Part shown: positions 1 to 43,799 of the stretch, in pieces
How positions within the stretch are numbered: position 1 is the stretch's first letter
Layout of the letters: every line of letters starts with the position of its first letter
Origin: a virus
Direction: 5' to 3' (one strand)
Length of the DNA stretch: 43,799 nt
Virus record (IMG/VR): IMGVR_UViG_3300035698_003583
Span: 1 to 43,799 of that record
Position numbers and translations under genes: made by a program
Notes under the pieces: model-generated
The model's database searches: none
Told to the model about the DNA's origin: nothing
The model's input: the letters and a program-made list of their open reading frames with translations, nothing else

Positions 1-129
1 ATATGCATATTTGTCTAATAGAGTGCATAGCATATAAGCACAATCTAATCTTAACTTTTTAATTAGTATGCGATTTAAAGCAACATATCCACCTGGGCGT
101 ATACATTCTGCAAATACTTTTGAATCCAT
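1..129 (-). CDS. Partial winged-helix replication-type protein (cut by window edge)
   Basis: Only the first 43 residues are inside the window; the frame is open to the left edge, so length and later domains are unknown. The visible part (PGGYVALNR, then LRLDCAYMLCTLL) resembles the first helix of winged-helix domains at the N terminus of phage and plasmid replication initiators. The ATG shares one base with the TAA of the preceding gene (TAATG), so the pair is probably translationally coupled. A role in origin recognition is inferred from this fragment and from its location in the replication arm. Confidence 0.5.
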   Translation of the reverse strand, partial: MDSKVFAECIRPGGYVALNRILIKKLRLDCAYMLCTLLDKYAY

Positions 130-518
130 TAATTAGTTCCTTTAGTTTCAAGATTATTTAAAGCGGTTTGTTTATCTATGACGAGTTGTTTATAGATGGT
201 GGTGAATTTTGGATCGATACTAATGGTTCGCTTTCGTTCTTTACCGAACCCTTTAGTAGATGTTTTAATATATGAATGGCGTTTGAGCTTTTGTATTGAT
301 ATATTGGTTGAAGATATAGAACGAAACATTATTGATCCGAGATATGAATTGCTATCGGTGCATCCTTTTTTATTGATGGTGCAAAATGAATATAAATATC
401 CGAATAGAAGTATTTCTGTGTATTTTAATCTTGGATTCCACAGGGCTTCAAATGGGATTTGAGGTATTCCGTCTGTGAATATATTGTATTTTAGATTGGA
501 TTTTTCTTTATCTGACAT
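129..518 (-). CDS. Helix-turn-helix protein, replication-initiator-like
   Basis: This 129-residue protein has a helix-turn-helix pattern over residues 25-90: IPFEALWNPRLKYTEILLFGY, then an aromatic-rich helix, a SYLGSIM segment, a recognition-helix-like STNISIQKLKRHSYI and a basic wing. This 'test the cell, pair with target, then KLKRHSYI' layout is typical of winged-helix domains in phage replisome organisers and Rep proteins. The basic tail (KGFGKERKR) fits DNA binding. It starts at an ATG after a G-rich stretch (GGGGGGTTAGCAC), an atypical ribosome site compared with the AAAGGAG used elsewhere. It overlaps the next gene by one base. A transcriptional regulator is the main alternative. Confidence 0.55.
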   Translation of the reverse strand: MSDKEKSNLKYNIFTDGIPQIPFEALWNPRLKYTEILLFGYLYSFCTINKKGCTDSNSYLGSIMFRSISSTNISIQKLKRHSYIKTSTKGFGKERKRTISIDPKFTTIYKQLVIDKQTALNNLETKGTN

Positions 519-569
519 GTGCTAACCCCCCATAATGGTTAATAGTTTAGGAGAATATATGGGATATCC

Positions 570-602
570 TCCCTGGCCGGGACCAACCCCACGCGCATGG
601 GG
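570..602. other. Pair of GC-rich hairpins between genes
   Basis: Two short perfect inverted repeats sit in an otherwise AT-rich 143-bp gap: TCCC/GGGA with a 5-base loop (570-582) and CCCCA/TGGGG with a 6-base loop (587-602). Neither is followed by a T run on either strand, so an intrinsic terminator is unlikely. They may form a leader structure before the gene ending at 518, or a protein-binding site. Confidence 0.35.
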
Positions 603-619
603 CAAACTGTTAAAGCTTT

Positions 620-667
620 TAATATATAATAAATTGAGCCATAAGTAAAGTAAAAAGTTTATTATCT
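620..667 (-). promoter_or_regulatory. Diverged copy of the conserved leftward intergenic element
   Basis: Read leftward, this stretch starts AGATAATAAACTTT at the stop codon of the small membrane protein gene and ends in an AT-rich TTATTATATATT block. It matches the AGATAATAACTTT half of the two full elements (1614-1647 and 6595-6628) with one extra A, but its spacer is longer. It is a candidate promoter for the two replication-type genes to its left. Confidence 0.35.
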
Positions 668-892
668 TATATATTTATTAAATATGACATTAATTACTTT
701 ACCTACTCCAATAGAAACAAACATTAATATACCTGTCAGCAAAGCTGAAAATATAGCTATTGGCCAAAATAAGAGAAGCCATCCTTTATCAAAATCACTT
801 TTTACCATATTTCTTTTATTTAATAAAATGACAAATAAAAAACCTACAATGATATAGGCCAGGGCATTAATTATAATCAGTGTGATTGACAT
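662..892 (-). CDS. Small two-helix membrane protein
   Basis: This 76-residue protein has two hydrophobic segments, about residues 3-23 (ITLIIINALAYIIVGFLF) and 42-64 (LLFWPIAIFSALLTGILMF), separated by a short charged loop with K and D residues. An AAAGGAG ribosome site lies 6 bases before the ATG. It lies between small early genes, so a minor inner-membrane role such as superinfection exclusion or host-membrane modification is possible. A holin is less likely because no lysis enzyme is nearby. No family recognised. Confidence 0.6.
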   Translation of the reverse strand: MSITLIIINALAYIIVGFLFVILLNKRNMVKSDFDKGWLLLFWPIAIFSALLTGILMFVSIGVGKVINVIFNKYIR

Positions 893-911
893 TTGTTTCT
901 CCTTTTATTTA

Positions 912-1220
912 TTATGACAGAAACTTCTTTACGAGTTTTAAATCTCCTGGTAATAACTGGTTGAGCCTATTAAGTGCAAGATCGGCGTTTTGACGGTTAA
1001 TCTGTTTACACCTTATAGTATCTTCAACCTTGGTATCAGGATTCCACCTGCCATACCACGAAGGCATAGCTTTTGTAGTTGTAATAGTCCAGTTTATAGG
1101 ACAATTCTCGCAATGGGCATCAGTGTCAGTTAGCTCACACATAACACAATTGTGTATTTCACTGTAATCGCTTTCGGTGAGAAATCTTTCCAACTGTTTT
1201 TTATCATTCATCATATCCAT
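912..1220 (-). CDS. Small cysteine-rich (probable zinc-binding) protein, copy 1
   Basis: This 102-residue protein has a cysteine cluster, CVMCEL then CENCPINW, about residues 26-44, followed by a WYGRW segment, a further RC and a helical tail ending DLKLVKKFLS. Cluster, tryptophan segment and tail all recur in the next gene (1231-1596), so the two are tandem paralogues. The start is the first ATG, 6 bases after AGGTGA. The two CxxC pairs predict zinc binding; the function is unknown. Such proteins are common in phage early regions as host-takeover or nucleic-acid-binding factors. Confidence 0.6.
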   Translation of the reverse strand: MDMMNDKKQLERFLTESDYSEIHNCVMCELTDTDAHCENCPINWTITTTKAMPSWYGRWNPDTKVEDTIRCKQINRQNADLALNRLNQLLPGDLKLVKKFLS

Positions 1221-1230
1221 TCTTTTTCAC

Positions 1231-1596
1231 CTATTGCCCTAAAATCTTCTTCACCAGTTCTAAATCTTTCGGGTATAGCTCGTTGAGTTTATCCAACGCA
1301 AGGTCTGCTATTTTATGCGCAAGGGATTTACAACGTAAAGTTTCGCTATCATTAATAGACCACGGTCCGTAATATGATTGACCACAATTTGCTACATCTT
1401 TACCGTCGGTGTCAACCCAATCTATAAGACAGTTGGCGCAATCTTTACCGTCGTAGGCCAGCTCACAGCAGGCACAATCGTTTTCCATATCATTGGGCAG
1501 ATCCAGATCGCGTATCGCCTGGAGCTTATTGCGCCCGTGCATCCCGCAGTGATCCCATTGGCAGAGCATAATTTCTAACGCTTCTTGGTCATTCAT
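1231..1596 (-). CDS. Small cysteine-rich (probable zinc-binding) protein, copy 2
   Basis: This 121-residue paralogue of the gene at 912-1220 has the CACCELAYDG and CANCLIDW pairs, a YYGPW segment, LRCKS, and the ending DLELVKKILGQ. An N-terminal extension of about 25 residues adds CQWDHCGMHG. The start is the ATG at 1596, not the in-frame GTG one codon earlier, because the AAAGGAG site leaves 6 bases before the ATG and only 3 before the GTG. The leader AAAGGAGACCGTGATGAAT is identical to that of the gene at 1651-1938, which indicates duplication of the whole unit. Confidence 0.6.
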   Translation of the reverse strand: MNDQEALEIMLCQWDHCGMHGRNKLQAIRDLDLPNDMENDCACCELAYDGKDCANCLIDWVDTDGKDVANCGQSYYGPWSINDSETLRCKSLAHKIADLALDKLNELYPKDLELVKKILGQ

Positions 1597-1613
1597 CACG
1601 GTCTCCTTTTTTT

Positions 1614-1647
1614 ATATATACTATAACTGGCTCTAAAGTTATTATCT
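1614..1647 (-). promoter_or_regulatory. Conserved leftward intergenic element, copy A
   Basis: Read leftward the element is AGATAATAACTTT, nine variable bases, then TATAGTATATAT. All 25 fixed positions and the spacing are identical to copy B at 6595-6628. The AT-rich end lies just before the AAAGGAG of the gene starting at 1596, so transcription would start close to the ribosome site. It reads as a phage-specific promoter or activator site, perhaps recognised with the help of the phage sigma-like protein. Confidence 0.5.
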
Positions 1648-1650
1648 TCT

Positions 1651-1938
1651 TTATGAATATTCCATTAGCTTTGCTATCTCGTCAAGTTGCCCCGCGCAAC
1701 ATCTCTCGAGTTCAAGGCATTTCGTATAGAGCAGCCAGACTGCACTATCGCCGAGGAAGTTACGCCACGGCTCCCGATATCGATCACAGTACAGGGTATC
1801 TTCTTTCATATAGAAGGTATACTTGCCACCGTCTAAACTGACTGGTTTGTAATCAGGGGTTTCGCACTCTGAACAAATATCTCCACTTATGTTATTGTTC
1901 GGGCAGGTTAATGCCGGGTCGATTATACATTTATTCAT
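1651..1938 (-). CDS. Small cysteine-rich protein, possible distant third copy
   Basis: This 95-residue protein has cysteines at CIIDPALTC, ICSEC and YC, and a CCAG pair near the end. The LYCDRYREPW segment and the helical tail resemble the layout of the two cysteine-rich paralogues at 912-1596, but similarity is weak. The ATG at 1938 is preferred over the GTG at 1941 because of the distance to AAAGGAG. The gene shares its leader with 1231-1596. Zinc binding is likely; function unknown. Confidence 0.55.
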   Translation of the reverse strand: MNKCIIDPALTCPNNNISGDICSECETPDYKPVSLDGGKYTFYMKEDTLYCDRYREPWRNFLGDSAVWLLYTKCLELERCCAGQLDEIAKLMEYS

Positions 1939-2062
1939 CACGGTCTCCTTTGTAAATCATATCTATCATCCAAATTACCACGCCCAGTACACCAATTAAT
2001 GAGCTTTTGTGGAAGAGTGCTAAGAGCAATAAAAATATCCACATTTTAGTCAATGGGTTCAT
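1931..2062 (-). CDS. 43-residue single-helix membrane protein
   Basis: This short gene encodes 43 residues with one hydrophobic helix, about residues 8-34 (WIFLLLLALF ... LIGVLGVVIW), then the charged tail KGDRDE. AGGA lies 8 bases before the ATG, and the stop lies inside the first codons of the next gene, an 8-base overlap that argues for a real coupled gene. Its AAAGGAGACC 3' end doubles as the ribosome site of the next gene. Function unknown. Confidence 0.55.
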   Translation of the reverse strand: MNPLTKMWIFLLLLALFHKSSLIGVLGVVIWMIDMIYKGDRDE

Positions 2063-2100
2063 CTTCTATTTCCTTTTTTTGAGCATCCAAGCACTTCCAT
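2059..2100 (-). CDS. 13-codon mini-gene or leader peptide
   Basis: A strong ribosome site (TAAAGGAG, 9 bases before the ATG) starts a 13-codon frame (MEVLGCSKKGNRR) whose TGA overlaps the ATG of the 43-residue membrane gene. The signal and the ATGA overlap suggest the ribosome is handed on. It may be only a coupling leader, or a decayed gene start; the peptide itself need not have a function. Confidence 0.3.
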   Translation of the reverse strand: MEVLGCSKKGNRR

Positions 2101-2114
2101 AGTTTATTTCTCCT

Positions 2115-2360
2115 TTAGTCTTTAGTTATTTCATCAAAACAAAGTTCGCAAAGGCCACTTATTCCATATTCCTTTATCCCTGCCTTTGAGTAACATCGTG
2201 GCAATGCCGGTTCTTTGCATTGAATACACATCGGCACGCTAATAAGGCCGCACCCGAATTTGGTATTTTGGGCCTCTCTTGTAGTCTGTCCGAAGCACGC
2301 CATTGCAAGTCTGTCTTTAAAGTCGTGTAGGTTCATTTTCTCCATTTTTATATCACTCAT
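2115..2360 (-). CDS. Small zinc-ribbon-like protein (CIQC...SGLCELCFD)
   Basis: This 81-residue protein has a C-terminal four-cysteine motif: CIQCKEPALPRC, then AGIKEYGISGLCELCFDE, residues 45-77. The 'AG-x-x-EY-x-ISG-x-CE-x-CFD' signature is one I recognise as recurring in uncharacterised phage and prophage proteins. It predicts a zinc-stabilised fold; the partner is unknown. An AAAGGAG site lies upstream, and the start gives MSDIKMEKMN. The N-terminal 40 residues are charged and probably helical. Confidence 0.6.
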   Translation of the reverse strand: MSDIKMEKMNLHDFKDRLAMACFGQTTREAQNTKFGCGLISVPMCIQCKEPALPRCYSKAGIKEYGISGLCELCFDEITKD

Positions 2361-2376
2361 AGTTTATTCTCCTTTA

Positions 2377-2625
2377 TCAAGTATAACAAACCCATCCTTC
2401 ATCTTGTCTATAATCAGCTTTTGAAAAATCCTCATTATAATCTCTTTCATCGTATTCTTGATGCCAGCCAAGTTCTATCATTCTTGCAAGAGCGTCGTTT
2501 GTAAGTGGTTTATCTGTAGAATAAGCATAAAAAGTATCGTGCTCTGCGCTGTTATGAAATCCTTTTTGATTATCATAAAATGGCAATAGTGTTTGTAATC
2601 CTTCAATAATTTCTATTGTTCTCAT
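2377..2625 (-). CDS. Hypothetical acidic 82-residue protein
   Basis: No family recognised. The protein is acidic and rich in aromatic residues, with an N-terminal helix (TIEIIEGLQTLLPFY) and a C-terminal run of D, E and Y ending in GWVCYT. Its ATG overlaps the stop of the primase gene (ATGA), and its ribosome site AAAGGAG lies inside the last primase codons, so its expression is tied to the primase. It may be an accessory replication or DNA-mimic protein, but nothing specific supports this. Confidence 0.5.
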   Translation of the reverse strand: MRTIEIIEGLQTLLPFYDNQKGFHNSAEHDTFYAYSTDKPLTNDALARMIELGWHQEYDERDYNEDFSKADYRQDEGWVCYT

Positions 2626-3494
2626 AACTCTATCTCCTTTCGCAAGTCAATCACCTGCGCGTCTGTTAGTTCTGCTGGATCGCTCACATCAGCATTAAGC
2701 GTTAGAATCTCCCCTCGTAGTGATCTCGATGTCAGATATTGATATAGCGAGTAGGCCTTCTCGCCCGCTTGTTCTTCATTGTCGAAGAGGATAAAGAAGC
2801 GTTTAAATCGCTGCGCTATAAGCCTTGCCTGTTGAGCACTCCATTCGATACCAAAGCAAGAAACGCTGCCCGGCCCTATCCGCCATACGTCTGTTATGCC
2901 CTCGGTGATTATAACCGTATCGGTACGTACTTTATCTACTCCGTATAGCATGTGCTGATGTAGGCAAACCTCGTCTTCTTTACGGCATGCCATATACCTC
3001 ACGCCGGATAACCCTGTGATATCCCGTCCTTGATAGCTGACAAGTACGTGATCGAGATATATAGGTGCGATGATTCGATGGGAATAACTGCCGTGGATAC
3101 CCGTACCGACTAATCCCCACTCACGCGCTACACATGGTTTGAATCCTCTGGACCGTAAATACTGATAATGTGCTTGTGTTAGCGGCTTCATCTCAGGCGA
3201 TAATTCAAGTCGGTCGGCATATACTTGTGTGTGTTCTTTGAGTACATCGCCTGTAGAGTATGTGCGGATGATCCTCTGCGCTTCCCTTAGTTCGACGTTT
3301 AATACAGTAGCAACTGTCTTGGGTAACCAGTGCCATCCGCACTTAAAGCATGTTGTATATCCGTGTTCGATGTTTATTCCGAGATGAAAGCTGTGGTCAT
3401 CGCAGAAAGGGCAGGCAATGTTTACCCACTGGTTATGCACATTGGCGTCGAAGTCGATGCTGTATTGTAGGCAGAAGTTCTCGGCGTTAAACAT
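2622..3494 (-). CDS. DNA primase, zinc finger plus toprim domain
   Basis: This 290-residue protein makes RNA primers at the phage fork. Residues 28-52 form a CHC2-type zinc finger (CPFCDDHSFHLGI, then CFKCGW). The toprim core follows, with the catalytic glutamate in VIITEGITDVW (E198) and the acidic pair in ILFDNEEQAGEKA (D238, E240). The metal motif is D-x-E rather than D-x-D, seen in several phage primases. It lacks a helicase domain; the helicase is a separate gene upstream at 4427-6043. At about 290 residues it is shorter than bacterial DnaG, which fits a phage primase. It overlaps its neighbours on both sides (TAATG and ATGA). Confidence 0.85.
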   Translation of the reverse strand: MFNAENFCLQYSIDFDANVHNQWVNIACPFCDDHSFHLGINIEHGYTTCFKCGWHWLPKTVATVLNVELREAQRIIRTYSTGDVLKEHTQVYADRLELSPEMKPLTQAHYQYLRSRGFKPCVAREWGLVGTGIHGSYSHRIIAPIYLDHVLVSYQGRDITGLSGVRYMACRKEDEVCLHQHMLYGVDKVRTDTVIITEGITDVWRIGPGSVSCFGIEWSAQQARLIAQRFKRFFILFDNEEQAGEKAYSLYQYLTSRSLRGEILTLNADVSDPAELTDAQVIDLRKEIEL

Positions 3495-4132
3495 TAGATT
3501 ATGACCTTGCTGGTTATAGTATTTTTGTTGTATTGGTGTAAGGATTCTCCACAGCGTCGAATGATTTGAAGTGCTTTTTCAAATTCTTCTTTTGAATATG
3601 TTTTATCTTCAATTAATAAGGCATTTGTATTGTTATTATGATAAATTATATTCTTTGTTTTTATCTCAACGGAAGTAGAACTCTGCTTATACATTACATT
3701 CAACATGAATACAAATTCTGTTATGCTTGATTTATATGCTTTGGGTAATTGATCTAAAGTTAAAGCTTTAACTTTACTGATATATATATTTTCATCTGGT
3801 AGGACTTGATATTCAACTACGATACCTCGTTTCTTTTTCTCTATCTGCGGTGGTGGGGCAGGCACTTTTGGAAATGCGGTTGCAGTAACCCTTTTTAATT
3901 CTGTTGGTTCACCATTGAGAATTGAATGTACAAGAGATACCCCTATTGTGGTTATTTCAGGGTGAATTTTAGGGTTAGTAATATCTTTGCCAGGAATAGC
4001 AGGCTTTATAAGGCCCATAAGGTGCAGTTTTTCTAAATCTTTTTTTAACATTCCATCATGTTGATGTCGATGAGGATTAAATCCCCGATACACATCTAAT
4101 AAAACTATTAACCCATTAGAAAGTAATTCCAT
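3494..4132 (-). CDS. Hypothetical replication-arm protein
   Basis: This 212-residue protein belongs to no family I recognise. Its first 45 residues (LIVLLDVYRGF, then LKKDLEKLHLMGLIKP) look like a winged-helix fragment with a 'leucine-rich helix then MGLIKP' turn. A proline-rich linker (PKVPAPPPQIEKKKRG) follows, then a mixed C-terminal domain. It sits between helicase and primase and overlaps the primase ATG by one base, so a role in loading or coordinating the replication proteins is plausible. The AAAAGGAG site supports the chosen ATG. Confidence 0.55.
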   Translation of the reverse strand: MELLSNGLIVLLDVYRGFNPHRHQHDGMLKKDLEKLHLMGLIKPAIPGKDITNPKIHPEITTIGVSLVHSILNGEPTELKRVTATAFPKVPAPPPQIEKKKRGIVVEYQVLPDENIYISKVKALTLDQLPKAYKSSITEFVFMLNVMYKQSSTSVEIKTKNIIYHNNNTNALLIEDKTYSKEEFEKALQIIRRCGESLHQYNKNTITSKVII

Positions 4133-4155
4133 TTTGTTTCTCCTTTTTTAGTTTA

Positions 4156-4425
4156 TTAATTACAGCCATCGGGACAATGTGCATGGATTAGATTTGTTTT
4201 TGTCTTATCTTCTTTATCAATTTTCCAACCATCTTTATAGTGATCGAATGTTTTGATATTTATTATATCTTTATAGATTAGAACCGATATAAGGAATGAA
4301 AGTAATTCTTGTAATTTATCTATTTCATTTTGCATCACTTCTATTTTTCCAATATTATCATTTGCCCAATTGCCATTTAGAAGTGGATCTAATTGTTTTG
4401 CGATTATATTTATTTCTTCCTTCAT
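4156..4425 (-). CDS. Hypothetical 89-residue helical protein
   Basis: A mostly helical N-terminal half (residues 1-55, including IEVMQNEIDKLQELLSFLISVL) suggests a coiled coil. The basic, polar second half ends AHCPDGCN with two cysteines. The ribosome site AAAGGAG lies in the last codons of the helicase gene, whose stop is one base from this ATG. It belongs to the replication operon; function unknown. Confidence 0.5.
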   Translation of the reverse strand: MKEEINIIAKQLDPLLNGNWANDNIGKIEVMQNEIDKLQELLSFLISVLIYKDIINIKTFDHYKDGWKIDKEDKTKTNLIHAHCPDGCN

Positions 4426-4426
4426 T

Positions 4427-6043
4427 TTATATCTCCTTTATATTTTCTTTCCCATATACTTTCATCCGCGCCTTTGCTGATTTAATTAACATAGGCATAT
4501 CATCTACGTAATCGTACACGACAGGCCGATCCTTACCCTTCGCTGGTCGCATGATACGCCCTATATATTGCGTGACTCGCCCTTTCCATTTAATGGGCGT
4601 GGTAATAAACATCGCACTCAATGCTTTACAATCGAAGCCCTCGCCTATGAGCTGGCCGGTTGCGAATAGGAATTTAATACCTCCGTTATTAACCTTGGCA
4701 ATTATATCCGCACGTTCTTTGTCTTTGGTTGATCCCGTTAGTAACGCTGATCCAATCTTATGCCGGGCATATAGCTGAGTTCTCATCTCTTCCAGATGCC
4801 ACTTACGATCGGATATAATAAGTGTCGAACCTGTTTGCAGCGCGATATCATCAGTGATCATATAGTTTCGATCTACATCCGCGCATAGTTGGGTAAGCAT
4901 TTCTGAGTAGGATATCATTTCATCTTCGTTGTCTGGATTTGTCATATCTATATCGCATCCGGTATAGCGCATGATAAACCAAGGCTGAAGGATATGCCCC
5001 TCGTCTATTAACTCCTGTCGCGGCACCTCGTGTCGAATGGCTCCGACTGTCCAGAAGATTAGCTTATGGAGTTTATCATTCCTCTCCGGTGTAGCGGTCA
5101 ACCCCAGTCGATAGTGGGCGGTAAATGAATTAATAGCTTCGCTAAAAACACGGCTAGGAACTCTGTGACTTTCATCAATTACAACCATTCCAAACTGATC
5201 TCCAAGGATATCCAATCGGGGGTAAACACTTTGCACCAGCGCGACAGTAATTTTCTCCCCCACGATATTACTACCCGCGCCGATCAGCCCTACATCATCA
5301 CCGTCTAAGTGCAGGAATGTTTTAATCTGAGCTATCCATTGATGTGCAAGGTCTTTCGTGTGAACAATGATGATTGTCTTTTGTTTTCTACACGCGATGA
5401 TATACAGGCCCATGACTGTTTTACCACTGCCGGTTGCGGCTACGAGTGTTCCGTAATTATAATCAAGTACAGGCGTAACGGCTATGGCTTGGATGGGTCG
5501 TAATTCGGCAAAGAATTTTATATCCGTTGGTATCTTCTTTCGCAGGTCAATAAGGTTCATCTCATACCCGTGGTTATCAAGTATACGATGGATATCATCT
5601 ATGCATGGAGCGGGCACGGCAAGCCCATCTGGTGTGGTCTTATACAGCTTTATCCACTTATCCGTCTTGCCATTCCATCTTCCCATATAATTGTTTTCTA
5701 CCCACTTAGGATTGATGATCGTGTATTCTTTTTTGACCAGGGCAATAATTTCTTTCGGGGCAGACTGTATTGTTGCGTAGTTGTTTATTTGTACTTGGAT
5801 GGTTTTTCCTTTGACCTTGGTGGGTGGTAGTTCCATCTTTGTTAGCAGTGATATATATTCCCGTTTGGATAAACTTGCGCGAACAAAGTTAATCTCATTC
5901 TTTGCGAATGGTTGTTTCTTCTGATGCTTGACCGCCATAGTGACCAGCAGCCCTTTAAGTTCACCCCGCGCATATAAATAATATAGAGCGCGGAATGCAA
6001 ACTCTATATCATTCAGTGCTGATTTTAAATCGGATTTATCCAT
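4427..6043 (-). CDS. Superfamily 2 DNA helicase (DEAH-like, DESH variant)
   Basis: This 538-residue enzyme unwinds or remodels DNA with ATP. After an N-terminal region of about 180 residues come Walker A (AATGSGKT, GSGKT at 205-209), DESH (290-293) as motif II, LTATP (315-319) as motif III, and QYIGRIMRP (492-500) as motif VI with its arginine finger. This layout fits phage SF2 helicases of the T5 D10/UvsW type, used in replication restart or recombination. The start is the internal ATG at 6043: it follows GAGGGGGAC and shares a base with the TAA of the gene before it. A longer frame to 6097 lacks a ribosome site. The primase is two genes downstream. Confidence 0.85.
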   Translation of the reverse strand: MDKSDLKSALNDIEFAFRALYYLYARGELKGLLVTMAVKHQKKQPFAKNEINFVRASLSKREYISLLTKMELPPTKVKGKTIQVQINNYATIQSAPKEIIALVKKEYTIINPKWVENNYMGRWNGKTDKWIKLYKTTPDGLAVPAPCIDDIHRILDNHGYEMNLIDLRKKIPTDIKFFAELRPIQAIAVTPVLDYNYGTLVAATGSGKTVMGLYIIACRKQKTIIIVHTKDLAHQWIAQIKTFLHLDGDDVGLIGAGSNIVGEKITVALVQSVYPRLDILGDQFGMVVIDESHRVPSRVFSEAINSFTAHYRLGLTATPERNDKLHKLIFWTVGAIRHEVPRQELIDEGHILQPWFIMRYTGCDIDMTNPDNEDEMISYSEMLTQLCADVDRNYMITDDIALQTGSTLIISDRKWHLEEMRTQLYARHKIGSALLTGSTKDKERADIIAKVNNGGIKFLFATGQLIGEGFDCKALSAMFITTPIKWKGRVTQYIGRIMRPAKGKDRPVVYDYVDDMPMLIKSAKARMKVYGKENIKEI

Positions 6044-6432
6044 TAGTCCCCCTCGTTTAAATATTTTATATATGCCTTGCTGCACTCTTCCGAGCACATT
6101 GTATGGCCGTTATAGCTCAGGCGTCCGCAGTTTGGGCATTTGCCTGTAGGCTCACCTCGTGATTCGTCTACTGGAATGTATTCGAGGATGTGTGTTGGGT
6201 ATTGGTGCGCTGTGGGATCGATAATTTTTCCGTCTGTCGTAATGCACCACCAATGATGAGTTCTTGTTGGTGGTAGATCAAAAGGTTCTTCTACTAATAT
6301 TTCGCCTCTGATCCGATTAAGCCCTGAAAGAGATATTATCATCATGTTTGTGGCTTCTTTACATTGTTGCCGTGCTGAACTTGGTGTTGGGTAGTGTTTG
6401 TTTATCCAGTCTTGATAATTTATAGTTCCCAT
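6043..6432 (-). CDS. Papain/transglutaminase-like domain with C-terminal zinc finger
   Basis: This 129-residue protein has two parts. Residues 20-85 contain a cysteine in ARQQCKEATNMM (C24), HHWWCITTDGKIIDPTAHQYP (H60, D72) and a following LEYIP. This 'C ... HWW ... DG-x-x-DPTA-x-Q' order recurs in phage and bacterial proteins with a papain-like fold, where Cys, His and Asp would be catalytic. Residues 99-117 form a CPNC ... C-x-x-x-C zinc finger. The gene heads the helicase-primase operon behind a structured leader (6470-6536). A peptidase or amidase activity is inferred. Confidence 0.5.
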   Translation of the reverse strand: MGTINYQDWINKHYPTPSSARQQCKEATNMMIISLSGLNRIRGEILVEEPFDLPPTRTHHWWCITTDGKIIDPTAHQYPTHILEYIPVDESRGEPTGKCPNCGRLSYNGHTMCSEECSKAYIKYLNEGD

Positions 6433-6469
6433 GTCTGATCTTCTTTTATTAATTAATTAAGCTGCTATT

Positions 6470-6536
6470 AAAGACAAGGAGGATGTTCCCTGCCTTTAAG
6501 TGATAGTTTAATATCACAAGTTCATAGTCACCTCCC
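6470..6536 (-). promoter_or_regulatory. Structured leader with three-codon mini-gene and two hairpins
   Basis: Read leftward, CGGGAGGTGACT places a near-perfect ribosome site 5 bases before ATG AAC TTG TGA, a three-codon mini-gene (6514-6525). A perfect 6-bp hairpin follows (6500-6505/6512-6517, loop of 6), then an 11-bp stem with two GU pairs (6470-6480/6487-6497). The second structure contains CCTCC, which could pair with the GGGAGG site. It lies in the roughly 155-base leader between element B and the gene starting at 6432. Confidence 0.4.
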
Positions 6537-6594
6537 GTTGGCTTTTTAAGTTAATAAGTTTTCAGTCTAATGTAACTAAAAACAACATCTATAA

Positions 6595-6628
6595 ATATAT
6601 ACTATATTTAGGTAGAAAGTTATTATCT
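6595..6628 (-). promoter_or_regulatory. Conserved leftward intergenic element, copy B
   Basis: Read leftward: AGATAATAACTTT, nine variable bases, TATAGTATATAT, identical in all fixed positions to copy A at 1614-1647. The first bases contain the TAA of the upstream gene (6623). It lies before the leader of the helicase-primase operon, where a promoter is expected. No good TTGACA box is present at standard spacing. Confidence 0.5.
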
Positions 6629-6811
6629 ACCCAGGCAGCTTTTTATCTCAGCCATGCTGTTCTGTACCTCATATGCGGGCCAGCCTTCAATCTCGGTCAT
6701 AAAGCGTGTAAGTCGCTTTCGGTTAACCCGTCCGGCACCTGTTTCTTCTACGATGTGGTCGAACATCGCGGGTGAGACACTGAGTGCTTTATTGACAACC
6801 AGTTGCGCCAT
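6623..6811 (-). CDS. C-terminal part of sigma-like protein, in the -1 frame
   Basis: These 62 residues (MAQLVVNKALS ... GWPAYEVQNSMAEIKSCLG) match the usual C-terminal region of small phage sigma-like proteins: a helix after 'L-S-x-x-A-x-x-V-V' and a tail of the 'RFM-x-x-x-x-GW' type. The region 2 part lies in the overlapping gene 6748-7158, one base out of frame. An internal GGAGGAG lies 8 bases before this ATG, so it can be translated alone. The frame is also open for a few codons upstream of the ATG, so a -1 frameshift product or a mutation are alternatives. Confidence 0.5.
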   Translation of the reverse strand: MAQLVVNKALSVSPAMFDHIVEETGAGRVNRKRLTRFMTEIEGWPAYEVQNSMAEIKSCLGR

Positions 6812-7158
6812 CGGGGATACTCCTCCTCGAGTTTCATTTTAAACAACGTGGCTTGTTCTGGATTGCAGCTATCGGTCGCAAGGCTTTCAACCTCATTAAC
6901 AGTTTGTGGATGTAAGTTTTTACGCCGTGCTGGATCGGCGATGCAAATGGTATGAAATTTATTATTCAAGCTTCGTTTCAAAAACGTTCCGAATGTAGCA
7001 CGATGTTTTTCCCACCGGTCATAACAGGAAAGGAAGACATCATTGCCGATGGATATCAAGTCGTCGTATTCGAGACCGATTCGTCCGGGTTGCGCCCATT
7101 GATACGCTCTTGATTTCATCAGCGGTGTATATTCTTTGTATATCTGTTCGATGCTCAT
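6748..7158 (-). CDS. Sigma-70 region 2-like protein
   Basis: Residues 8-70 of this 136-residue protein resemble sigma factor region 2: YTPLMKSRAYQWA, then LEYDDLISIGNDVFLSCYDRWE and FGTFLKRSLNNKFH. This helix pattern binds the polymerase beta-prime coiled coil and the -10 DNA. The last 22 residues (after EEEYP) look out of frame: the expected family continuation is in the -1 frame gene at 6623-6811. A role in steering host RNA polymerase to phage promoters is inferred. The leader AAGGAGAACTAACATG is identical to that of the next gene upstream. Confidence 0.65.
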   Translation of the reverse strand: MSIEQIYKEYTPLMKSRAYQWAQPGRIGLEYDDLISIGNDVFLSCYDRWEKHRATFGTFLKRSLNNKFHTICIADPARRKNLHPQTVNEVESLATDSCNPEQATLFKMKLEEEYPRWRNWLSIKHSVSHPRCSTTS

Positions 7159-7159
7159 G

Positions 7160-7444
7160 TTAGTTCTCCTTTTTAAATGGATTAGGAGTTAACAACTTAT
7201 CTTGCCATTTCATACCTTTATAATTTGCTTTGCATTCTTTGCATTCGTGTTTCATTATTACTTTATCTGAAAGATCATAGCATCCTGTTAAGGTATCACC
7301 GATTATAGCATCACAGCGCGCGCAGGTTACTTGTCCAAAACATACACCGACGATGTGGCTATGGCCGACTAAGGCGCATACGACATCTTTTTGGGTTTTT
7401 TCGTTTAGGCCTTCAATGCGTTTTAATACTTCTTTTTTAATCAT
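7160..7444 (-). CDS. Phage zinc-ribbon protein (CARC...CKEC family)
   Basis: This 94-residue protein has the signature VCALVGHSHIV, CFGQVTCARC, GDTLTGCYD and CKECKANY, ending in a WQDKLLTPNPF tail. The two CxxC pairs 25-30 residues apart predict one zinc ribbon. I recognise this arrangement as recurring in uncharacterised phage proteins. Its stop is one base from the sigma-like protein start, and both genes have the same leader, so they form a pair. Function unknown; binding to host polymerase or nucleic acid is possible. Confidence 0.65.
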   Translation of the reverse strand: MIKKEVLKRIEGLNEKTQKDVVCALVGHSHIVGVCFGQVTCARCDAIIGDTLTGCYDLSDKVIMKHECKECKANYKGMKWQDKLLTPNPFKKEN

Positions 7445-7445
7445 G

Positions 7446-7571
7446 TTAGTTCTCCTTTCGTGCCATATTGTATATAACTGCTCCGCCTACGATTAGGCCG
7501 CACACGAATCCAAGTGCTGCGAACGTACCGCAGGAAATGAATAAAAATGTTGTAAACGACAAGCTTCCCAT
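7446..7571 (-). CDS. 41-residue single-helix membrane protein
   Basis: An AAAAGGAG site lies 7 bases before an ATG that opens a 41-codon frame. Residues 7-35 form one hydrophobic segment (FTTFLFISC, then FAALGFVCGLIVGGAVIY), followed by MARKEN. The last codons carry the ribosome site of the zinc-ribbon gene, whose ATG follows the stop by one base. This is a compact coupled gene; function unknown. Confidence 0.5.
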   Translation of the reverse strand: MGSLSFTTFLFISCGTFAALGFVCGLIVGGAVIYNMARKEN

Positions 7572-7584
7572 ATTATTTCTCCTT

Positions 7585-8043
7585 TTATTTTTTGTTTGCT
7601 TTTTCGTTCATTCCTTCAACGCCACTTCTAAAACCCTTGTTATCCATTACGGCAGATGGCGCCCACCCTGGCCCTTCAATCATGCCTAACCATTGTTCAT
7701 ATGTTGCTGTTTGGCTTCCAAAAGAACTTGCCCCGGTATCAGCAAGCCATTTCGCAAGTTCTTCAGGCTCGGCAAATACAGGAGATTGTGGGCTACCCTC
7801 AGAACAGGTTTCCCACATTTGATATCCGTCACCACTTGGCGGCGCTGTGTTTGGGATTTGTGGGCATTCGTGTTCCTCAATAAGCCCCATTATTTTTCCC
7901 CACTTGCGGCACAAAAGACATCTCTTATCGTCATCTTTTTCAATATATTCCATATCTCCGCATATACTCAACATATATCCTGGCCACACCTTATCCATTG
8001 GCCAATCAAAATCCATTGGCACTCTTTTTATTTCTCTTCCCAT
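7585..8043 (-). CDS. Conserved phage protein (WETCSEGSP-SPVF family)
   Basis: This 152-residue protein carries the segments MGREIKRVP at the start, YQMWETCSEGSPQSPVF near residue 74-90, EELAKWLADTGASSFG, and ATYEQWLGMI before GWAPSAVM. I recognise this set as a widespread family of uncharacterised phage and prophage proteins. A C-x-x-C pair (CLLC) lies near residue 42. The AAAAGGAG site supports the ATG. No enzymatic motif is visible, and the role is unknown even in relatives. Confidence 0.7.
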   Translation of the reverse strand: MGREIKRVPMDFDWPMDKVWPGYMLSICGDMEYIEKDDDKRCLLCRKWGKIMGLIEEHECPQIPNTAPPSGDGYQMWETCSEGSPQSPVFAEPEELAKWLADTGASSFGSQTATYEQWLGMIEGPGWAPSAVMDNKGFRSGVEGMNEKANKK

Positions 8044-8068
8044 GTCAGTCTCCTTTTATAGTCTTAGT

Positions 8069-8692
8069 TTATAGTCTTTCTCTATTATCAACGATATTAA
8101 AAAGTATATTTTTGAATGTTTTCCACCAGCTTAGCGCATCATATTTCTCGGCTTCTTTATCCGGCATAGCACGCCATTCTTCGATTGTTTTCATACCGCA
8201 GCCTATTTGAATATGAATATCGGATATAGTGATATTATATTTAAAGCCAATGATATTAATTAATTTAAAATCATATACCTGGGCGTCTCCAGATACCTGG
8301 GCGCCTCCATATACCCGAGCGTTTCCAGATACCCAAGCGTTTCCAGATACCCGAGCGTTTCCATATACCTGGGCGTTTCCATATACCTGGGCGCCTCCAT
8401 ATACCCAAGCGTCTCCATATACCTGGGCATTTCCATATACCCGAGCGTTTCCATATACCCAAGCGTCTCCAGATACCTGGGCGTCTCCATATACCCGAGC
8501 GTTTCCATATACCCGAGCGTTTCCAGATACCCAAGCGTTTCCAGATACCTGAGTAAGGTTATTTTTGCTTTGAATATAGCCTCCGAGGTCACCTTTTTTT
8601 ATTGATGCAAATGCTCTTATTGCTCTGATCCTTGTTAATTTTATGCCAAAGAAATTCTTTGTGTCTGTGAGAACTAATTCATATTTTTTCAT
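8069..8692 (-). CDS. Hexapeptide-repeat beta-solenoid protein
   Basis: Residues 1-48 of this 207-residue protein contain the 'KKGDLGGYIQ' segment that precedes such repeats in phage and clostridial relatives. Residues 49-138 are 15 hexapeptides of the form V-[YS]-G-[NDG]-A-[RWQ]. This 6-residue period forms a left- or right-handed beta-solenoid, with the small A and G residues at the turns. The last 60 residues are non-repetitive and contain a TIEEWRAMP segment. Function is unknown; solenoids act in binding or polymerisation. It overlaps the next gene by four bases. Confidence 0.7.
   Translation of the reverse strand: MKKYELVLTDTKNFFGIKLTRIRAIRAFASIKKGDLGGYIQSKNNLTQVSGNAWVSGNARVYGNARVYGDAQVSGDAWVYGNARVYGNAQVYGDAWVYGGAQVYGNAQVYGNARVSGNAWVSGNARVYGGAQVSGDAQVYDFKLINIIGFKYNITISDIHIQIGCGMKTIEEWRAMPDKEAEKYDALSWWKTFKNILFNIVDNRERL
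8279..8548 (-). repeat. 15 tandem 18-bp units inside the beta-solenoid gene
   Basis: Fifteen 18-bp units encode the hexapeptides. Units fall into a few nearly identical versions (YGNAR, YGNAQ, SGNAW, YGDAW), arranged like recent duplications and recombination. Copy number could change readily by slippage. There are no unique spacers, so it is not a CRISPR array. Confidence 0.85.
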
Positions 8693-8862
8693 TTTGTCTC
8701 CTTTTTTATCTCTGATGGTTTAGATTGTCGTATATTAACTATGTAGCCTGCGATTATTAAACTTTGCGCTTGCCCTTCTGATATGATACGTCCGACGGTA
8801 GGGAATCCCGGTGCAGAAGGATTCCACGCGATTAGATTATAAACTATGGCGGGGCGCTTCAT
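8689..8862 (-). CDS. Hypothetical 57-residue protein
   Basis: The start is the ATG at 8862, 5 bases after AAAGGAGG, giving MKRPAIVYNLIAW. A longer in-frame reading lacks a ribosome site. The ATG overlaps the stop of the zinc-ribbon gene (ATGA), and its own stop overlaps the solenoid ATG. The sequence is rich in small hydrophobic residues, with GFPTVGRIISEGQAQSLI resembling a short beta-hairpin and helix. No family recognised. Confidence 0.5.
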   Translation of the reverse strand: MKRPAIVYNLIAWNPSAPGFPTVGRIISEGQAQSLIIAGYIVNIRQSKPSEIKKETK

Positions 8863-9041
8863 TCCACCTCCTTTATTTTTCTTAATGTAATACCCCATCC
8901 ACAATTTGCGCAGAAAGCATGATCGCTTATTGAAAGTAATTCCCATCGTTGCGTATTGGAATTCCATATTACGTTTGCTTCTTTTTTAACATATTGACTT
9001 GCACATTTATCGCAAATGATTTCGATTCTTATTCTTCCCAT
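8859..9041 (-). CDS. Small zinc-ribbon protein
   Basis: These 60 residues have two CxxC pairs (CDKC at residues 10-13 and CANC at 44-47), the usual spacing of a zinc ribbon. The ribosome site GGAGG lies in the last codons of the gene at 9041-9256, and the TAATG overlap couples the two. Function unknown; nucleic-acid binding is possible. Confidence 0.6.
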   Translation of the reverse strand: MGRIRIEIICDKCASQYVKKEANVIWNSNTQRWELLSISDHAFCANCGWGITLRKIKEVE

Positions 9042-9256
9042 TATTTCACCTCCTGTTCAGCATCGTAGAATGCTGCCTCTTTGGTTGGCCCCTTACCTGC
9101 GATACAGCCTATGGCAGAGAATAACTGTATCGCATACCAGGCCTTATCATATTGTCTGATTACATATTCGCCTCTGTGGCCTATGATTTTATACTGTAGG
9201 TGCTGGCCATCGTGGGTATAATGTGCGGGGCTGAATTGTAATTCATGTTCATCCAT
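9041..9256 (-). CDS. Hypothetical 71-residue protein
   Basis: No family recognised. The protein starts after AAAAGGAGGAG and has a mixed sequence with HYTHDGQHLQYKIIG near the start and a C-terminal PTKEAAFYDAEQEV helix. It may be a small alpha-beta fold. It overlaps the zinc-ribbon gene by one base. Confidence 0.5.
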   Translation of the reverse strand: MDEHELQFSPAHYTHDGQHLQYKIIGHRGEYVIRQYDKAWYAIQLFSAIGCIAGKGPTKEAAFYDAEQEVK

Positions 9257-9280
9257 GGCCGCTCCTCCTTTTTAAATGGT

Positions 9281-9550
9281 TTATTCTTTACGTCTTCGTC
9301 TTCGTGTTCTGTATCTATGTGGCCAAAGTACCCGGCGCACAAATTCCATATCGAATGCTTTTACTTCATATCGTTTATCACCGCTGAACATACGTTTTGC
9401 TTTTGTGCATTCTACGCTACACCCAAGAGAGTGGTAATAGATACGGGATAAACACTGATCATGGGTCAATATGATTGTTCCGTGTCGGCCATCGTTTTCT
9501 ACGCAGGTGAATAATGTTTCTAATGCTGTGCGGTCTATGCAAGGGGTCAT
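9281..9550 (-). CDS. Hypothetical 89-residue basic-tailed protein
   Basis: This protein has four cysteines (residues 4, 16, 33 and 44, plus one at 48) and ends in a strongly basic tail (YRTRRRRRKE) that would suit binding to nucleic acid. AGGAGA lies before the ATG, which overlaps the stop of the next gene (ATGA). No family recognised. Confidence 0.5.
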   Translation of the reverse strand: MTPCIDRTALETLFTCVENDGRHGTIILTHDQCLSRIYYHSLGCSVECTKAKRMFSGDKRYEVKAFDMEFVRRVLWPHRYRTRRRRRKE

Positions 9551-9723
9551 AGTTTATATCTCCTACCGGTCCAAAAGTGCCAGATTGACTTTGCATAAAC
9601 ACATTCAAGATCTTCATACCATTCTTCAACTAAATGAAAAAGATACATTTGGCGAAACCATTTTGTCCGATGTCCGATACTAAGGGCAAAAACTCTACCT
9701 CTTATTTGAATTTTTATTTCCAT
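9547..9723 (-). CDS. Hypothetical 58-residue aromatic-rich protein
   Basis: An AAAGGAG site starts this 58-codon frame. The product is basic and rich in aromatic residues (FRQMYLF, EEWYED, IWHFW). Its TGA overlaps the ATG of the following gene (ATGA). The leader AAAGGAGATCAAAGATGG nearly matches that of the gene at 9747-9977, showing a duplicated start region. Function unknown. Confidence 0.5.
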   Translation of the reverse strand: MEIKIQIRGRVFALSIGHRTKWFRQMYLFHLVEEWYEDLECVYAKSIWHFWTGRRYKL

Positions 9724-9746
9724 CTTTGATCTCCTTTCTTTAGTAT

Positions 9747-9977
9747 TTATTGTCGTTTTATAAGCCTTTCACCGTCTGTCATACGAGGAAACGAAGTAGA
9801 TCGCTGTCCGTATTCTTCCTCAACCCAATATTCTCCGCTATGCGATTCAAAAGAAATAGTAAATCCATTGCCACCGTAGGAAGTTAAAGTTATGCCTTTT
9901 TCTCTCATCAGGTTTTCTACTTCATTAAGGTTTTTTCCAGGATCTGAATCTTCTCTTAATACTTTAATTTTTCCCAT
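9747..9977 (-). CDS. Hypothetical 76-residue protein
   Basis: The start is the ATG at 9977, just after AAAGGAGATCAAAA; a longer in-frame reading has no ribosome site. The product is charged, with a helix around LNEVENLMREKG, a beta-rich middle (TLTSYGGNGFTISF) and a basic end (GERLIKRQ). No family recognised. Confidence 0.5.
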   Translation of the reverse strand: MGKIKVLREDSDPGKNLNEVENLMREKGITLTSYGGNGFTISFESHSGEYWVEEEYGQRSTSFPRMTDGERLIKRQ

Positions 9978-10051
9978 TTTTGATCTCCTTTTATTTATCG
10001 TTAATTTCAATTAGCTTATCTCATCAGTATCTATATAGCTGGTATAGATAG

Positions 10052-10075
10052 ACGCCCCTTATTACTAAGGAGCGT
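10052..10075 (-). other. Ten-base-pair hairpin after a gene
   Basis: Read leftward, ACGCTCCTTA and TAAGGGGCGT pair over 10 bp with one T-G wobble and a four-base loop. It lies just after the stop of the gene at 10084-10305. No T run follows, so it may stabilise the 3' end of an mRNA or act as a processing site rather than as a simple terminator. Confidence 0.4.
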
Positions 10076-10083
10076 TTCGACCG

Positions 10084-10305
10084 TTAGATGCCAAGTCCGT
10101 ACTGTCCCTTCTTGCGTCCGGGCTTTGCCCCCGTACGAGCCTCGCGGGCTGTTACGGTAACATTTTTTGCATTGGCTGCGCGGAAGCAATTGTAGCAAAG
10201 ATATACCTGGTTGCCCATCCTGCTGATTACGTTTTTCTTCAGCGGGCGCTTGCATTCTTTACAGCAGTGATCGGTGTCTACTTCGTTGAATTTGACCTTT
10301 TTCAT
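10084..10305 (-). CDS. Small zinc-binding protein with basic tail
   Basis: This 73-residue protein has CCKEC (residues 14-18) and CYNC (37-40) pairs forming a likely zinc finger, and a basic, glycine-rich tail (AREARTGAKPGRKKGQ) suited to nucleic acid. AAAGGAG lies before the ATG. A degenerate TAGTATATA element lies about 45 bases upstream and may be its promoter. Function unknown. Confidence 0.6.
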   Translation of the reverse strand: MKKVKFNEVDTDHCCKECKRPLKKNVISRMGNQVYLCYNCFRAANAKNVTVTAREARTGAKPGRKKGQYGLGI

Positions 10306-10377
10306 CTCGTTCTCCTTTATTTAGTTGTTGTTTGTTTTCTCTAATAGTTATAGGTATATACTACGTAAATTTTAAAA

Positions 10378-10545
10378 TTAATCACACGCTTCTCTATCGC
10401 TTATAACTTCATGGCATTTTTGTTTGTAGCTCATTTCCTTTTTAATACCATAATAGAGATAGGTTCCGCAAAAGAAATATGCTTGATGGTCTTCATCGTA
10501 TTCGTGTACTTGCTCATAAGCGTTGTTAAATCTAAATTGTTTCAT
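10378..10545 (-). CDS. Hypothetical 55-residue protein
   Basis: A TAAAGGAG site 8 bases before the ATG begins a 55-codon frame. The product is acidic and aromatic at the start (FRFNNAYEQVHEYDEDHQ) and has cysteines at 26, 44 and 54. No family recognised. Confidence 0.5.
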   Translation of the reverse strand: MKQFRFNNAYEQVHEYDEDHQAYFFCGTYLYYGIKKEMSYKQKCHEVISDREACD

Positions 10546-10599
10546 GATTGTTCTCCTTTATTAGTTGGGTTTATAATGATGTGTTATTTCACACCTTGA

Positions 10600-11055
10600 T
10601 TATTTTTTAAGTTTCATTCCTGATTCTAAAGTTGCAAGATATAACTCAGGATGCCGTTTGTGTTCGTAAGGTATCCATGTGCACTTGCCTGCTGGGATAT
10701 TGCCGTCGAGCCATCCGGTATTGACGTAGCGTGGAATCTTTTTCTTCCTGAGTAGTTTGACGACTGCTTTATAATCTTCAATCCTTGTTCCTGTTTTATA
10801 ATCGGTATTAATTTTATGCCATGCGTTCAATAATCTCGTAGCCACCGGCAGGTGAAAGGTCATGTATATCTTTGCCTGGATGTCATAGGGTCTATACTGC
10901 TTGATATCGACTTGACCTCGGAATGTAATTATTTCGCGTCCAAGATATTCGCCGTTACGATCTGTCTGTAACTCGTATATTCTTATCTCAGGAAATCCAT
11001 ATTGATTGTATTGTTCAAATCCTTTCGCGCTGCAATAAGTATAACAAAGTTTCAT
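10600..11055 (-). CDS. Hypothetical 151-residue protein
   Basis: No family recognised. The sequence is mixed alpha-beta with a repeated aromatic pattern (YNQYGFPEIRIYEL; RPYDIQAKIYM), a basic middle (VVKLLRKKKIPRYV) and a C-terminal GWLDGNIPAGKCTWIPY. It has an AAGGAG site. As one of the larger genes near the presumed start of leftward transcription, it may act early against the host, but nothing specific shows this. Confidence 0.55.
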   Translation of the reverse strand: MKLCYTYCSAKGFEQYNQYGFPEIRIYELQTDRNGEYLGREIITFRGQVDIKQYRPYDIQAKIYMTFHLPVATRLLNAWHKINTDYKTGTRIEDYKAVVKLLRKKKIPRYVNTGWLDGNIPAGKCTWIPYEHKRHPELYLATLESGMKLKK

Positions 11056-11066
11056 CGCGTATCTCC

Positions 11067-11267
11067 TTATTTTAAAAGGTTAAGTACATCTTGTTTTAAA
11101 TTTGCTTTCATGCCTGGCCAAAGAGCGTCGCCGCAATCAATTTTAGATATTGCAATTGTGTCTTTGAGGTCTTCAATCGCTTCGATTAATCTTCTGGCTG
11201 CGCCTCGCGGATCACCATATTTATAATATTGATACTCGGGTTCAAAAAATCTATCTAATTTCATCAT
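11067..11267 (-). CDS. Hypothetical 66-residue protein
   Basis: The product is helical and charged (LIEAIEDLKDTIAISK, then ANLKQDVLNLLK) with a GDPRGAARR turn. AAGGAG lies 8 bases before the ATG ATG pair; the first is taken as start. It is separated from the next upstream gene by four bases. No family recognised. Confidence 0.5.
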   Translation of the reverse strand: MMKLDRFFEPEYQYYKYGDPRGAARRLIEAIEDLKDTIAISKIDCGDALWPGMKANLKQDVLNLLK

Positions 11268-11271
11268 TTCA

Positions 11272-11430
11272 TTATCTCCTTATTTTAAATATTGTATCTG
11301 TGTTATATTTATCTTTAAGATATTCCACATCGTTGTTTGTTTCTACTACGTTGTTTTTACCGCATTCGTCAGGTTGCCATGCCGCGTATCTTGGCAGCTC
11401 TGTATGCTCTTGGGTTTTTCTATTCATCAT
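11272..11430 (-). CDS. Hypothetical 52-residue protein, first leftward gene
   Basis: This open frame of 52 residues starts at an ATG ATG pair with only a weak GGATCG upstream. The product is polar (TQEHTELPRYAAWQPDECG). It is the first leftward gene after the control region. Its end carries the ribosome site of the next gene, which supports it being real, although the weak start leaves doubt. Confidence 0.4.
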   Translation of the reverse strand: MMNRKTQEHTELPRYAAWQPDECGKNNVVETNNDVEYLKDKYNTDTIFKIRR

Positions 11431-11696
11431 TACAAGTGGCGATCCAAATTATATAGGTTAGTTGTTTACTGCCTTGTGTATTGGGCCAAACAGATTGTTC
11501 AGCCCGCAACATAAAACAATAACTAATATGTGTAATCATCGCGTCGCTTACTTAGTATTTTCAGCGCGGTTGGATATCCACTATGAGTATATAGATTCTA
11601 AAACCTTACTGTATTGGGCACAAGTGCCTTTTCCTTCAGGCCTATGAACAAATCTTTTTACATCCTAAGATGTTTATATACGCACGGCGATGTATA

Positions 11697-12050
11697 TTAA
11701 CTTCAATCACTGTCCGGGATATCGTCGATTGTTCTTTCCGTATTGTCGTCAGTTGCATCTTGCCGTTTACTCGGCGGTACGCATTTAATGTGTTTCAGAT
11801 GTTTGTCAACTGACTACCCAGGAACCATTCCTGAATGTCGCAGGGGTAAGATTAAATCTACTAAACTCATCTGGTCGGTCGGTCTTGCTCAGCTTAACAT
11901 CTTGCTCTGCGATAAACTGGTTCCGGTACCTTTTCGATCTCCATGCCCAGAAGTTTTTTCCCTGCCTCCTATTATCATCGGTCGGTATCTTTGTTTTTTA
12001 AGTCGATCCCTCTTGATCCCTGTCCGATCGACCCGATGAACTATGTTCTT
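11697..12050 (-). pseudogene. Possible gene relic broken by stops and frame changes
   Basis: Three minus-strand frames hold short protein-like stretches between stops: GIDLKNKDTDR, KLLGMEIEKVPEPVYRR, SKTDRPDEFSRFNLTPATF, and an acidic tail (RQDATDDNTERTIDDIPDSD). They run in the right order to be one decayed gene, but I cannot join them in one frame or name a family. Chance is a real alternative. Confidence 0.25.
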
Positions 12051-12072
12051 AATACATCTGTAATACATCTGT
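12051..12072. repeat. Two tandem 11-bp repeats
   Basis: AATACATCTGT occurs twice in direct succession, followed by AATATAGG. A related CTGTAATATAG block recurs at about 12122. These could be protein-binding sites within the control region. Confidence 0.5.
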
Positions 12073-12138
12073 AATATAGGCTTTAATATAAAGAAAATCA
12101 AGAAAATAAAGAAAGTAAAGGCTGTAATATAGCATTTT

Positions 12139-12215
12139 TTTTGGCCCTGGGACGAGATTGATAATGATCTTAATAAGTTATAAGACAGACGGATTTGATC
12201 TCAAAAGGGCCAAAA
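12139..12215. repeat. Long-range inverted repeat
   Basis: TTTTGGCCCT at 12139-12148 is the exact reverse complement of AGGGCCAAAA at 12206-12215. The 57 bases between them include the first iteron-like repeat. This could extrude a cruciform or bind a dimeric regulator. Confidence 0.45.
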
Positions 12216-12378
12216 CCCGCAGATTTGCCCGTTTCTGGGGCTATCAGCCCTTTTTGGACATATATCTAATAAGATCAATAGGTTATAAGCCTTATATAAG
12301 AGCCTTTTCTTGAGCCTGATCCGCAATGATCTCAAGGGGTTATAAAAAGAGCAATAAGATCAATCGGTTATCCCTATC
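12164..12378. repeat. Iteron-like array (four 21-bp copies)
   Basis: Four direct copies of a 21-bp motif begin near 12163, 12270, 12325 and 12355. Shared features are AAT at the left, GATC in the left half and GGTTATAA (once AGTTATAA, once GGTTATCC) at the right; 12 columns are invariant. A fifth, more degenerate copy lies at 12562-12582. Direct repeats of this size near an arm boundary suggest either replication-initiator sites (iterons) or operators. Confidence 0.5.
12238..12255 (+). terminator. Short terminator-like hairpin
   Basis: GGGCT-ATC-AGCCC forms a 5-bp stem with a 3-base loop, directly followed by TTTTT on the plus strand. It would stop a short rightward transcript within the control region. 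The stem is short, so strength is uncertain. Confidence 0.4.
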
Positions 12379-12599
12379 GAGACCTCCCGCATATATAACT
12401 ATAGATAATCGATTTAAACCTCATCAGCAGCCTCTTTGGGCTTTTAACTGCCATATAAAGGAAATAAAGGTAATAAAGTTTGTAAAATCAAAGGCGGATT
12501 AAAATTAAACCCCGATGTTTAATAATCACAACTATATAGATTCGGTATGAAAAATAAAATAAAATAGATCAATAGTTTTTTATATATTTAACTACTAAG

Positions 12600-12605
12600 T
12601 ATAAT
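12600..12605 (+). promoter_or_regulatory. Candidate -10 box before the terminase operon
   Basis: TATAAT lies 46 bases before the small terminase ATG in an AT-rich stretch. No good -35 box is present at 17 bases, so it may need an activator or the phage sigma-like protein. This is the most likely start for the rightward genes. Confidence 0.3.
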
Positions 12606-12650
12606 ATATATTAGAGTCTAAACTTAATCATAACGAAAAGAAAAGAACAG

Positions 12651-13508
12651 ATGACAAAGATTAAACAAAGAGTAGGCAGAAAACAATATACGCCCCCGTT
12701 ATCAGAAGATCCGGTATATACGCTGGTGAAAAGACTTACCCGAAAGCAACAGAGATTCGCTGATGAGTATCTATTAGACCTATCTAAACATAATGCTGCG
12801 CAACGTACTGGTTATACTGATAAATCTGCTTGGATAATGGGCCGTGAATTATATGATCTCCCCCAGGTACAGCAGTATATCACCTATATGTTAACCGAGC
12901 GTAGGAATAAAATCTTATCCAGCCAGGAACGTATCATACAGGAGTTAGAGCGTATAGCATTCTTTTCTCCACGATGTATGGTTGATAAAGATGGCATACA
13001 GAAGGGGTTGCTTGAATATAACGACGACGAACTTGCAGCCCTCGCTGATATAGAGTTCACGGGAGTTAAACCAACAGATAAGAGATATAAACGTAATAAG
13101 CCTCAACTGCTGGGCGGCAATGGCAATGGCACATCAGGCCGTACAAGACGAGACGGAAAGCCAAATAATGGTAACGGTGCCACTCCGCCGCCCGTAGCTG
13201 AGGTACATACAGCAGTGATCAAGCGTATAACCCGGTATAACAAGATGGAAGCGTTAAAAGCACTTGGTGCGTATCATGGCATGAGACTAAGTGCGCAGGA
13301 TCAGAATTTCCAAGGTGCATCAACTGGAGCACAGAGCGGTATAATCGAGAGCATTAATTTTGAGACATCGGTGAGAAATCTTGACGCAATTGAACTCGCA
13401 GAACTTAGACGACTACTCGCTAAAGCAACTCACGGCGGTGATGCCACAGACCCCAATGCCAATAGTAGAAAAAGTACTGGCGGAGAAGAGTCTACGAGCA
13501 TTCATTAA
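12651..13508 (+). CDS. terS: Terminase small subunit
   Basis: This 285-residue protein recognises the phage packaging site and hands DNA to the large subunit. Residues 29-84 carry the terminase small subunit helix-turn-helix (LTRKQQRFADEYLLD, AAQRTGYTDKSAW, PQVQQYITYMLTER). The middle has RIIQELERIAFFSP, and a glycine- and asparagine-rich linker (residues 150-180) precedes a helical C-terminal part (NKMEALKALGAYHGM). The ATG has only a weak purine-rich leader (GAAAAGAAAAGAACAG). The C-terminal 22 codons overlap the large-subunit gene in another frame. The order TerS-TerL is standard. Confidence 0.85.
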   Translation: MTKIKQRVGRKQYTPPLSEDPVYTLVKRLTRKQQRFADEYLLDLSKHNAAQRTGYTDKSAWIMGRELYDLPQVQQYITYMLTERRNKILSSQERIIQELERIAFFSPRCMVDKDGIQKGLLEYNDDELAALADIEFTGVKPTDKRYKRNKPQLLGGNGNGTSGRTRRDGKPNNGNGATPPPVAEVHTAVIKRITRYNKMEALKALGAYHGMRLSAQDQNFQGASTGAQSGIIESINFETSVRNLDAIELAELRRLLAKATHGGDATDPNANSRKSTGGEESTSIH

Positions 13509-14991
13509 AGGCGCTTGGTCTATAGTAGAGAATCGTAAGCCTCTTGTCTGGAATTGGCATATGGACGCTATGTGTCAACATCTACAGGCCGTGACCAATA
13601 CGTATATTTTTAAATCAGGCTTGCACGGTCAGGAACGTCATGGGTTTCGTTATGAAGCTGATTTAACCCTCGCGCTTATAAATTACCTTTGGATAAACAT
13701 TCCACCCAGGAGTACAAAATCATTAATCGTAGGTGTGTTCTGGCCCTGTTGGGAATGGGGACCGCAGAACCTACCTGAGTTATCGTACCTTATAACATCA
13801 TATGCACAAGGGTTATCCACCAGGGATAGCATAAAGCGCCGACGTATTATAGAATCACCTTGGTATAAACGAAATTGGGGCGACCGTTTTCGTATATCAT
13901 CTGATCAGAACCAAAAGATGAGATATGAAAATGACCACACAGGGTATATGATTGCGACGAGTATTCGCGGCCTTGGTACCGGCGAAGGTGGAGATAGAAT
14001 AATCGGAGATGATCTTCATAACGTCACTGAGGTAGAGTCGGATGTAAAACGGGAGCAAGTGATTGACACCTGGGATGATTCCATGTCTACTCGTCTAAAT
14101 GATGAGGAGTCGGGAGCATTCATCGGCGTTATGCAGCGGACGGGCAAACGTGATATCACCGGCCATCTACTCGAGAAGGTAAAACTCAAACAGATAAAAC
14201 ATTTCGTTCATTTGTGTCTACCCGCACGATATGAGAAAGATCATCCAAACCCGACTCAAACTCCTCTTAAATTTAAAGACCCTCGTACAAGAGAAGGCGA
14301 AGCCCTCGATCAGCATCGTTGGCCGGTCTCGAAGCTAAATACTCGTGAAGGCCGGATGACCAAATGGGCAATCTCCGGTCAACATCAGCAACGACCGAAC
14401 GTACGTGGCGGTGAGCTTATTCCCGTCGGGATGATTAAAGTCGTAGACGGTTATAACGACCGGCATATAACTAAGTTAGTGCGCTACTGGGATAAGGCTA
14501 TATCGTTAGATAAGTCTGCAAGTAGCACCGCAGGGGTGCTAATGGCATTCATGTCAGACGAATGCGAATACGGAGTGATCGTACTCGACTGTATCGTTGG
14601 TAAGTGGGGCAGTGGTAAACGTGAGCAAAAGATTAGACAGACGGCAATACTCGACGGCGTTGAAGTCGAGGTCGGTGTTGAGCAGGAGCCGGGTTCGGGC
14701 GGAAAAGAATCCGCAGAGAATACGCTACGTAAGACGCTACTTGGTTTCGTTTCCTTCGCAGATCGTCCCACGGGGGCAAAAGAGGTACGACTTGAGCCAT
14801 TTATAGCCCAGTGTGAGCATAATAATGTTGCGGTACTTAATAGGCCATGGACTAAGGATTATCTCGACTCGTTGGAAGATTGTAAGATTGGGTCAGTAAC
14901 GGATGAGGCGGATAGTACGTCCGGCGGGTTTAATAAATTGTCGGGGCTGTCGGTTAAGAAGCAAGCAAGGGTCAGGGTGCATGTGCAATGA
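13441..14991 (+). CDS. terL: Terminase large subunit (ATPase and nuclease)
   Basis: This 516-residue motor packages DNA into the prohead and cuts it. The ATPase domain has a Walker A-like PPRSTKS (residues 88-94) and Walker B RIIGDD (186-191), followed by the TRLNDEESGAFI coupling region. The nuclease domain has the RNase H-like aspartate in RYWDKAIS (D351), EQEPGSGGKES and the closing DEADSTSGGFNKLS (D488, D491). The ATG at 13441 is chosen; a longer frame starts at TTG at 13381 without a ribosome site. The gene overlaps the small-subunit end and shares ATGA with the next gene. About 20 kb separates it from the portal, which is unusual. Confidence 0.93.
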   Translation: MPQTPMPIVEKVLAEKSLRAFIKGAWSIVENRKPLVWNWHMDAMCQHLQAVTNTYIFKSGLHGQERHGFRYEADLTLALINYLWINIPPRSTKSLIVGVFWPCWEWGPQNLPELSYLITSYAQGLSTRDSIKRRRIIESPWYKRNWGDRFRISSDQNQKMRYENDHTGYMIATSIRGLGTGEGGDRIIGDDLHNVTEVESDVKREQVIDTWDDSMSTRLNDEESGAFIGVMQRTGKRDITGHLLEKVKLKQIKHFVHLCLPARYEKDHPNPTQTPLKFKDPRTREGEALDQHRWPVSKLNTREGRMTKWAISGQHQQRPNVRGGELIPVGMIKVVDGYNDRHITKLVRYWDKAISLDKSASSTAGVLMAFMSDECEYGVIVLDCIVGKWGSGKREQKIRQTAILDGVEVEVGVEQEPGSGGKESAENTLRKTLLGFVSFADRPTGAKEVRLEPFIAQCEHNNVAVLNRPWTKDYLDSLEDCKIGSVTDEADSTSGGFNKLSGLSVKKQARVRVHVQ

Positions 14992-15362
14992 GTAAAATAC
15001 TAAGTATAGATGACTGCAACGATTGTTTTTATAGGACGATAGATGCGTTCGGTCGGCCTGATAAGTGCAAGAAAGTAGGCCGGAAGTTCAGTGTTGGCGA
15101 AGGCATAGCAGGAGTACCTGATTGGTGCGAGCTTAATAACTTTATAATTCAAGACATAGCAAGGGTCAATCTCAAACCAGATGATCGTCTTGTTGTAAAT
15201 CTAAAAGACGATATACAATATGATAATGTGCATTGGGGCCATTTCCGTAAAGAACTTGAAAAGCAATTCCCGGGTAATAAAGTATTGATACTCCAAGGCG
15301 ATATAGAGCTATCAATCATAGGTAAGGAATTAAGCGAAGAGGAGAAAACAAATGGGGTTTAA
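14988..15362 (+). CDS. Conserved phage protein with four-cysteine start
   Basis: This 124-residue protein begins with a cysteine cluster (CNDCFYRTID, C27, WC47), probably a metal site, and continues with a domain (DRLVVNLKDDIQ, GHFRKELEKQFPGNKVLILQGDIELSII) of a type seen in many phages downstream of the large terminase. The second half looks like a beta-alpha-beta unit. Role unknown. It starts by ATGA overlap with the terminase. Confidence 0.6.
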   Translation: MSKILSIDDCNDCFYRTIDAFGRPDKCKKVGRKFSVGEGIAGVPDWCELNNFIIQDIARVNLKPDDRLVVNLKDDIQYDNVHWGHFRKELEKQFPGNKVLILQGDIELSIIGKELSEEEKTNGV

Positions 15363-15501
15363 AGAACTACAACCAAAGACTAAACAGATATTAATTGTCG
15401 CGGTTACTTCTATAACGGTGGTGCTGATCGCAGCAGCGGCTTCGACCGGGACGATGGCGGATTTATTTACATTCCTGGGTAGTTTAATCCCAGGGAACTA
15501 A
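15352..15501 (+). CDS. 49-residue single-helix membrane protein
   Basis: An AAGAGGAG site 7 bases before the ATG opens this 49-codon frame, which overlaps the preceding gene by 11 bases. Residues 12-32 form one hydrophobic helix (QILIVAVTSITVVLIAAAAS), followed by a less hydrophobic segment. It could be a holin-like or virion membrane peptide, but nothing nearby looks like an endolysin, so the function is open. Confidence 0.55.
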   Translation: MGFKELQPKTKQILIVAVTSITVVLIAAAASTGTMADLFTFLGSLIPGN

Positions 15502-15513
15502 GAGGAGATCAGA

Positions 15514-15891
15514 ATGGCATTTACAAATAAGGAATTACCGAATGCGCGAGATAAGTTTTATCAATTCTTTGCCACCGGCGCTACGATCATGGATGAGTCG
15601 TTTGCTCCTGAGTTTGATTTTATGCTCGCGGATATACGATTGACACTATCGGTTACACACCCAAGCGTTGAGTATTTTACTGGCAATATGAGTATGGTCG
15701 CTGGTAGCGCATATGATATACTTCTGCTTTCTGTCGTAGCGTCTGCATTAACGAATGTGCAGAATCAGATATGGACGATGAACTCAGAGTTACTTACGTT
15801 TTTTCGTGGTGATACTATTGAGTTCTCGATGCCGAACGTTACTGGTATTTATTGGGGATTAGTTGTATCTTGTTGGTCCGTCGTTGAATAA
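15514..15891 (+). CDS. Hypothetical virion-associated protein
   Basis: This 125-residue protein follows a strong GAGGAGATC site. It is beta-rich (DIRLTLSVTHPSVEYFTGNMS; DTIEFSMPNVTGIYWGLVVS), with aromatic and asparagine residues typical of virion proteins, and no enzyme motif. Its place at the start of the tail-type gene run suggests a structural or adaptor role. No family recognised. Confidence 0.5.
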   Translation: MAFTNKELPNARDKFYQFFATGATIMDESFAPEFDFMLADIRLTLSVTHPSVEYFTGNMSMVAGSAYDILLLSVVASALTNVQNQIWTMNSELLTFFRGDTIEFSMPNVTGIYWGLVVSCWSVVE

Positions 15892-15899
15892 AGGACTGT

Positions 15900-16223
15900 A
15901 TGTTTTTAATATATAGTACTCAGGATGTTTATATTGTAAATACTTATTGGTCTATTCTCACGACTGCCCATATTTTAGCTATTACCGGGCCTACTGCGAA
16001 GCATTCTATTTTTGTCAAGTCCGTGGACGAAGATATAGAAGATATACTCGTGACCAATGTTAAAGCTGGCTCCGGTTACGCGCAGGCAACAGAGTTAAGG
16101 CCTATGTTTATGATCGACGGTGGTAAGTACGAGATGTATTACTCTGATGATTATACGGATGATGCCTATAGTATACAGTTTGCTTTTGGATATTTATATA
16201 TACCAGTGATACCGAATGGATAG
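15900..16223 (+). CDS. Hypothetical virion-associated protein
   Basis: This 107-residue beta-rich protein (MFLIYSTQDVYIVNTYW; ELRPMFMIDGGKYEMYYSDDYTDD; SIQFAFGYLYIPV) is preceded by AAAGGACTGT. It has many aromatic and aspartate residues and may be a small tail or fibre-attachment component. No family recognised. Confidence 0.5.
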   Translation: MFLIYSTQDVYIVNTYWSILTTAHILAITGPTAKHSIFVKSVDEDIEDILVTNVKAGSGYAQATELRPMFMIDGGKYEMYYSDDYTDDAYSIQFAFGYLYIPVIPNG

Positions 16224-16232
16224 GATAATATA

Positions 16233-19200
16233 ATGGCACTACACGACATGAGTATTACAATACCCAACGGGAATGATTACTGGGAAATATCTTGCGATGG
16301 GTATAAGGTAAGAATATATGAAAACTCTGAACATACAGATGATTATTTAGGTTCGGTTTGTGATCCCAATACCCCTTATGCTATATGGTACACTTTTGGA
16401 TCTAAAATTGTAACTGCCGCTGGAACATATGCATTAGCTTACGACGCTGGAAGAACGATTACAATAATAGAAAATAGCATAGCAAGAATAATAATCTCAA
16501 TATCTGGTGCTTATGAAACGTCAGCGCAAGGGGCACTTACAAATGGAGCCCCCTCAACAGTAATATTCACATTTGAATCAGACAAGATAACGCAATATGT
16601 TGATTTTAATACATCTGCCGCTATAACACTCTCAACTTCTGCAAGCAATGGCTTGTGTTTCATGAAAGTAAGCACAGCAGTGGTTGAGCGCACACTTAGA
16701 GAAAGGAATAATTCTGAGTGTTCTATTGATGGTACTACATTTATTAGTGGAGAATATAACGATGCTGATTATATAGGTATTCTTTCTACGGAGTGTGACG
16801 TAATTGGCGTTAATCGCTATGACCACAATAAAGGAACAGTTGATCTTTCTCAATATGTTGTATTTGAAGATTCATTAAGCTTTCGTTGGAATAATGGTAC
16901 AACTTATGGTGGCGAAATGGTCTGCACATGGGTGTTTGACTCAGCGGATCGCACAGGGGGTAAACAATATCCAGGTACTATGGTCGTAGACAGCGTTGAT
17001 TATTCAGATCCTACCGAGGATACTGATTTATCGTTTTATTGGGATTGTGATTATTCAGGCTCAGGCGACCAAACAGCAAACGAATCAGACGGGACAGCGA
17101 CAATAACGATTACAGATGTGGGGCTAAATCGTTATGATGGATATGATGGTGGGGCCTATGGCGCAATTGAATCAACTTCAAACTCAGATGTTATCAAGTT
17201 CCTAACAGCCAGTAATATAGTAATTAGCAATTTTCATATTGGTTTTTTTTATATGGCGACGGGGTTTAATCCTCAAAGTAACGCCATAGGTTTTTTCCGT
17301 CATATCGTATCTACTAACGTGTCTAGCTATGGAACAGGTGAAATCGCATTCTGGTTTGGCAGACCCGCAAAAGGCAGTTGTGAGTTTATGATATCAGACA
17401 ACACAGGGCATGTGTCTGGTTCTGGAGAACACTCAGTACGGATGCCACCAGCAAATCACAATATGATTGAAGATGAATGGGACTATATTGAGTTGGTTTG
17501 TTATAACGATGCCACTCCAGAGGGTTGTATGCACAATATGGGCGTGATACGGAATGGTGTTTTAATAGCACAAACATCTCGATTATATGATATTGGATCT
17601 TGGACATCAGGAGCGATTCAAACTTATATGGAGCTTTTAGGCTGGGAGGGTGATTCAACCTTTGGTGGTATGGGAGCCATTGATGAATTTACAATATCAA
17701 GCAACCCTGATATTAGATATTATACTCCAACAAAACGCTTGGCCATCGGTAAACAATTAAAAGATCATTATATTAAAGAGCGTAAGTATATCGATGTCAG
17801 TTCAGTGTTTCCGCTTATAGATGCTTCAATAACATACACTGTGCTTGAATTAACGAATGGTAGTGATACAGCTACAGTAAAATATAGGAACGCGGATTCA
17901 GAAAGCTGGCTTACCCCACTTGAAACAACAATACATTTAGCTTATTCCTATTCAGGATCAAGCATTAAAATAGCTATTCTGTCTGACTTACATATTGAAA
18001 CGGCTACAAGTGCTAATGCATTTACAGCCGCCATAAACGACATGGACGATTCCACTGACATGGGGGATATCGATTATGTGTTTGTGCTTGGTGATGTTAT
18101 AGACGATACGGCTGCTGACTATGGTGTTGGTGCTTCTGATTATAGAGGGATTAGGGGTACTTCTGATATTGCTGCTGCAAATTGGTATGAACTTGCAGGC
18201 AATCATGATGTGCTTGATGCTGAGGCTGGTGGTAGTGGCTTTGAAGATCAACTTGGGTATGACGGCACTAAAAAAGCTAATGTCTATTATTCCGTAGAGC
18301 TTGGTAATTGTAGATTTATTTTTATATCAAGCGATGTCGATAGTGCTGGATATGGAGCCAGTTCTACTGCTGCTGATTTTTTACTTTCCGAATTGGATGA
18401 TGCTGCAACGGATTCACAAACAGCATTTGTTCTCACACATCAATGTAGAGCGAACACAACTCGTGAAACTGATGAAAGTATAACTTCAGAAACATATCCA
18501 CGTTATATAAGTGGCATTGATCTATATACAGTAGATACAGAAGAATGGGCTGCTTGGTTCTGTGGTCATTCGCACGGATACCCGGCAGTTGGGTTCCCTG
18601 ATGAAACAGTCGTTGTTGCTCAGGAAAGCTCTCCAATGTATGAGGATAATCTTTTTGCATGGTGGGCAATGGATGAAGGTAGCGGGGGGCCGGTTGAAAA
18701 GATATCCGGTATAAAGAGTACGTTGGGAGCTGGTGCATCGTGGAATGGCACTACAGGGTTGACATTCTCTGGGGCTACGACAAAACCATGTGATACTAAC
18801 TTTAAAGACTTGCCACTACAAGACGAACTGACCATTATGGTACAATTCAGGCCTGATAGTGAGGCCACAGACATGATAGTAAGCCAATGGCTTAATTCTC
18901 CTGCTGGGTCTTTTTTTATTGGTATCCCTACTGCGAACCAGGTGCAGATGTCTGTTCAAAATGGACTTACAATGGTAGATGATAGAACTGATAAAACAGA
19001 AACTCTTGCAATGACTTCTGCAACAACTATTGATTTAGCTTGTGTGTGTACTGGAACATCTTTAAGGATGTTTGCACGGACAAATAGCGGGACTACATAT
19101 GAGCTAGGGTCTGCAACCGCGCTATCAACAGCAGCAAACTTCAGAGCGGTGGTCTACAGTATTATTTTTGGGAACTTTGAAGGGGGGTCTTGGGATTTCT

Positions 19201-19412
19201 CAGGCGACATTAACTGGTGCATGATGTTTGCAAAATCGTTTATAGCCGGTTCTGACGCACAGACCATAATAGATATAGATGCTTATTTTGATGATCCGGG
19301 AGGTGTAGAGATTGACACATCAAATGGACAGTGGAAACTTGACTTAACTGATACTATAAATATTAGCAATGGCGGCTTAGATTCTTCTGGCGCATGGAAC
19401 ACTGAGGGATAG
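16233..19412 (+). CDS. Tail protein with calcineurin-like phosphoesterase and LamG-like domains
   Basis: This 1059-residue multidomain protein has a beta-rich N-terminal part (1-250), a LamG/concanavalin-like region (about 265-490), a linker, and a metallophosphoesterase domain (about 578-800). The phosphoesterase motifs are complete and ordered: SDLH (D585, H587), LGDVID (D621), AGNHD (N657, H658), THQC (H736) and CGHSHG (H779, H781). A second LamG-like region (about 805-1010) follows. A metal-dependent enzyme placed between sugar-binding folds in a tail-gene run suggests a host-surface depolymerase or a phosphoryl remover acting on lipopolysaccharide or capsule. The next gene follows directly (TAGATG). 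Confidence 0.7.
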   Translation: MALHDMSITIPNGNDYWEISCDGYKVRIYENSEHTDDYLGSVCDPNTPYAIWYTFGSKIVTAAGTYALAYDAGRTITIIENSIARIIISISGAYETSAQGALTNGAPSTVIFTFESDKITQYVDFNTSAAITLSTSASNGLCFMKVSTAVVERTLRERNNSECSIDGTTFISGEYNDADYIGILSTECDVIGVNRYDHNKGTVDLSQYVVFEDSLSFRWNNGTTYGGEMVCTWVFDSADRTGGKQYPGTMVVDSVDYSDPTEDTDLSFYWDCDYSGSGDQTANESDGTATITITDVGLNRYDGYDGGAYGAIESTSNSDVIKFLTASNIVISNFHIGFFYMATGFNPQSNAIGFFRHIVSTNVSSYGTGEIAFWFGRPAKGSCEFMISDNTGHVSGSGEHSVRMPPANHNMIEDEWDYIELVCYNDATPEGCMHNMGVIRNGVLIAQTSRLYDIGSWTSGAIQTYMELLGWEGDSTFGGMGAIDEFTISSNPDIRYYTPTKRLAIGKQLKDHYIKERKYIDVSSVFPLIDASITYTVLELTNGSDTATVKYRNADSESWLTPLETTIHLAYSYSGSSIKIAILSDLHIETATSANAFTAAINDMDDSTDMGDIDYVFVLGDVIDDTAADYGVGASDYRGIRGTSDIAAANWYELAGNHDVLDAEAGGSGFEDQLGYDGTKKANVYYSVELGNCRFIFISSDVDSAGYGASSTAADFLLSELDDAATDSQTAFVLTHQCRANTTRETDESITSETYPRYISGIDLYTVDTEEWAAWFCGHSHGYPAVGFPDETVVVAQESSPMYEDNLFAWWAMDEGSGGPVEKISGIKSTLGAGASWNGTTGLTFSGATTKPCDTNFKDLPLQDELTIMVQFRPDSEATDMIVSQWLNSPAGSFFIGIPTANQVQMSVQNGLTMVDDRTDKTETLAMTSATTIDLACVCTGTSLRMFARTNSGTTYELGSATALSTAANFRAVVYSIIFGNFEGGSWDFSGDINWCMMFAKSFIAGSDAQTIIDIDAYFDDPGGVEIDTSNGQWKLDLTDTINISNGGLDSSGAWNTEG

Positions 19413-22400
19413 ATGGCTTACGATCAAACCATATATTGGGACAGTATAAGGGTTTCGCCTACTGTCGTCTTTTGGGATTGGACAGATATGGAGGAGCCCA
19501 TTCTCTATATCAACACTGTCGAGAAAACACCAGGAACAGATTACCAGTTTTCGAGGTTGATGGATTATGATGCTGGGTCTGTTGATTTTACTGACACTGA
19601 AACTTTAACCGGGGGTAGCAGCGGTGCGACAGCTACAATAATTTCACACACACTTACATCTGGCACATGGGGAGGTAATGATGCGGCTGGTGTTTTATAT
19701 CTTACGGAGCAAATCGGCGAGTTTGTTGATGGAGAAGCTGTAACGGGTAGTTCGACAGGGGTTGCAGTCGTAGACGGCACTCAAAGAATAGTGATATCAC
19801 AGGCGGGGGATGTTACGAGTTCTACTGTGTGGCAGCTTGTAAATAGTGGCGCAAGCATTAGTCCAAGTATATCGTCGTCTATATCAGCAAGTATTAGTTT
19901 AAGTCCATCAGCAAGTCAGTCACCTTCATCATCGATCTCAGCAAGTATATCCAGCTCAATTAGCTCAAGTATTTCGTCAAGCCAATCTCCAAGTAGTTCT
20001 ATATCTGCTTCTATTAGTGCAAGTATATCCGGTTCGGCTTCACCTTCACAATCGCCCAGCGCATCTATTTCAGCAAGTATATCCGGTTCGATTAGCGCAA
20101 GCGTTTCACCCTCGTCATCTATTAGTGCAAGTATATCCGGTTCGGCTTCACCTTCAATATCTCCGAGTAGTTCTGAAAGTCCGAGTATATCTGCATCTAT
20201 TTCATCAAGTATATCAAGTTCTATATCCTCAAGTCAGAGTCCAAGTAGTTCTATCTCAGCGAGTTCATCGTCGAGTATAAGTTTAAGCCCGAGTAGTTCA
20301 ATAAGCTCAAGTCAATCGCCGAGTAGTTCAGAATCAAGTAGTATATCACTAAGCCCTTCATCTTCACCAAGTAGCTCTATATCATTGAGTGGGTCATCAA
20401 GTATATCACTAAGCCCATCAAGTTCTATCAGCGCGAGTCTTAGTAGTTCAATAAGCTCAAGTCAATCGCCGAGTAGTTCAGAATCAGCATCAATTAGTAG
20501 TTCTATATCACTAAGTCCAAGCGCGAGCCAATCTCCATCGTCAAGTATATCCAGTTCTATATCGTCAAGTACAAGCGAGAGCGGTTCACCAAGTATATCT
20601 GCATCTATATCAGCAAGTCAATCTCCGAGTAGTTCTATATCGGCGAGTATATCCGCTTCAATTAGTTTAAGTATATCAAGTTCTATATCAGCCAGTCAAA
20701 GTCCATCAAGTTCAATTAGCGCAAGTGTTTCTCCCAGTAGTTCAATATCACTGAGTGAAAGCCTGAGTATATCGCCTTCATTGTCTCCAAGCGTAAGTCC
20801 TTCAAGTTCAATATCGGCATCTATTAGCTCAAGTGTATCTCCAAGCCAATCGCCCAGTAGTTCTATTAGTGCGAGTATATCTGTTTCTATAAGCTCAAGT
20901 GTATCGTCCTCAATCAGTGCAAGTATTTCAAGTTCTATTTCAACATCTATATCTGCAAGTATATCTTCTTCAATAAGCGCAAGTGAGTCACCATCAAGTT
21001 CTATATCAGCAAGTATATCAAGTTCTATATCAGCAAGTGAGTCGCCTTCAAGTTCTATAAGTGCAAGTATATCATTGAGCGTTTCAGCTTCTATATCTGC
21101 ATCTGAATCTCCCAGTAGTTCTATAAGTTTAAGCCCATCGGCTTCTATATCTGCAAGTCAATCGCCATCATCGTCGTTAAGCGCATCTATCTCATCAAGT
21201 GTATCTGAAAGCGTATCGCCCAGTAGTTCAATATCATCAAGTATATCAAGTTCAATTTCAAGTTCAATATCGACAAGCATTAGTTCAAGTCAATCACCAA
21301 GTAGTTCAATATCTGCAAGCGTGTCAAGTTCAATAAGTGCAAGTGTTTCGCCAAGTAGTTCTATTAGTGCAAGTATATCAGGGTCTATCAGTGCGTCACA
21401 GAGTCCTTCAAGTTCGGTTTCATCGTCAATTAGCTCGAGTATATCTGCATCGCAGTCGCCTTCAAGTTCTATAAGTGCATCTATTTCATCAAGTATATCA
21501 AGTTCTATATCCTCAAGTCAGAGTCCAAGTAGTTCTATCTCAGCGAGTTCATCGTCGAGTGTGTCCGAGAGTGGTTCACCCAGCGCAAGCATCTCAGCAA
21601 GTCAATCGCAAACACCAAGCGCAAGTGTATCGCCAAGCGTTTCATCAAGTCAGTCACCTTCAGCGTCTGTCAGTTCAAGCCAATCAGCAACGGTATCTGC
21701 ATCTGTTTCGCCAAGTATATCACCCAGTATATCTGGTTCTGTATCCGCATCTATAAGTGCCAGTATATCCGGTTCTGTATCGAGTTCTATATCGCCAAGT
21801 GTTTCGTCAAGTATATCGGCATCAATTAGTGCCAGTATATCAAGTTCTATAAGTGCAAGTGTTTCACCGAGCGAGTCACCTTCAAGTTCAATAAGCGCAA
21901 GCCAATCACAGACACCATCGTCAAGTATATCACTAAGCTCATCGGCATCACAGTCGCCAAGTAGTTCTATATCGAGTAGTCCAAGCCCTGAAACAGCCGA
22001 GGGATTAAAGGGTGAACGTGGGGAGAACCTGCTGGACAGCCTTGACGAAATACTTCTTGATGAGTTCGGGTCATCTACTCCAAGCCCATCGTCTTCAATA
22101 TCAGCAAGTATATCAGCAAGTATATCAGCAAGTATATCAGCAAGTATATCAGCAAGTATATCAGCAAGTATATCAGCAAGTATATCATCGAGTATATCAT
22201 TATCTGTTTCGCCAAGTATATCAGCCAGTATATCATCTTCTGTATCGGCGAGTGAATCTCCTTCAAGTTCTATATCAGCAAGTATAAGCGCGAGTATATC
22301 GCCAAGCGTTTCGCTTAGTCCATCAGCAAGTATATCAAGTTCTATATCAGCAAGCGAGTCACCTTCAAGTTCTATATCATCATCTATATCACCGAGTATA

Positions 22401-24437
22401 TCGGCTTCTATATCATCAAGTCAATCTCCATCTGCGTCTATATCAGCGAGTATAAGTTCTTCTGTATCGGGTTCGTTGTCGGCAAGTGTATCTCCGAGTA
22501 GCTCTATATCAGCATCTATCAGTTCAAGTATATCCAGTTCATTATCAGCATCTGTTTCACCAAGTATTTCATTAAGCCCATCATCTTCTATTTCAGCAAG
22601 TGTATCGGCTTCTATTTCAGCAAGTATATCTGCAAGTCAAAGTCCTTCGGCTTCTATATCACCAAGTGTATCGGCAAGTGTATCGGCTTCTATTTCAAGT
22701 TCGATATCATCAAGCGTATCCCCGAGTAGTTCGATATCAGCAAGTATAAGCGCAAGCGAGTCACCTTCAAGTTCTATATCGGCGAGTATTTCATCAAGCA
22801 TATCTGAGTCTGGCTCGCCATCGGCATCTATCAGTGCAAGTCAATCACAAACACCGAGTAGTTCTATATCATCTTCGATATCAGCGAGTGAATCTCCTTC
22901 ATCTTCTGTAAGTCCAAGTATATCGCCGAGTATATCACCCAGTATATCAAGTTCTATATCATCCAGTATATCAAGTTCTATATCATCCAGTATATCATCT
23001 TCGTTATCATCTTCAATCAGCTCAAGCGTATCACCCAGTGCTTCTATTTCATCGTCTATATCTGCAAGTATTTCTGCAAGTATTTCTGCTTCTATCAGTG
23101 CAAGTATATCATTAAGTCAATCACCCAGTGCAAGTATATCATCGAGTATTAGTGCAAGTATTTCATCTTCGGTATCGTCTTCGGTTTCACCCAGTGCATC
23201 TATATCGCCTTCGTTATCGGCAAGTGTATCATTAAGCCCATCATCTTCTATAAGCGCAAGCATTTCATCAAGTGCTTCACCTTCGTCTTCTGTCAGTTCA
23301 AGTATCAGCTCAAGTATATCGGAGAGTGTTTCACCTTCAGCGAGCATAAGTCTAAGTATATCAGCTTCGATATCGTCAAGCGTTAGTCCAAGCGCATCTA
23401 TATCAAGTTCTATATCGGCGAGTTTGTCTGCAAGTATTTCAGCAAGTGAATCGGCAAGTATATCAAGTTCTATCAGCTCGAGTATATCGGCTTCTATATC
23501 AGCAAGTGAATCTCCAAGTAGTTCAATCAGTGCATCTATTTCATCGAGTATATCTGAGTCTGGTTCACCGTCAAGTTCTATATCTTTAAGCCAATCACAA
23601 ACACCATCTGCAAGTATATCCAGTTCAGTTAGCTCGAGTATATCTGCAAGTGTATCGAGTTCAATATCAGCAAGTGTTTCACCCAGTAGTTCTATATCAG
23701 CATCTATTTCATCTTCAATCTCGGCAAGCATAAGCGCATCTGTATCGTCGAGTATTTCAAGTTCAGTATCTCCATCGGCTTCGATTTCGCCTTCAATTAG
23801 TCTTTCACCAAGTGCATCTGTATCAGCATCTATCAGCTCAAGTATATCTGCAAGCGTATCATCAAGTATATCATCCTCGCAGAGTCCAAGTGCATCTATA
23901 TCTGCAAGTGCGTCAGGTTCTATATCGTCAAGTATATCGTCAAGTATATCGGCTTCTATTTCATTGAGCGAATCTGCATCTATCAGCGCAAGTATATCAC
24001 CAAGTAGTTCTATATCGTCTTCGATATCAGCGAGTATAAGTGCAAGTATTTCAGCATCTATTTCATCGAGTGTTTCAGCATCAATATCTCCAAGTATATC
24101 GGCTTCTATCAGTGCAAGTATATCAGCATCTATATCAGCAAGTCAATCTCCGAGTAGTTCTATATCGGCGAGTATATCTTCAAGTGTTAGTCCTTCAGGC
24201 TCCATCAGCGCAAGTATATCATCAAGTCAGAGTCCAAGCGCAAGTATATCACCAAGTGTATCGCTTAGTCCATCGGCAAGTGTATCTGCATCTATATCTC
24301 TTTCAATTAGTGCGAGTATATCAAGTTCGATATCGCTAAGTGATAGTCCGAGTTTGGATATAGGTGATTCTCTTATAGGTCGACTAACAGCGGTATCAGC
24401 AACGGTTCAAACAAGTGCAGTATCAGGGAGCAGTTAG
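19413..24437 (+). CDS. Giant serine-repeat protein
   Basis: This 1674-residue protein has a 147-residue N-terminal head ([10 protein letters not shown] ... QLVNSGA) that is beta-rich and may attach to the tail. Almost 1500 residues of repeat follow, in which serine fills every other position and the rest are mostly I, A, P, V, L and [22 protein letters not shown] and similar. A non-serine island of 27 residues (21990-22070) interrupts it, and a unique C-terminal end closes it. Such a two-residue period forms an extended or beta-stacked rod and offers hundreds of O-glycosylation sites. It starts directly after the phosphoesterase protein (TAGATG). Confidence 0.75.
21990..22070 (+). other. Non-serine island inside the repeat protein
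   Basis: Twenty-seven residues ([13 protein letters not shown], then [14 protein letters not shown]) interrupt the serine repeat. They include a short collagen-like GLKGERG and an acidic amphipathic helix. It may be a hinge, a trimerisation helix or a protease site. Confidence 0.6.
22098..22181 (+). repeat. Seven perfect 12-bp tandem repeats
   Basis: ATATCAGCAAGT repeats seven times in succession and encodes seven ISAS units. It is the only perfect DNA repeat block of this length in the gene, lies just after the non-serine island and looks recently expanded. Confidence 0.85.
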
Positions 24438-24875
24438 ATGATAGTTACAACAAAAGAAATTAAGAAGAAATTAAGAGCTGAGGTTCCGGGCTTGGCTGAT
24501 ACTAAGCTGGATATGGATATTTTACTGCGTGATCCGGCTTATAAGCTGCTTTCGCTACTTACGTTTGAAAAGATTAAAGCAATGTGCAGTATGCAGGGTA
24601 TGAAATTCATACCCGATGTATTTGATTGCGATGACTATGCTCTTGTATTACGGGCGCGTTTTCGTCAACTTCAATACGATTTGATTCAGGCATATCCCCC
24701 GATGGATAAACAATACGCCTGGTTTTTTCCTGAGTGTTTAAGTGTACATGCCATACATGGTCCGCACAATACAAATATAACAATTACGGATGACTGGGTT
24801 ATCAGATATACCGAACCGCAGACAAACGAGATGACGACGAAGTTTAACGGAAAGATATATTTTATAGATGGATGA
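24438..24875 (+). CDS. Agglutinin-C/papain-like cysteine-motif protein
   Basis: This 145-residue protein has FDCDDYALVLRARF (C64), then a HAIHGPHNTN segment (H110) and ITDDWVIRYTEPQTNEM (E126). The 'CDD-[FY]-A ... H-x-x-N ... EPQ' pattern resembles the papain-like domain of fungal agglutinin C-terminal domains and phage relatives. It would be a cysteine peptidase or transferase. The gene begins two bases after the serine-repeat stop, so it is coexpressed with it. Fold inferred from motif order only. Confidence 0.45.
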   Translation: MIVTTKEIKKKLRAEVPGLADTKLDMDILLRDPAYKLLSLLTFEKIKAMCSMQGMKFIPDVFDCDDYALVLRARFRQLQYDLIQAYPPMDKQYAWFFPECLSVHAIHGPHNTNITITDDWVIRYTEPQTNEMTTKFNGKIYFIDG

Positions 24876-24886
24876 GGGAGTGTATA

Positions 24887-26008
24887 ATGAAAAGATTGAC
24901 AACAGTATTAATTATATTTGCTTTATTGTTTTTTCCGCTGGGGTGTAAAACAGAAAAGGATAAAGATGTTCGACCTATTGTTAAGATGACTGAGGAGGTT
25001 GCGTCCAATGCGCTTCAGCATGAGCTTGATCAGCTGCTCTTTCCGGACAGGGCAGTAACGCCGCTGGCTAATCTTACTCCCGAAGAACTAATGACTTTGG
25101 CAGAGCAGACACAGGCACAGATTATTACCTATACAAAAAATACAACGCCAGTAGTAACTGATCAATTGCTTGGCATGGATATTATTGTTGATCCTACTAA
25201 TTGGTCAGTAAATAGGTTTGAAATTTCTGATTTGATAACACTTATACTCGCAGATTATGGACCGGGAACAACCGCTACTCCAAGTCTTACTTTTTATAGT
25301 TCTGCCGCCATCGGGGCAGACGATGCAGATGAAGAATCTGCAAAGATTGATGTTAGGATGCCGACTACGACTGAAGACCACGAATATGGAACTATGGATC
25401 TTCAGGTGATGGAAGATGGCACGGAAGTTACTCATATTCAACTCGATGGCGTTAATGGTCGCACTGAGTTTAAAAAACCAATACTTTTCGAGGCAACATC
25501 ATCCGTTGATAAAGGGGATGCTATTAGCGACGAAATACCAAATGGAACTGATCCTGATGTTGATGCTGCTGGGGAGCAAAGCTGGGATTCAGATGATTTC
25601 TGGCTAAGACATTACGATGGATCAAATCAAAGGGCGATCGTAACAGAATATAATATTCCATTTTCGGCGGCTGAACCAGATACAATGGACGCCCGTGATT
25701 ATATGCCTTTCTTTACGAATAATACCGGCGCAGATATTGTTATACTTTCTATATATGCTATATCGGATGATGATGATGTTGATTTTAGAATTGAAGAGTA
25801 TGATGCTGACGGCTCAAGCAATGAGGTGTTGGTTAAGGCCGAGACGTGTGATACAGGAGCGGGACCGTATACGAATGATGCACAGTCTACAATTACAAAC
25901 GCAACTATAGAAGATGGCCATATACTTGTTTTTGATTTCGACGATAGTGATACTCCAGATTATTTACATTTTACAATCTGGTATAGAGTAAACGGAGATG
26001 TAGACTAA
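24887..26008 (+). CDS. Tail-fibre-like lipoprotein
   Basis: The start is the ATG at 24887 (after GAGGGAG); a longer frame adds five residues without a site. The 373-residue product has an N-terminal hydrophobic signal ending in the lipobox PLGC (C20), so it should be lipid-anchored and surface-exposed. The rest is beta-rich and aspartate- and threonine-rich, with segments typical of phage tail fibres (HIQLDGVNGRTEFKKPI; TAETCDTGAG-like loops; YLHFTIWYRVNGDVD at the end). A phage tail-like domain on a bacterial lipoprotein signal is unusual. Confidence 0.6.
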   Translation: MKRLTTVLIIFALLFFPLGCKTEKDKDVRPIVKMTEEVASNALQHELDQLLFPDRAVTPLANLTPEELMTLAEQTQAQIITYTKNTTPVVTDQLLGMDIIVDPTNWSVNRFEISDLITLILADYGPGTTATPSLTFYSSAAIGADDADEESAKIDVRMPTTTEDHEYGTMDLQVMEDGTEVTHIQLDGVNGRTEFKKPILFEATSSVDKGDAISDEIPNGTDPDVDAAGEQSWDSDDFWLRHYDGSNQRAIVTEYNIPFSAAEPDTMDARDYMPFFTNNTGADIVILSIYAISDDDDVDFRIEEYDADGSSNEVLVKAETCDTGAGPYTNDAQSTITNATIEDGHILVFDFDDSDTPDYLHFTIWYRVNGDVD

Positions 26009-26190
26009 TGAAATTATTTATAGCATTAATATTCATGATATGTTTTTGTACACCTACGACTATTCATAGTGGGATGGTAGTTGGTAATTATTATTCAGGT
26101 GGTGGTGCCCCTGCCGCCAACCCAATGACGATAACACTCGGGGCTAATGATATAATAGGGTTAGGCACCAATGATAAAATAGTATTTTAA
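26008..26190 (+). CDS. 60-residue protein with signal peptide
   Basis: A Sec-type signal (MKLFIALIFMICFCTPTTIHSG) is followed by about 38 residues of small and polar residues (GGGAPAANPMTITLGANDIIG). The start overlaps the previous stop (TAATG). No enzyme motif is seen; it may be a small secreted or periplasmic peptide, or a minor fibre tip. Confidence 0.5.
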   Translation: MKLFIALIFMICFCTPTTIHSGMVVGNYYSGGGAPAANPMTITLGANDIIGLGTNDKIVF

Positions 26191-26204
26191 ATGGAGGGGG
26201 AAGA

Positions 26205-26777
26205 ATGAAGATGAAAAGAAAGTTATTTACATTATTAATGGGAAGTTTATTGTTGGTAGGTTTGATCGGCAATGCTTACGCAGGCTCTCTTGAAGCGGGA
26301 GCCGGAACTGACATTGAAATGAAGATGGGCGATGCTGTTGGTGCCAATAAGGTTTCGTTTCTTGATTCGGGTGATAATGAGGTTGCAAGCATCGACAGCG
26401 ATGGAAACTTATTGGCATATTCAGTTAGCGGCCCGGCACTTTTTACAACCGATGCAAGTGGTGTTATAACACTAACTGTAAATGCGGTTAATTACGGCTC
26501 TGATACAGGCAAAGCGAATATCCCAACCGGTTACTGTGACGCTGCCGCTGATGTAGGCAACTGGGTAGCTCTTGTAAGCTCTGCTGCTGATGCATACCAA
26601 ATGACATCAGATGATGAATCGAATCAGTTTATCATTGCTGCTAATGCAGCAGCATTAACCGCAAACGATGAACTTGACGTAGATGGCACGATGGTCTGCG
26701 TGATGTGTATAGCGGCTGAATTATGGAAAGTCACTGGCTACATGGGTGCTATTCCTACAGATGGGGGTGCGCCATGA
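26205..26777 (+). CDS. Secreted tail-fibre-like protein
   Basis: This 190-residue protein has a clear Sec signal (MKMKRKLFTLLMGSLLLVGLIGNAYA, cleavage after AYA). The mature part contains GANKVSFLDSGDNEVASIDSDGNLLA, a pattern common in phage fibres, and an alanine-rich second half with paired cysteines (CVMC). A strong GGAGGGGGAAG site precedes it. The gene overlaps the next by four bases. Confidence 0.55.
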   Translation: MKMKRKLFTLLMGSLLLVGLIGNAYAGSLEAGAGTDIEMKMGDAVGANKVSFLDSGDNEVASIDSDGNLLAYSVSGPALFTTDASGVITLTVNAVNYGSDTGKANIPTGYCDAAADVGNWVALVSSAADAYQMTSDDESNQFIIAANAAALTANDELDVDGTMVCVMCIAAELWKVTGYMGAIPTDGGAP

Positions 26778-27835
26778 TGAAAAAGATATTTCTGATATTA
26801 TTATTTATTGGGTTTTTATTTTCCACTTCTTATGCTTTCAATCCTTTGGTTGTTTGTTCGGGGATGCCAACTGCTGGTGGTGGTGACACAACCAAACCGA
26901 CTTTAGATTCAATATCAGCAGACGGTGATGATTGGACATTCACTTATTCTGAAAATGTAACGGCAACCGATGATGGTGATATGTGCGATACACATACAGC
27001 CACCACATCAACAGCCGGAGCATTAACCTTCACCTATCTGTCCGGGGCAAGAGGATCAGCAAGCGTTTTCCATTGTACCAGTTCTACTGCAATCGTTAAT
27101 GGGGAAACAATATCAGCCGGTGAATATACGGAAGGTACTATTGCTGATACGTCTGCTAATATACTTGACGCTATTGGCGATTGGACTGCTGATTGGACTA
27201 ATGCAACGGCTGGAACGTCTTATCTAATAGACCTTGATTTTGAGTCTGCTGGTATTGATTGGGATGCCACTCAGGGTACAGAACAAACCGCAGGAAACGT
27301 TGACGCAAACGGAGAGTGGTGTGACGCCGATACTACAGCAAACCATTTCAAGAATGGATCTCAGGGGCTTTATGCATATGGTGCCGATACGGATGTGTAT
27401 CTTGAAGAAGGTTTAGGCGGTAGCTATTCGACGTTTATTATTGATTTCTGGCTTAGAGGTTCAGACACATCAACTTCGTCCATGTTTCAATTTCGATATG
27501 CTTCTGATTATACATACTTGATTCAATTCTGGTCTGGCCATGAAATAAGAGTCAACGCTAATGGCGGTGATGCAGTGCTAACTGATCTTGTCGTTTCTAA
27601 TGACACATGGACACATGTTAGGGTTTCCATTGAGGAAGAAACAGCAGATGGGAACGATGATGGGGAAGTAAAAGTTTGGATGTCTACAAGCGACACTGAT
27701 TTCGATGGCGATGCTGCGGATTATACAGATAGTACTGTTGATACCTGTGATTTTGCGACTATAAAATTACGGTTTGTGGGGCCATATACCAGCGACACTA
27801 ATGCTTTTGATGACGTACAAGTTTGGGAGCCGTGA
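26774..27835 (+). CDS. Secreted protein with Ig-like and LamG-like domains
   Basis: The ATG ATG at 26774 overlaps the previous stop and follows GGGGGTGCGCC; a longer frame has no site. The 353-residue product has a Sec signal (MMKKIFLILLFIGF ... SYA), an Ig-like repeat with the 'TKPTLDSISADGDDWTFTYSENV' pattern of SwmB-type domains (about 45-150), and a LamG-like C-terminal domain (LDFESAGIDWDATQG ... WTHVRVSIEEE). LamG domains bind sugars or proteins. It overlaps the next start by one base. Confidence 0.6.
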   Translation: MMKKIFLILLFIGFLFSTSYAFNPLVVCSGMPTAGGGDTTKPTLDSISADGDDWTFTYSENVTATDDGDMCDTHTATTSTAGALTFTYLSGARGSASVFHCTSSTAIVNGETISAGEYTEGTIADTSANILDAIGDWTADWTNATAGTSYLIDLDFESAGIDWDATQGTEQTAGNVDANGEWCDADTTANHFKNGSQGLYAYGADTDVYLEEGLGGSYSTFIIDFWLRGSDTSTSSMFQFRYASDYTYLIQFWSGHEIRVNANGGDAVLTDLVVSNDTWTHVRVSIEEETADGNDDGEVKVWMSTSDTDFDGDAADYTDSTVDTCDFATIKLRFVGPYTSDTNAFDDVQVWEP

Positions 27836-28686
27836 TGAAATTTTTAAAGATACTACTAATATACAGCTTGACTTTATTTTTACCTCTACAAGCATTTAGT
27901 GCTACCAGAATATTCTTTGAAGATTATGAAACAACTGTTTTCTCAGAGCATTTTCTTGAAAATCAATACGGTACAAGTTATCTGGAGTATTGGAATATAT
28001 TTAAAGCTGAAATGTCGCAATCCAATACGTCTTATGCTGGTACATATTCAGCGGTAGTCGATGCCTATTCTGCCAATAATCCTCATGCCGCTATGGGTAA
28101 CGGCGCGAGAGATTACGGCAATCTATCTAATTTTGATTTGGGTGTTTTTGAAAATAGGTATTTCTATATTAGATGGTATCAGCAATGGGAAGATGGAACT
28201 TCGTATAATAGTGATGGTGGCGGAAACAAAATTATCTATATCGGCTGCGGTGGAGATTATTACTATCTCTCAAAAAAATATGACGATAATTTTGTACTCG
28301 TAATCAGGGACGCTTATGGGGGCAACAGTCTGTATGGCGACTGGTATTATGGCGCGATAGACTATGATGATGATGCATGGCACAAGATGGAGATCTACAT
28401 AGATTTTGGTTCATCTAATGAAGCATCTGATGGTTCAACATGGATTGAAATTGATGATCTTCGGGTATTTTCAGTAAGTGATTTGAATTTTAAAACGCTT
28501 CCATCACCAATAGATTGTATCTCTTCCCCCGGAAATTGTACATCTTGCTCCGGTACACAAGATGTTCGTTATGATAATTTAGAAATTTATACACTTACCG
28601 GCCCTGGAGATATTCCAGGTGAAGAAGCAACCCCAACAATCTCAGGCGCAAGCGGTGTAACAATAAGCGGGGGGGTTTTTCAATAA
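27835..28686 (+). CDS. Secreted LamG- or lyase-like beta-jelly-roll protein
   Basis: The ATG at 27835 follows TTGGGAG and overlaps the prior stop. The 283-residue product has a signal (MKFLKILLIYSLTLFLPLQAFSA) and a beta-rich body with YFYIRWYQQWEDG, NKIIYIG and WHKMEIYIDFGS. These resemble the concanavalin-like fold shared by polysaccharide lyases and LamG domains. No catalytic residue set can be assigned, so binding and enzyme activity are both possible. A cysteine pair (NCTSC) lies near the end. Confidence 0.55.
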   Translation: MKFLKILLIYSLTLFLPLQAFSATRIFFEDYETTVFSEHFLENQYGTSYLEYWNIFKAEMSQSNTSYAGTYSAVVDAYSANNPHAAMGNGARDYGNLSNFDLGVFENRYFYIRWYQQWEDGTSYNSDGGGNKIIYIGCGGDYYYLSKKYDDNFVLVIRDAYGGNSLYGDWYYGAIDYDDDAWHKMEIYIDFGSSNEASDGSTWIEIDDLRVFSVSDLNFKTLPSPIDCISSPGNCTSCSGTQDVRYDNLEIYTLTGPGDIPGEEATPTISGASGVTISGGVFQ

Positions 28687-28811
28687 TGGATAGCTTAGAC
28701 TTTGAAAAAATAAAGAGCGATGAGGAATTTAAGGATATCCTTGCTATCTTATATCACAATCATCACACAGCCGTCTGCCTGGCCAATATCAACGGGGGCC
28801 GTTTTAAATGA
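28686..28811 (+). CDS. 41-residue hypothetical protein
   Basis: A short frame opens at the TAATG junction with the previous stop and ends in an ATGA overlap with the next gene. The product is acidic at the start (SLDFEKIKSDEEF) and has LYHNHHTAVC. It may be a translation-coupling link to the glycosyltransferase gene. Function unknown. Confidence 0.45.
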   Translation: MDSLDFEKIKSDEEFKDILAILYHNHHTAVCLANINGGRFK

Positions 28812-29611
28812 TAGACAGCACAATGATAGACATAAGCATAATAATACCCGCTTGTAATGAGCAGTTTTTGCAACCGACGGTGAATGATATTCTCGCTAAG
28901 GCAAAGAGTAATATTGAGATCATAGTCTATCTCGATGAGTTCTGGCCCACTCCTCCTATAGAAGATTATCCAAGCGTTACCCTCATACATCATAGTAAAC
29001 GAATGGGTATGCGTCCGGCGATTAACTCCTGTGCAGCTATAGCGAGAGGTAAGTACTTGATGAAGCTTGATGCTCACTGCATGCTCGACGAAGGATTTGA
29101 TCAGAAACTTATGGCCGATTGTAAACCTGATTATACTCTGGTACCTATTCGCTATGAACTTGATGCCCAGCGATGGAAGCGGAAAGATAAGTATTATGAG
29201 TTTGAGCGAATTGATCCCCTGACGTTAAAAGGTAAACGCTGGCCTGAATATGCTGATAAAGTAAAGGGACAAACCCTGCCTGAGTTAATGACATTCCAAG
29301 GTTCATGTTGGTTTATGCTCCGTGATAGATTTTTGTCTCTCGGTGGTCTTGACGATGTTAATTACGGTTCGATGGGAAGAGAAGCTCAGGAGGTGTGTCT
29401 GAAGTCGTGGCTATCCGGTGGTAAGTGTATACTCGATCGTAATACTTGGTATGCCCACTGGAGCAAGCCGGGGTCATCAGCGATTAAAAATATGTCCGAG
29501 GAGAAAAAGAAATCCCAAGCGTTTGCAATTGATTTCTGGACGAATGATCGCTGGAGTAAACAAGTAAGAAGATTTTCTTGGTTGATGGAACATTTTGAGC
29601 TGGATAAATAA
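28808..29611 (+). CDS. GT2-fold glycosyltransferase, GT27-like
   Basis: This 267-residue enzyme has a GT-A fold: IDISIIIPACNEQ at the start, then the metal site KLDAHCMLDEGFD (D88-A-H90), and TFQGSCWFMLRDRF followed by GREAQEVCLKSWLSGGK (residues 190-206) and TWYAHW. The DxH metal motif and the 'x-E-x-x-x-K-x-W-x-S-GG' helix recall the polypeptide GalNAc-transferase family (GT27), which starts mucin-type O-glycosylation on serine or threonine. Donor and acceptor are not known. It begins the modification cassette. Confidence 0.7.
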   Translation: MIDSTMIDISIIIPACNEQFLQPTVNDILAKAKSNIEIIVYLDEFWPTPPIEDYPSVTLIHHSKRMGMRPAINSCAAIARGKYLMKLDAHCMLDEGFDQKLMADCKPDYTLVPIRYELDAQRWKRKDKYYEFERIDPLTLKGKRWPEYADKVKGQTLPELMTFQGSCWFMLRDRFLSLGGLDDVNYGSMGREAQEVCLKSWLSGGKCILDRNTWYAHWSKPGSSAIKNMSEEKKKSQAFAIDFWTNDRWSKQVRRFSWLMEHFELDK

Positions 29612-29749
29612 ATGAATGTACGATATGTTATAAATAGTTTAATGAAGGGGTCAAACAGACCGGTGATGACGTTTAAAACTTTTATATATAGTTAGCCCTA
29701 TGATTAGTGTTATAAACGCTTATACAGACGGAATTAAAAGGAGACGATA

Positions 29750-30373
29750 ATGGACGGAGTAAAGTACGTGACTGAAAATTATGTTCTAATGGGTGATAAA
29801 GGACAAAAGGTTTTGAAAGATATTAATCGACGAAAACTCTATACTTTATTTGCTAACCTGGGGTTTACTAAAGGGTGTGAGATCGGTGTTCAACGAGGTA
29901 GAAATGCGGCTGAGTTATTCAATCAGATACCAGGGTTAAGTCTGTATCTCGTTGAGCCGTATAAAGATCATCCCTTTGGTTGTCAATCCTGGCCGGTCGA
30001 TGTGTTTCAAAAGTATAAAGATCAGGCTCACGATAGACTGAAAGGGCGGGACGTTGAGTTTTTAGAAATGTTTAGTGAACAGGCGGTATCGCATATAGCA
30101 GATAATTCCCTTGATTTTGTTTATATCGACGGAGATCACTCATATAGATTTGCAATGATGGATATAATAATGTACGAGCGGAAAGTTCGTCCCGGTGGTA
30201 TTATATCCGGTCACGATTACGGTTATAGAAACGACAGTAGAGGTAAAAGGCCAAGGGTAACCGCAGCGGTTAATCACTTCACTGCCATACATAAAATAAA
30301 TCCTTGGTTTATAACCGACAAGAATGTTCTTGAAGATAAAGAAGGATATCCATCGTGGTTTTGGTTTAAATAA
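29750..30373 (+). CDS. Class I methyltransferase (FkbM / Methyltransf_24 type), copy 1
   Basis: This 207-residue enzyme has CEIGVQRGRNAAELF (SAM-binding motif I), SLYLVEPYKD, DNSLDFVYIDGDHSY and VRPGGIISGHDYGYR, the motif order of the Methyltransf_24 family that methylates sugar hydroxyls. It starts after AAAAGGAGACGATA. Two paralogues follow at 30375 and 32319. A role in capping glycans made by the neighbouring glycosyltransferases is inferred. Confidence 0.75.
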   Translation: MDGVKYVTENYVLMGDKGQKVLKDINRRKLYTLFANLGFTKGCEIGVQRGRNAAELFNQIPGLSLYLVEPYKDHPFGCQSWPVDVFQKYKDQAHDRLKGRDVEFLEMFSEQAVSHIADNSLDFVYIDGDHSYRFAMMDIIMYERKVRPGGIISGHDYGYRNDSRGKRPRVTAAVNHFTAIHKINPWFITDKNVLEDKEGYPSWFWFK

Positions 30374-30374
30374 T

Positions 30375-30962
30375 ATGAATAAATTAATTCAAAAAAGATT
30401 TAGCATACGCCGCAAGGGCAGTTTGCCTTTTACGAACAGAGGCGGTGATTTAAAACGTTCGGATCTGGCAGTATTATTTGCAGACTTGGGATTTACTTCC
30501 GGCGCAGAGGTTGGAGCCGCGATGGGTAAGTTTTCTGCCACACTATGTACCGCCAATAAGGATCTAAGATTGATCGCCGTCGATCCCTGGCAGGAGACTA
30601 AAGATTCACCTATTAGTGATGAACAAAATGCAAAGAATTACACTCAGGCTCAACAGAGATTAAAAGGGTTTAATATCGATTTTAAAAGAATGCAAAGCAT
30701 GGAAGCAGCTGAGTTCGTTGAAGACGAGTCATTGGATTTTGTTTACATCGATGCGTTGCATGATTTTGATTCCGTGATGAGGGATGTCATCGAGTGGAGC
30801 AAGAAGGTCAAGAAAGGTGGAATCGTTGCCGGGCATGATTATACCCATGTGGGTTATACCGGAGTAATTACTGCCGTAGATGCTTATACGATAGCGCATC
30901 ATATCACACCTTGGTATATAACAAAGGACCATCCAAATAGCTTTTTCTGGGTGAAACCATGA
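30375..30962 (+). CDS. Class I methyltransferase (FkbM / Methyltransf_24 type), copy 2
   Basis: This 195-residue paralogue has AEVGAAMGKFSATL, LIAVDPWQE, ESLDFVYIDALHDF and VKKGGIVAGHDYTHV. The ATG at 30375 is taken; an in-frame upstream reading overlaps the previous gene and lacks a site. The ribosome site is weak. It shares its four-base end overlap with the next glycosyltransferase-like gene. Confidence 0.75.
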   Translation: MNKLIQKRFSIRRKGSLPFTNRGGDLKRSDLAVLFADLGFTSGAEVGAAMGKFSATLCTANKDLRLIAVDPWQETKDSPISDEQNAKNYTQAQQRLKGFNIDFKRMQSMEAAEFVEDESLDFVYIDALHDFDSVMRDVIEWSKKVKKGGIVAGHDYTHVGYTGVITAVDAYTIAHHITPWYITKDHPNSFFWVKP

Positions 30963-31591
30963 TAACTGTTGTTTACTATACATCTAATCGTGAGAACGAA
31001 GAGTTTGAAGCGAAGATACGTCAAAGGCTACTGTCTATAATAGGAGATACTCCTTTGATTTCTGTATCACAGAAACCAATAGATTTTGGTCATAACATTT
31101 GCGTCGGCGATGTTGGTACCTCGGATGCAAATATCTATCAGCAGTTAATAATTGGTTGCGAGGCCGCTACGACTCCGCTGATAGCAACGGCTGAAGCCGA
31201 TTGTTTATATCCACCCGTGGGTTACTTTGATTTCGTACCCGATGATATGGACATGGCATATAGATACACTAATCTTTACGTACTACAGAAAGGAAGTTTT
31301 TGGCGAAAGGATTATTCACTATGTGGGCAGGTGGCAGGGAGAGAATATCTACTCAAGTGGATAAAACGTAGGTTAACAAAAGAGAGGGTAAAAGGTTGGA
31401 CGACAAAGGAATTAAGAAAGAAAGACTTTTTTCCCAAGTGGAGAAACTTTAAAACATTTTCGTCTGAGTTGCCGATTGTTAATATTAAAACAGAACAGGG
31501 CATGAGAATGACTTGCGCAACGAGTAAGGACCGTAAACGTTCGCTGCCGTATTTTGGTTCTGCGGTAGGTGTTATTGATGAATTATTTTAA
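30959..31591 (+). CDS. Glycosyltransferase-like protein (YYT...SVSQKPIDFG family), copy 1
   Basis: This 210-residue protein begins VVYYTSNREN and has SVSQKPIDFGHNICVG, NIYQQLIIGCEA and TAEADCLYPP. The E-[AH]-D-x-[LI]-Y block resembles a GT-A metal site. The same order occurs in 31597-32319 and in the broken gene at 33289-35158. The family has no name I recall. The gene overlaps the previous methyltransferase by four bases. Confidence 0.55.
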   Translation: MITVVYYTSNRENEEFEAKIRQRLLSIIGDTPLISVSQKPIDFGHNICVGDVGTSDANIYQQLIIGCEAATTPLIATAEADCLYPPVGYFDFVPDDMDMAYRYTNLYVLQKGSFWRKDYSLCGQVAGREYLLKWIKRRLTKERVKGWTTKELRKKDFFPKWRNFKTFSSELPIVNIKTEQGMRMTCATSKDRKRSLPYFGSAVGVIDELF

Positions 31592-31596
31592 ACGAT

Positions 31597-32319
31597 ATGA
31601 ATAAAACAAACTCAAAAGGCTTAGTCTACTATACTGATAATCACGGCAGTGAGAGTATATTAAATACATGTAGGCAGCAGATACAGCGTTGCGCAGATAT
31701 ATATAATCTTCCTATCGTATCAGTGTCTCAGAAACCAATAGACTTTGGACAAAATATTGTAATGAGCATCGGACGATCTAATGAATCTATATTTAAGCAG
31801 ATTTTAAAGGGTGTCGAGGAGTGCGATACGGAAATAATCTTCTTGCTCGAACATGATCTATTATATCACCCTACACATTTTAATTTCGAACCCAGCGATG
31901 ATAATACTTTTTATTACGATCACAATAGATGGGCTGTTTGCGCTGATACAGGTAAGGCAACTTTTTATTATACTAATTGTCCATCTTTGTTATGTGCGCG
32001 AAGGTCATTACTGCTTGATCATTATTCAAGATGTGTCGAGTTGATAAAAGAGCACGGGTTTGTAAAACGGAATGGATATTCACCGCCTAAAGGATTGCCA
32101 AAAAGTGAGCGAGCAGGGCTGGTCGATAATTATTTCGCACCCGGTGTAACGTTGGATATCAGACGAAGCGATGCCTGGACTCGTAGAAGGATGAACAGAT
32201 CTCAATTTAGAAATGAAAAAAGTTGTAGAGGTTGGATTGAGTCAGATAGCGTACCCGACTGGGGTGAAACAAAAGGCAGATTTAATGAATTTTTGGCCGA
32301 GATAGCGCAGGGGAATTAA
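31597..32319 (+). CDS. Glycosyltransferase-like protein (YYT...SVSQKPIDFG family), copy 2
   Basis: This 240-residue paralogue has GLVYYTDNHGSE, SVSQKPIDFGQNIVMSIG, SIFKQILKGVEEC and LLEHDLLYHP, then a longer C-terminal part (NCPSLLCARRSLL, GWIESDSVPDWGET). The E-H-D block matches copy 1 and the broken copy. Enzymatic role inferred from motif and neighbours. Confidence 0.55.
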   Translation: MNKTNSKGLVYYTDNHGSESILNTCRQQIQRCADIYNLPIVSVSQKPIDFGQNIVMSIGRSNESIFKQILKGVEECDTEIIFLLEHDLLYHPTHFNFEPSDDNTFYYDHNRWAVCADTGKATFYYTNCPSLLCARRSLLLDHYSRCVELIKEHGFVKRNGYSPPKGLPKSERAGLVDNYFAPGVTLDIRRSDAWTRRRMNRSQFRNEKSCRGWIESDSVPDWGETKGRFNEFLAEIAQGN

Positions 32320-32918
32320 TGAACTTAGCAAAACTTATACGTGATAAATTTAATTACAATGGTCCTTATATATTGCCGGCGAAGGTTAAGGGATTTAAAC
32401 GCGGTGGTCTTATTAATCTATTCGCTGAGTTTGGTTTACAGTCTGGCGCTGAGATTGGTGTCGCAGAAGGTAAGTTTTCTGAATTTATACTCAAGACAAT
32501 TCCAGGCTTACATTTACTTGGTGTAGATCCGTGGATGCCCGACGATGAAGATCAGCGCTCGTTGATAAACGGTAAACAATTAGCGGATAAACGGTTTGAT
32601 CAAGCTAATGATGTCTATGCACCGTATGAACACGCGACGATTCGCCGTGCGACAAGCATGGAGGGCGTGCGTGATGTAGAAAAAGAAAGTTTAGATTTTA
32701 TATACATCGACGGCAATCATCAATTTGATTTTGTAATGCAGGATCTTATCGAATGGGGTAGACGTGTACGGTCGGGTGGAATTATATCCGGGCATGATTA
32801 TTATCGTTTTAGACGTGCGGGCGTAGTTGATGCCGTGAATGTTTATACTCGTATGCATAACGTATCCGAGTGGTATACAACAGATGAACGAAAACCTACA
32901 TTTTTTTGGGTTAAATAA
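32319..32918 (+). CDS. Class I methyltransferase (FkbM / Methyltransf_24 type), copy 3
   Basis: This 199-residue enzyme has AEIGVAEGKFSEFI, LLGVDPWMPDD, ESLDFIYIDGNHQF and VRSGGIISGHDYYR. The ATG overlaps the stop of the previous gene by one base. It is more similar to copy 2 (GVDPW/AVDPW, F-x-x-V-M) than to copy 1. Confidence 0.75.
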   Translation: MNLAKLIRDKFNYNGPYILPAKVKGFKRGGLINLFAEFGLQSGAEIGVAEGKFSEFILKTIPGLHLLGVDPWMPDDEDQRSLINGKQLADKRFDQANDVYAPYEHATIRRATSMEGVRDVEKESLDFIYIDGNHQFDFVMQDLIEWGRRVRSGGIISGHDYYRFRRAGVVDAVNVYTRMHNVSEWYTTDERKPTFFWVK

Positions 32919-32980
32919 AAGGGCAATGATGCTATTAGCAGTTAATGAATTATTTTCAAAACAGTCAAAAGGAGACTAAA

Positions 32981-33292
32981 ATGAAAAATGAAAAAGACAG
33001 GACAGGAAGTTCACCGCTACCACAGGGAGTAAAAGATGAGTTGAAAAAGAAAGTATCATTAAAAGCAGTAATAGAAGGGGAACGAATATTGATGCCTTTC
33101 GGGGATATGCTTAATGCGCTTGTGGCGGATGAAGGAATTAAAGCTCGACGTATAGGCTGGCTGGAGCAGGGGGCACCCGAGGATTATATCACGATGAGAG
33201 GCGGTCAGCTGCATATATTCACTAAGGGTAAAATGCATACTTTTACTGTCGGCGATGGAGATATTACCAATGAAGATTGGGTTATAATATGA
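32981..33292 (+). CDS. Tad2/DUF2829-like small protein
   Basis: An AAAAGGAG site 7 bases before the ATG at 32981 sets this 103-residue protein. Residues 37-103 contain MPFGDMLNALV, KARRIGWLEQGAPEDYI, and the ending GDGDITNEDWVII. This order (F-G-x-x-L, R-x-G-W, D ... DW-x-[IV]) fits DUF2829, which includes the anti-Thoeris protein Tad2 that sponges cyclic ADP-ribose signals. The match is by pattern only. It lies inside the sugar-modification cassette with an ATGA overlap to the next gene. Confidence 0.45.
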   Translation: MKNEKDRTGSSPLPQGVKDELKKKVSLKAVIEGERILMPFGDMLNALVADEGIKARRIGWLEQGAPEDYITMRGGQLHIFTKGKMHTFTVGDGDITNEDWVII

Positions 33293-34629
33293 CTGATCTA
33301 AGTATAATAATACCTGCGCGGAACGAAGAGTTTCTGCAACGGACTATAGATGGCGTACTGTCTAATATAAAAGGTGATACCGAGATTATTGCCATACTCG
33401 ATGGTTACTGGCCTAATCCCGGCATCGTAGATCACGAAAGGCTTAAACTTATACATAATAGTGATCCGATAGGTCAGCGTGCCGCAACTAATCAAGGCGT
33501 AAGGCTGTCCACCGCTAAGTATATTATGAAGCTCGACGCTCACTGCTCAGTCGATGAAGGATTTGATATTAAGCTCATGGCTGATATGAAATACGACTGG
33601 ACGGTCATACCCCGTATGTATACCCTTCATGCATTTTCTTGGGTATGCCAGAATTGCCTTAAAAGTTATTATCAAGGGCCGGTAAAAAAAGATCCTTGTG
33701 AGAAATGCCAGTGTGTAGAATATACGAGGGAGATAGTCTGGAAGAGAAATAAACGAACCGATTATATGTGGTTTGATCGTGACCTTCGTGTTAAGTACTT
33801 CGACTCCAATGCCTTTAAAGCTTACAGCGATGATAAGTCCGCGATGAAAAAGAAATATAGTCCCCGGCATCGTACGGAGTTTCAAGGCGAGATAACCGAC
33901 GTGCTGAACGGTGTAGGTGCTTGCTGGATGCTCGATCGGGATCGCTATTGGGAACTCGGCGGGCTGGACGAACAGCACGGCTCATGGGGGCAGATGGGAG
34001 TAGAGATTGCAATGAAAGCATGGCTCTCAGGGGGTCGACATGTCGTAAATAAGAAAACTTGGTTTGCGCATCTGTTTCGTACTCAGGGTGGTGACTTTTC
34101 ATTCCCGTATAAGAACCCAGGATCGGCTCAGGAGAAGGCTCGGAAATACTCTAAGGGGTTATGGTTAGGGAATAACTGGCCGCTTCAGAAGAGGCGATTA
34201 GGGTGGCTTATTGACCGATTTGCACCGCTACCGGGATGGGATGGTTATTTCGATGATAAGCATCTGGAAAATCCTTTAGACGAAGGCAAAGAATGTATTT
34301 GCGATGAGAAAGATAAAACCGATTGTAGTAAATGTGGCATCGTAGTGCCTGAACCACTTGCGTCTGAACTTGTTGCAGATGTGAAAGCAGGTATATCCCA
34401 TATAAATGATATAGTTGTTAAATATGATTATGTTGATTTAAAAACTATACGAGAGCCAACAAAAGGCATTGTTTACTATACGAACAACAGATGTGAGGAG
34501 CGAATACTGTCTACGGTACGTCGTCATATAAAAGTTGCTGCTAATGGTCATCAAATCGTATCGGTATCACACTTTCCGATCGACTTCGGTAGAAAATATC
34601 GTAATGAAGCTGGAAAGCAGTGCACTTAG
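33289..34629 (+). CDS. Two-domain glycosyltransferase, broken by frameshift
   Basis: The ATG at 33289 overlaps the previous stop (ATGA). The first domain is GT27-like: LSIIIPARNEE, KLDAHCSVDEGFD (D83-A-H85), ACWMLDRDRYWELGGLDE, GVEIAMKAWLSGGR and KTWFAHLFR, close to the 'VGHVFR' ending of GalNAc-transferases. A CxxC pair (C120, C123; C137, C140) inserts a zinc finger. The second domain begins like the YYT family (KGIVYYTNNRCEE ... SVSHFPIDFG) but the frame is lost after G434 by one extra base near 34591. The protein then ends in an out-of-frame tail. Confidence 0.65.
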   Translation: MTDLSIIIPARNEEFLQRTIDGVLSNIKGDTEIIAILDGYWPNPGIVDHERLKLIHNSDPIGQRAATNQGVRLSTAKYIMKLDAHCSVDEGFDIKLMADMKYDWTVIPRMYTLHAFSWVCQNCLKSYYQGPVKKDPCEKCQCVEYTREIVWKRNKRTDYMWFDRDLRVKYFDSNAFKAYSDDKSAMKKKYSPRHRTEFQGEITDVLNGVGACWMLDRDRYWELGGLDEQHGSWGQMGVEIAMKAWLSGGRHVVNKKTWFAHLFRTQGGDFSFPYKNPGSAQEKARKYSKGLWLGNNWPLQKRRLGWLIDRFAPLPGWDGYFDDKHLENPLDEGKECICDEKDKTDCSKCGIVVPEPLASELVADVKAGISHINDIVVKYDYVDLKTIREPTKGIVYYTNNRCEERILSTVRRHIKVAANGHQIVSVSHFPIDFGRKYRNEAGKQCT

Positions 34630-35158
34630 TATGTTCAAGCAGATACTTATCGGTTTAAAAGCAGTAAAGGCAGATGTAGTATTTCTCGCCGAGCATGATG
34701 TAATATATCATCGTACGCATTTTGATTTCACTCCTGAGAAAGAGGATGTTTATTATTACAATGAGAATGTCTGGAAGCTTTGCGCTAAAACAGGGCAGGC
34801 AGTTTTTTATCGCATTAAACAGACAAGTGGGTTATGTGCATACCGAGAGTTATTGATCGAACATTATTCCAAACGGGTTGAACGGGTGCAACGTGAAGGG
34901 CTTACTCATCGCATGGGGCTTGACCCCGGTACACATAAGACACCACAGGGTATAGACGATTATAAAGCGCTGACATGGATGTCGAAGGGGTCAAATATAG
35001 ATATCCGTCATGGTAATAATCTTACGGCGAATCGGTTTCGTCGTGATCAATTTAGATCAAAGAGGTCAATTAAGGGGTGGACACTCGCGGATAAAATTCC
35101 GGGGTGGGGAAAGACTAAAGATAGATTTGATAATTTTATTTTCGATCTTGGTAGTTAA
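34604..35158 (+). CDS. Second half of the broken YYT-family domain
   Basis: The +1 frame from 34592 reads ENIVMKLESSALSMFKQIL, matching QNIVMSIG ... SIFKQIL of the paralogue, and continues through AEHDVIYHR to a complete C-terminal end (GWTLADKIPGWGKT). Internal ATG 34604 has no clear ribosome site. It may therefore be a mutation, a sequencing error, or a +1 frameshift product joined to 33289-34629. Confidence 0.5.
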   Translation: MKLESSALSMFKQILIGLKAVKADVVFLAEHDVIYHRTHFDFTPEKEDVYYYNENVWKLCAKTGQAVFYRIKQTSGLCAYRELLIEHYSKRVERVQREGLTHRMGLDPGTHKTPQGIDDYKALTWMSKGSNIDIRHGNNLTANRFRRDQFRSKRSIKGWTLADKIPGWGKTKDRFDNFIFDLGS

Positions 35159-35174
35159 TATAGAGGAGTAGTTT

Positions 35175-35525
35175 ATGTCGCGCGAAATAATTTATAAAGA
35201 CAGGGATAATCCAATTACGCAGATTCTTCAGGAAGATGATGAGAATATTACTGAGGTGCAGATGTTGGCCATTACTAAGGTTGGCGTGCGATATGATCCT
35301 GATGATAATGGTTCCGGTTTGTATTATAACTCTGATGATTATCCAACTCTATTTGACTGGACGACCAATGCTGATGAGGCAAAGGTCACAATGAAGTTAG
35401 GAACTATTTTACCCGCAGGCTATGATCGTAAGGCAGAATTAATTATATACACGGCGGCGAATAGCAACGGTATCGTTTGGGATCAACTGCGCCTTAAAGT
35501 CAGTGGTGAAGCAGAAACGAGTTAG
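35175..35525 (+). CDS. Hypothetical virion protein before the portal
   Basis: This 116-residue protein follows a GAGGAG site and is beta-rich (MSREIIYKDRDNPI, VQMLAITKVGVRYD, KVTMKLGTILPAGYDRKAELIIYTAANSNGIVW). Such proteins upstream of portal genes in other phages are probably virion neck or decoration components. No enzyme motif is visible. Confidence 0.5.
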   Translation: MSREIIYKDRDNPITQILQEDDENITEVQMLAITKVGVRYDPDDNGSGLYYNSDDYPTLFDWTTNADEAKVTMKLGTILPAGYDRKAELIIYTAANSNGIVWDQLRLKVSGEAETS

Positions 35526-35535
35526 GGGATAACTT

Positions 35536-36870
35536 ATGGCTGGTATGTTAGGAAGATTATTTAATCGATTACGTAGAAAAGAAAGCCGCACTACTCGTTT
35601 ACAGATACAGTCAAGTGGGGGCGGAGTTGTATGCTCGGATAAAGATTACGAGAAGTACAGCAAGGAGACATACCTTAAAAATGTTATATCCTTTCGTTGT
35701 ATACAGGCGATAGCGCAAGATGCCTCCCTTCCGACCTGGCAGCTTAATAAACGGCTTTCAGAAGACAATGTAGAGAAGATCGGTGATCACGAGGGAGTAG
35801 ATTTATTACATAGGCCTAATCCTCGTCAGAGCTGGAACTATTTAACATTCAGGGCCATTGCCTTTTTAATCCTCGCAGGCAATAGTTATCTTGAGAGAGT
35901 AAAACTTGATGGCCGTGAATATCCATCTGAGTTATATTCACTTCGGCCCGATCGCGTAAAGATGAAAATGAACACCAAGACTGGTCAGATTGCAAGCTAT
36001 ACATACAGTATAAGTGATACGAATGGAACAGAATTTGAAGTTGATCCTATTACACAACAAAGTGACCTGCTACATTTGATGTTATTCCATCCGGTAAATG
36101 ATTTCTACGGTGCGAGTCCGATCGAACCCGCATCGCGTAACATAGATAGTAATAATGATGCGATAGACTGGAATCAATCACTACTGCGTAATCAGGGGCG
36201 ACCGGGAATGATCTTCACCCTCGTTGGTGATCTCTCAGACGATGAGTTTGATCGTTTCACTCGTCACCTCGATGAGGATTGGTCCGGCGCTGATAACGTG
36301 GGTAAGAATATGGTACTCACGGGGGAGAAAGGAACAACCGCTGCACCTTATTCGTTAAAGCCGTCTGAGATGGAATTTATCGAAGGCAATCGTGAACTCG
36401 CACGTAGTATAGCACTTGCGTTCGGTGTGCCTCCGATGTTGTTGGGCATCCCCGGAGATAATACGTACTCCAATTATAAAGAAGCACGGATGGCGATGTT
36501 CGAGGATACGACTTCATTCTATCTCAAGTTATATTGTGCTGAATTAAATAACTGGCTGTTCACTAAAGATGATGGATTGTTCTACACCTATAACGAAGAT
36601 GGAATACCTGCGCTGGAACCACGGCAGGAAACGAAGTGGAAACGTGCGAATGAATCTAACTTTTTAACCGTGAATGAAAAACGTGAACTCACTGGTTATG
36701 ATACCGTGGAGGGCGGTGATATAATAATGGTCGATGCGAGCAAGATACCGCTCGGTATGGCAATCACAGGTGAAGGTGACGATGGCGATAGTAAGATGAT
36801 TGCTTTAAATACTGAGGAGCGAAACCTTATCGAAGGAGTAAGAGCGATTGACTGGAAGGATAGTATATAG
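35536..36870 (+). CDS. Portal protein (HK97 family)
   Basis: This 444-residue protein forms the dodecameric ring through which DNA enters and leaves. It has the portal core: FRCIQAIAQDASLPTW, LLHRPNPRQSW, LILAGNSYLERV, the GRPGMIFTL stem region, then EGNRELARSIALAFGVPPMLLG, the usual 'FGVPP-x-LLG' sequence. The ending is acidic. The gene is followed directly by the head morphogenesis gene. Confidence 0.9.
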   Translation: MAGMLGRLFNRLRRKESRTTRLQIQSSGGGVVCSDKDYEKYSKETYLKNVISFRCIQAIAQDASLPTWQLNKRLSEDNVEKIGDHEGVDLLHRPNPRQSWNYLTFRAIAFLILAGNSYLERVKLDGREYPSELYSLRPDRVKMKMNTKTGQIASYTYSISDTNGTEFEVDPITQQSDLLHLMLFHPVNDFYGASPIEPASRNIDSNNDAIDWNQSLLRNQGRPGMIFTLVGDLSDDEFDRFTRHLDEDWSGADNVGKNMVLTGEKGTTAAPYSLKPSEMEFIEGNRELARSIALAFGVPPMLLGIPGDNTYSNYKEARMAMFEDTTSFYLKLYCAELNNWLFTKDDGLFYTYNEDGIPALEPRQETKWKRANESNFLTVNEKRELTGYDTVEGGDIIMVDASKIPLGMAITGEGDDGDSKMIALNTEERNLIEGVRAIDWKDSI

Positions 36871-37670
36871 TGTTTAATCTCCAAACACAGCGAGCGCGGT
36901 TTTTGCACCAGGTTATATTCCTACGCCTGGCTTCGCAGTTTGCAACCAGTCATGCCCGTACGTGGTATCCGACGCTGCATAAGGCGTATATGTCTGCTGC
37001 TCGTCAGATAGAACACAGCGATACCGACTTTGAACATATTATACAACAACAGAAGAAAGAAATATTGATCGTCATGGATAAAACGCTACGACCAGTGCTA
37101 TCCTTTTTCGGTACGACGGCACTTACTCGGTTTAAAGAATCACAGAAGAAAAATGTAGTTGCGTTTGAAACCAAGGGCATGGAGGATGTATATTGGCAGA
37201 GGGTTACTCAGTGGGCGCAGCGGCATGCGGCTCGACGGGTTGTTGATATATCAGATACTACGAGAACGATGTTAAAGTTAGAACTTCAACGCGGTATGCG
37301 TGAAGGGTTGTCAAATAATGATATCGCAAAAACTATTGTTGCACGAGATCAGACGATTAATAAAGTACGCGCGATAAGAATAGCCAGGACTGAGACACAT
37401 ACGGCAGCAAATGAAGCGACGAATGAAGCGGTAAAGAGTACAGGTTATAGACATGAACGTGTATGGGTATCAGCCCGCGATGAACGCGTAAGAGGGTTTG
37501 ATCCCCTTGATAGATATGACCATAAAGAAGTTAATGGCCAAGTGCGCGATATGGACACACCGTTTGATGTCAGTCGTGAGAAGTTGGACTATCCCGGTGA
37601 TCCAAAAGGTAGTGCTGGTAACGTGATTAATTGCCGTTGCGTACTTGTATATAATACGATAGGAAGATAA
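36870..37670 (+). CDS. Head morphogenesis protein (SPP1 gp7 / Mu F-like)
   Basis: This 266-residue protein starts at a GTG sharing a base with the portal stop (TAGTG), after AAGGA. The C-terminal part has RIARTETHTAANEATNEA, W-x-SARDERVR, KEVNGQ and AGNVINCRCVLVY, which define the SPP1 gp7/Mu gpF family. A few copies act inside the prohead, at portal-capsid assembly or DNA ejection. Confidence 0.85.
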   Translation: MFNLQTQRARFLHQVIFLRLASQFATSHARTWYPTLHKAYMSAARQIEHSDTDFEHIIQQQKKEILIVMDKTLRPVLSFFGTTALTRFKESQKKNVVAFETKGMEDVYWQRVTQWAQRHAARRVVDISDTTRTMLKLELQRGMREGLSNNDIAKTIVARDQTINKVRAIRIARTETHTAANEATNEAVKSTGYRHERVWVSARDERVRGFDPLDRYDHKEVNGQVRDMDTPFDVSREKLDYPGDPKGSAGNVINCRCVLVYNTIGR

Positions 37671-37694
37671 TGAATAAACAACAAGGAGGAAATA

Positions 37695-38465
37695 ATGTAC
37701 TACACTAAGAGCGCTCCGTATGAAGAAGAATTAGGCGTACCGTTTGAGCTAAAAGCAGAGGATGTAAATGAGGATGGAACTTTTAAAGGCTGGGGTAGTA
37801 CCTTTGGTGGTTCCCCTGATGCCCACGATGATATAGTTATCAAGGGTGCTTTTAAAACTACGATAAAAGATAAAGGGCGCAACGGCAATGGTATAGCGAT
37901 GTTATATCAGCATAATGCGCACTCGCCTATTGGTATCTGGGAACAACTCGAGGAGCGTGATCGTGGCCTTTACGTTCAGGGCAAACTTGCTATCGACAAT
38001 GAAGATCCGACTAAGGATGTAAAGCTTGCAAGGGAAACTCATGTGCTGATGAAGATGGGCGCACTTAAAGGACTTTCCATCGGATATGATCTACCTCGTC
38101 TTACAAACGGGACACGTGACCCTGAAAGCTACGAATGGGTAGAGAAACCAAAAGGAAGATTCGTACGATATTTAAAGAAATTAGATTTATGGGAAATTAG
38201 TCCGGTAACCTTCCCGGCTAATACACGGGCGACGATTACAACCGTGAAGGACTTTGAAGGATGTCGAACAGAACGCGAACTCGAAGATAAACTGAGGGAT
38301 TCAGGAGTCTCGAAAAGCGCTGCTGTGTATATAATTAGTTTATTAGATAAGTCGGCTCTGAGGGATTCAGGTCCGCCAGTGAAGGGGGGTAAAGACGAGT
38401 ACGATGAAACAATGGAACTATTAACCGCGCTACAAGAACGTAATGCGCGTTCGAAGGACTTTTAA
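37695..38465 (+). CDS. Prohead protease (HK97 type)
   Basis: This 256-residue protease trims the capsid delta domain during maturation. The core has FKGWGSTFGG, MLYQHN (H73), ALKGLSIGY (S128) and LWEISPVTFPANTRAT, the His-Ser signature of the HK97/U9 family. The site CAAGGAGGAA supports the start. The C-terminal helix (LRDSGVSKSAAVYIISLL) is typical. The capsid gene lies directly downstream. Confidence 0.88.
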   Translation: MYYTKSAPYEEELGVPFELKAEDVNEDGTFKGWGSTFGGSPDAHDDIVIKGAFKTTIKDKGRNGNGIAMLYQHNAHSPIGIWEQLEERDRGLYVQGKLAIDNEDPTKDVKLARETHVLMKMGALKGLSIGYDLPRLTNGTRDPESYEWVEKPKGRFVRYLKKLDLWEISPVTFPANTRATITTVKDFEGCRTERELEDKLRDSGVSKSAAVYIISLLDKSALRDSGPPVKGGKDEYDETMELLTALQERNARSKDF

Positions 38466-38488
38466 CATTTTATTATAAGGAGTAAAAA

Positions 38489-39976
38489 ATGAGTGAAAAA
38501 TTGTGGTTTACAAAAGATGCAGATGGTACACCTGAGAGAGACAAGATGATTGCCGAGTCAAAGAACCCTGATGTTGTTAAAGCGGTTCTGGCTGAGGTTG
38601 ATCGTGCGATTAATGACTCAGGTGCGTTACATAAGAAAAATTACGAGGATTTGAATCGTGAGTTTAATGAATTCAAACACCTGGTAAACGAGAAAAAAGC
38701 TGATCTTGATCCGCTCGTTATATCTCAGATAGATAAGGTCACTGAGGCAATCACTACTCGCCAGGCAACGATGGATACCGATTACGCATCGTTAAAAGAG
38801 GCTCAGAAAGCAGAGCGCGAAGAGTATGAGTCCAAGTTGATTACTCGAGTTGATGGCCTTGAGCTTGCTCTTAAACGCCCCGGTGGGATGTACGGCGACG
38901 AGACCGAGTCCGATGCGGCTAAACAGGCACATCAGTTTCAGATTCAGTGTGCGGCTCTTAGGGCTGACGGGGTGAAGTGGAATAATGTTCCTGAGGTTGA
39001 TATGGAAGGGTATAAGGCGTATGGAGATACGATGAATTCCTTTCTGCGTAAAATGAATTCGCCCAGGAGTGTTACAGCCGACGAGGAAAAACAGCTTAGT
39101 GTTGGTGCCGATCCCGAAGGCGGATATACAGTGATGCCCGCGATGTCTTCCAGGATTATAACTCGTATCTACGAGATGGACCCGATCCGCCAGATGGCTG
39201 CTGTTGAGTCGATTACAACTGGAGCGATTGAGTGGCGTGTCGACTGGGGACAGGCAGGGTTTGGCTGGGAAGGTGAGACCGAGACCGGAGCAGAGACAGG
39301 TACTCCTGACTGGAAACTGAAAAGAATTCCAGTCCATGTTCTTTATGCAAAACCTCGTGCGACTCAGGTGCTGCTTGAAGATAGTGGCATCAATGTTGAA
39401 AACTGGTTAGCCGATCATGTCGGTTCCAGGTTTGGCCGAGCAGAAGGTGCAGCATTTGTTGAAGCCGATGGTATTGGCAAACCTCGTGGATTCCTGACCT
39501 ATGATAACGTAACAACTGCCGGCACTCCTGAATGGGGAGCGGTTGAGCAGGTTAATATGGGTCATCCAACTGCGCTGACAAGGGACGGATTCACCGACGT
39601 AAAGTATTCCCTCACTGAGTATTATCTTGCTCGTGCGACATGGTTGATGAATAGAAGCACCGTTGCATCTGCGATGAAACTCAAGGATGGTTTTGGTCAG
39701 TCTATCTGGCAGCCAGGTATGCAGGCAGGCCAGCCCGCACAGCTTGATGGTCTTCCTCTTCGTATGAGTACAACTATGCCTACCATTGCAGCCGGTGCAC
39801 TTAGTGTGGCACTTGCTGACTGGGCAGAGTTTTACATGATCGTTGATCGCTTGGGTATCACAATTCAACGCGATCCCTTTACGGCTAAACCTTTTGTCGA
39901 GTTCTACACAAGGAAAAGAGTCGGCGGCGATGTAATTAATTTCGAAGCCGGGAGAATTGGTGTCATAGCTGCTTAG
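38489..39976 (+). CDS. Major capsid protein (HK97 fold)
   Basis: This 495-residue protein is the shell subunit. Residues 25-130 form a charged coiled coil (delta domain) removed by the protease. From about residue 205 comes the mature part: GADPEGGYTVMP, IYEMDPIRQMA, the insertion GWEGETETGAETGTP, VLYAKPRATQVLLED, FGRAEGAAFVEADG, GKPRGFL, and the P-domain run ending in YTRKRVGGDVINFEA. AAGGAG precedes the ATG. Confidence 0.9.
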   Translation: MSEKLWFTKDADGTPERDKMIAESKNPDVVKAVLAEVDRAINDSGALHKKNYEDLNREFNEFKHLVNEKKADLDPLVISQIDKVTEAITTRQATMDTDYASLKEAQKAEREEYESKLITRVDGLELALKRPGGMYGDETESDAAKQAHQFQIQCAALRADGVKWNNVPEVDMEGYKAYGDTMNSFLRKMNSPRSVTADEEKQLSVGADPEGGYTVMPAMSSRIITRIYEMDPIRQMAAVESITTGAIEWRVDWGQAGFGWEGETETGAETGTPDWKLKRIPVHVLYAKPRATQVLLEDSGINVENWLADHVGSRFGRAEGAAFVEADGIGKPRGFLTYDNVTTAGTPEWGAVEQVNMGHPTALTRDGFTDVKYSLTEYYLARATWLMNRSTVASAMKLKDGFGQSIWQPGMQAGQPAQLDGLPLRMSTTMPTIAAGALSVALADWAEFYMIVDRLGITIQRDPFTAKPFVEFYTRKRVGGDVINFEAGRIGVIAA

Positions 39977-40022
39977 TTGTTTAGGTAGTTTTTTTTAAAC
40001 ATAGTAAATGGAGGAAAAAAAG

Positions 40023-40532
40023 ATGTTAAGAGATGATTATAGTAATTTTAAATACTTTCAGTGCATTGAGCCTCAGGAGATTATATCAACAGACTTGACT
40101 GGGATTTGCATCGATACTCAGGGTTATGAAAGCCTGACGATCGTGGTCGAGTTTGCCAAATTGAGTGTTCTAAGTGGCGCAAGTTATGTTCAGTTGTATC
40201 TTGAGCATACAGATGCAAGTGCTCTTCAAGCAGGTCCGTCTGATTACGCTATTGTATCCGTAACTGATATCATAGGCCTCGATAGCACTATAACCAGTTT
40301 GACATCTGGTGTATACCACACCATCGGAGTAAACAACGCCGCTATCGTGTCTACTCTTGGTAGTGTGGTGGTAGCTATAGGTTATCGTGGGTATAAACGA
40401 TATGTGCATGTAGTAATTGATTGTGTTGGCGTAGTTGCGTTGGTATCCGATGCGGTAAGTGCTATTGCAATACTTGGCTATCCTGCAAACTGGCCTGTCA
40501 ATGTAGAAAAGGCTATTGATGTAAGCGCATAG
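40023..40532 (+). CDS. Hypothetical head-associated protein
   Basis: The ATG at 40023 has GGAGG 10 bases upstream; a longer frame by five residues is less likely. The 169-residue product is beta-rich (SLTIVVEFAKLSVLSGASYVQLYLE; TSGVYHTIGVNN; GYRGYKRYVHVVIDC) and resembles decoration or adaptor proteins found next to capsid genes in siphoviruses. Function inferred from position. Confidence 0.5.
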   Translation: MLRDDYSNFKYFQCIEPQEIISTDLTGICIDTQGYESLTIVVEFAKLSVLSGASYVQLYLEHTDASALQAGPSDYAIVSVTDIIGLDSTITSLTSGVYHTIGVNNAAIVSTLGSVVVAIGYRGYKRYVHVVIDCVGVVALVSDAVSAIAILGYPANWPVNVEKAIDVSA

Positions 40533-40550
40533 CCTTAACGATCTTCTAAG

Positions 40551-40620
40551 CGAGTAGGTTGATGTCTCCTTTCCTGCTCGTTGGAAGCCGGTAAGGGGTA
40601 GTACCAATTTACCCCTTACC
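40551..40620 (+). terminator. Double hairpin after the capsid genes
   Basis: Two stems lie in this gap: 8 bp (CGAGTAGG/CCTGCTCG, 40551-40580, one GU) and 11 perfect bp (GGTAAGGGGTA/TACCCCTTACC, 40590-40620, loop of 9). The second is followed by ATTTCAATCTT, a weak T tract. It may partly stop transcription to favour capsid mRNA, or protect its 3' end. Confidence 0.5.
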
Positions 40621-40651
40621 ATTTCAATCTTAATAACGGAAGAGGTATAAA

Positions 40652-41167
40652 ATGGTTGATATGTTTACAACTAAAGATGCCAGTTATCAATCCGATGCGG
40701 GTATTGAGCGAGGTACAGATTTTATTTACTTCACTAATACAAGGCTCGAATCTGGATCGATGAGGAACTGGTTACGTTCAGAATTTACATCGACTGAGCA
40801 GGCAGTAGCCGCTACCGGCGGTGTTTATAGTGAAGGGCTTGTGAATAGTTTATTCTCACCCGGTTATGGCCATCACATATTTTCTGCGTCGACTGGGCGA
40901 TCCAAGTGTTCGTTGTTTTTACCGGTGCCATCTACGGGCATGAAACTTCGTCTTGATTTTATGAACTTCGTAGGTGATGCGAATGCAAGTGTTATGGCGT
41001 CTACTGGTGGAGGAGTTACAGGTGTTTCACTCGTGAGAGCAACAGGTTCAGCACTTTCGAGCTTTGAAATGTCGGCAGTTGGTTGGGTAGATTTGATATG
41101 CGTAACTGATGGCGAATGGTCTATCGTAAGCAGTAATGCGAGTATAATTGAGAGACCAAGTGCTTAA
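40652..41167 (+). CDS. Capsid-adjacent beta-rich protein, tandem copy 1
   Basis: This 171-residue protein (FTTKDASYQSDAGIERGTDF, then SMRNWLRSEFT, SPGYGHHIFSA, ASTGGGVTGVSLVRATGSA) is paralogous to the next gene over its whole length. The leader GAGGTATAAA is also shared. A decoration protein or head fibre is plausible. No family recognised. Confidence 0.6.
   Translation: MVDMFTTKDASYQSDAGIERGTDFIYFTNTRLESGSMRNWLRSEFTSTEQAVAATGGVYSEGLVNSLFSPGYGHHIFSASTGRSKCSLFLPVPSTGMKLRLDFMNFVGDANASVMASTGGGVTGVSLVRATGSALSSFEMSAVGWVDLICVTDGEWSIVSSNASIIERPSA
40664..40723 (+). repeat. 60-bp identical block, copy 1
   Basis: The stretch from TTTACAAC to CAGATTTT is identical to 41207-41266. The rest of the two genes differs clearly, so this exact identity indicates recent gene conversion or strong constraint. 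Confidence 0.85.
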
Positions 41168-41197
41168 TAGACAACAGTTATAGGGAGGAGGTATAAA

Positions 41198-41689
41198 GTG
41201 AGTATATTTACAACTAAAGATGCCAGTTATCAATCCGATGCGGGTATTGAGCGAGGTACAGATTTTGTTTTTTTCGATAATACTGAGATTGAATCTCAGT
41301 CGATGAGGAACTGGTTACGTTCGGAGTTTACGCTAACAGACCAGCCATTAAGTGACGTTGGGCTTTCAAATATTTTGTTCTCACCTGTTTATGGCTATCA
41401 TGTTTTTTCTGCAGGTACTACTCAAGATAGTTGTTCAATGCATCTGGGAGTGCCGAGTACGGGTATGAAACTTCACCTTAATTTTATTAATTTTTCAGCC
41501 AATGCGAATATAAGTGTCTTTGCATCTACCGGTGGTGGAGTCGTGGGCGTCTCGCTCGTAAGGGCTACGGGTTCTGCTATTTCAAGTTTTGAAGTATCAG
41601 CGGCTGGATACATTGATTTAATATGTGAAACCGACGGTGAATGGTCTATCATAGATAATAATGAGAGTGTAACTATTCGTCCAGTATAA
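41198..41689 (+). CDS. Capsid-adjacent beta-rich protein, tandem copy 2
   Basis: This 163-residue paralogue of the preceding gene starts at GTG after GGAGGAGGTATAAA. It has the same ordered segments (FTTKDASYQSDAGIERGTDF, SMRNWLRSEFT, SPVYGYHVFSA, ASTGGGVVGVSLVRATGSA) but lacks the eight-residue insertion near residue 60 of copy 1. Confidence 0.6.
   Translation: MSIFTTKDASYQSDAGIERGTDFVFFDNTEIESQSMRNWLRSEFTLTDQPLSDVGLSNILFSPVYGYHVFSAGTTQDSCSMHLGVPSTGMKLHLNFINFSANANISVFASTGGGVVGVSLVRATGSAISSFEVSAAGYIDLICETDGEWSIIDNNESVTIRPV
41207..41266 (+). repeat. 60-bp identical block, copy 2
   Basis: Identical to 40664-40723, near the start of the second paralogue. Confidence 0.85.
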
Positions 41690-41719
41690 TAAAATAGTTA
41701 CAAGGAAGGAGGGTAATAA

Positions 41720-42019
41720 ATGCGAGTGGTAATGTTAAAAGAAGAAAAGGGGTCACCCAACGGCATCCTGGTAAATAAGTATTTACTCGGTGAGGTGTAT
41801 GATATGCCGGAGAAACTGGCAAATGTCTTTATAGATATCGGTTCAGCTCGGGAAGCACAGCGGGAAAGAAAAGATGCAGGTGGTGCGCCGATGAATAAGG
41901 CTGTGACACCGGAGGTTATACCCGCTCCTGAGGTAAGAACCGATGAAGACAAGATGCCAGATGCAGTGGTTAAGAAGGGGAAGAAAAAGAAAGATAAACC
42001 GTCTCGGAGAGAATATTAA
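41720..42019 (+). CDS. Hypothetical protein before the head-tail connector
   Basis: This 99-residue protein follows AAGGAGGG. The first part (MRVVMLKEEKGSPNGILVNKY, MPEKLANVFIDIGSARE) resembles small phage proteins at this position; the second part is a charged, proline- and lysine-rich tail (KKGKKKKDKPSRREY). It may be a minor virion or assembly protein. Confidence 0.5.
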   Translation: MRVVMLKEEKGSPNGILVNKYLLGEVYDMPEKLANVFIDIGSAREAQRERKDAGGAPMNKAVTPEVIPAPEVRTDEDKMPDAVVKKGKKKKDKPSRREY

Positions 42020-42021
42020 TT

Positions 42022-42624
42022 ATGTCTCTTATTAATCGACGACAGCCTAATCATGGCAACCTGATATTCGAGGTTGCCTGTGTCCCTGAGGTTGAGCCTA
42101 TCACAGCGGCTGAGGTTAGAGCCTACGGTAAGATAGATACGACGGCGGAAGATGCCACGCTGGGTAAGATGATCACCGCTGTACGTGCCGTAGCCGAGGC
42201 ATGGATGGGCAGAGCACTTATTACCCAAGAAATAACTGCCAGTTTAGATTGGTGGCCGGGCAGCGGAGTGGTTAAACTTCCCCGGCCACCCCTGATCGAA
42301 ATCGTATCGATCAAGACCGTTACTGAAGGAGGGGTTAAAACCAAATATTCCACCGACAGCTATTACACACGGTTGGATACCACTCCTGGTCAGATTGTGA
42401 TTAAAAATGGAGCTTCGCCCCCGATTAATACAGATCGTTCACACGGTGGGTACGAGATTATATACGATGCCGGTTATGGCGATAAGGTTGCGGATGTGCC
42501 GCAAGGGATAAAGAGTGGGCTGCTCGAATGGGTATTATTCGCGTATGAGAATAGAGTGGTTGATCGTGAACCACCGGCAGACGCTATGCCATTACTTGGA
42601 CGTTATCAACTAAGGCGGGTGTGA
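42022..42624 (+). CDS. Head-tail connector protein (gp6/gp8-like)
   Basis: This 200-residue protein has the phage connector pattern: VEPITAAEVRAYGKIDTTAEDATL, ITAVRAVAEAWMGRALI, LPRPPLIEIVSIKTV, and VPQGIKSGLLEWVLFAYENR. It would sit under the portal ring. Order portal-protease-capsid-connector is canonical. Confidence 0.8.
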   Translation: MSLINRRQPNHGNLIFEVACVPEVEPITAAEVRAYGKIDTTAEDATLGKMITAVRAVAEAWMGRALITQEITASLDWWPGSGVVKLPRPPLIEIVSIKTVTEGGVKTKYSTDSYYTRLDTTPGQIVIKNGASPPINTDRSHGGYEIIYDAGYGDKVADVPQGIKSGLLEWVLFAYENRVVDREPPADAMPLLGRYQLRRV

Positions 42625-43103
42625 TGTACGCTTTTGCACGAAAGAAGAAAAAGGCAACGAGGAATAAGTGGGCAGCGCCTCAATTGAGATATCAGGTTCA
42701 GATCAGGGAGCCTTCTCAAGAAGAGGAATCCTCTGGTGGATTTGATCTTGGGTACACCGTGCTTAAAACGATATGGGCAGGCATTATAGCCGTATCGCCT
42801 AATAAGTATACACGGTACTCGTCGGTTGAAGATTTATCCTCAGTCAGTCATGAATTTCTTATCCGCCGTAGCGCGGTAGATGATCTTCATACGAGCTATT
42901 CCGCTGGGTATTCCGCCGGGTATAATACTATTCCCGATCTTATGCCGCTGAAAAGCACGATGTCTTTCTTTCTTGAACAGAGCAGCACAGTTAAAGGGCG
43001 GTTGTTTAAAATTCAACGACTGATGGATAAGGATGAACGGCGAGAGAATCTAATAGTCTTATGCGAAGAGGTAGAGGAACGTGGAACAGGTAATCCAGGA
43101 TAA
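42624..43103 (+). CDS. Head closure (head-tail adaptor) protein
   Basis: The ATG at 42624 overlaps the connector stop by one base and follows AAGGCGGGTGTG. The 159-residue product has RYQVQIREPSQEEESSGG, TVLKTIWAGIIAVSPNKY, SHEFLIRRS and KGRLFKIQRLMDKDERRENL, the layout of head-closure proteins of the SPP1 gp16/HK97 type. It seals the portal after packaging. Confidence 0.75.
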   Translation: MYAFARKKKKATRNKWAAPQLRYQVQIREPSQEEESSGGFDLGYTVLKTIWAGIIAVSPNKYTRYSSVEDLSSVSHEFLIRRSAVDDLHTSYSAGYSAGYNTIPDLMPLKSTMSFFLEQSSTVKGRLFKIQRLMDKDERRENLIVLCEEVEERGTGNPG

Positions 43104-43114
43104 AAGGAGTGGCC

Positions 43115-43558
43115 GTGACAAGAGGATTTAGCGTAGAGTTAAAACCAGATGAGGCGAAAGTTTTATTCGCACTCAAAGGGTTTAATCAAGAAGCACTTGA
43201 TGCCGTACATTATCGCCTCGTACAGGGCGCTAATAATATACGCAATGAGATGATTATTTCCATGCGTGACACTCCCAAGTCCGGCAAGAGATATAAACGG
43301 GGGAAACGCTGGCATATAGCATCATCCGAGGGTAATCCTCCTGCGGTTGATAGTGGTCAGTTGCTGCGTAGTATAGTGATGGATGTACGTGTAGATGAAG
43401 TCGAGGTCGGTGTAAAAAGTGGAGCACCCTATGCACCTTATTTAGAAGAGGGCACGAAGAAAATGAAGAAGCGGCCTTTTTTAGTTCCGGCAGTTGAGTC
43501 CGAAGTTCCTAAAATTGAACGTAGAATTATTAACGATCTTGAGAGGATGAAGTTATGA
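43115..43558 (+). CDS. HK97 gp10-family tail assembly protein
   Basis: The GTG at 43115 is used, 5 bases after AAAAGGAG; the in-frame GTG at 43109 overlaps the site. The 147-residue product has NNIRNEMIISMRDTPKSGKRYKRG, GNPPAVDSGQLLRSIV, KSGAPYAPYLEEGTKKMKKRPFL. These are the gp10 family marks of siphoviral head-tail junction proteins. Confidence 0.82.
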   Translation: MTRGFSVELKPDEAKVLFALKGFNQEALDAVHYRLVQGANNIRNEMIISMRDTPKSGKRYKRGKRWHIASSEGNPPAVDSGQLLRSIVMDVRVDEVEVGVKSGAPYAPYLEEGTKKMKKRPFLVPAVESEVPKIERRIINDLERMKL

Positions 43559-43799
43559 GACTGGGATTAATCGTATTACGCCTGAGAGCAACTACTGAAA
43601 GATTTGTTAATCGTGTAGGCGGTGTGGCCGAATATGCTTACGCTCGTGATAATACACTTGCGAATGAAATGGCATTTGTAATCCCAATTCAAGATATGGC
43701 ACCGGCTAATGATTATGACAATACGATTCAACAGCCACTGACTGAACAGTTTGGTGTAATAGTTGCGGTCAAGAACGATAAGGACTTCAAGGACAAGAC
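43555..43799 (+). CDS. Tail-completion protein, cut by window edge
   Basis: The ATG overlaps the previous stop (ATGA); only the first 81 residues are present. MRLGLIVLRLR ... VGGVAEYAYA and AFVIPIQDMAPAND followed by QPLTEQFGVIVAV match the early part of Mu gp37-like tail-terminator proteins. Tail genes probably continue to the right. Confidence 0.6.
   Translation, partial: MRLGLIVLRLRATTERFVNRVGGVAEYAYARDNTLANEMAFVIPIQDMAPANDYDNTIQQPLTEQFGVIVAVKNDKDFKDK

Follow-up and report, generated by a model that had tools for sequence, protein, structure and literature searches.

A putative mobile metallophosphoesterase module in a large phage protein encoded between the terminase and portal genes

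The terminase-portal interval

The window analysed here, a 43.8-kb virus contig (43,799 nucleotides) of a tailed phage, encodes on its plus strand a 1059-aa modular protein with a metallophosphoesterase domain, P0001 (16233..19412; a single open frame; PF00149, E 3e-8). The gene lies in an interval bordered on the left by the gene of the terminase large subunit (TerL; 13381..14991, plus strand; phrog_38, E 1.4e-52), which together with TerS occupies 12651-14991, and on the right by the portal gene (35536..36870, plus strand; phrog_12, E 9.7e-68), with which the genes for portal, head morphogenesis, protease, major head protein and head-tail adaptor begin (35536-42624). Two small plus-strand genes precede P0001. 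One encodes 125 aa (15514..15891) and is 53% identical to a gene found at the same place after TerL in the related contig L007; the other, directly upstream of P0001, encodes 107 aa (15900..16223) and has no PHROGs match. The gap between the two is 8 bases, and 9 bases separate the second from P0001. Directly after the P0001 stop codon begins P0003, a 1674-aa serine-rich repeat protein (19413..24437, plus strand), which after residue 150 is 57% serine with a strong two-residue (even-lag) periodicity and whose repeat has a single brief interruption of non-repeat sequence around residues 860-890. Next come a 145-aa gene (24438-24875) and a row of four genes that each encode a Sec-type N-terminal signal, lipoprotein-like in the first (24872..28686, plus strand), and beyond these lie glycosyltransferase and methyltransferase genes. 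All signal peptides in this study were called by a simple hydrophobicity rule rather than a trained predictor.

Several minor features of this stretch were also recorded. The 145-aa protein matches Agglutinin_C at E 5.9e-5, under the cut-off, and resembles by eye a protein of L007 (18091-18540). A glycan-type island near P0003 (28808-35158) comprises two GT2 glycosyltransferase genes (28808 and 33277), three related methyltransferase genes (29750, 30324 and 32319) and three copies of one unnamed family (30959, 31597 and 34535); glycosylation of P0003 or of the virion is a possible function. The end of the GT2 frame at 33277-34629 matches the start of the family that continues in another frame at 34535-35158, so that the gene there appears to be split between frames.

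A TerL search recovered contigs at 58-63% identity. In L007/G005 the homologue of the 15514 gene again follows TerL, a 603-aa repeat protein takes the place of P0001, and signal-peptide proteins follow. In G005, the nearest long relative, the portal and capsid genes come before the sheath, tape measure, baseplate and fibre genes, indicating that the terminase-portal interval is variable and distinct from the tail block. Genes with Sec-type signals also occur in runs near the terminase or portal in L007 (14625-20980), L002 (2666-4157), L005 (16369-21179) and L080 (3-3840); judged by eye, they include LamG-like and beta-helix-like proteins, and some members are lipoprotein-like. Related proteins are found both with a signal (L005, 19734) and without one (L086, 3045).

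P0001 itself can be divided into four parts, all on the plus strand: an N-terminal carrier part that is beta-rich by eye (residues 1-513; 16233..17771), a small sandwich-like part directly before the enzyme, recognised from BLAST, alignment and model (residues 514-577; 17772..17963), a calcineurin-like phosphoesterase domain recognised from PF00149 and the fold search (residues 578-783; 17964..18581), and a C-terminal carrier part that is LamG-like by eye only (residues 797-1059; 18621..19409). An earlier note on this DNA had described the protein as a tail protein with LamG-like flanks, and neither description was upheld. No Pfam match was obtained for residues 257-509 or 807-1059 even at E <= 10, and the flanks, beta-rich by eye as they may be, match no known virion docking or fibre domain in PHROGs or Pfam. 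No tail gene was recognised in the window, P0001 has no PHROGs tail match and its locus lies between TerL and the portal gene; searches of annotated phages gave no relatives. The assignment of P0001 as a tail component is thus unsupported.

The phosphoesterase module and its relatives

The PF00149 match of residues 578-783 scores 34.8 bits against a curated cut-off of 21.5 and spans the whole profile (1-191 of 191). The five metal-site motifs reported in the earlier note were borne out by the motif scan, by shuffling and by PF00149: SDLH (residues 584-587; 17982..17993), GDVID (620-624; 18090..18104), GNHD (656-659; 18198..18209), THQC (735-738; 18435..18446) and GHSH (778-781; 18564..18575), all on the plus strand and in the superfamily order DxH, GD, GNH(D/E), H, GHxH. 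Shuffling the 236-residue core 200,000 times never produced the ordered set, even with spacing limits dropped. From family knowledge, we take D585, H587, D621, N657, H736, H779 and H781 to be the metal ligands. At E <= 1, Pfam gave PF00149 and a weak Metallophos_2 match only, with no GDPD domain among them, and the single PHROGs match was to a weak metallophosphoesterase family (phrog_1649). P0001 is filed as a metallophosphoesterase, neither as a tail fibre nor as GpdQ.

As a full-length protein, P0001 is an orphan, with no relative in the PDB, annotated phages or viral contigs by ordinary searches. Scans for close relatives came back empty whether the query was full P0001, its domain or an alignment to unrelated cellular enzymes, and negatives of the PF00149 genome search mean little because that search missed P0001's own domain. 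Relatives were found by scanning DNA for the motif WYExxGNHD, which occurs in 16 contigs, two of which (L080 and L086) encode true relatives of the module; a profile scan built on all three phage sequences returned the same two contigs. The L080 carrier is an 813-aa protein that is open at the contig edge and has a predicted N-terminal signal anchor; the L086 carrier has 679 aa and no signal, and the N-terminal carrier parts of both read like beta-helix proteins by eye. BLAST aligned P0001 residues 514-796 with L080 residues 383-652 (E 2e-44) and L086 residues 364-629 (E 3e-27), E-values that are valid for the small island set only. The sandwich part is common to all three proteins by BLAST and alignment. 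The N-terminal part of P0001 lies outside the shared region and has no tblastn match among annotated phages, and no relative of the C-terminal part was found among phages. The earlier note had named loss of metal-site residues in relatives as evidence against the site; all ligands are kept in both phage relatives at 33-37% identity, the one departure in these motifs being AHLH in L086 where P0001 has GHSH, with the first glycine of GHxH replaced by alanine. The middle of P0001 is almost certainly a real phosphoesterase module, the sequence comparison supports a complete, conserved phosphodiesterase-type active site, and the module is probably catalytically active.

The TerL proteins of the three phages fall into different families (phrog_38 in the P0001 phage, phrog_2 in L080 and phrog_9 in L086). 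Homology confined to the module, together with such unlike TerL families, shows that the module moves between carriers. As judged from sequence, P0001 residues ~514-796 are a mobile module, sandwich plus putative phosphodiesterase, mounted on different carriers in unrelated phages. In L080 and L086 the module gene also lies on the terminase/portal side, and in the L086 record the tape measure gene lies past the capsid genes, on the far side from the module gene. Two further metallophosphoesterases were rejected as module members, that of G005 as SbcD-like and located beside SbcC, and that of L052 as a stand-alone enzyme. The base of relatives is thin, comprising two phages and one bacterium, and the searches brought up no relative for which virion or activity data exist.

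The bacterial member was detected with a profile of the three phage modules, which gave one strong match (E 3.5e-26) in 380 Patescibacteria genomes. This chromosomal homologue (L120, 9265-10229, minus strand) is split over two frames, either in reality or through a sequencing error. The first part has a predicted signal anchor together with a stretch that matches the sandwich weakly, the second is the enzyme with its metal motifs, and the gene sits among housekeeping-type genes. Samples of three other phyla yielded much weaker matches to parts of the enzyme domain only; the Acidobacteriota and Armatimonadota sample matches (E 1e-5 to 1e-10) cover the enzyme part only. That a bacterium has the same module, there with a signal anchor, gives a hint of the source from which the phages acquired it. 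A separate host link was considered and dropped: L059 (MEWG01000029.1), the same phage contig as L006, is binned with a WWE3 bacterium whose genome falls in one family with the Patescibacteria genome that carries the module homologue. Its composition correlates with the contigs of that bin at r 0.27-0.39 and with L007 at 0.94, and being unlike the other contigs of the WWE3 genome it was likely mis-binned.

Fold model and comparison with known enzymes

Folded from its single sequence, the P0001 domain gave a poor model (pLDDT 38), whose fold search was meaningless. With the three-row alignment, the module model reached pTM 0.66 and a mean pLDDT of 57, rising to 70-91 in much of the core; it is a moderate-confidence model resting on three sequences, in which the sandwich corresponds to strands 34-40, 46-53 and 58-68. 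The structures closest to it are those of Rv0805 (Z 12.1) and GpdQ (Z 11.9), aligned over 177-188 residues, with 20% identity to GpdQ over 177-182 residues, and Foldseek agrees on the neighbours. The structure prediction proposed in the earlier note thus returned a metallophosphoesterase fold with Rv0805 and GpdQ nearest (Z about 12), indicating at moderate confidence the two-metal alpha/beta sandwich fold. Purple acid phosphatases and acid sphingomyelinase-like enzymes follow at Z 8-10, and Mre11 is also among the neighbours. Since this predicted neighbourhood comprises both phosphodiesterases and phosphomonoesterases, it leaves the substrate unfixed. A PDB profile search at E <= 0.1 gave no sequence match to Rv0805, GpdQ or others. 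In a viral structure library the top matches were other metallophosphoesterases, one of them within a 608-residue phage protein, so that the fold probably also occurs in large phage proteins other than the three described here.

GpdQ, the Enterobacter aerogenes glycerophosphodiesterase (PDB 3d03, 2dxl, 2zo9), and Rv0805, a class III phosphodiesterase (PDB 2hyo, 3ib7), share the two-metal fold and the motif order with the P0001 module at about 15-20% identity in structural alignment, but they are stand-alone enzymes, whereas the enzyme of P0001 is a module of a large phage protein. Purple acid phosphatases (PDB 1kbp, 3zk4) resemble P0001 in having an N-terminal sandwich followed by a metallophosphoesterase, yet they have no sequence match to it, and the P0001 sandwich, of only about 60 residues, is at most a possible counterpart of their Fn3-like domain. 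Among phages, GDPD (GlpQ-like) domains occur in enterococcal phage tails (survey PMC10194240), and a GDPD enzyme of Lactobacillus phage Ld17 is cited in that survey; among phages that infect Gram-positive bacteria, tail enzymes that cut phosphodiesters are thus nothing exceptional. Like P0001, these enzymes place a phosphodiester-cutting domain on a phage structural gene product with a surface polymer as the proposed target; they differ in belonging to another fold and family and in being located in tail modules, where P0001 is not visibly located. In Staphylococcus Stab phages, metallophosphoesterases are reported in particles by mass spectrometry, and DNA or phosphate scavenging was proposed by the authors (PMC7077315). 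A narrow, open-access literature search on phage metallophosphoesterases returned stand-alone enzymes or enzymes with no tail link. Phage tail phosphodiesterases of the GDPD type being already known, the present case differs in that the module is a metallophosphoesterase, in the unrelated carriers that share it and in where it is placed.

Proposed role and alternative explanations

We propose, with about even confidence, that P0001 is built from modules, serves the phage as a surface or appendage protein and carries a mobile two-metal phosphodiesterase with a GpdQ/Rv0805-like fold. In the proposed mechanism, the seven side chains would bind two metal ions together with a bridging hydroxide, and the metal-activated water or hydroxide would attack the phosphate, cutting a phosphodiester. 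The flanks would tether the enzyme to the particle or to a glycan, so that, outside the cell, it could trim a polymer that contains phosphate while the phage attaches or is released. The parts of this proposal differ in strength. That the module acts outside the cytoplasm is likely, given the signal anchors of L080 and the Patescibacteria homologue and the carriers, beta-helix-like by eye; whether P0001 belongs to the virion is evenly balanced; and a host surface polymer, such as the lipopolysaccharide, teichoic acid-like polymers or capsule named in the earlier note, is put forward as the substrate only tentatively. The lack of a signal peptide in P0001 counts against this proposal, as does the position of the locus outside the tail block wherever relatives show one (G005 and the L086 record). 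If the module is active and directed to the surface, a phosphodiesterase of the metallophosphoesterase type would join the enzymes that phages graft onto surface proteins, and its boundary at ~514-796 allows direct expression and testing.

A non-virion protein, encoded in an interval of secreted-type genes and working on the envelope or surroundings of the infected or lysing cell, for example by altering surface phosphodiesters, shutting out competing phages or releasing phosphate, would fit the four consecutive signal-peptide genes downstream of P0001 in the same run, the similar gene groups after TerL or the portal in L007, L002, L005 and L080, and the predicted export of the L080 module protein. 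However, P0001, its neighbours at 15514, 15900 and 19413 and the L086 carrier are without signals, and the signal calls come from the hydrophobicity rule, so we consider this reading rather unlikely. A wider form of it, in which the terminase-portal interval holds an interchangeable envelope-directed gene set, some members Sec-exported and others not, that takes up grafted enzymes such as this phosphodiesterase module and acts on the host envelope from within the infected cell, or on what surrounds it, and is not tail machinery, is doubtful. The placement of P0001 among signal-peptide genes between terminase and portal prompts one to ask which proteins tailed phages export while they infect.

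Two accounts of the domain itself are less probable than these. Rv0805 and Mre11 are among its structural neighbours and such enzymes are frequent in phages, the SbcD/SbcC pair of G005 being one example, as would suit a cytoplasmic nuclease or nucleotide phosphodiesterase (SbcD/Mre11 or class III cyclic-nucleotide type) acting in DNA processing or counter-defence; but the module lies inside a 1059-aa protein in a structural gene run, its relatives have signal anchors or beta-helix-like parts and no SbcC partner adjoins P0001, making this account improbable. Inactive metallophosphoesterase folds exist, and the glycine-to-alanine change at the start of GHxH in L086 would agree with a receptor-binding scaffold that only binds phosphate-bearing surface glycans without catalysis. 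Yet despite low identity all seven ligands persist across three phages, as do the motifs in one bacterium, a pattern that would be difficult to account for if metal binding were not under selection, and a non-catalytic scaffold is thus very improbable.

In the related contigs, intein-like ends were also recognised by eye from VHN(C) junctions, in the TerL of L007 (9881-10990) and in the Mu F-like head protein of L005 (14065-16305).

Follow-up and report, generated by a model that had tools for sequence, protein, structure and literature searches.

Does a phage that carries a protein built largely of alternating serines also carry the enzymes that would glycosylate it, and is the product a part of its particle? 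The question is raised by the window, the whole 43.8 kb stretch of an IMG/VR virus record analysed here, for which a preliminary description had proposed that the phage builds a glycosylated surface rod or fibre with its own enzymes. We consider it probable that the Ser-repeat protein is borne on the phage virion and glycosylated by phage-encoded enzymes, and that this kit is shared and exchanged with Patescibacteria. In the following, we examine the Ser-repeat protein, the enzymes, their linkage in other phages and their bacterial counterpart.

A serine-repeat gene within a phage structural cluster

In the window, the terminase subunits, the large one (TerL) second, are followed by a block of about 20 kb and then by portal and head genes. 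The Ser-repeat gene and the enzymes sit inside this structural gene cluster, between TerL and portal, on one strand. The features around the enzymes are:

12651..14991, + strand: terminase small subunit (Terminase_2) and large subunit, bounding the structural region on the left
16233..19412, + strand: 1059-aa protein with a Metallophos domain (PF00149), directly upstream of the Ser gene; candidate virion protein
19413..24437, + strand: Ser-repeat (S-X)n protein of 1674 aa; S-X tract at residues 148-1647, preceded by a non-repetitive part (1-147) and followed by a short non-repetitive C-terminus
24887..28686, + strand: four consecutive ORFs with Sec-type signal peptides, at 24887 (lipoprotein-like), 26205, 26768 and 27835, amid the phage structural region
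35536..43103, + strand: portal, head morphogenesis, protease, major capsid protein, head-tail adaptor and head closure; right edge

Because portal, head morphogenesis, protease, capsid and head-tail genes form the right edge of this region, the window is a tailed phage. The Ser gene lies 4.4 kb from the first glycosyltransferase (GT), with five ORFs (24438-28686) between them; four of the five carry a Sec-type signal peptide, and no relatives of these four were found in the fetched loci. The protein directly upstream of the Ser gene has a calcineurin-like phosphoesterase domain amid fibre-like sequence and one distant relative (in L007); its place in the cassette is uncertain. Elsewhere in the window (8069-8692, - strand), 18-bp tandem repeats (8272-8553) code for a YdcK-type beta-solenoid that is weakly bactofilin-like.

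Serine makes up 890 of the 1674 residues encoded by the Ser gene. Between residues 148 and 1647, the S-X alternation is exact in seven runs of 585, 23, 71, 23, 255, 247 and 249 residues, parted by brief shifts of phase and by an island without the repeat at about residues 859-890; apart from these interruptions, the preliminary description was right in placing Ser at every second position over about 1500 residues. The longest strict run reaches 585-586 residues, against at most 42 in the shuffled tract (500 trials). Some local duplication is present in the DNA of the tract. Since all six codons are in use for the periodic Ser and about 54% of the steps from one of these Ser to the next pass from AGY to TCN or back (159/292, longest run), the coding pattern indicates that the periodicity is held at the protein level and is not simple DNA repeat growth. 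Inspection of the N- and C-terminus found neither a signal peptide nor a cell-wall anchor. The X positions are richer in Ile than in viral Ser proteins overall, and the N-terminus has three weak relatives among viral contigs, none of them with the repeat.

Enzymes with a GalNAc-transferase-like fold

Downstream of the signal-peptide ORFs, the cassette comprises two related GTs, the U family and three methyltransferases:

28808..29611, + strand: GT27-like glycosyltransferase 1; DAH metal motif, conserved Glu and His; AlphaFold2 pLDDT 94.4
29750..30373, + strand: Methyltransf_24 methyltransferase 1
30324..30962, + strand: Methyltransf_24 methyltransferase 2; the family domain starts at about 30387
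30959..31591, + strand: U family, divergent member, putative GT-A glycosyltransferase
31597..32319, + strand: U family, putative GT-A glycosyltransferase; EHD motif; AlphaFold2 pLDDT 96.4
32319..32918, + strand: Methyltransf_24 methyltransferase 3
33289..34629 (ORF 33277-34629), + strand: GT27-like glycosyltransferase 2 (GTz); CxxC zinc-ribbon-like insert; a U domain starts in its 3' end, which covers about the first 47 positions of that domain
34535..35158, + strand: continuation of that U domain after a change of frame near 34590-34600

The ORFs at 28808 and 33289 belong to one family with a Pfam match to GT2, and D88 and H90 (D88-x-H90), E195 and H217 are invariant in its 56-row alignment. 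Compared with the PDB, the family profile matches the polypeptide GalNAc-transferases (GT27) over its whole length (E 1.6e-12), and the alignment pairs the phage DxH and C-terminal His with the DAHC and VGHVFR of the GalNAc-Ts. The structure comparison that the preliminary description had proposed as a check was run on the AlphaFold2 model of the first GT, which matches GalNAc-transferases along the full catalytic domain; the best 50 PDB fold matches by Foldseek are all GalNAc-Ts (E 3.9e-16, TM to 0.83). The earlier claim of two GT27-like enzymes is thus borne out for fold and motifs. In this sense the label is right; in the strict sense the enzymes may or may not be GT27 members, and donor and acceptor are predicted. 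Among viral proteins, BFVD A0A516LS96 matches the fold of the GT much more closely than any other (E 6.6e-20, TM 0.80, 23% identity); it is possibly a relative that has a database record.

The phage GTs have in common with the GT27 GalNAc-transferases of animals and Toxoplasma the GT-A fold over the whole domain, the DxH motif and the C-terminal Glu and His. They differ in that phage and bacterial GTs reach about 20% identity to GT27 or less, and in that the second copy holds the zinc-ribbon-like insert. The first GT, of 267 aa, ends with the catalytic domain, and both the ricin-type lectin domain and the N-terminal membrane anchor are absent; no hydrophobic segment was found in it, nor a membrane segment in the cassette enzymes. 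Animal GT27 enzymes start mucin glycosylation, and the GalNAc-T fold family has a known preference for Ser/Thr peptides; GT2/GT27-type enzymes can also use other acceptors.

The U family (30959, 31597, 34535) has no Pfam match. By Foldseek, the AlphaFold2 model of its member at 31597 is a GT-A fold (E about 1e-5, TM 0.45-0.55), with matches that include AvpGT, the PBCV-1 capsid glycosyltransferase 2p6w and GalNAc-T1. The second GT and a U domain are fused into a single ORF in most relatives, and in the window they occupy two frames; sequencing error, a programmed shift and decay are all candidate sources of the frame change. Of the three more GT-like genes listed earlier on the same strand, the U family is therefore retained with a predicted GT-A fold, and the frame at 34535 is not an independent gene, its domain starting within the GT ORF. 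The three methyltransferases described as sugar-type are present, all of them Methyltransf_24; a PDB search with their sequence gave no match, and action on a sugar is plausible.

Linkage in other phages and nature of the serine proteins

A search with the GT yielded 79 viral loci, of which 63 contain an S-X protein (counted if at least 60 residues lie in strict runs), 61 a methyltransferase and 59 a U family member. In the control, 53 loci found with the TerL of the window, the GT and the S-X protein are each present in 0/53, and the difference in S-X proteins gives a Fisher value of 7e-23 for flanks of at most 10 kb, with many contigs short. After dereplication, the S-X protein remains in 58/73 GT loci. 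Conservation of the pair in other phages was the second check set beforehand, and these counts bear it out.

The arrangement is also regular. All 93 viral S-X genes lie on the GT strand, and 52 of the 93 lie within 300 bp of a cassette gene (permuted mean 9.7, maximum 19); the genes usually follow one another as [Ser]-GT-M...-GTz-U-[Ser], GTz denoting the GT that carries the zinc-ribbon-like insert. In the reverse direction, a census by the DNA pattern of S-X tracts, made without the GT, found the GT in 12/55 Ser loci and in 1/184 others (P 9e-8); a TCN-only pattern caught mostly short unrelated tracts. A long Ser tract is absent in about a fifth of the GT loci, most of them short contigs, and most loci with weaker Ser tracts are without a GT of this family. 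Few GT loci have the head genes of the window. Because GT and S-X protein are missing from all of the TerL relatives, the gene set is patchy and moves between phages. By tblastn, the GT, the U proteins and the N-terminus of the Ser protein had no match in 50,697 phage records, and a relative of the GT, used as the query, had none in plasmids. Two further viral contigs were noted in passing. L143 has an open frame of more than 2100 aa (3-6389, - strand) that is 82% Ser, and the stretch fetched from it contains no member of this GT family; L139, a contig of 548 kb, codes for three S-X repeat proteins side by side, likewise with no such GT nearby.

The non-repeat parts of the viral Ser proteins are modular, lectin-like domains included. 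Pfam places laminin-G, glycine-rich, CBM96 and other domains in them, and in PHROGs they match virion structural, tail-fibre assembly, minor tail, and baseplate hub and wedge families. A signal-peptide-like N-terminus occurs in 2/91, and the commonest residues at the X positions are Pro (35%), Ala (15%), Val (12%) and Glu (10%). With virion-type domains, few signal peptides and Pro-rich X positions, the proteins fit mucin-like stalks of virion proteins, as far as can be read from sequence.

If the stalk is on the virion, it could still be an unmodified spacer, with the enzymes acting on another virion protein such as the capsid. The PBCV-1 capsid is glycosylated by a GT-A enzyme (2p6w), and S-X tracts occur in viral contigs whose fetched stretch is without this GT family. 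However, the enrichment holds in both directions and is accompanied by adjacency, the GalNAc-T-like fold belongs to a family that prefers Ser/Thr peptides, and where this GT is missing, other GTs may be present or the locus is cut by a contig end. We regard an unmodified stalk as distinctly improbable, and glycosylation of the Ser repeat itself as the better account.

Virus-encoded enzymes that act on virion proteins are known from other systems. Mycobacteriophages encode glycosyltransferases, and virion glycosylation has been suggested, e.g., for Maravista (PMC11256854). The present system would resemble these phages and PBCV-1 (2p6w) in this respect; their target is a capsid or tail protein, whereas here the enzymes are accompanied by a dedicated Ser-repeat rod protein. 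In 2025, a study of phages of Patescibacteriota read laminin-G/concanavalin-like and nucleotide-sugar genes as host-adhesion aids (PMC12911398). Its surface-adhesion 'auxiliary metabolic genes' possibly belong to the same kind of phages or hosts. In our loci, such adhesion-aid domains lie on Ser-repeat proteins amid structural genes, which suggests that some adhesion genes of this type are virion parts.

The Patescibacteria counterpart and a proposed glycosylation route

A single scan of a genome collection found 64 loci, mostly in Patescibacteria, in which this cassette again occurs together with S-X proteins. One complete Woesebacteria chromosome has the cassette surrounded by groEL, a valyl-tRNA-synthetase-like gene and further housekeeping genes; it ends in Ser genes followed by TatC, and no phage genes were seen around it. 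Twelve genomes, chosen by the length of their contigs before Tat was noticed, were tested for portal and Tat. A phage portal was not found in 11 of the 12, all eleven small, and the twelfth is a 5.1 Mb FCB MAG. For the genomes tested, the absence of a portal from these eleven and the housekeeping flanks in the complete chromosome led us to reject prophages as the source of the Patescibacteria copies. Two of the eleven, L402 and L404, may be phage contigs binned with MAGs and are excluded from the Tat count. In nine Patescibacteria genomes (L421, L415, L388, L413, L429 and L444-L447), the sole TatC is part of the cassette, near it or next to a Ser gene, in one of them on a separate contig where it adjoins a Ser gene; in L444, the Ser gene, TatA and TatC are consecutive. 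TatC is present in 12/116 sampled genomes of the phylum (~10%) and was found in none of the viral GT loci. Signal peptides on the bacterial Ser proteins were considered as an explanation of the Tat link and were not seen (0/31); small RR-motif proteins lie near TatC in two genomes only. The gene neighbourhoods thus indicate that Patescibacteria, too, have the gene set as a resident system, near Tat translocase genes, a point absent from the preliminary description.

In a tree of 247 GT domains, viral and bacterial rows are intermixed, and the well-supported branches require at least 23 changes of label; the first GT of the window falls in an all-viral clade of 12. The tree points to repeated exchange of the GT between phages and bacteria, although the count is rough and MAG binning may misplace phage contigs; the Woesebacteria chromosome and the Tat linkage hold independently of binning. 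From the same tree, we infer Patescibacteria as the host of these phages. It might be asked whether the cassettes are cellular genes in contigs miscalled as viral, with no phage system behind them, given that the cassette is resident in Patescibacteria chromosomes and that an IMG/VR contig (L059) has the gene map of L402, a Patescibacteria MAG contig. This is hardly credible: TerL, portal, protease, capsid and head-tail genes surround the cassette of the window on one strand, the 148 genes flanking viral cassettes include terminases, portals, capsids and tape measures, and TatC marks the bacterial loci and not the viral ones.

A more serious alternative is that the enzymes decorate host surface glycans or glycoproteins, for superinfection exclusion or host mimicry, and that the Ser protein is an unrelated neighbour or a cell-surface substrate. 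The four signal-peptide ORFs between Ser gene and GTs, the residence of the same kit in Patescibacteria and the cell-surface modification genes described in phages of Patescibacteria (PMC12911398) are in its favour. We nevertheless think it unlikely, as the GT-Ser linkage holds across many unrelated phages, the Ser proteins have domains of virion type and lack a signal peptide, and the enzymes have no membrane segment. The missing signal peptide is weak evidence for a virion location, because the Ser proteins of the bacterial hosts also lack one; the domains and the soluble enzymes support a virion target over lipopolysaccharide, the other target considered earlier.

The closest described analogy is that of the serine-rich repeat proteins (SRRPs) of gram-positive bacteria (PMC7948813, PMC6973325), and it is close in logic, not in parts. 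Fap1, GspB, SraP and PsrP likewise combine long (S-X)n tracts with co-encoded glycosyltransferases, and the Patescibacteria version resembles them in having a linked protein translocase too. Whereas SRRPs use a GtfA/GtfB pair, the present system has GT27-like and new GT-A enzymes, and no such initiating pair is among the GTs of the window, which give GT2-type matches only. SRRPs have a signal peptide and a cell-wall anchor, and the present Ser proteins have neither. No accessory Sec (SecA2/SecY2) is among the matches listed for the 25 commonest Pfam families of flanking genes; unlike in SRRPs, Tat genes adjoin the Patescibacteria copies and virion domains are carried by the phage Ser proteins. 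The open-access literature (subscription journals were largely outside the scope) yielded no description of a phage GT27 or a phage serine-repeat glycoprotein.

For a virion-borne, phage-glycosylated Ser-repeat protein, we propose the following route. In the cytoplasm of the infected cell, one or both GT27-like enzymes would add the first sugar to Ser of the (S-X)n stalk; the U-family GT-A enzymes would lengthen it, and the Methyltransf_24 enzymes would cap it by O-methylation. The glycosylated rod would then join the particle through its non-repeat head and leave the cell by lysis, and would therefore need no signal peptide. The kit would be shared with Patescibacteria or taken from them, in repeated exchange; in these bacteria it probably serves to make surface glycoproteins that are tied to a Tat translocase. 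More tentatively, and with somewhat less than even confidence, we suggest a previously undescribed prokaryotic mucin-type system, in which Patescibacteria export glycosylated (S-X)n rods by a dedicated Tat as a coat or adhesin and their phages use the same GT27-like, GT-A and methyltransferase enzymes to coat virions with a host-like glycoprotein. Spacing, protease resistance, adsorption and mimicry of the Patescibacteria surface are open candidates for the role of the coat. The phage-built rod of the preliminary description is thus supported in part, by the enzyme folds, the conserved pair and the virion-type target; the antibody shielding and mucus binding also suggested for it found no support in this analysis.

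If this is true, mucin-like Ser/Thr glycosylation by GalNAc-transferase-like enzymes extends to phages and Patescibacteria, a vast group, for the most part uncultured, about whose surface and attachment chemistry little is known. The gene set is common to dozens of unrelated phages and to tiny Patescibacteria and is not a one-off. It would offer small soluble GalNAc-T-like enzymes with an obvious candidate peptide acceptor, as well as a concrete handle on the interaction between phages and Patescibacteria.
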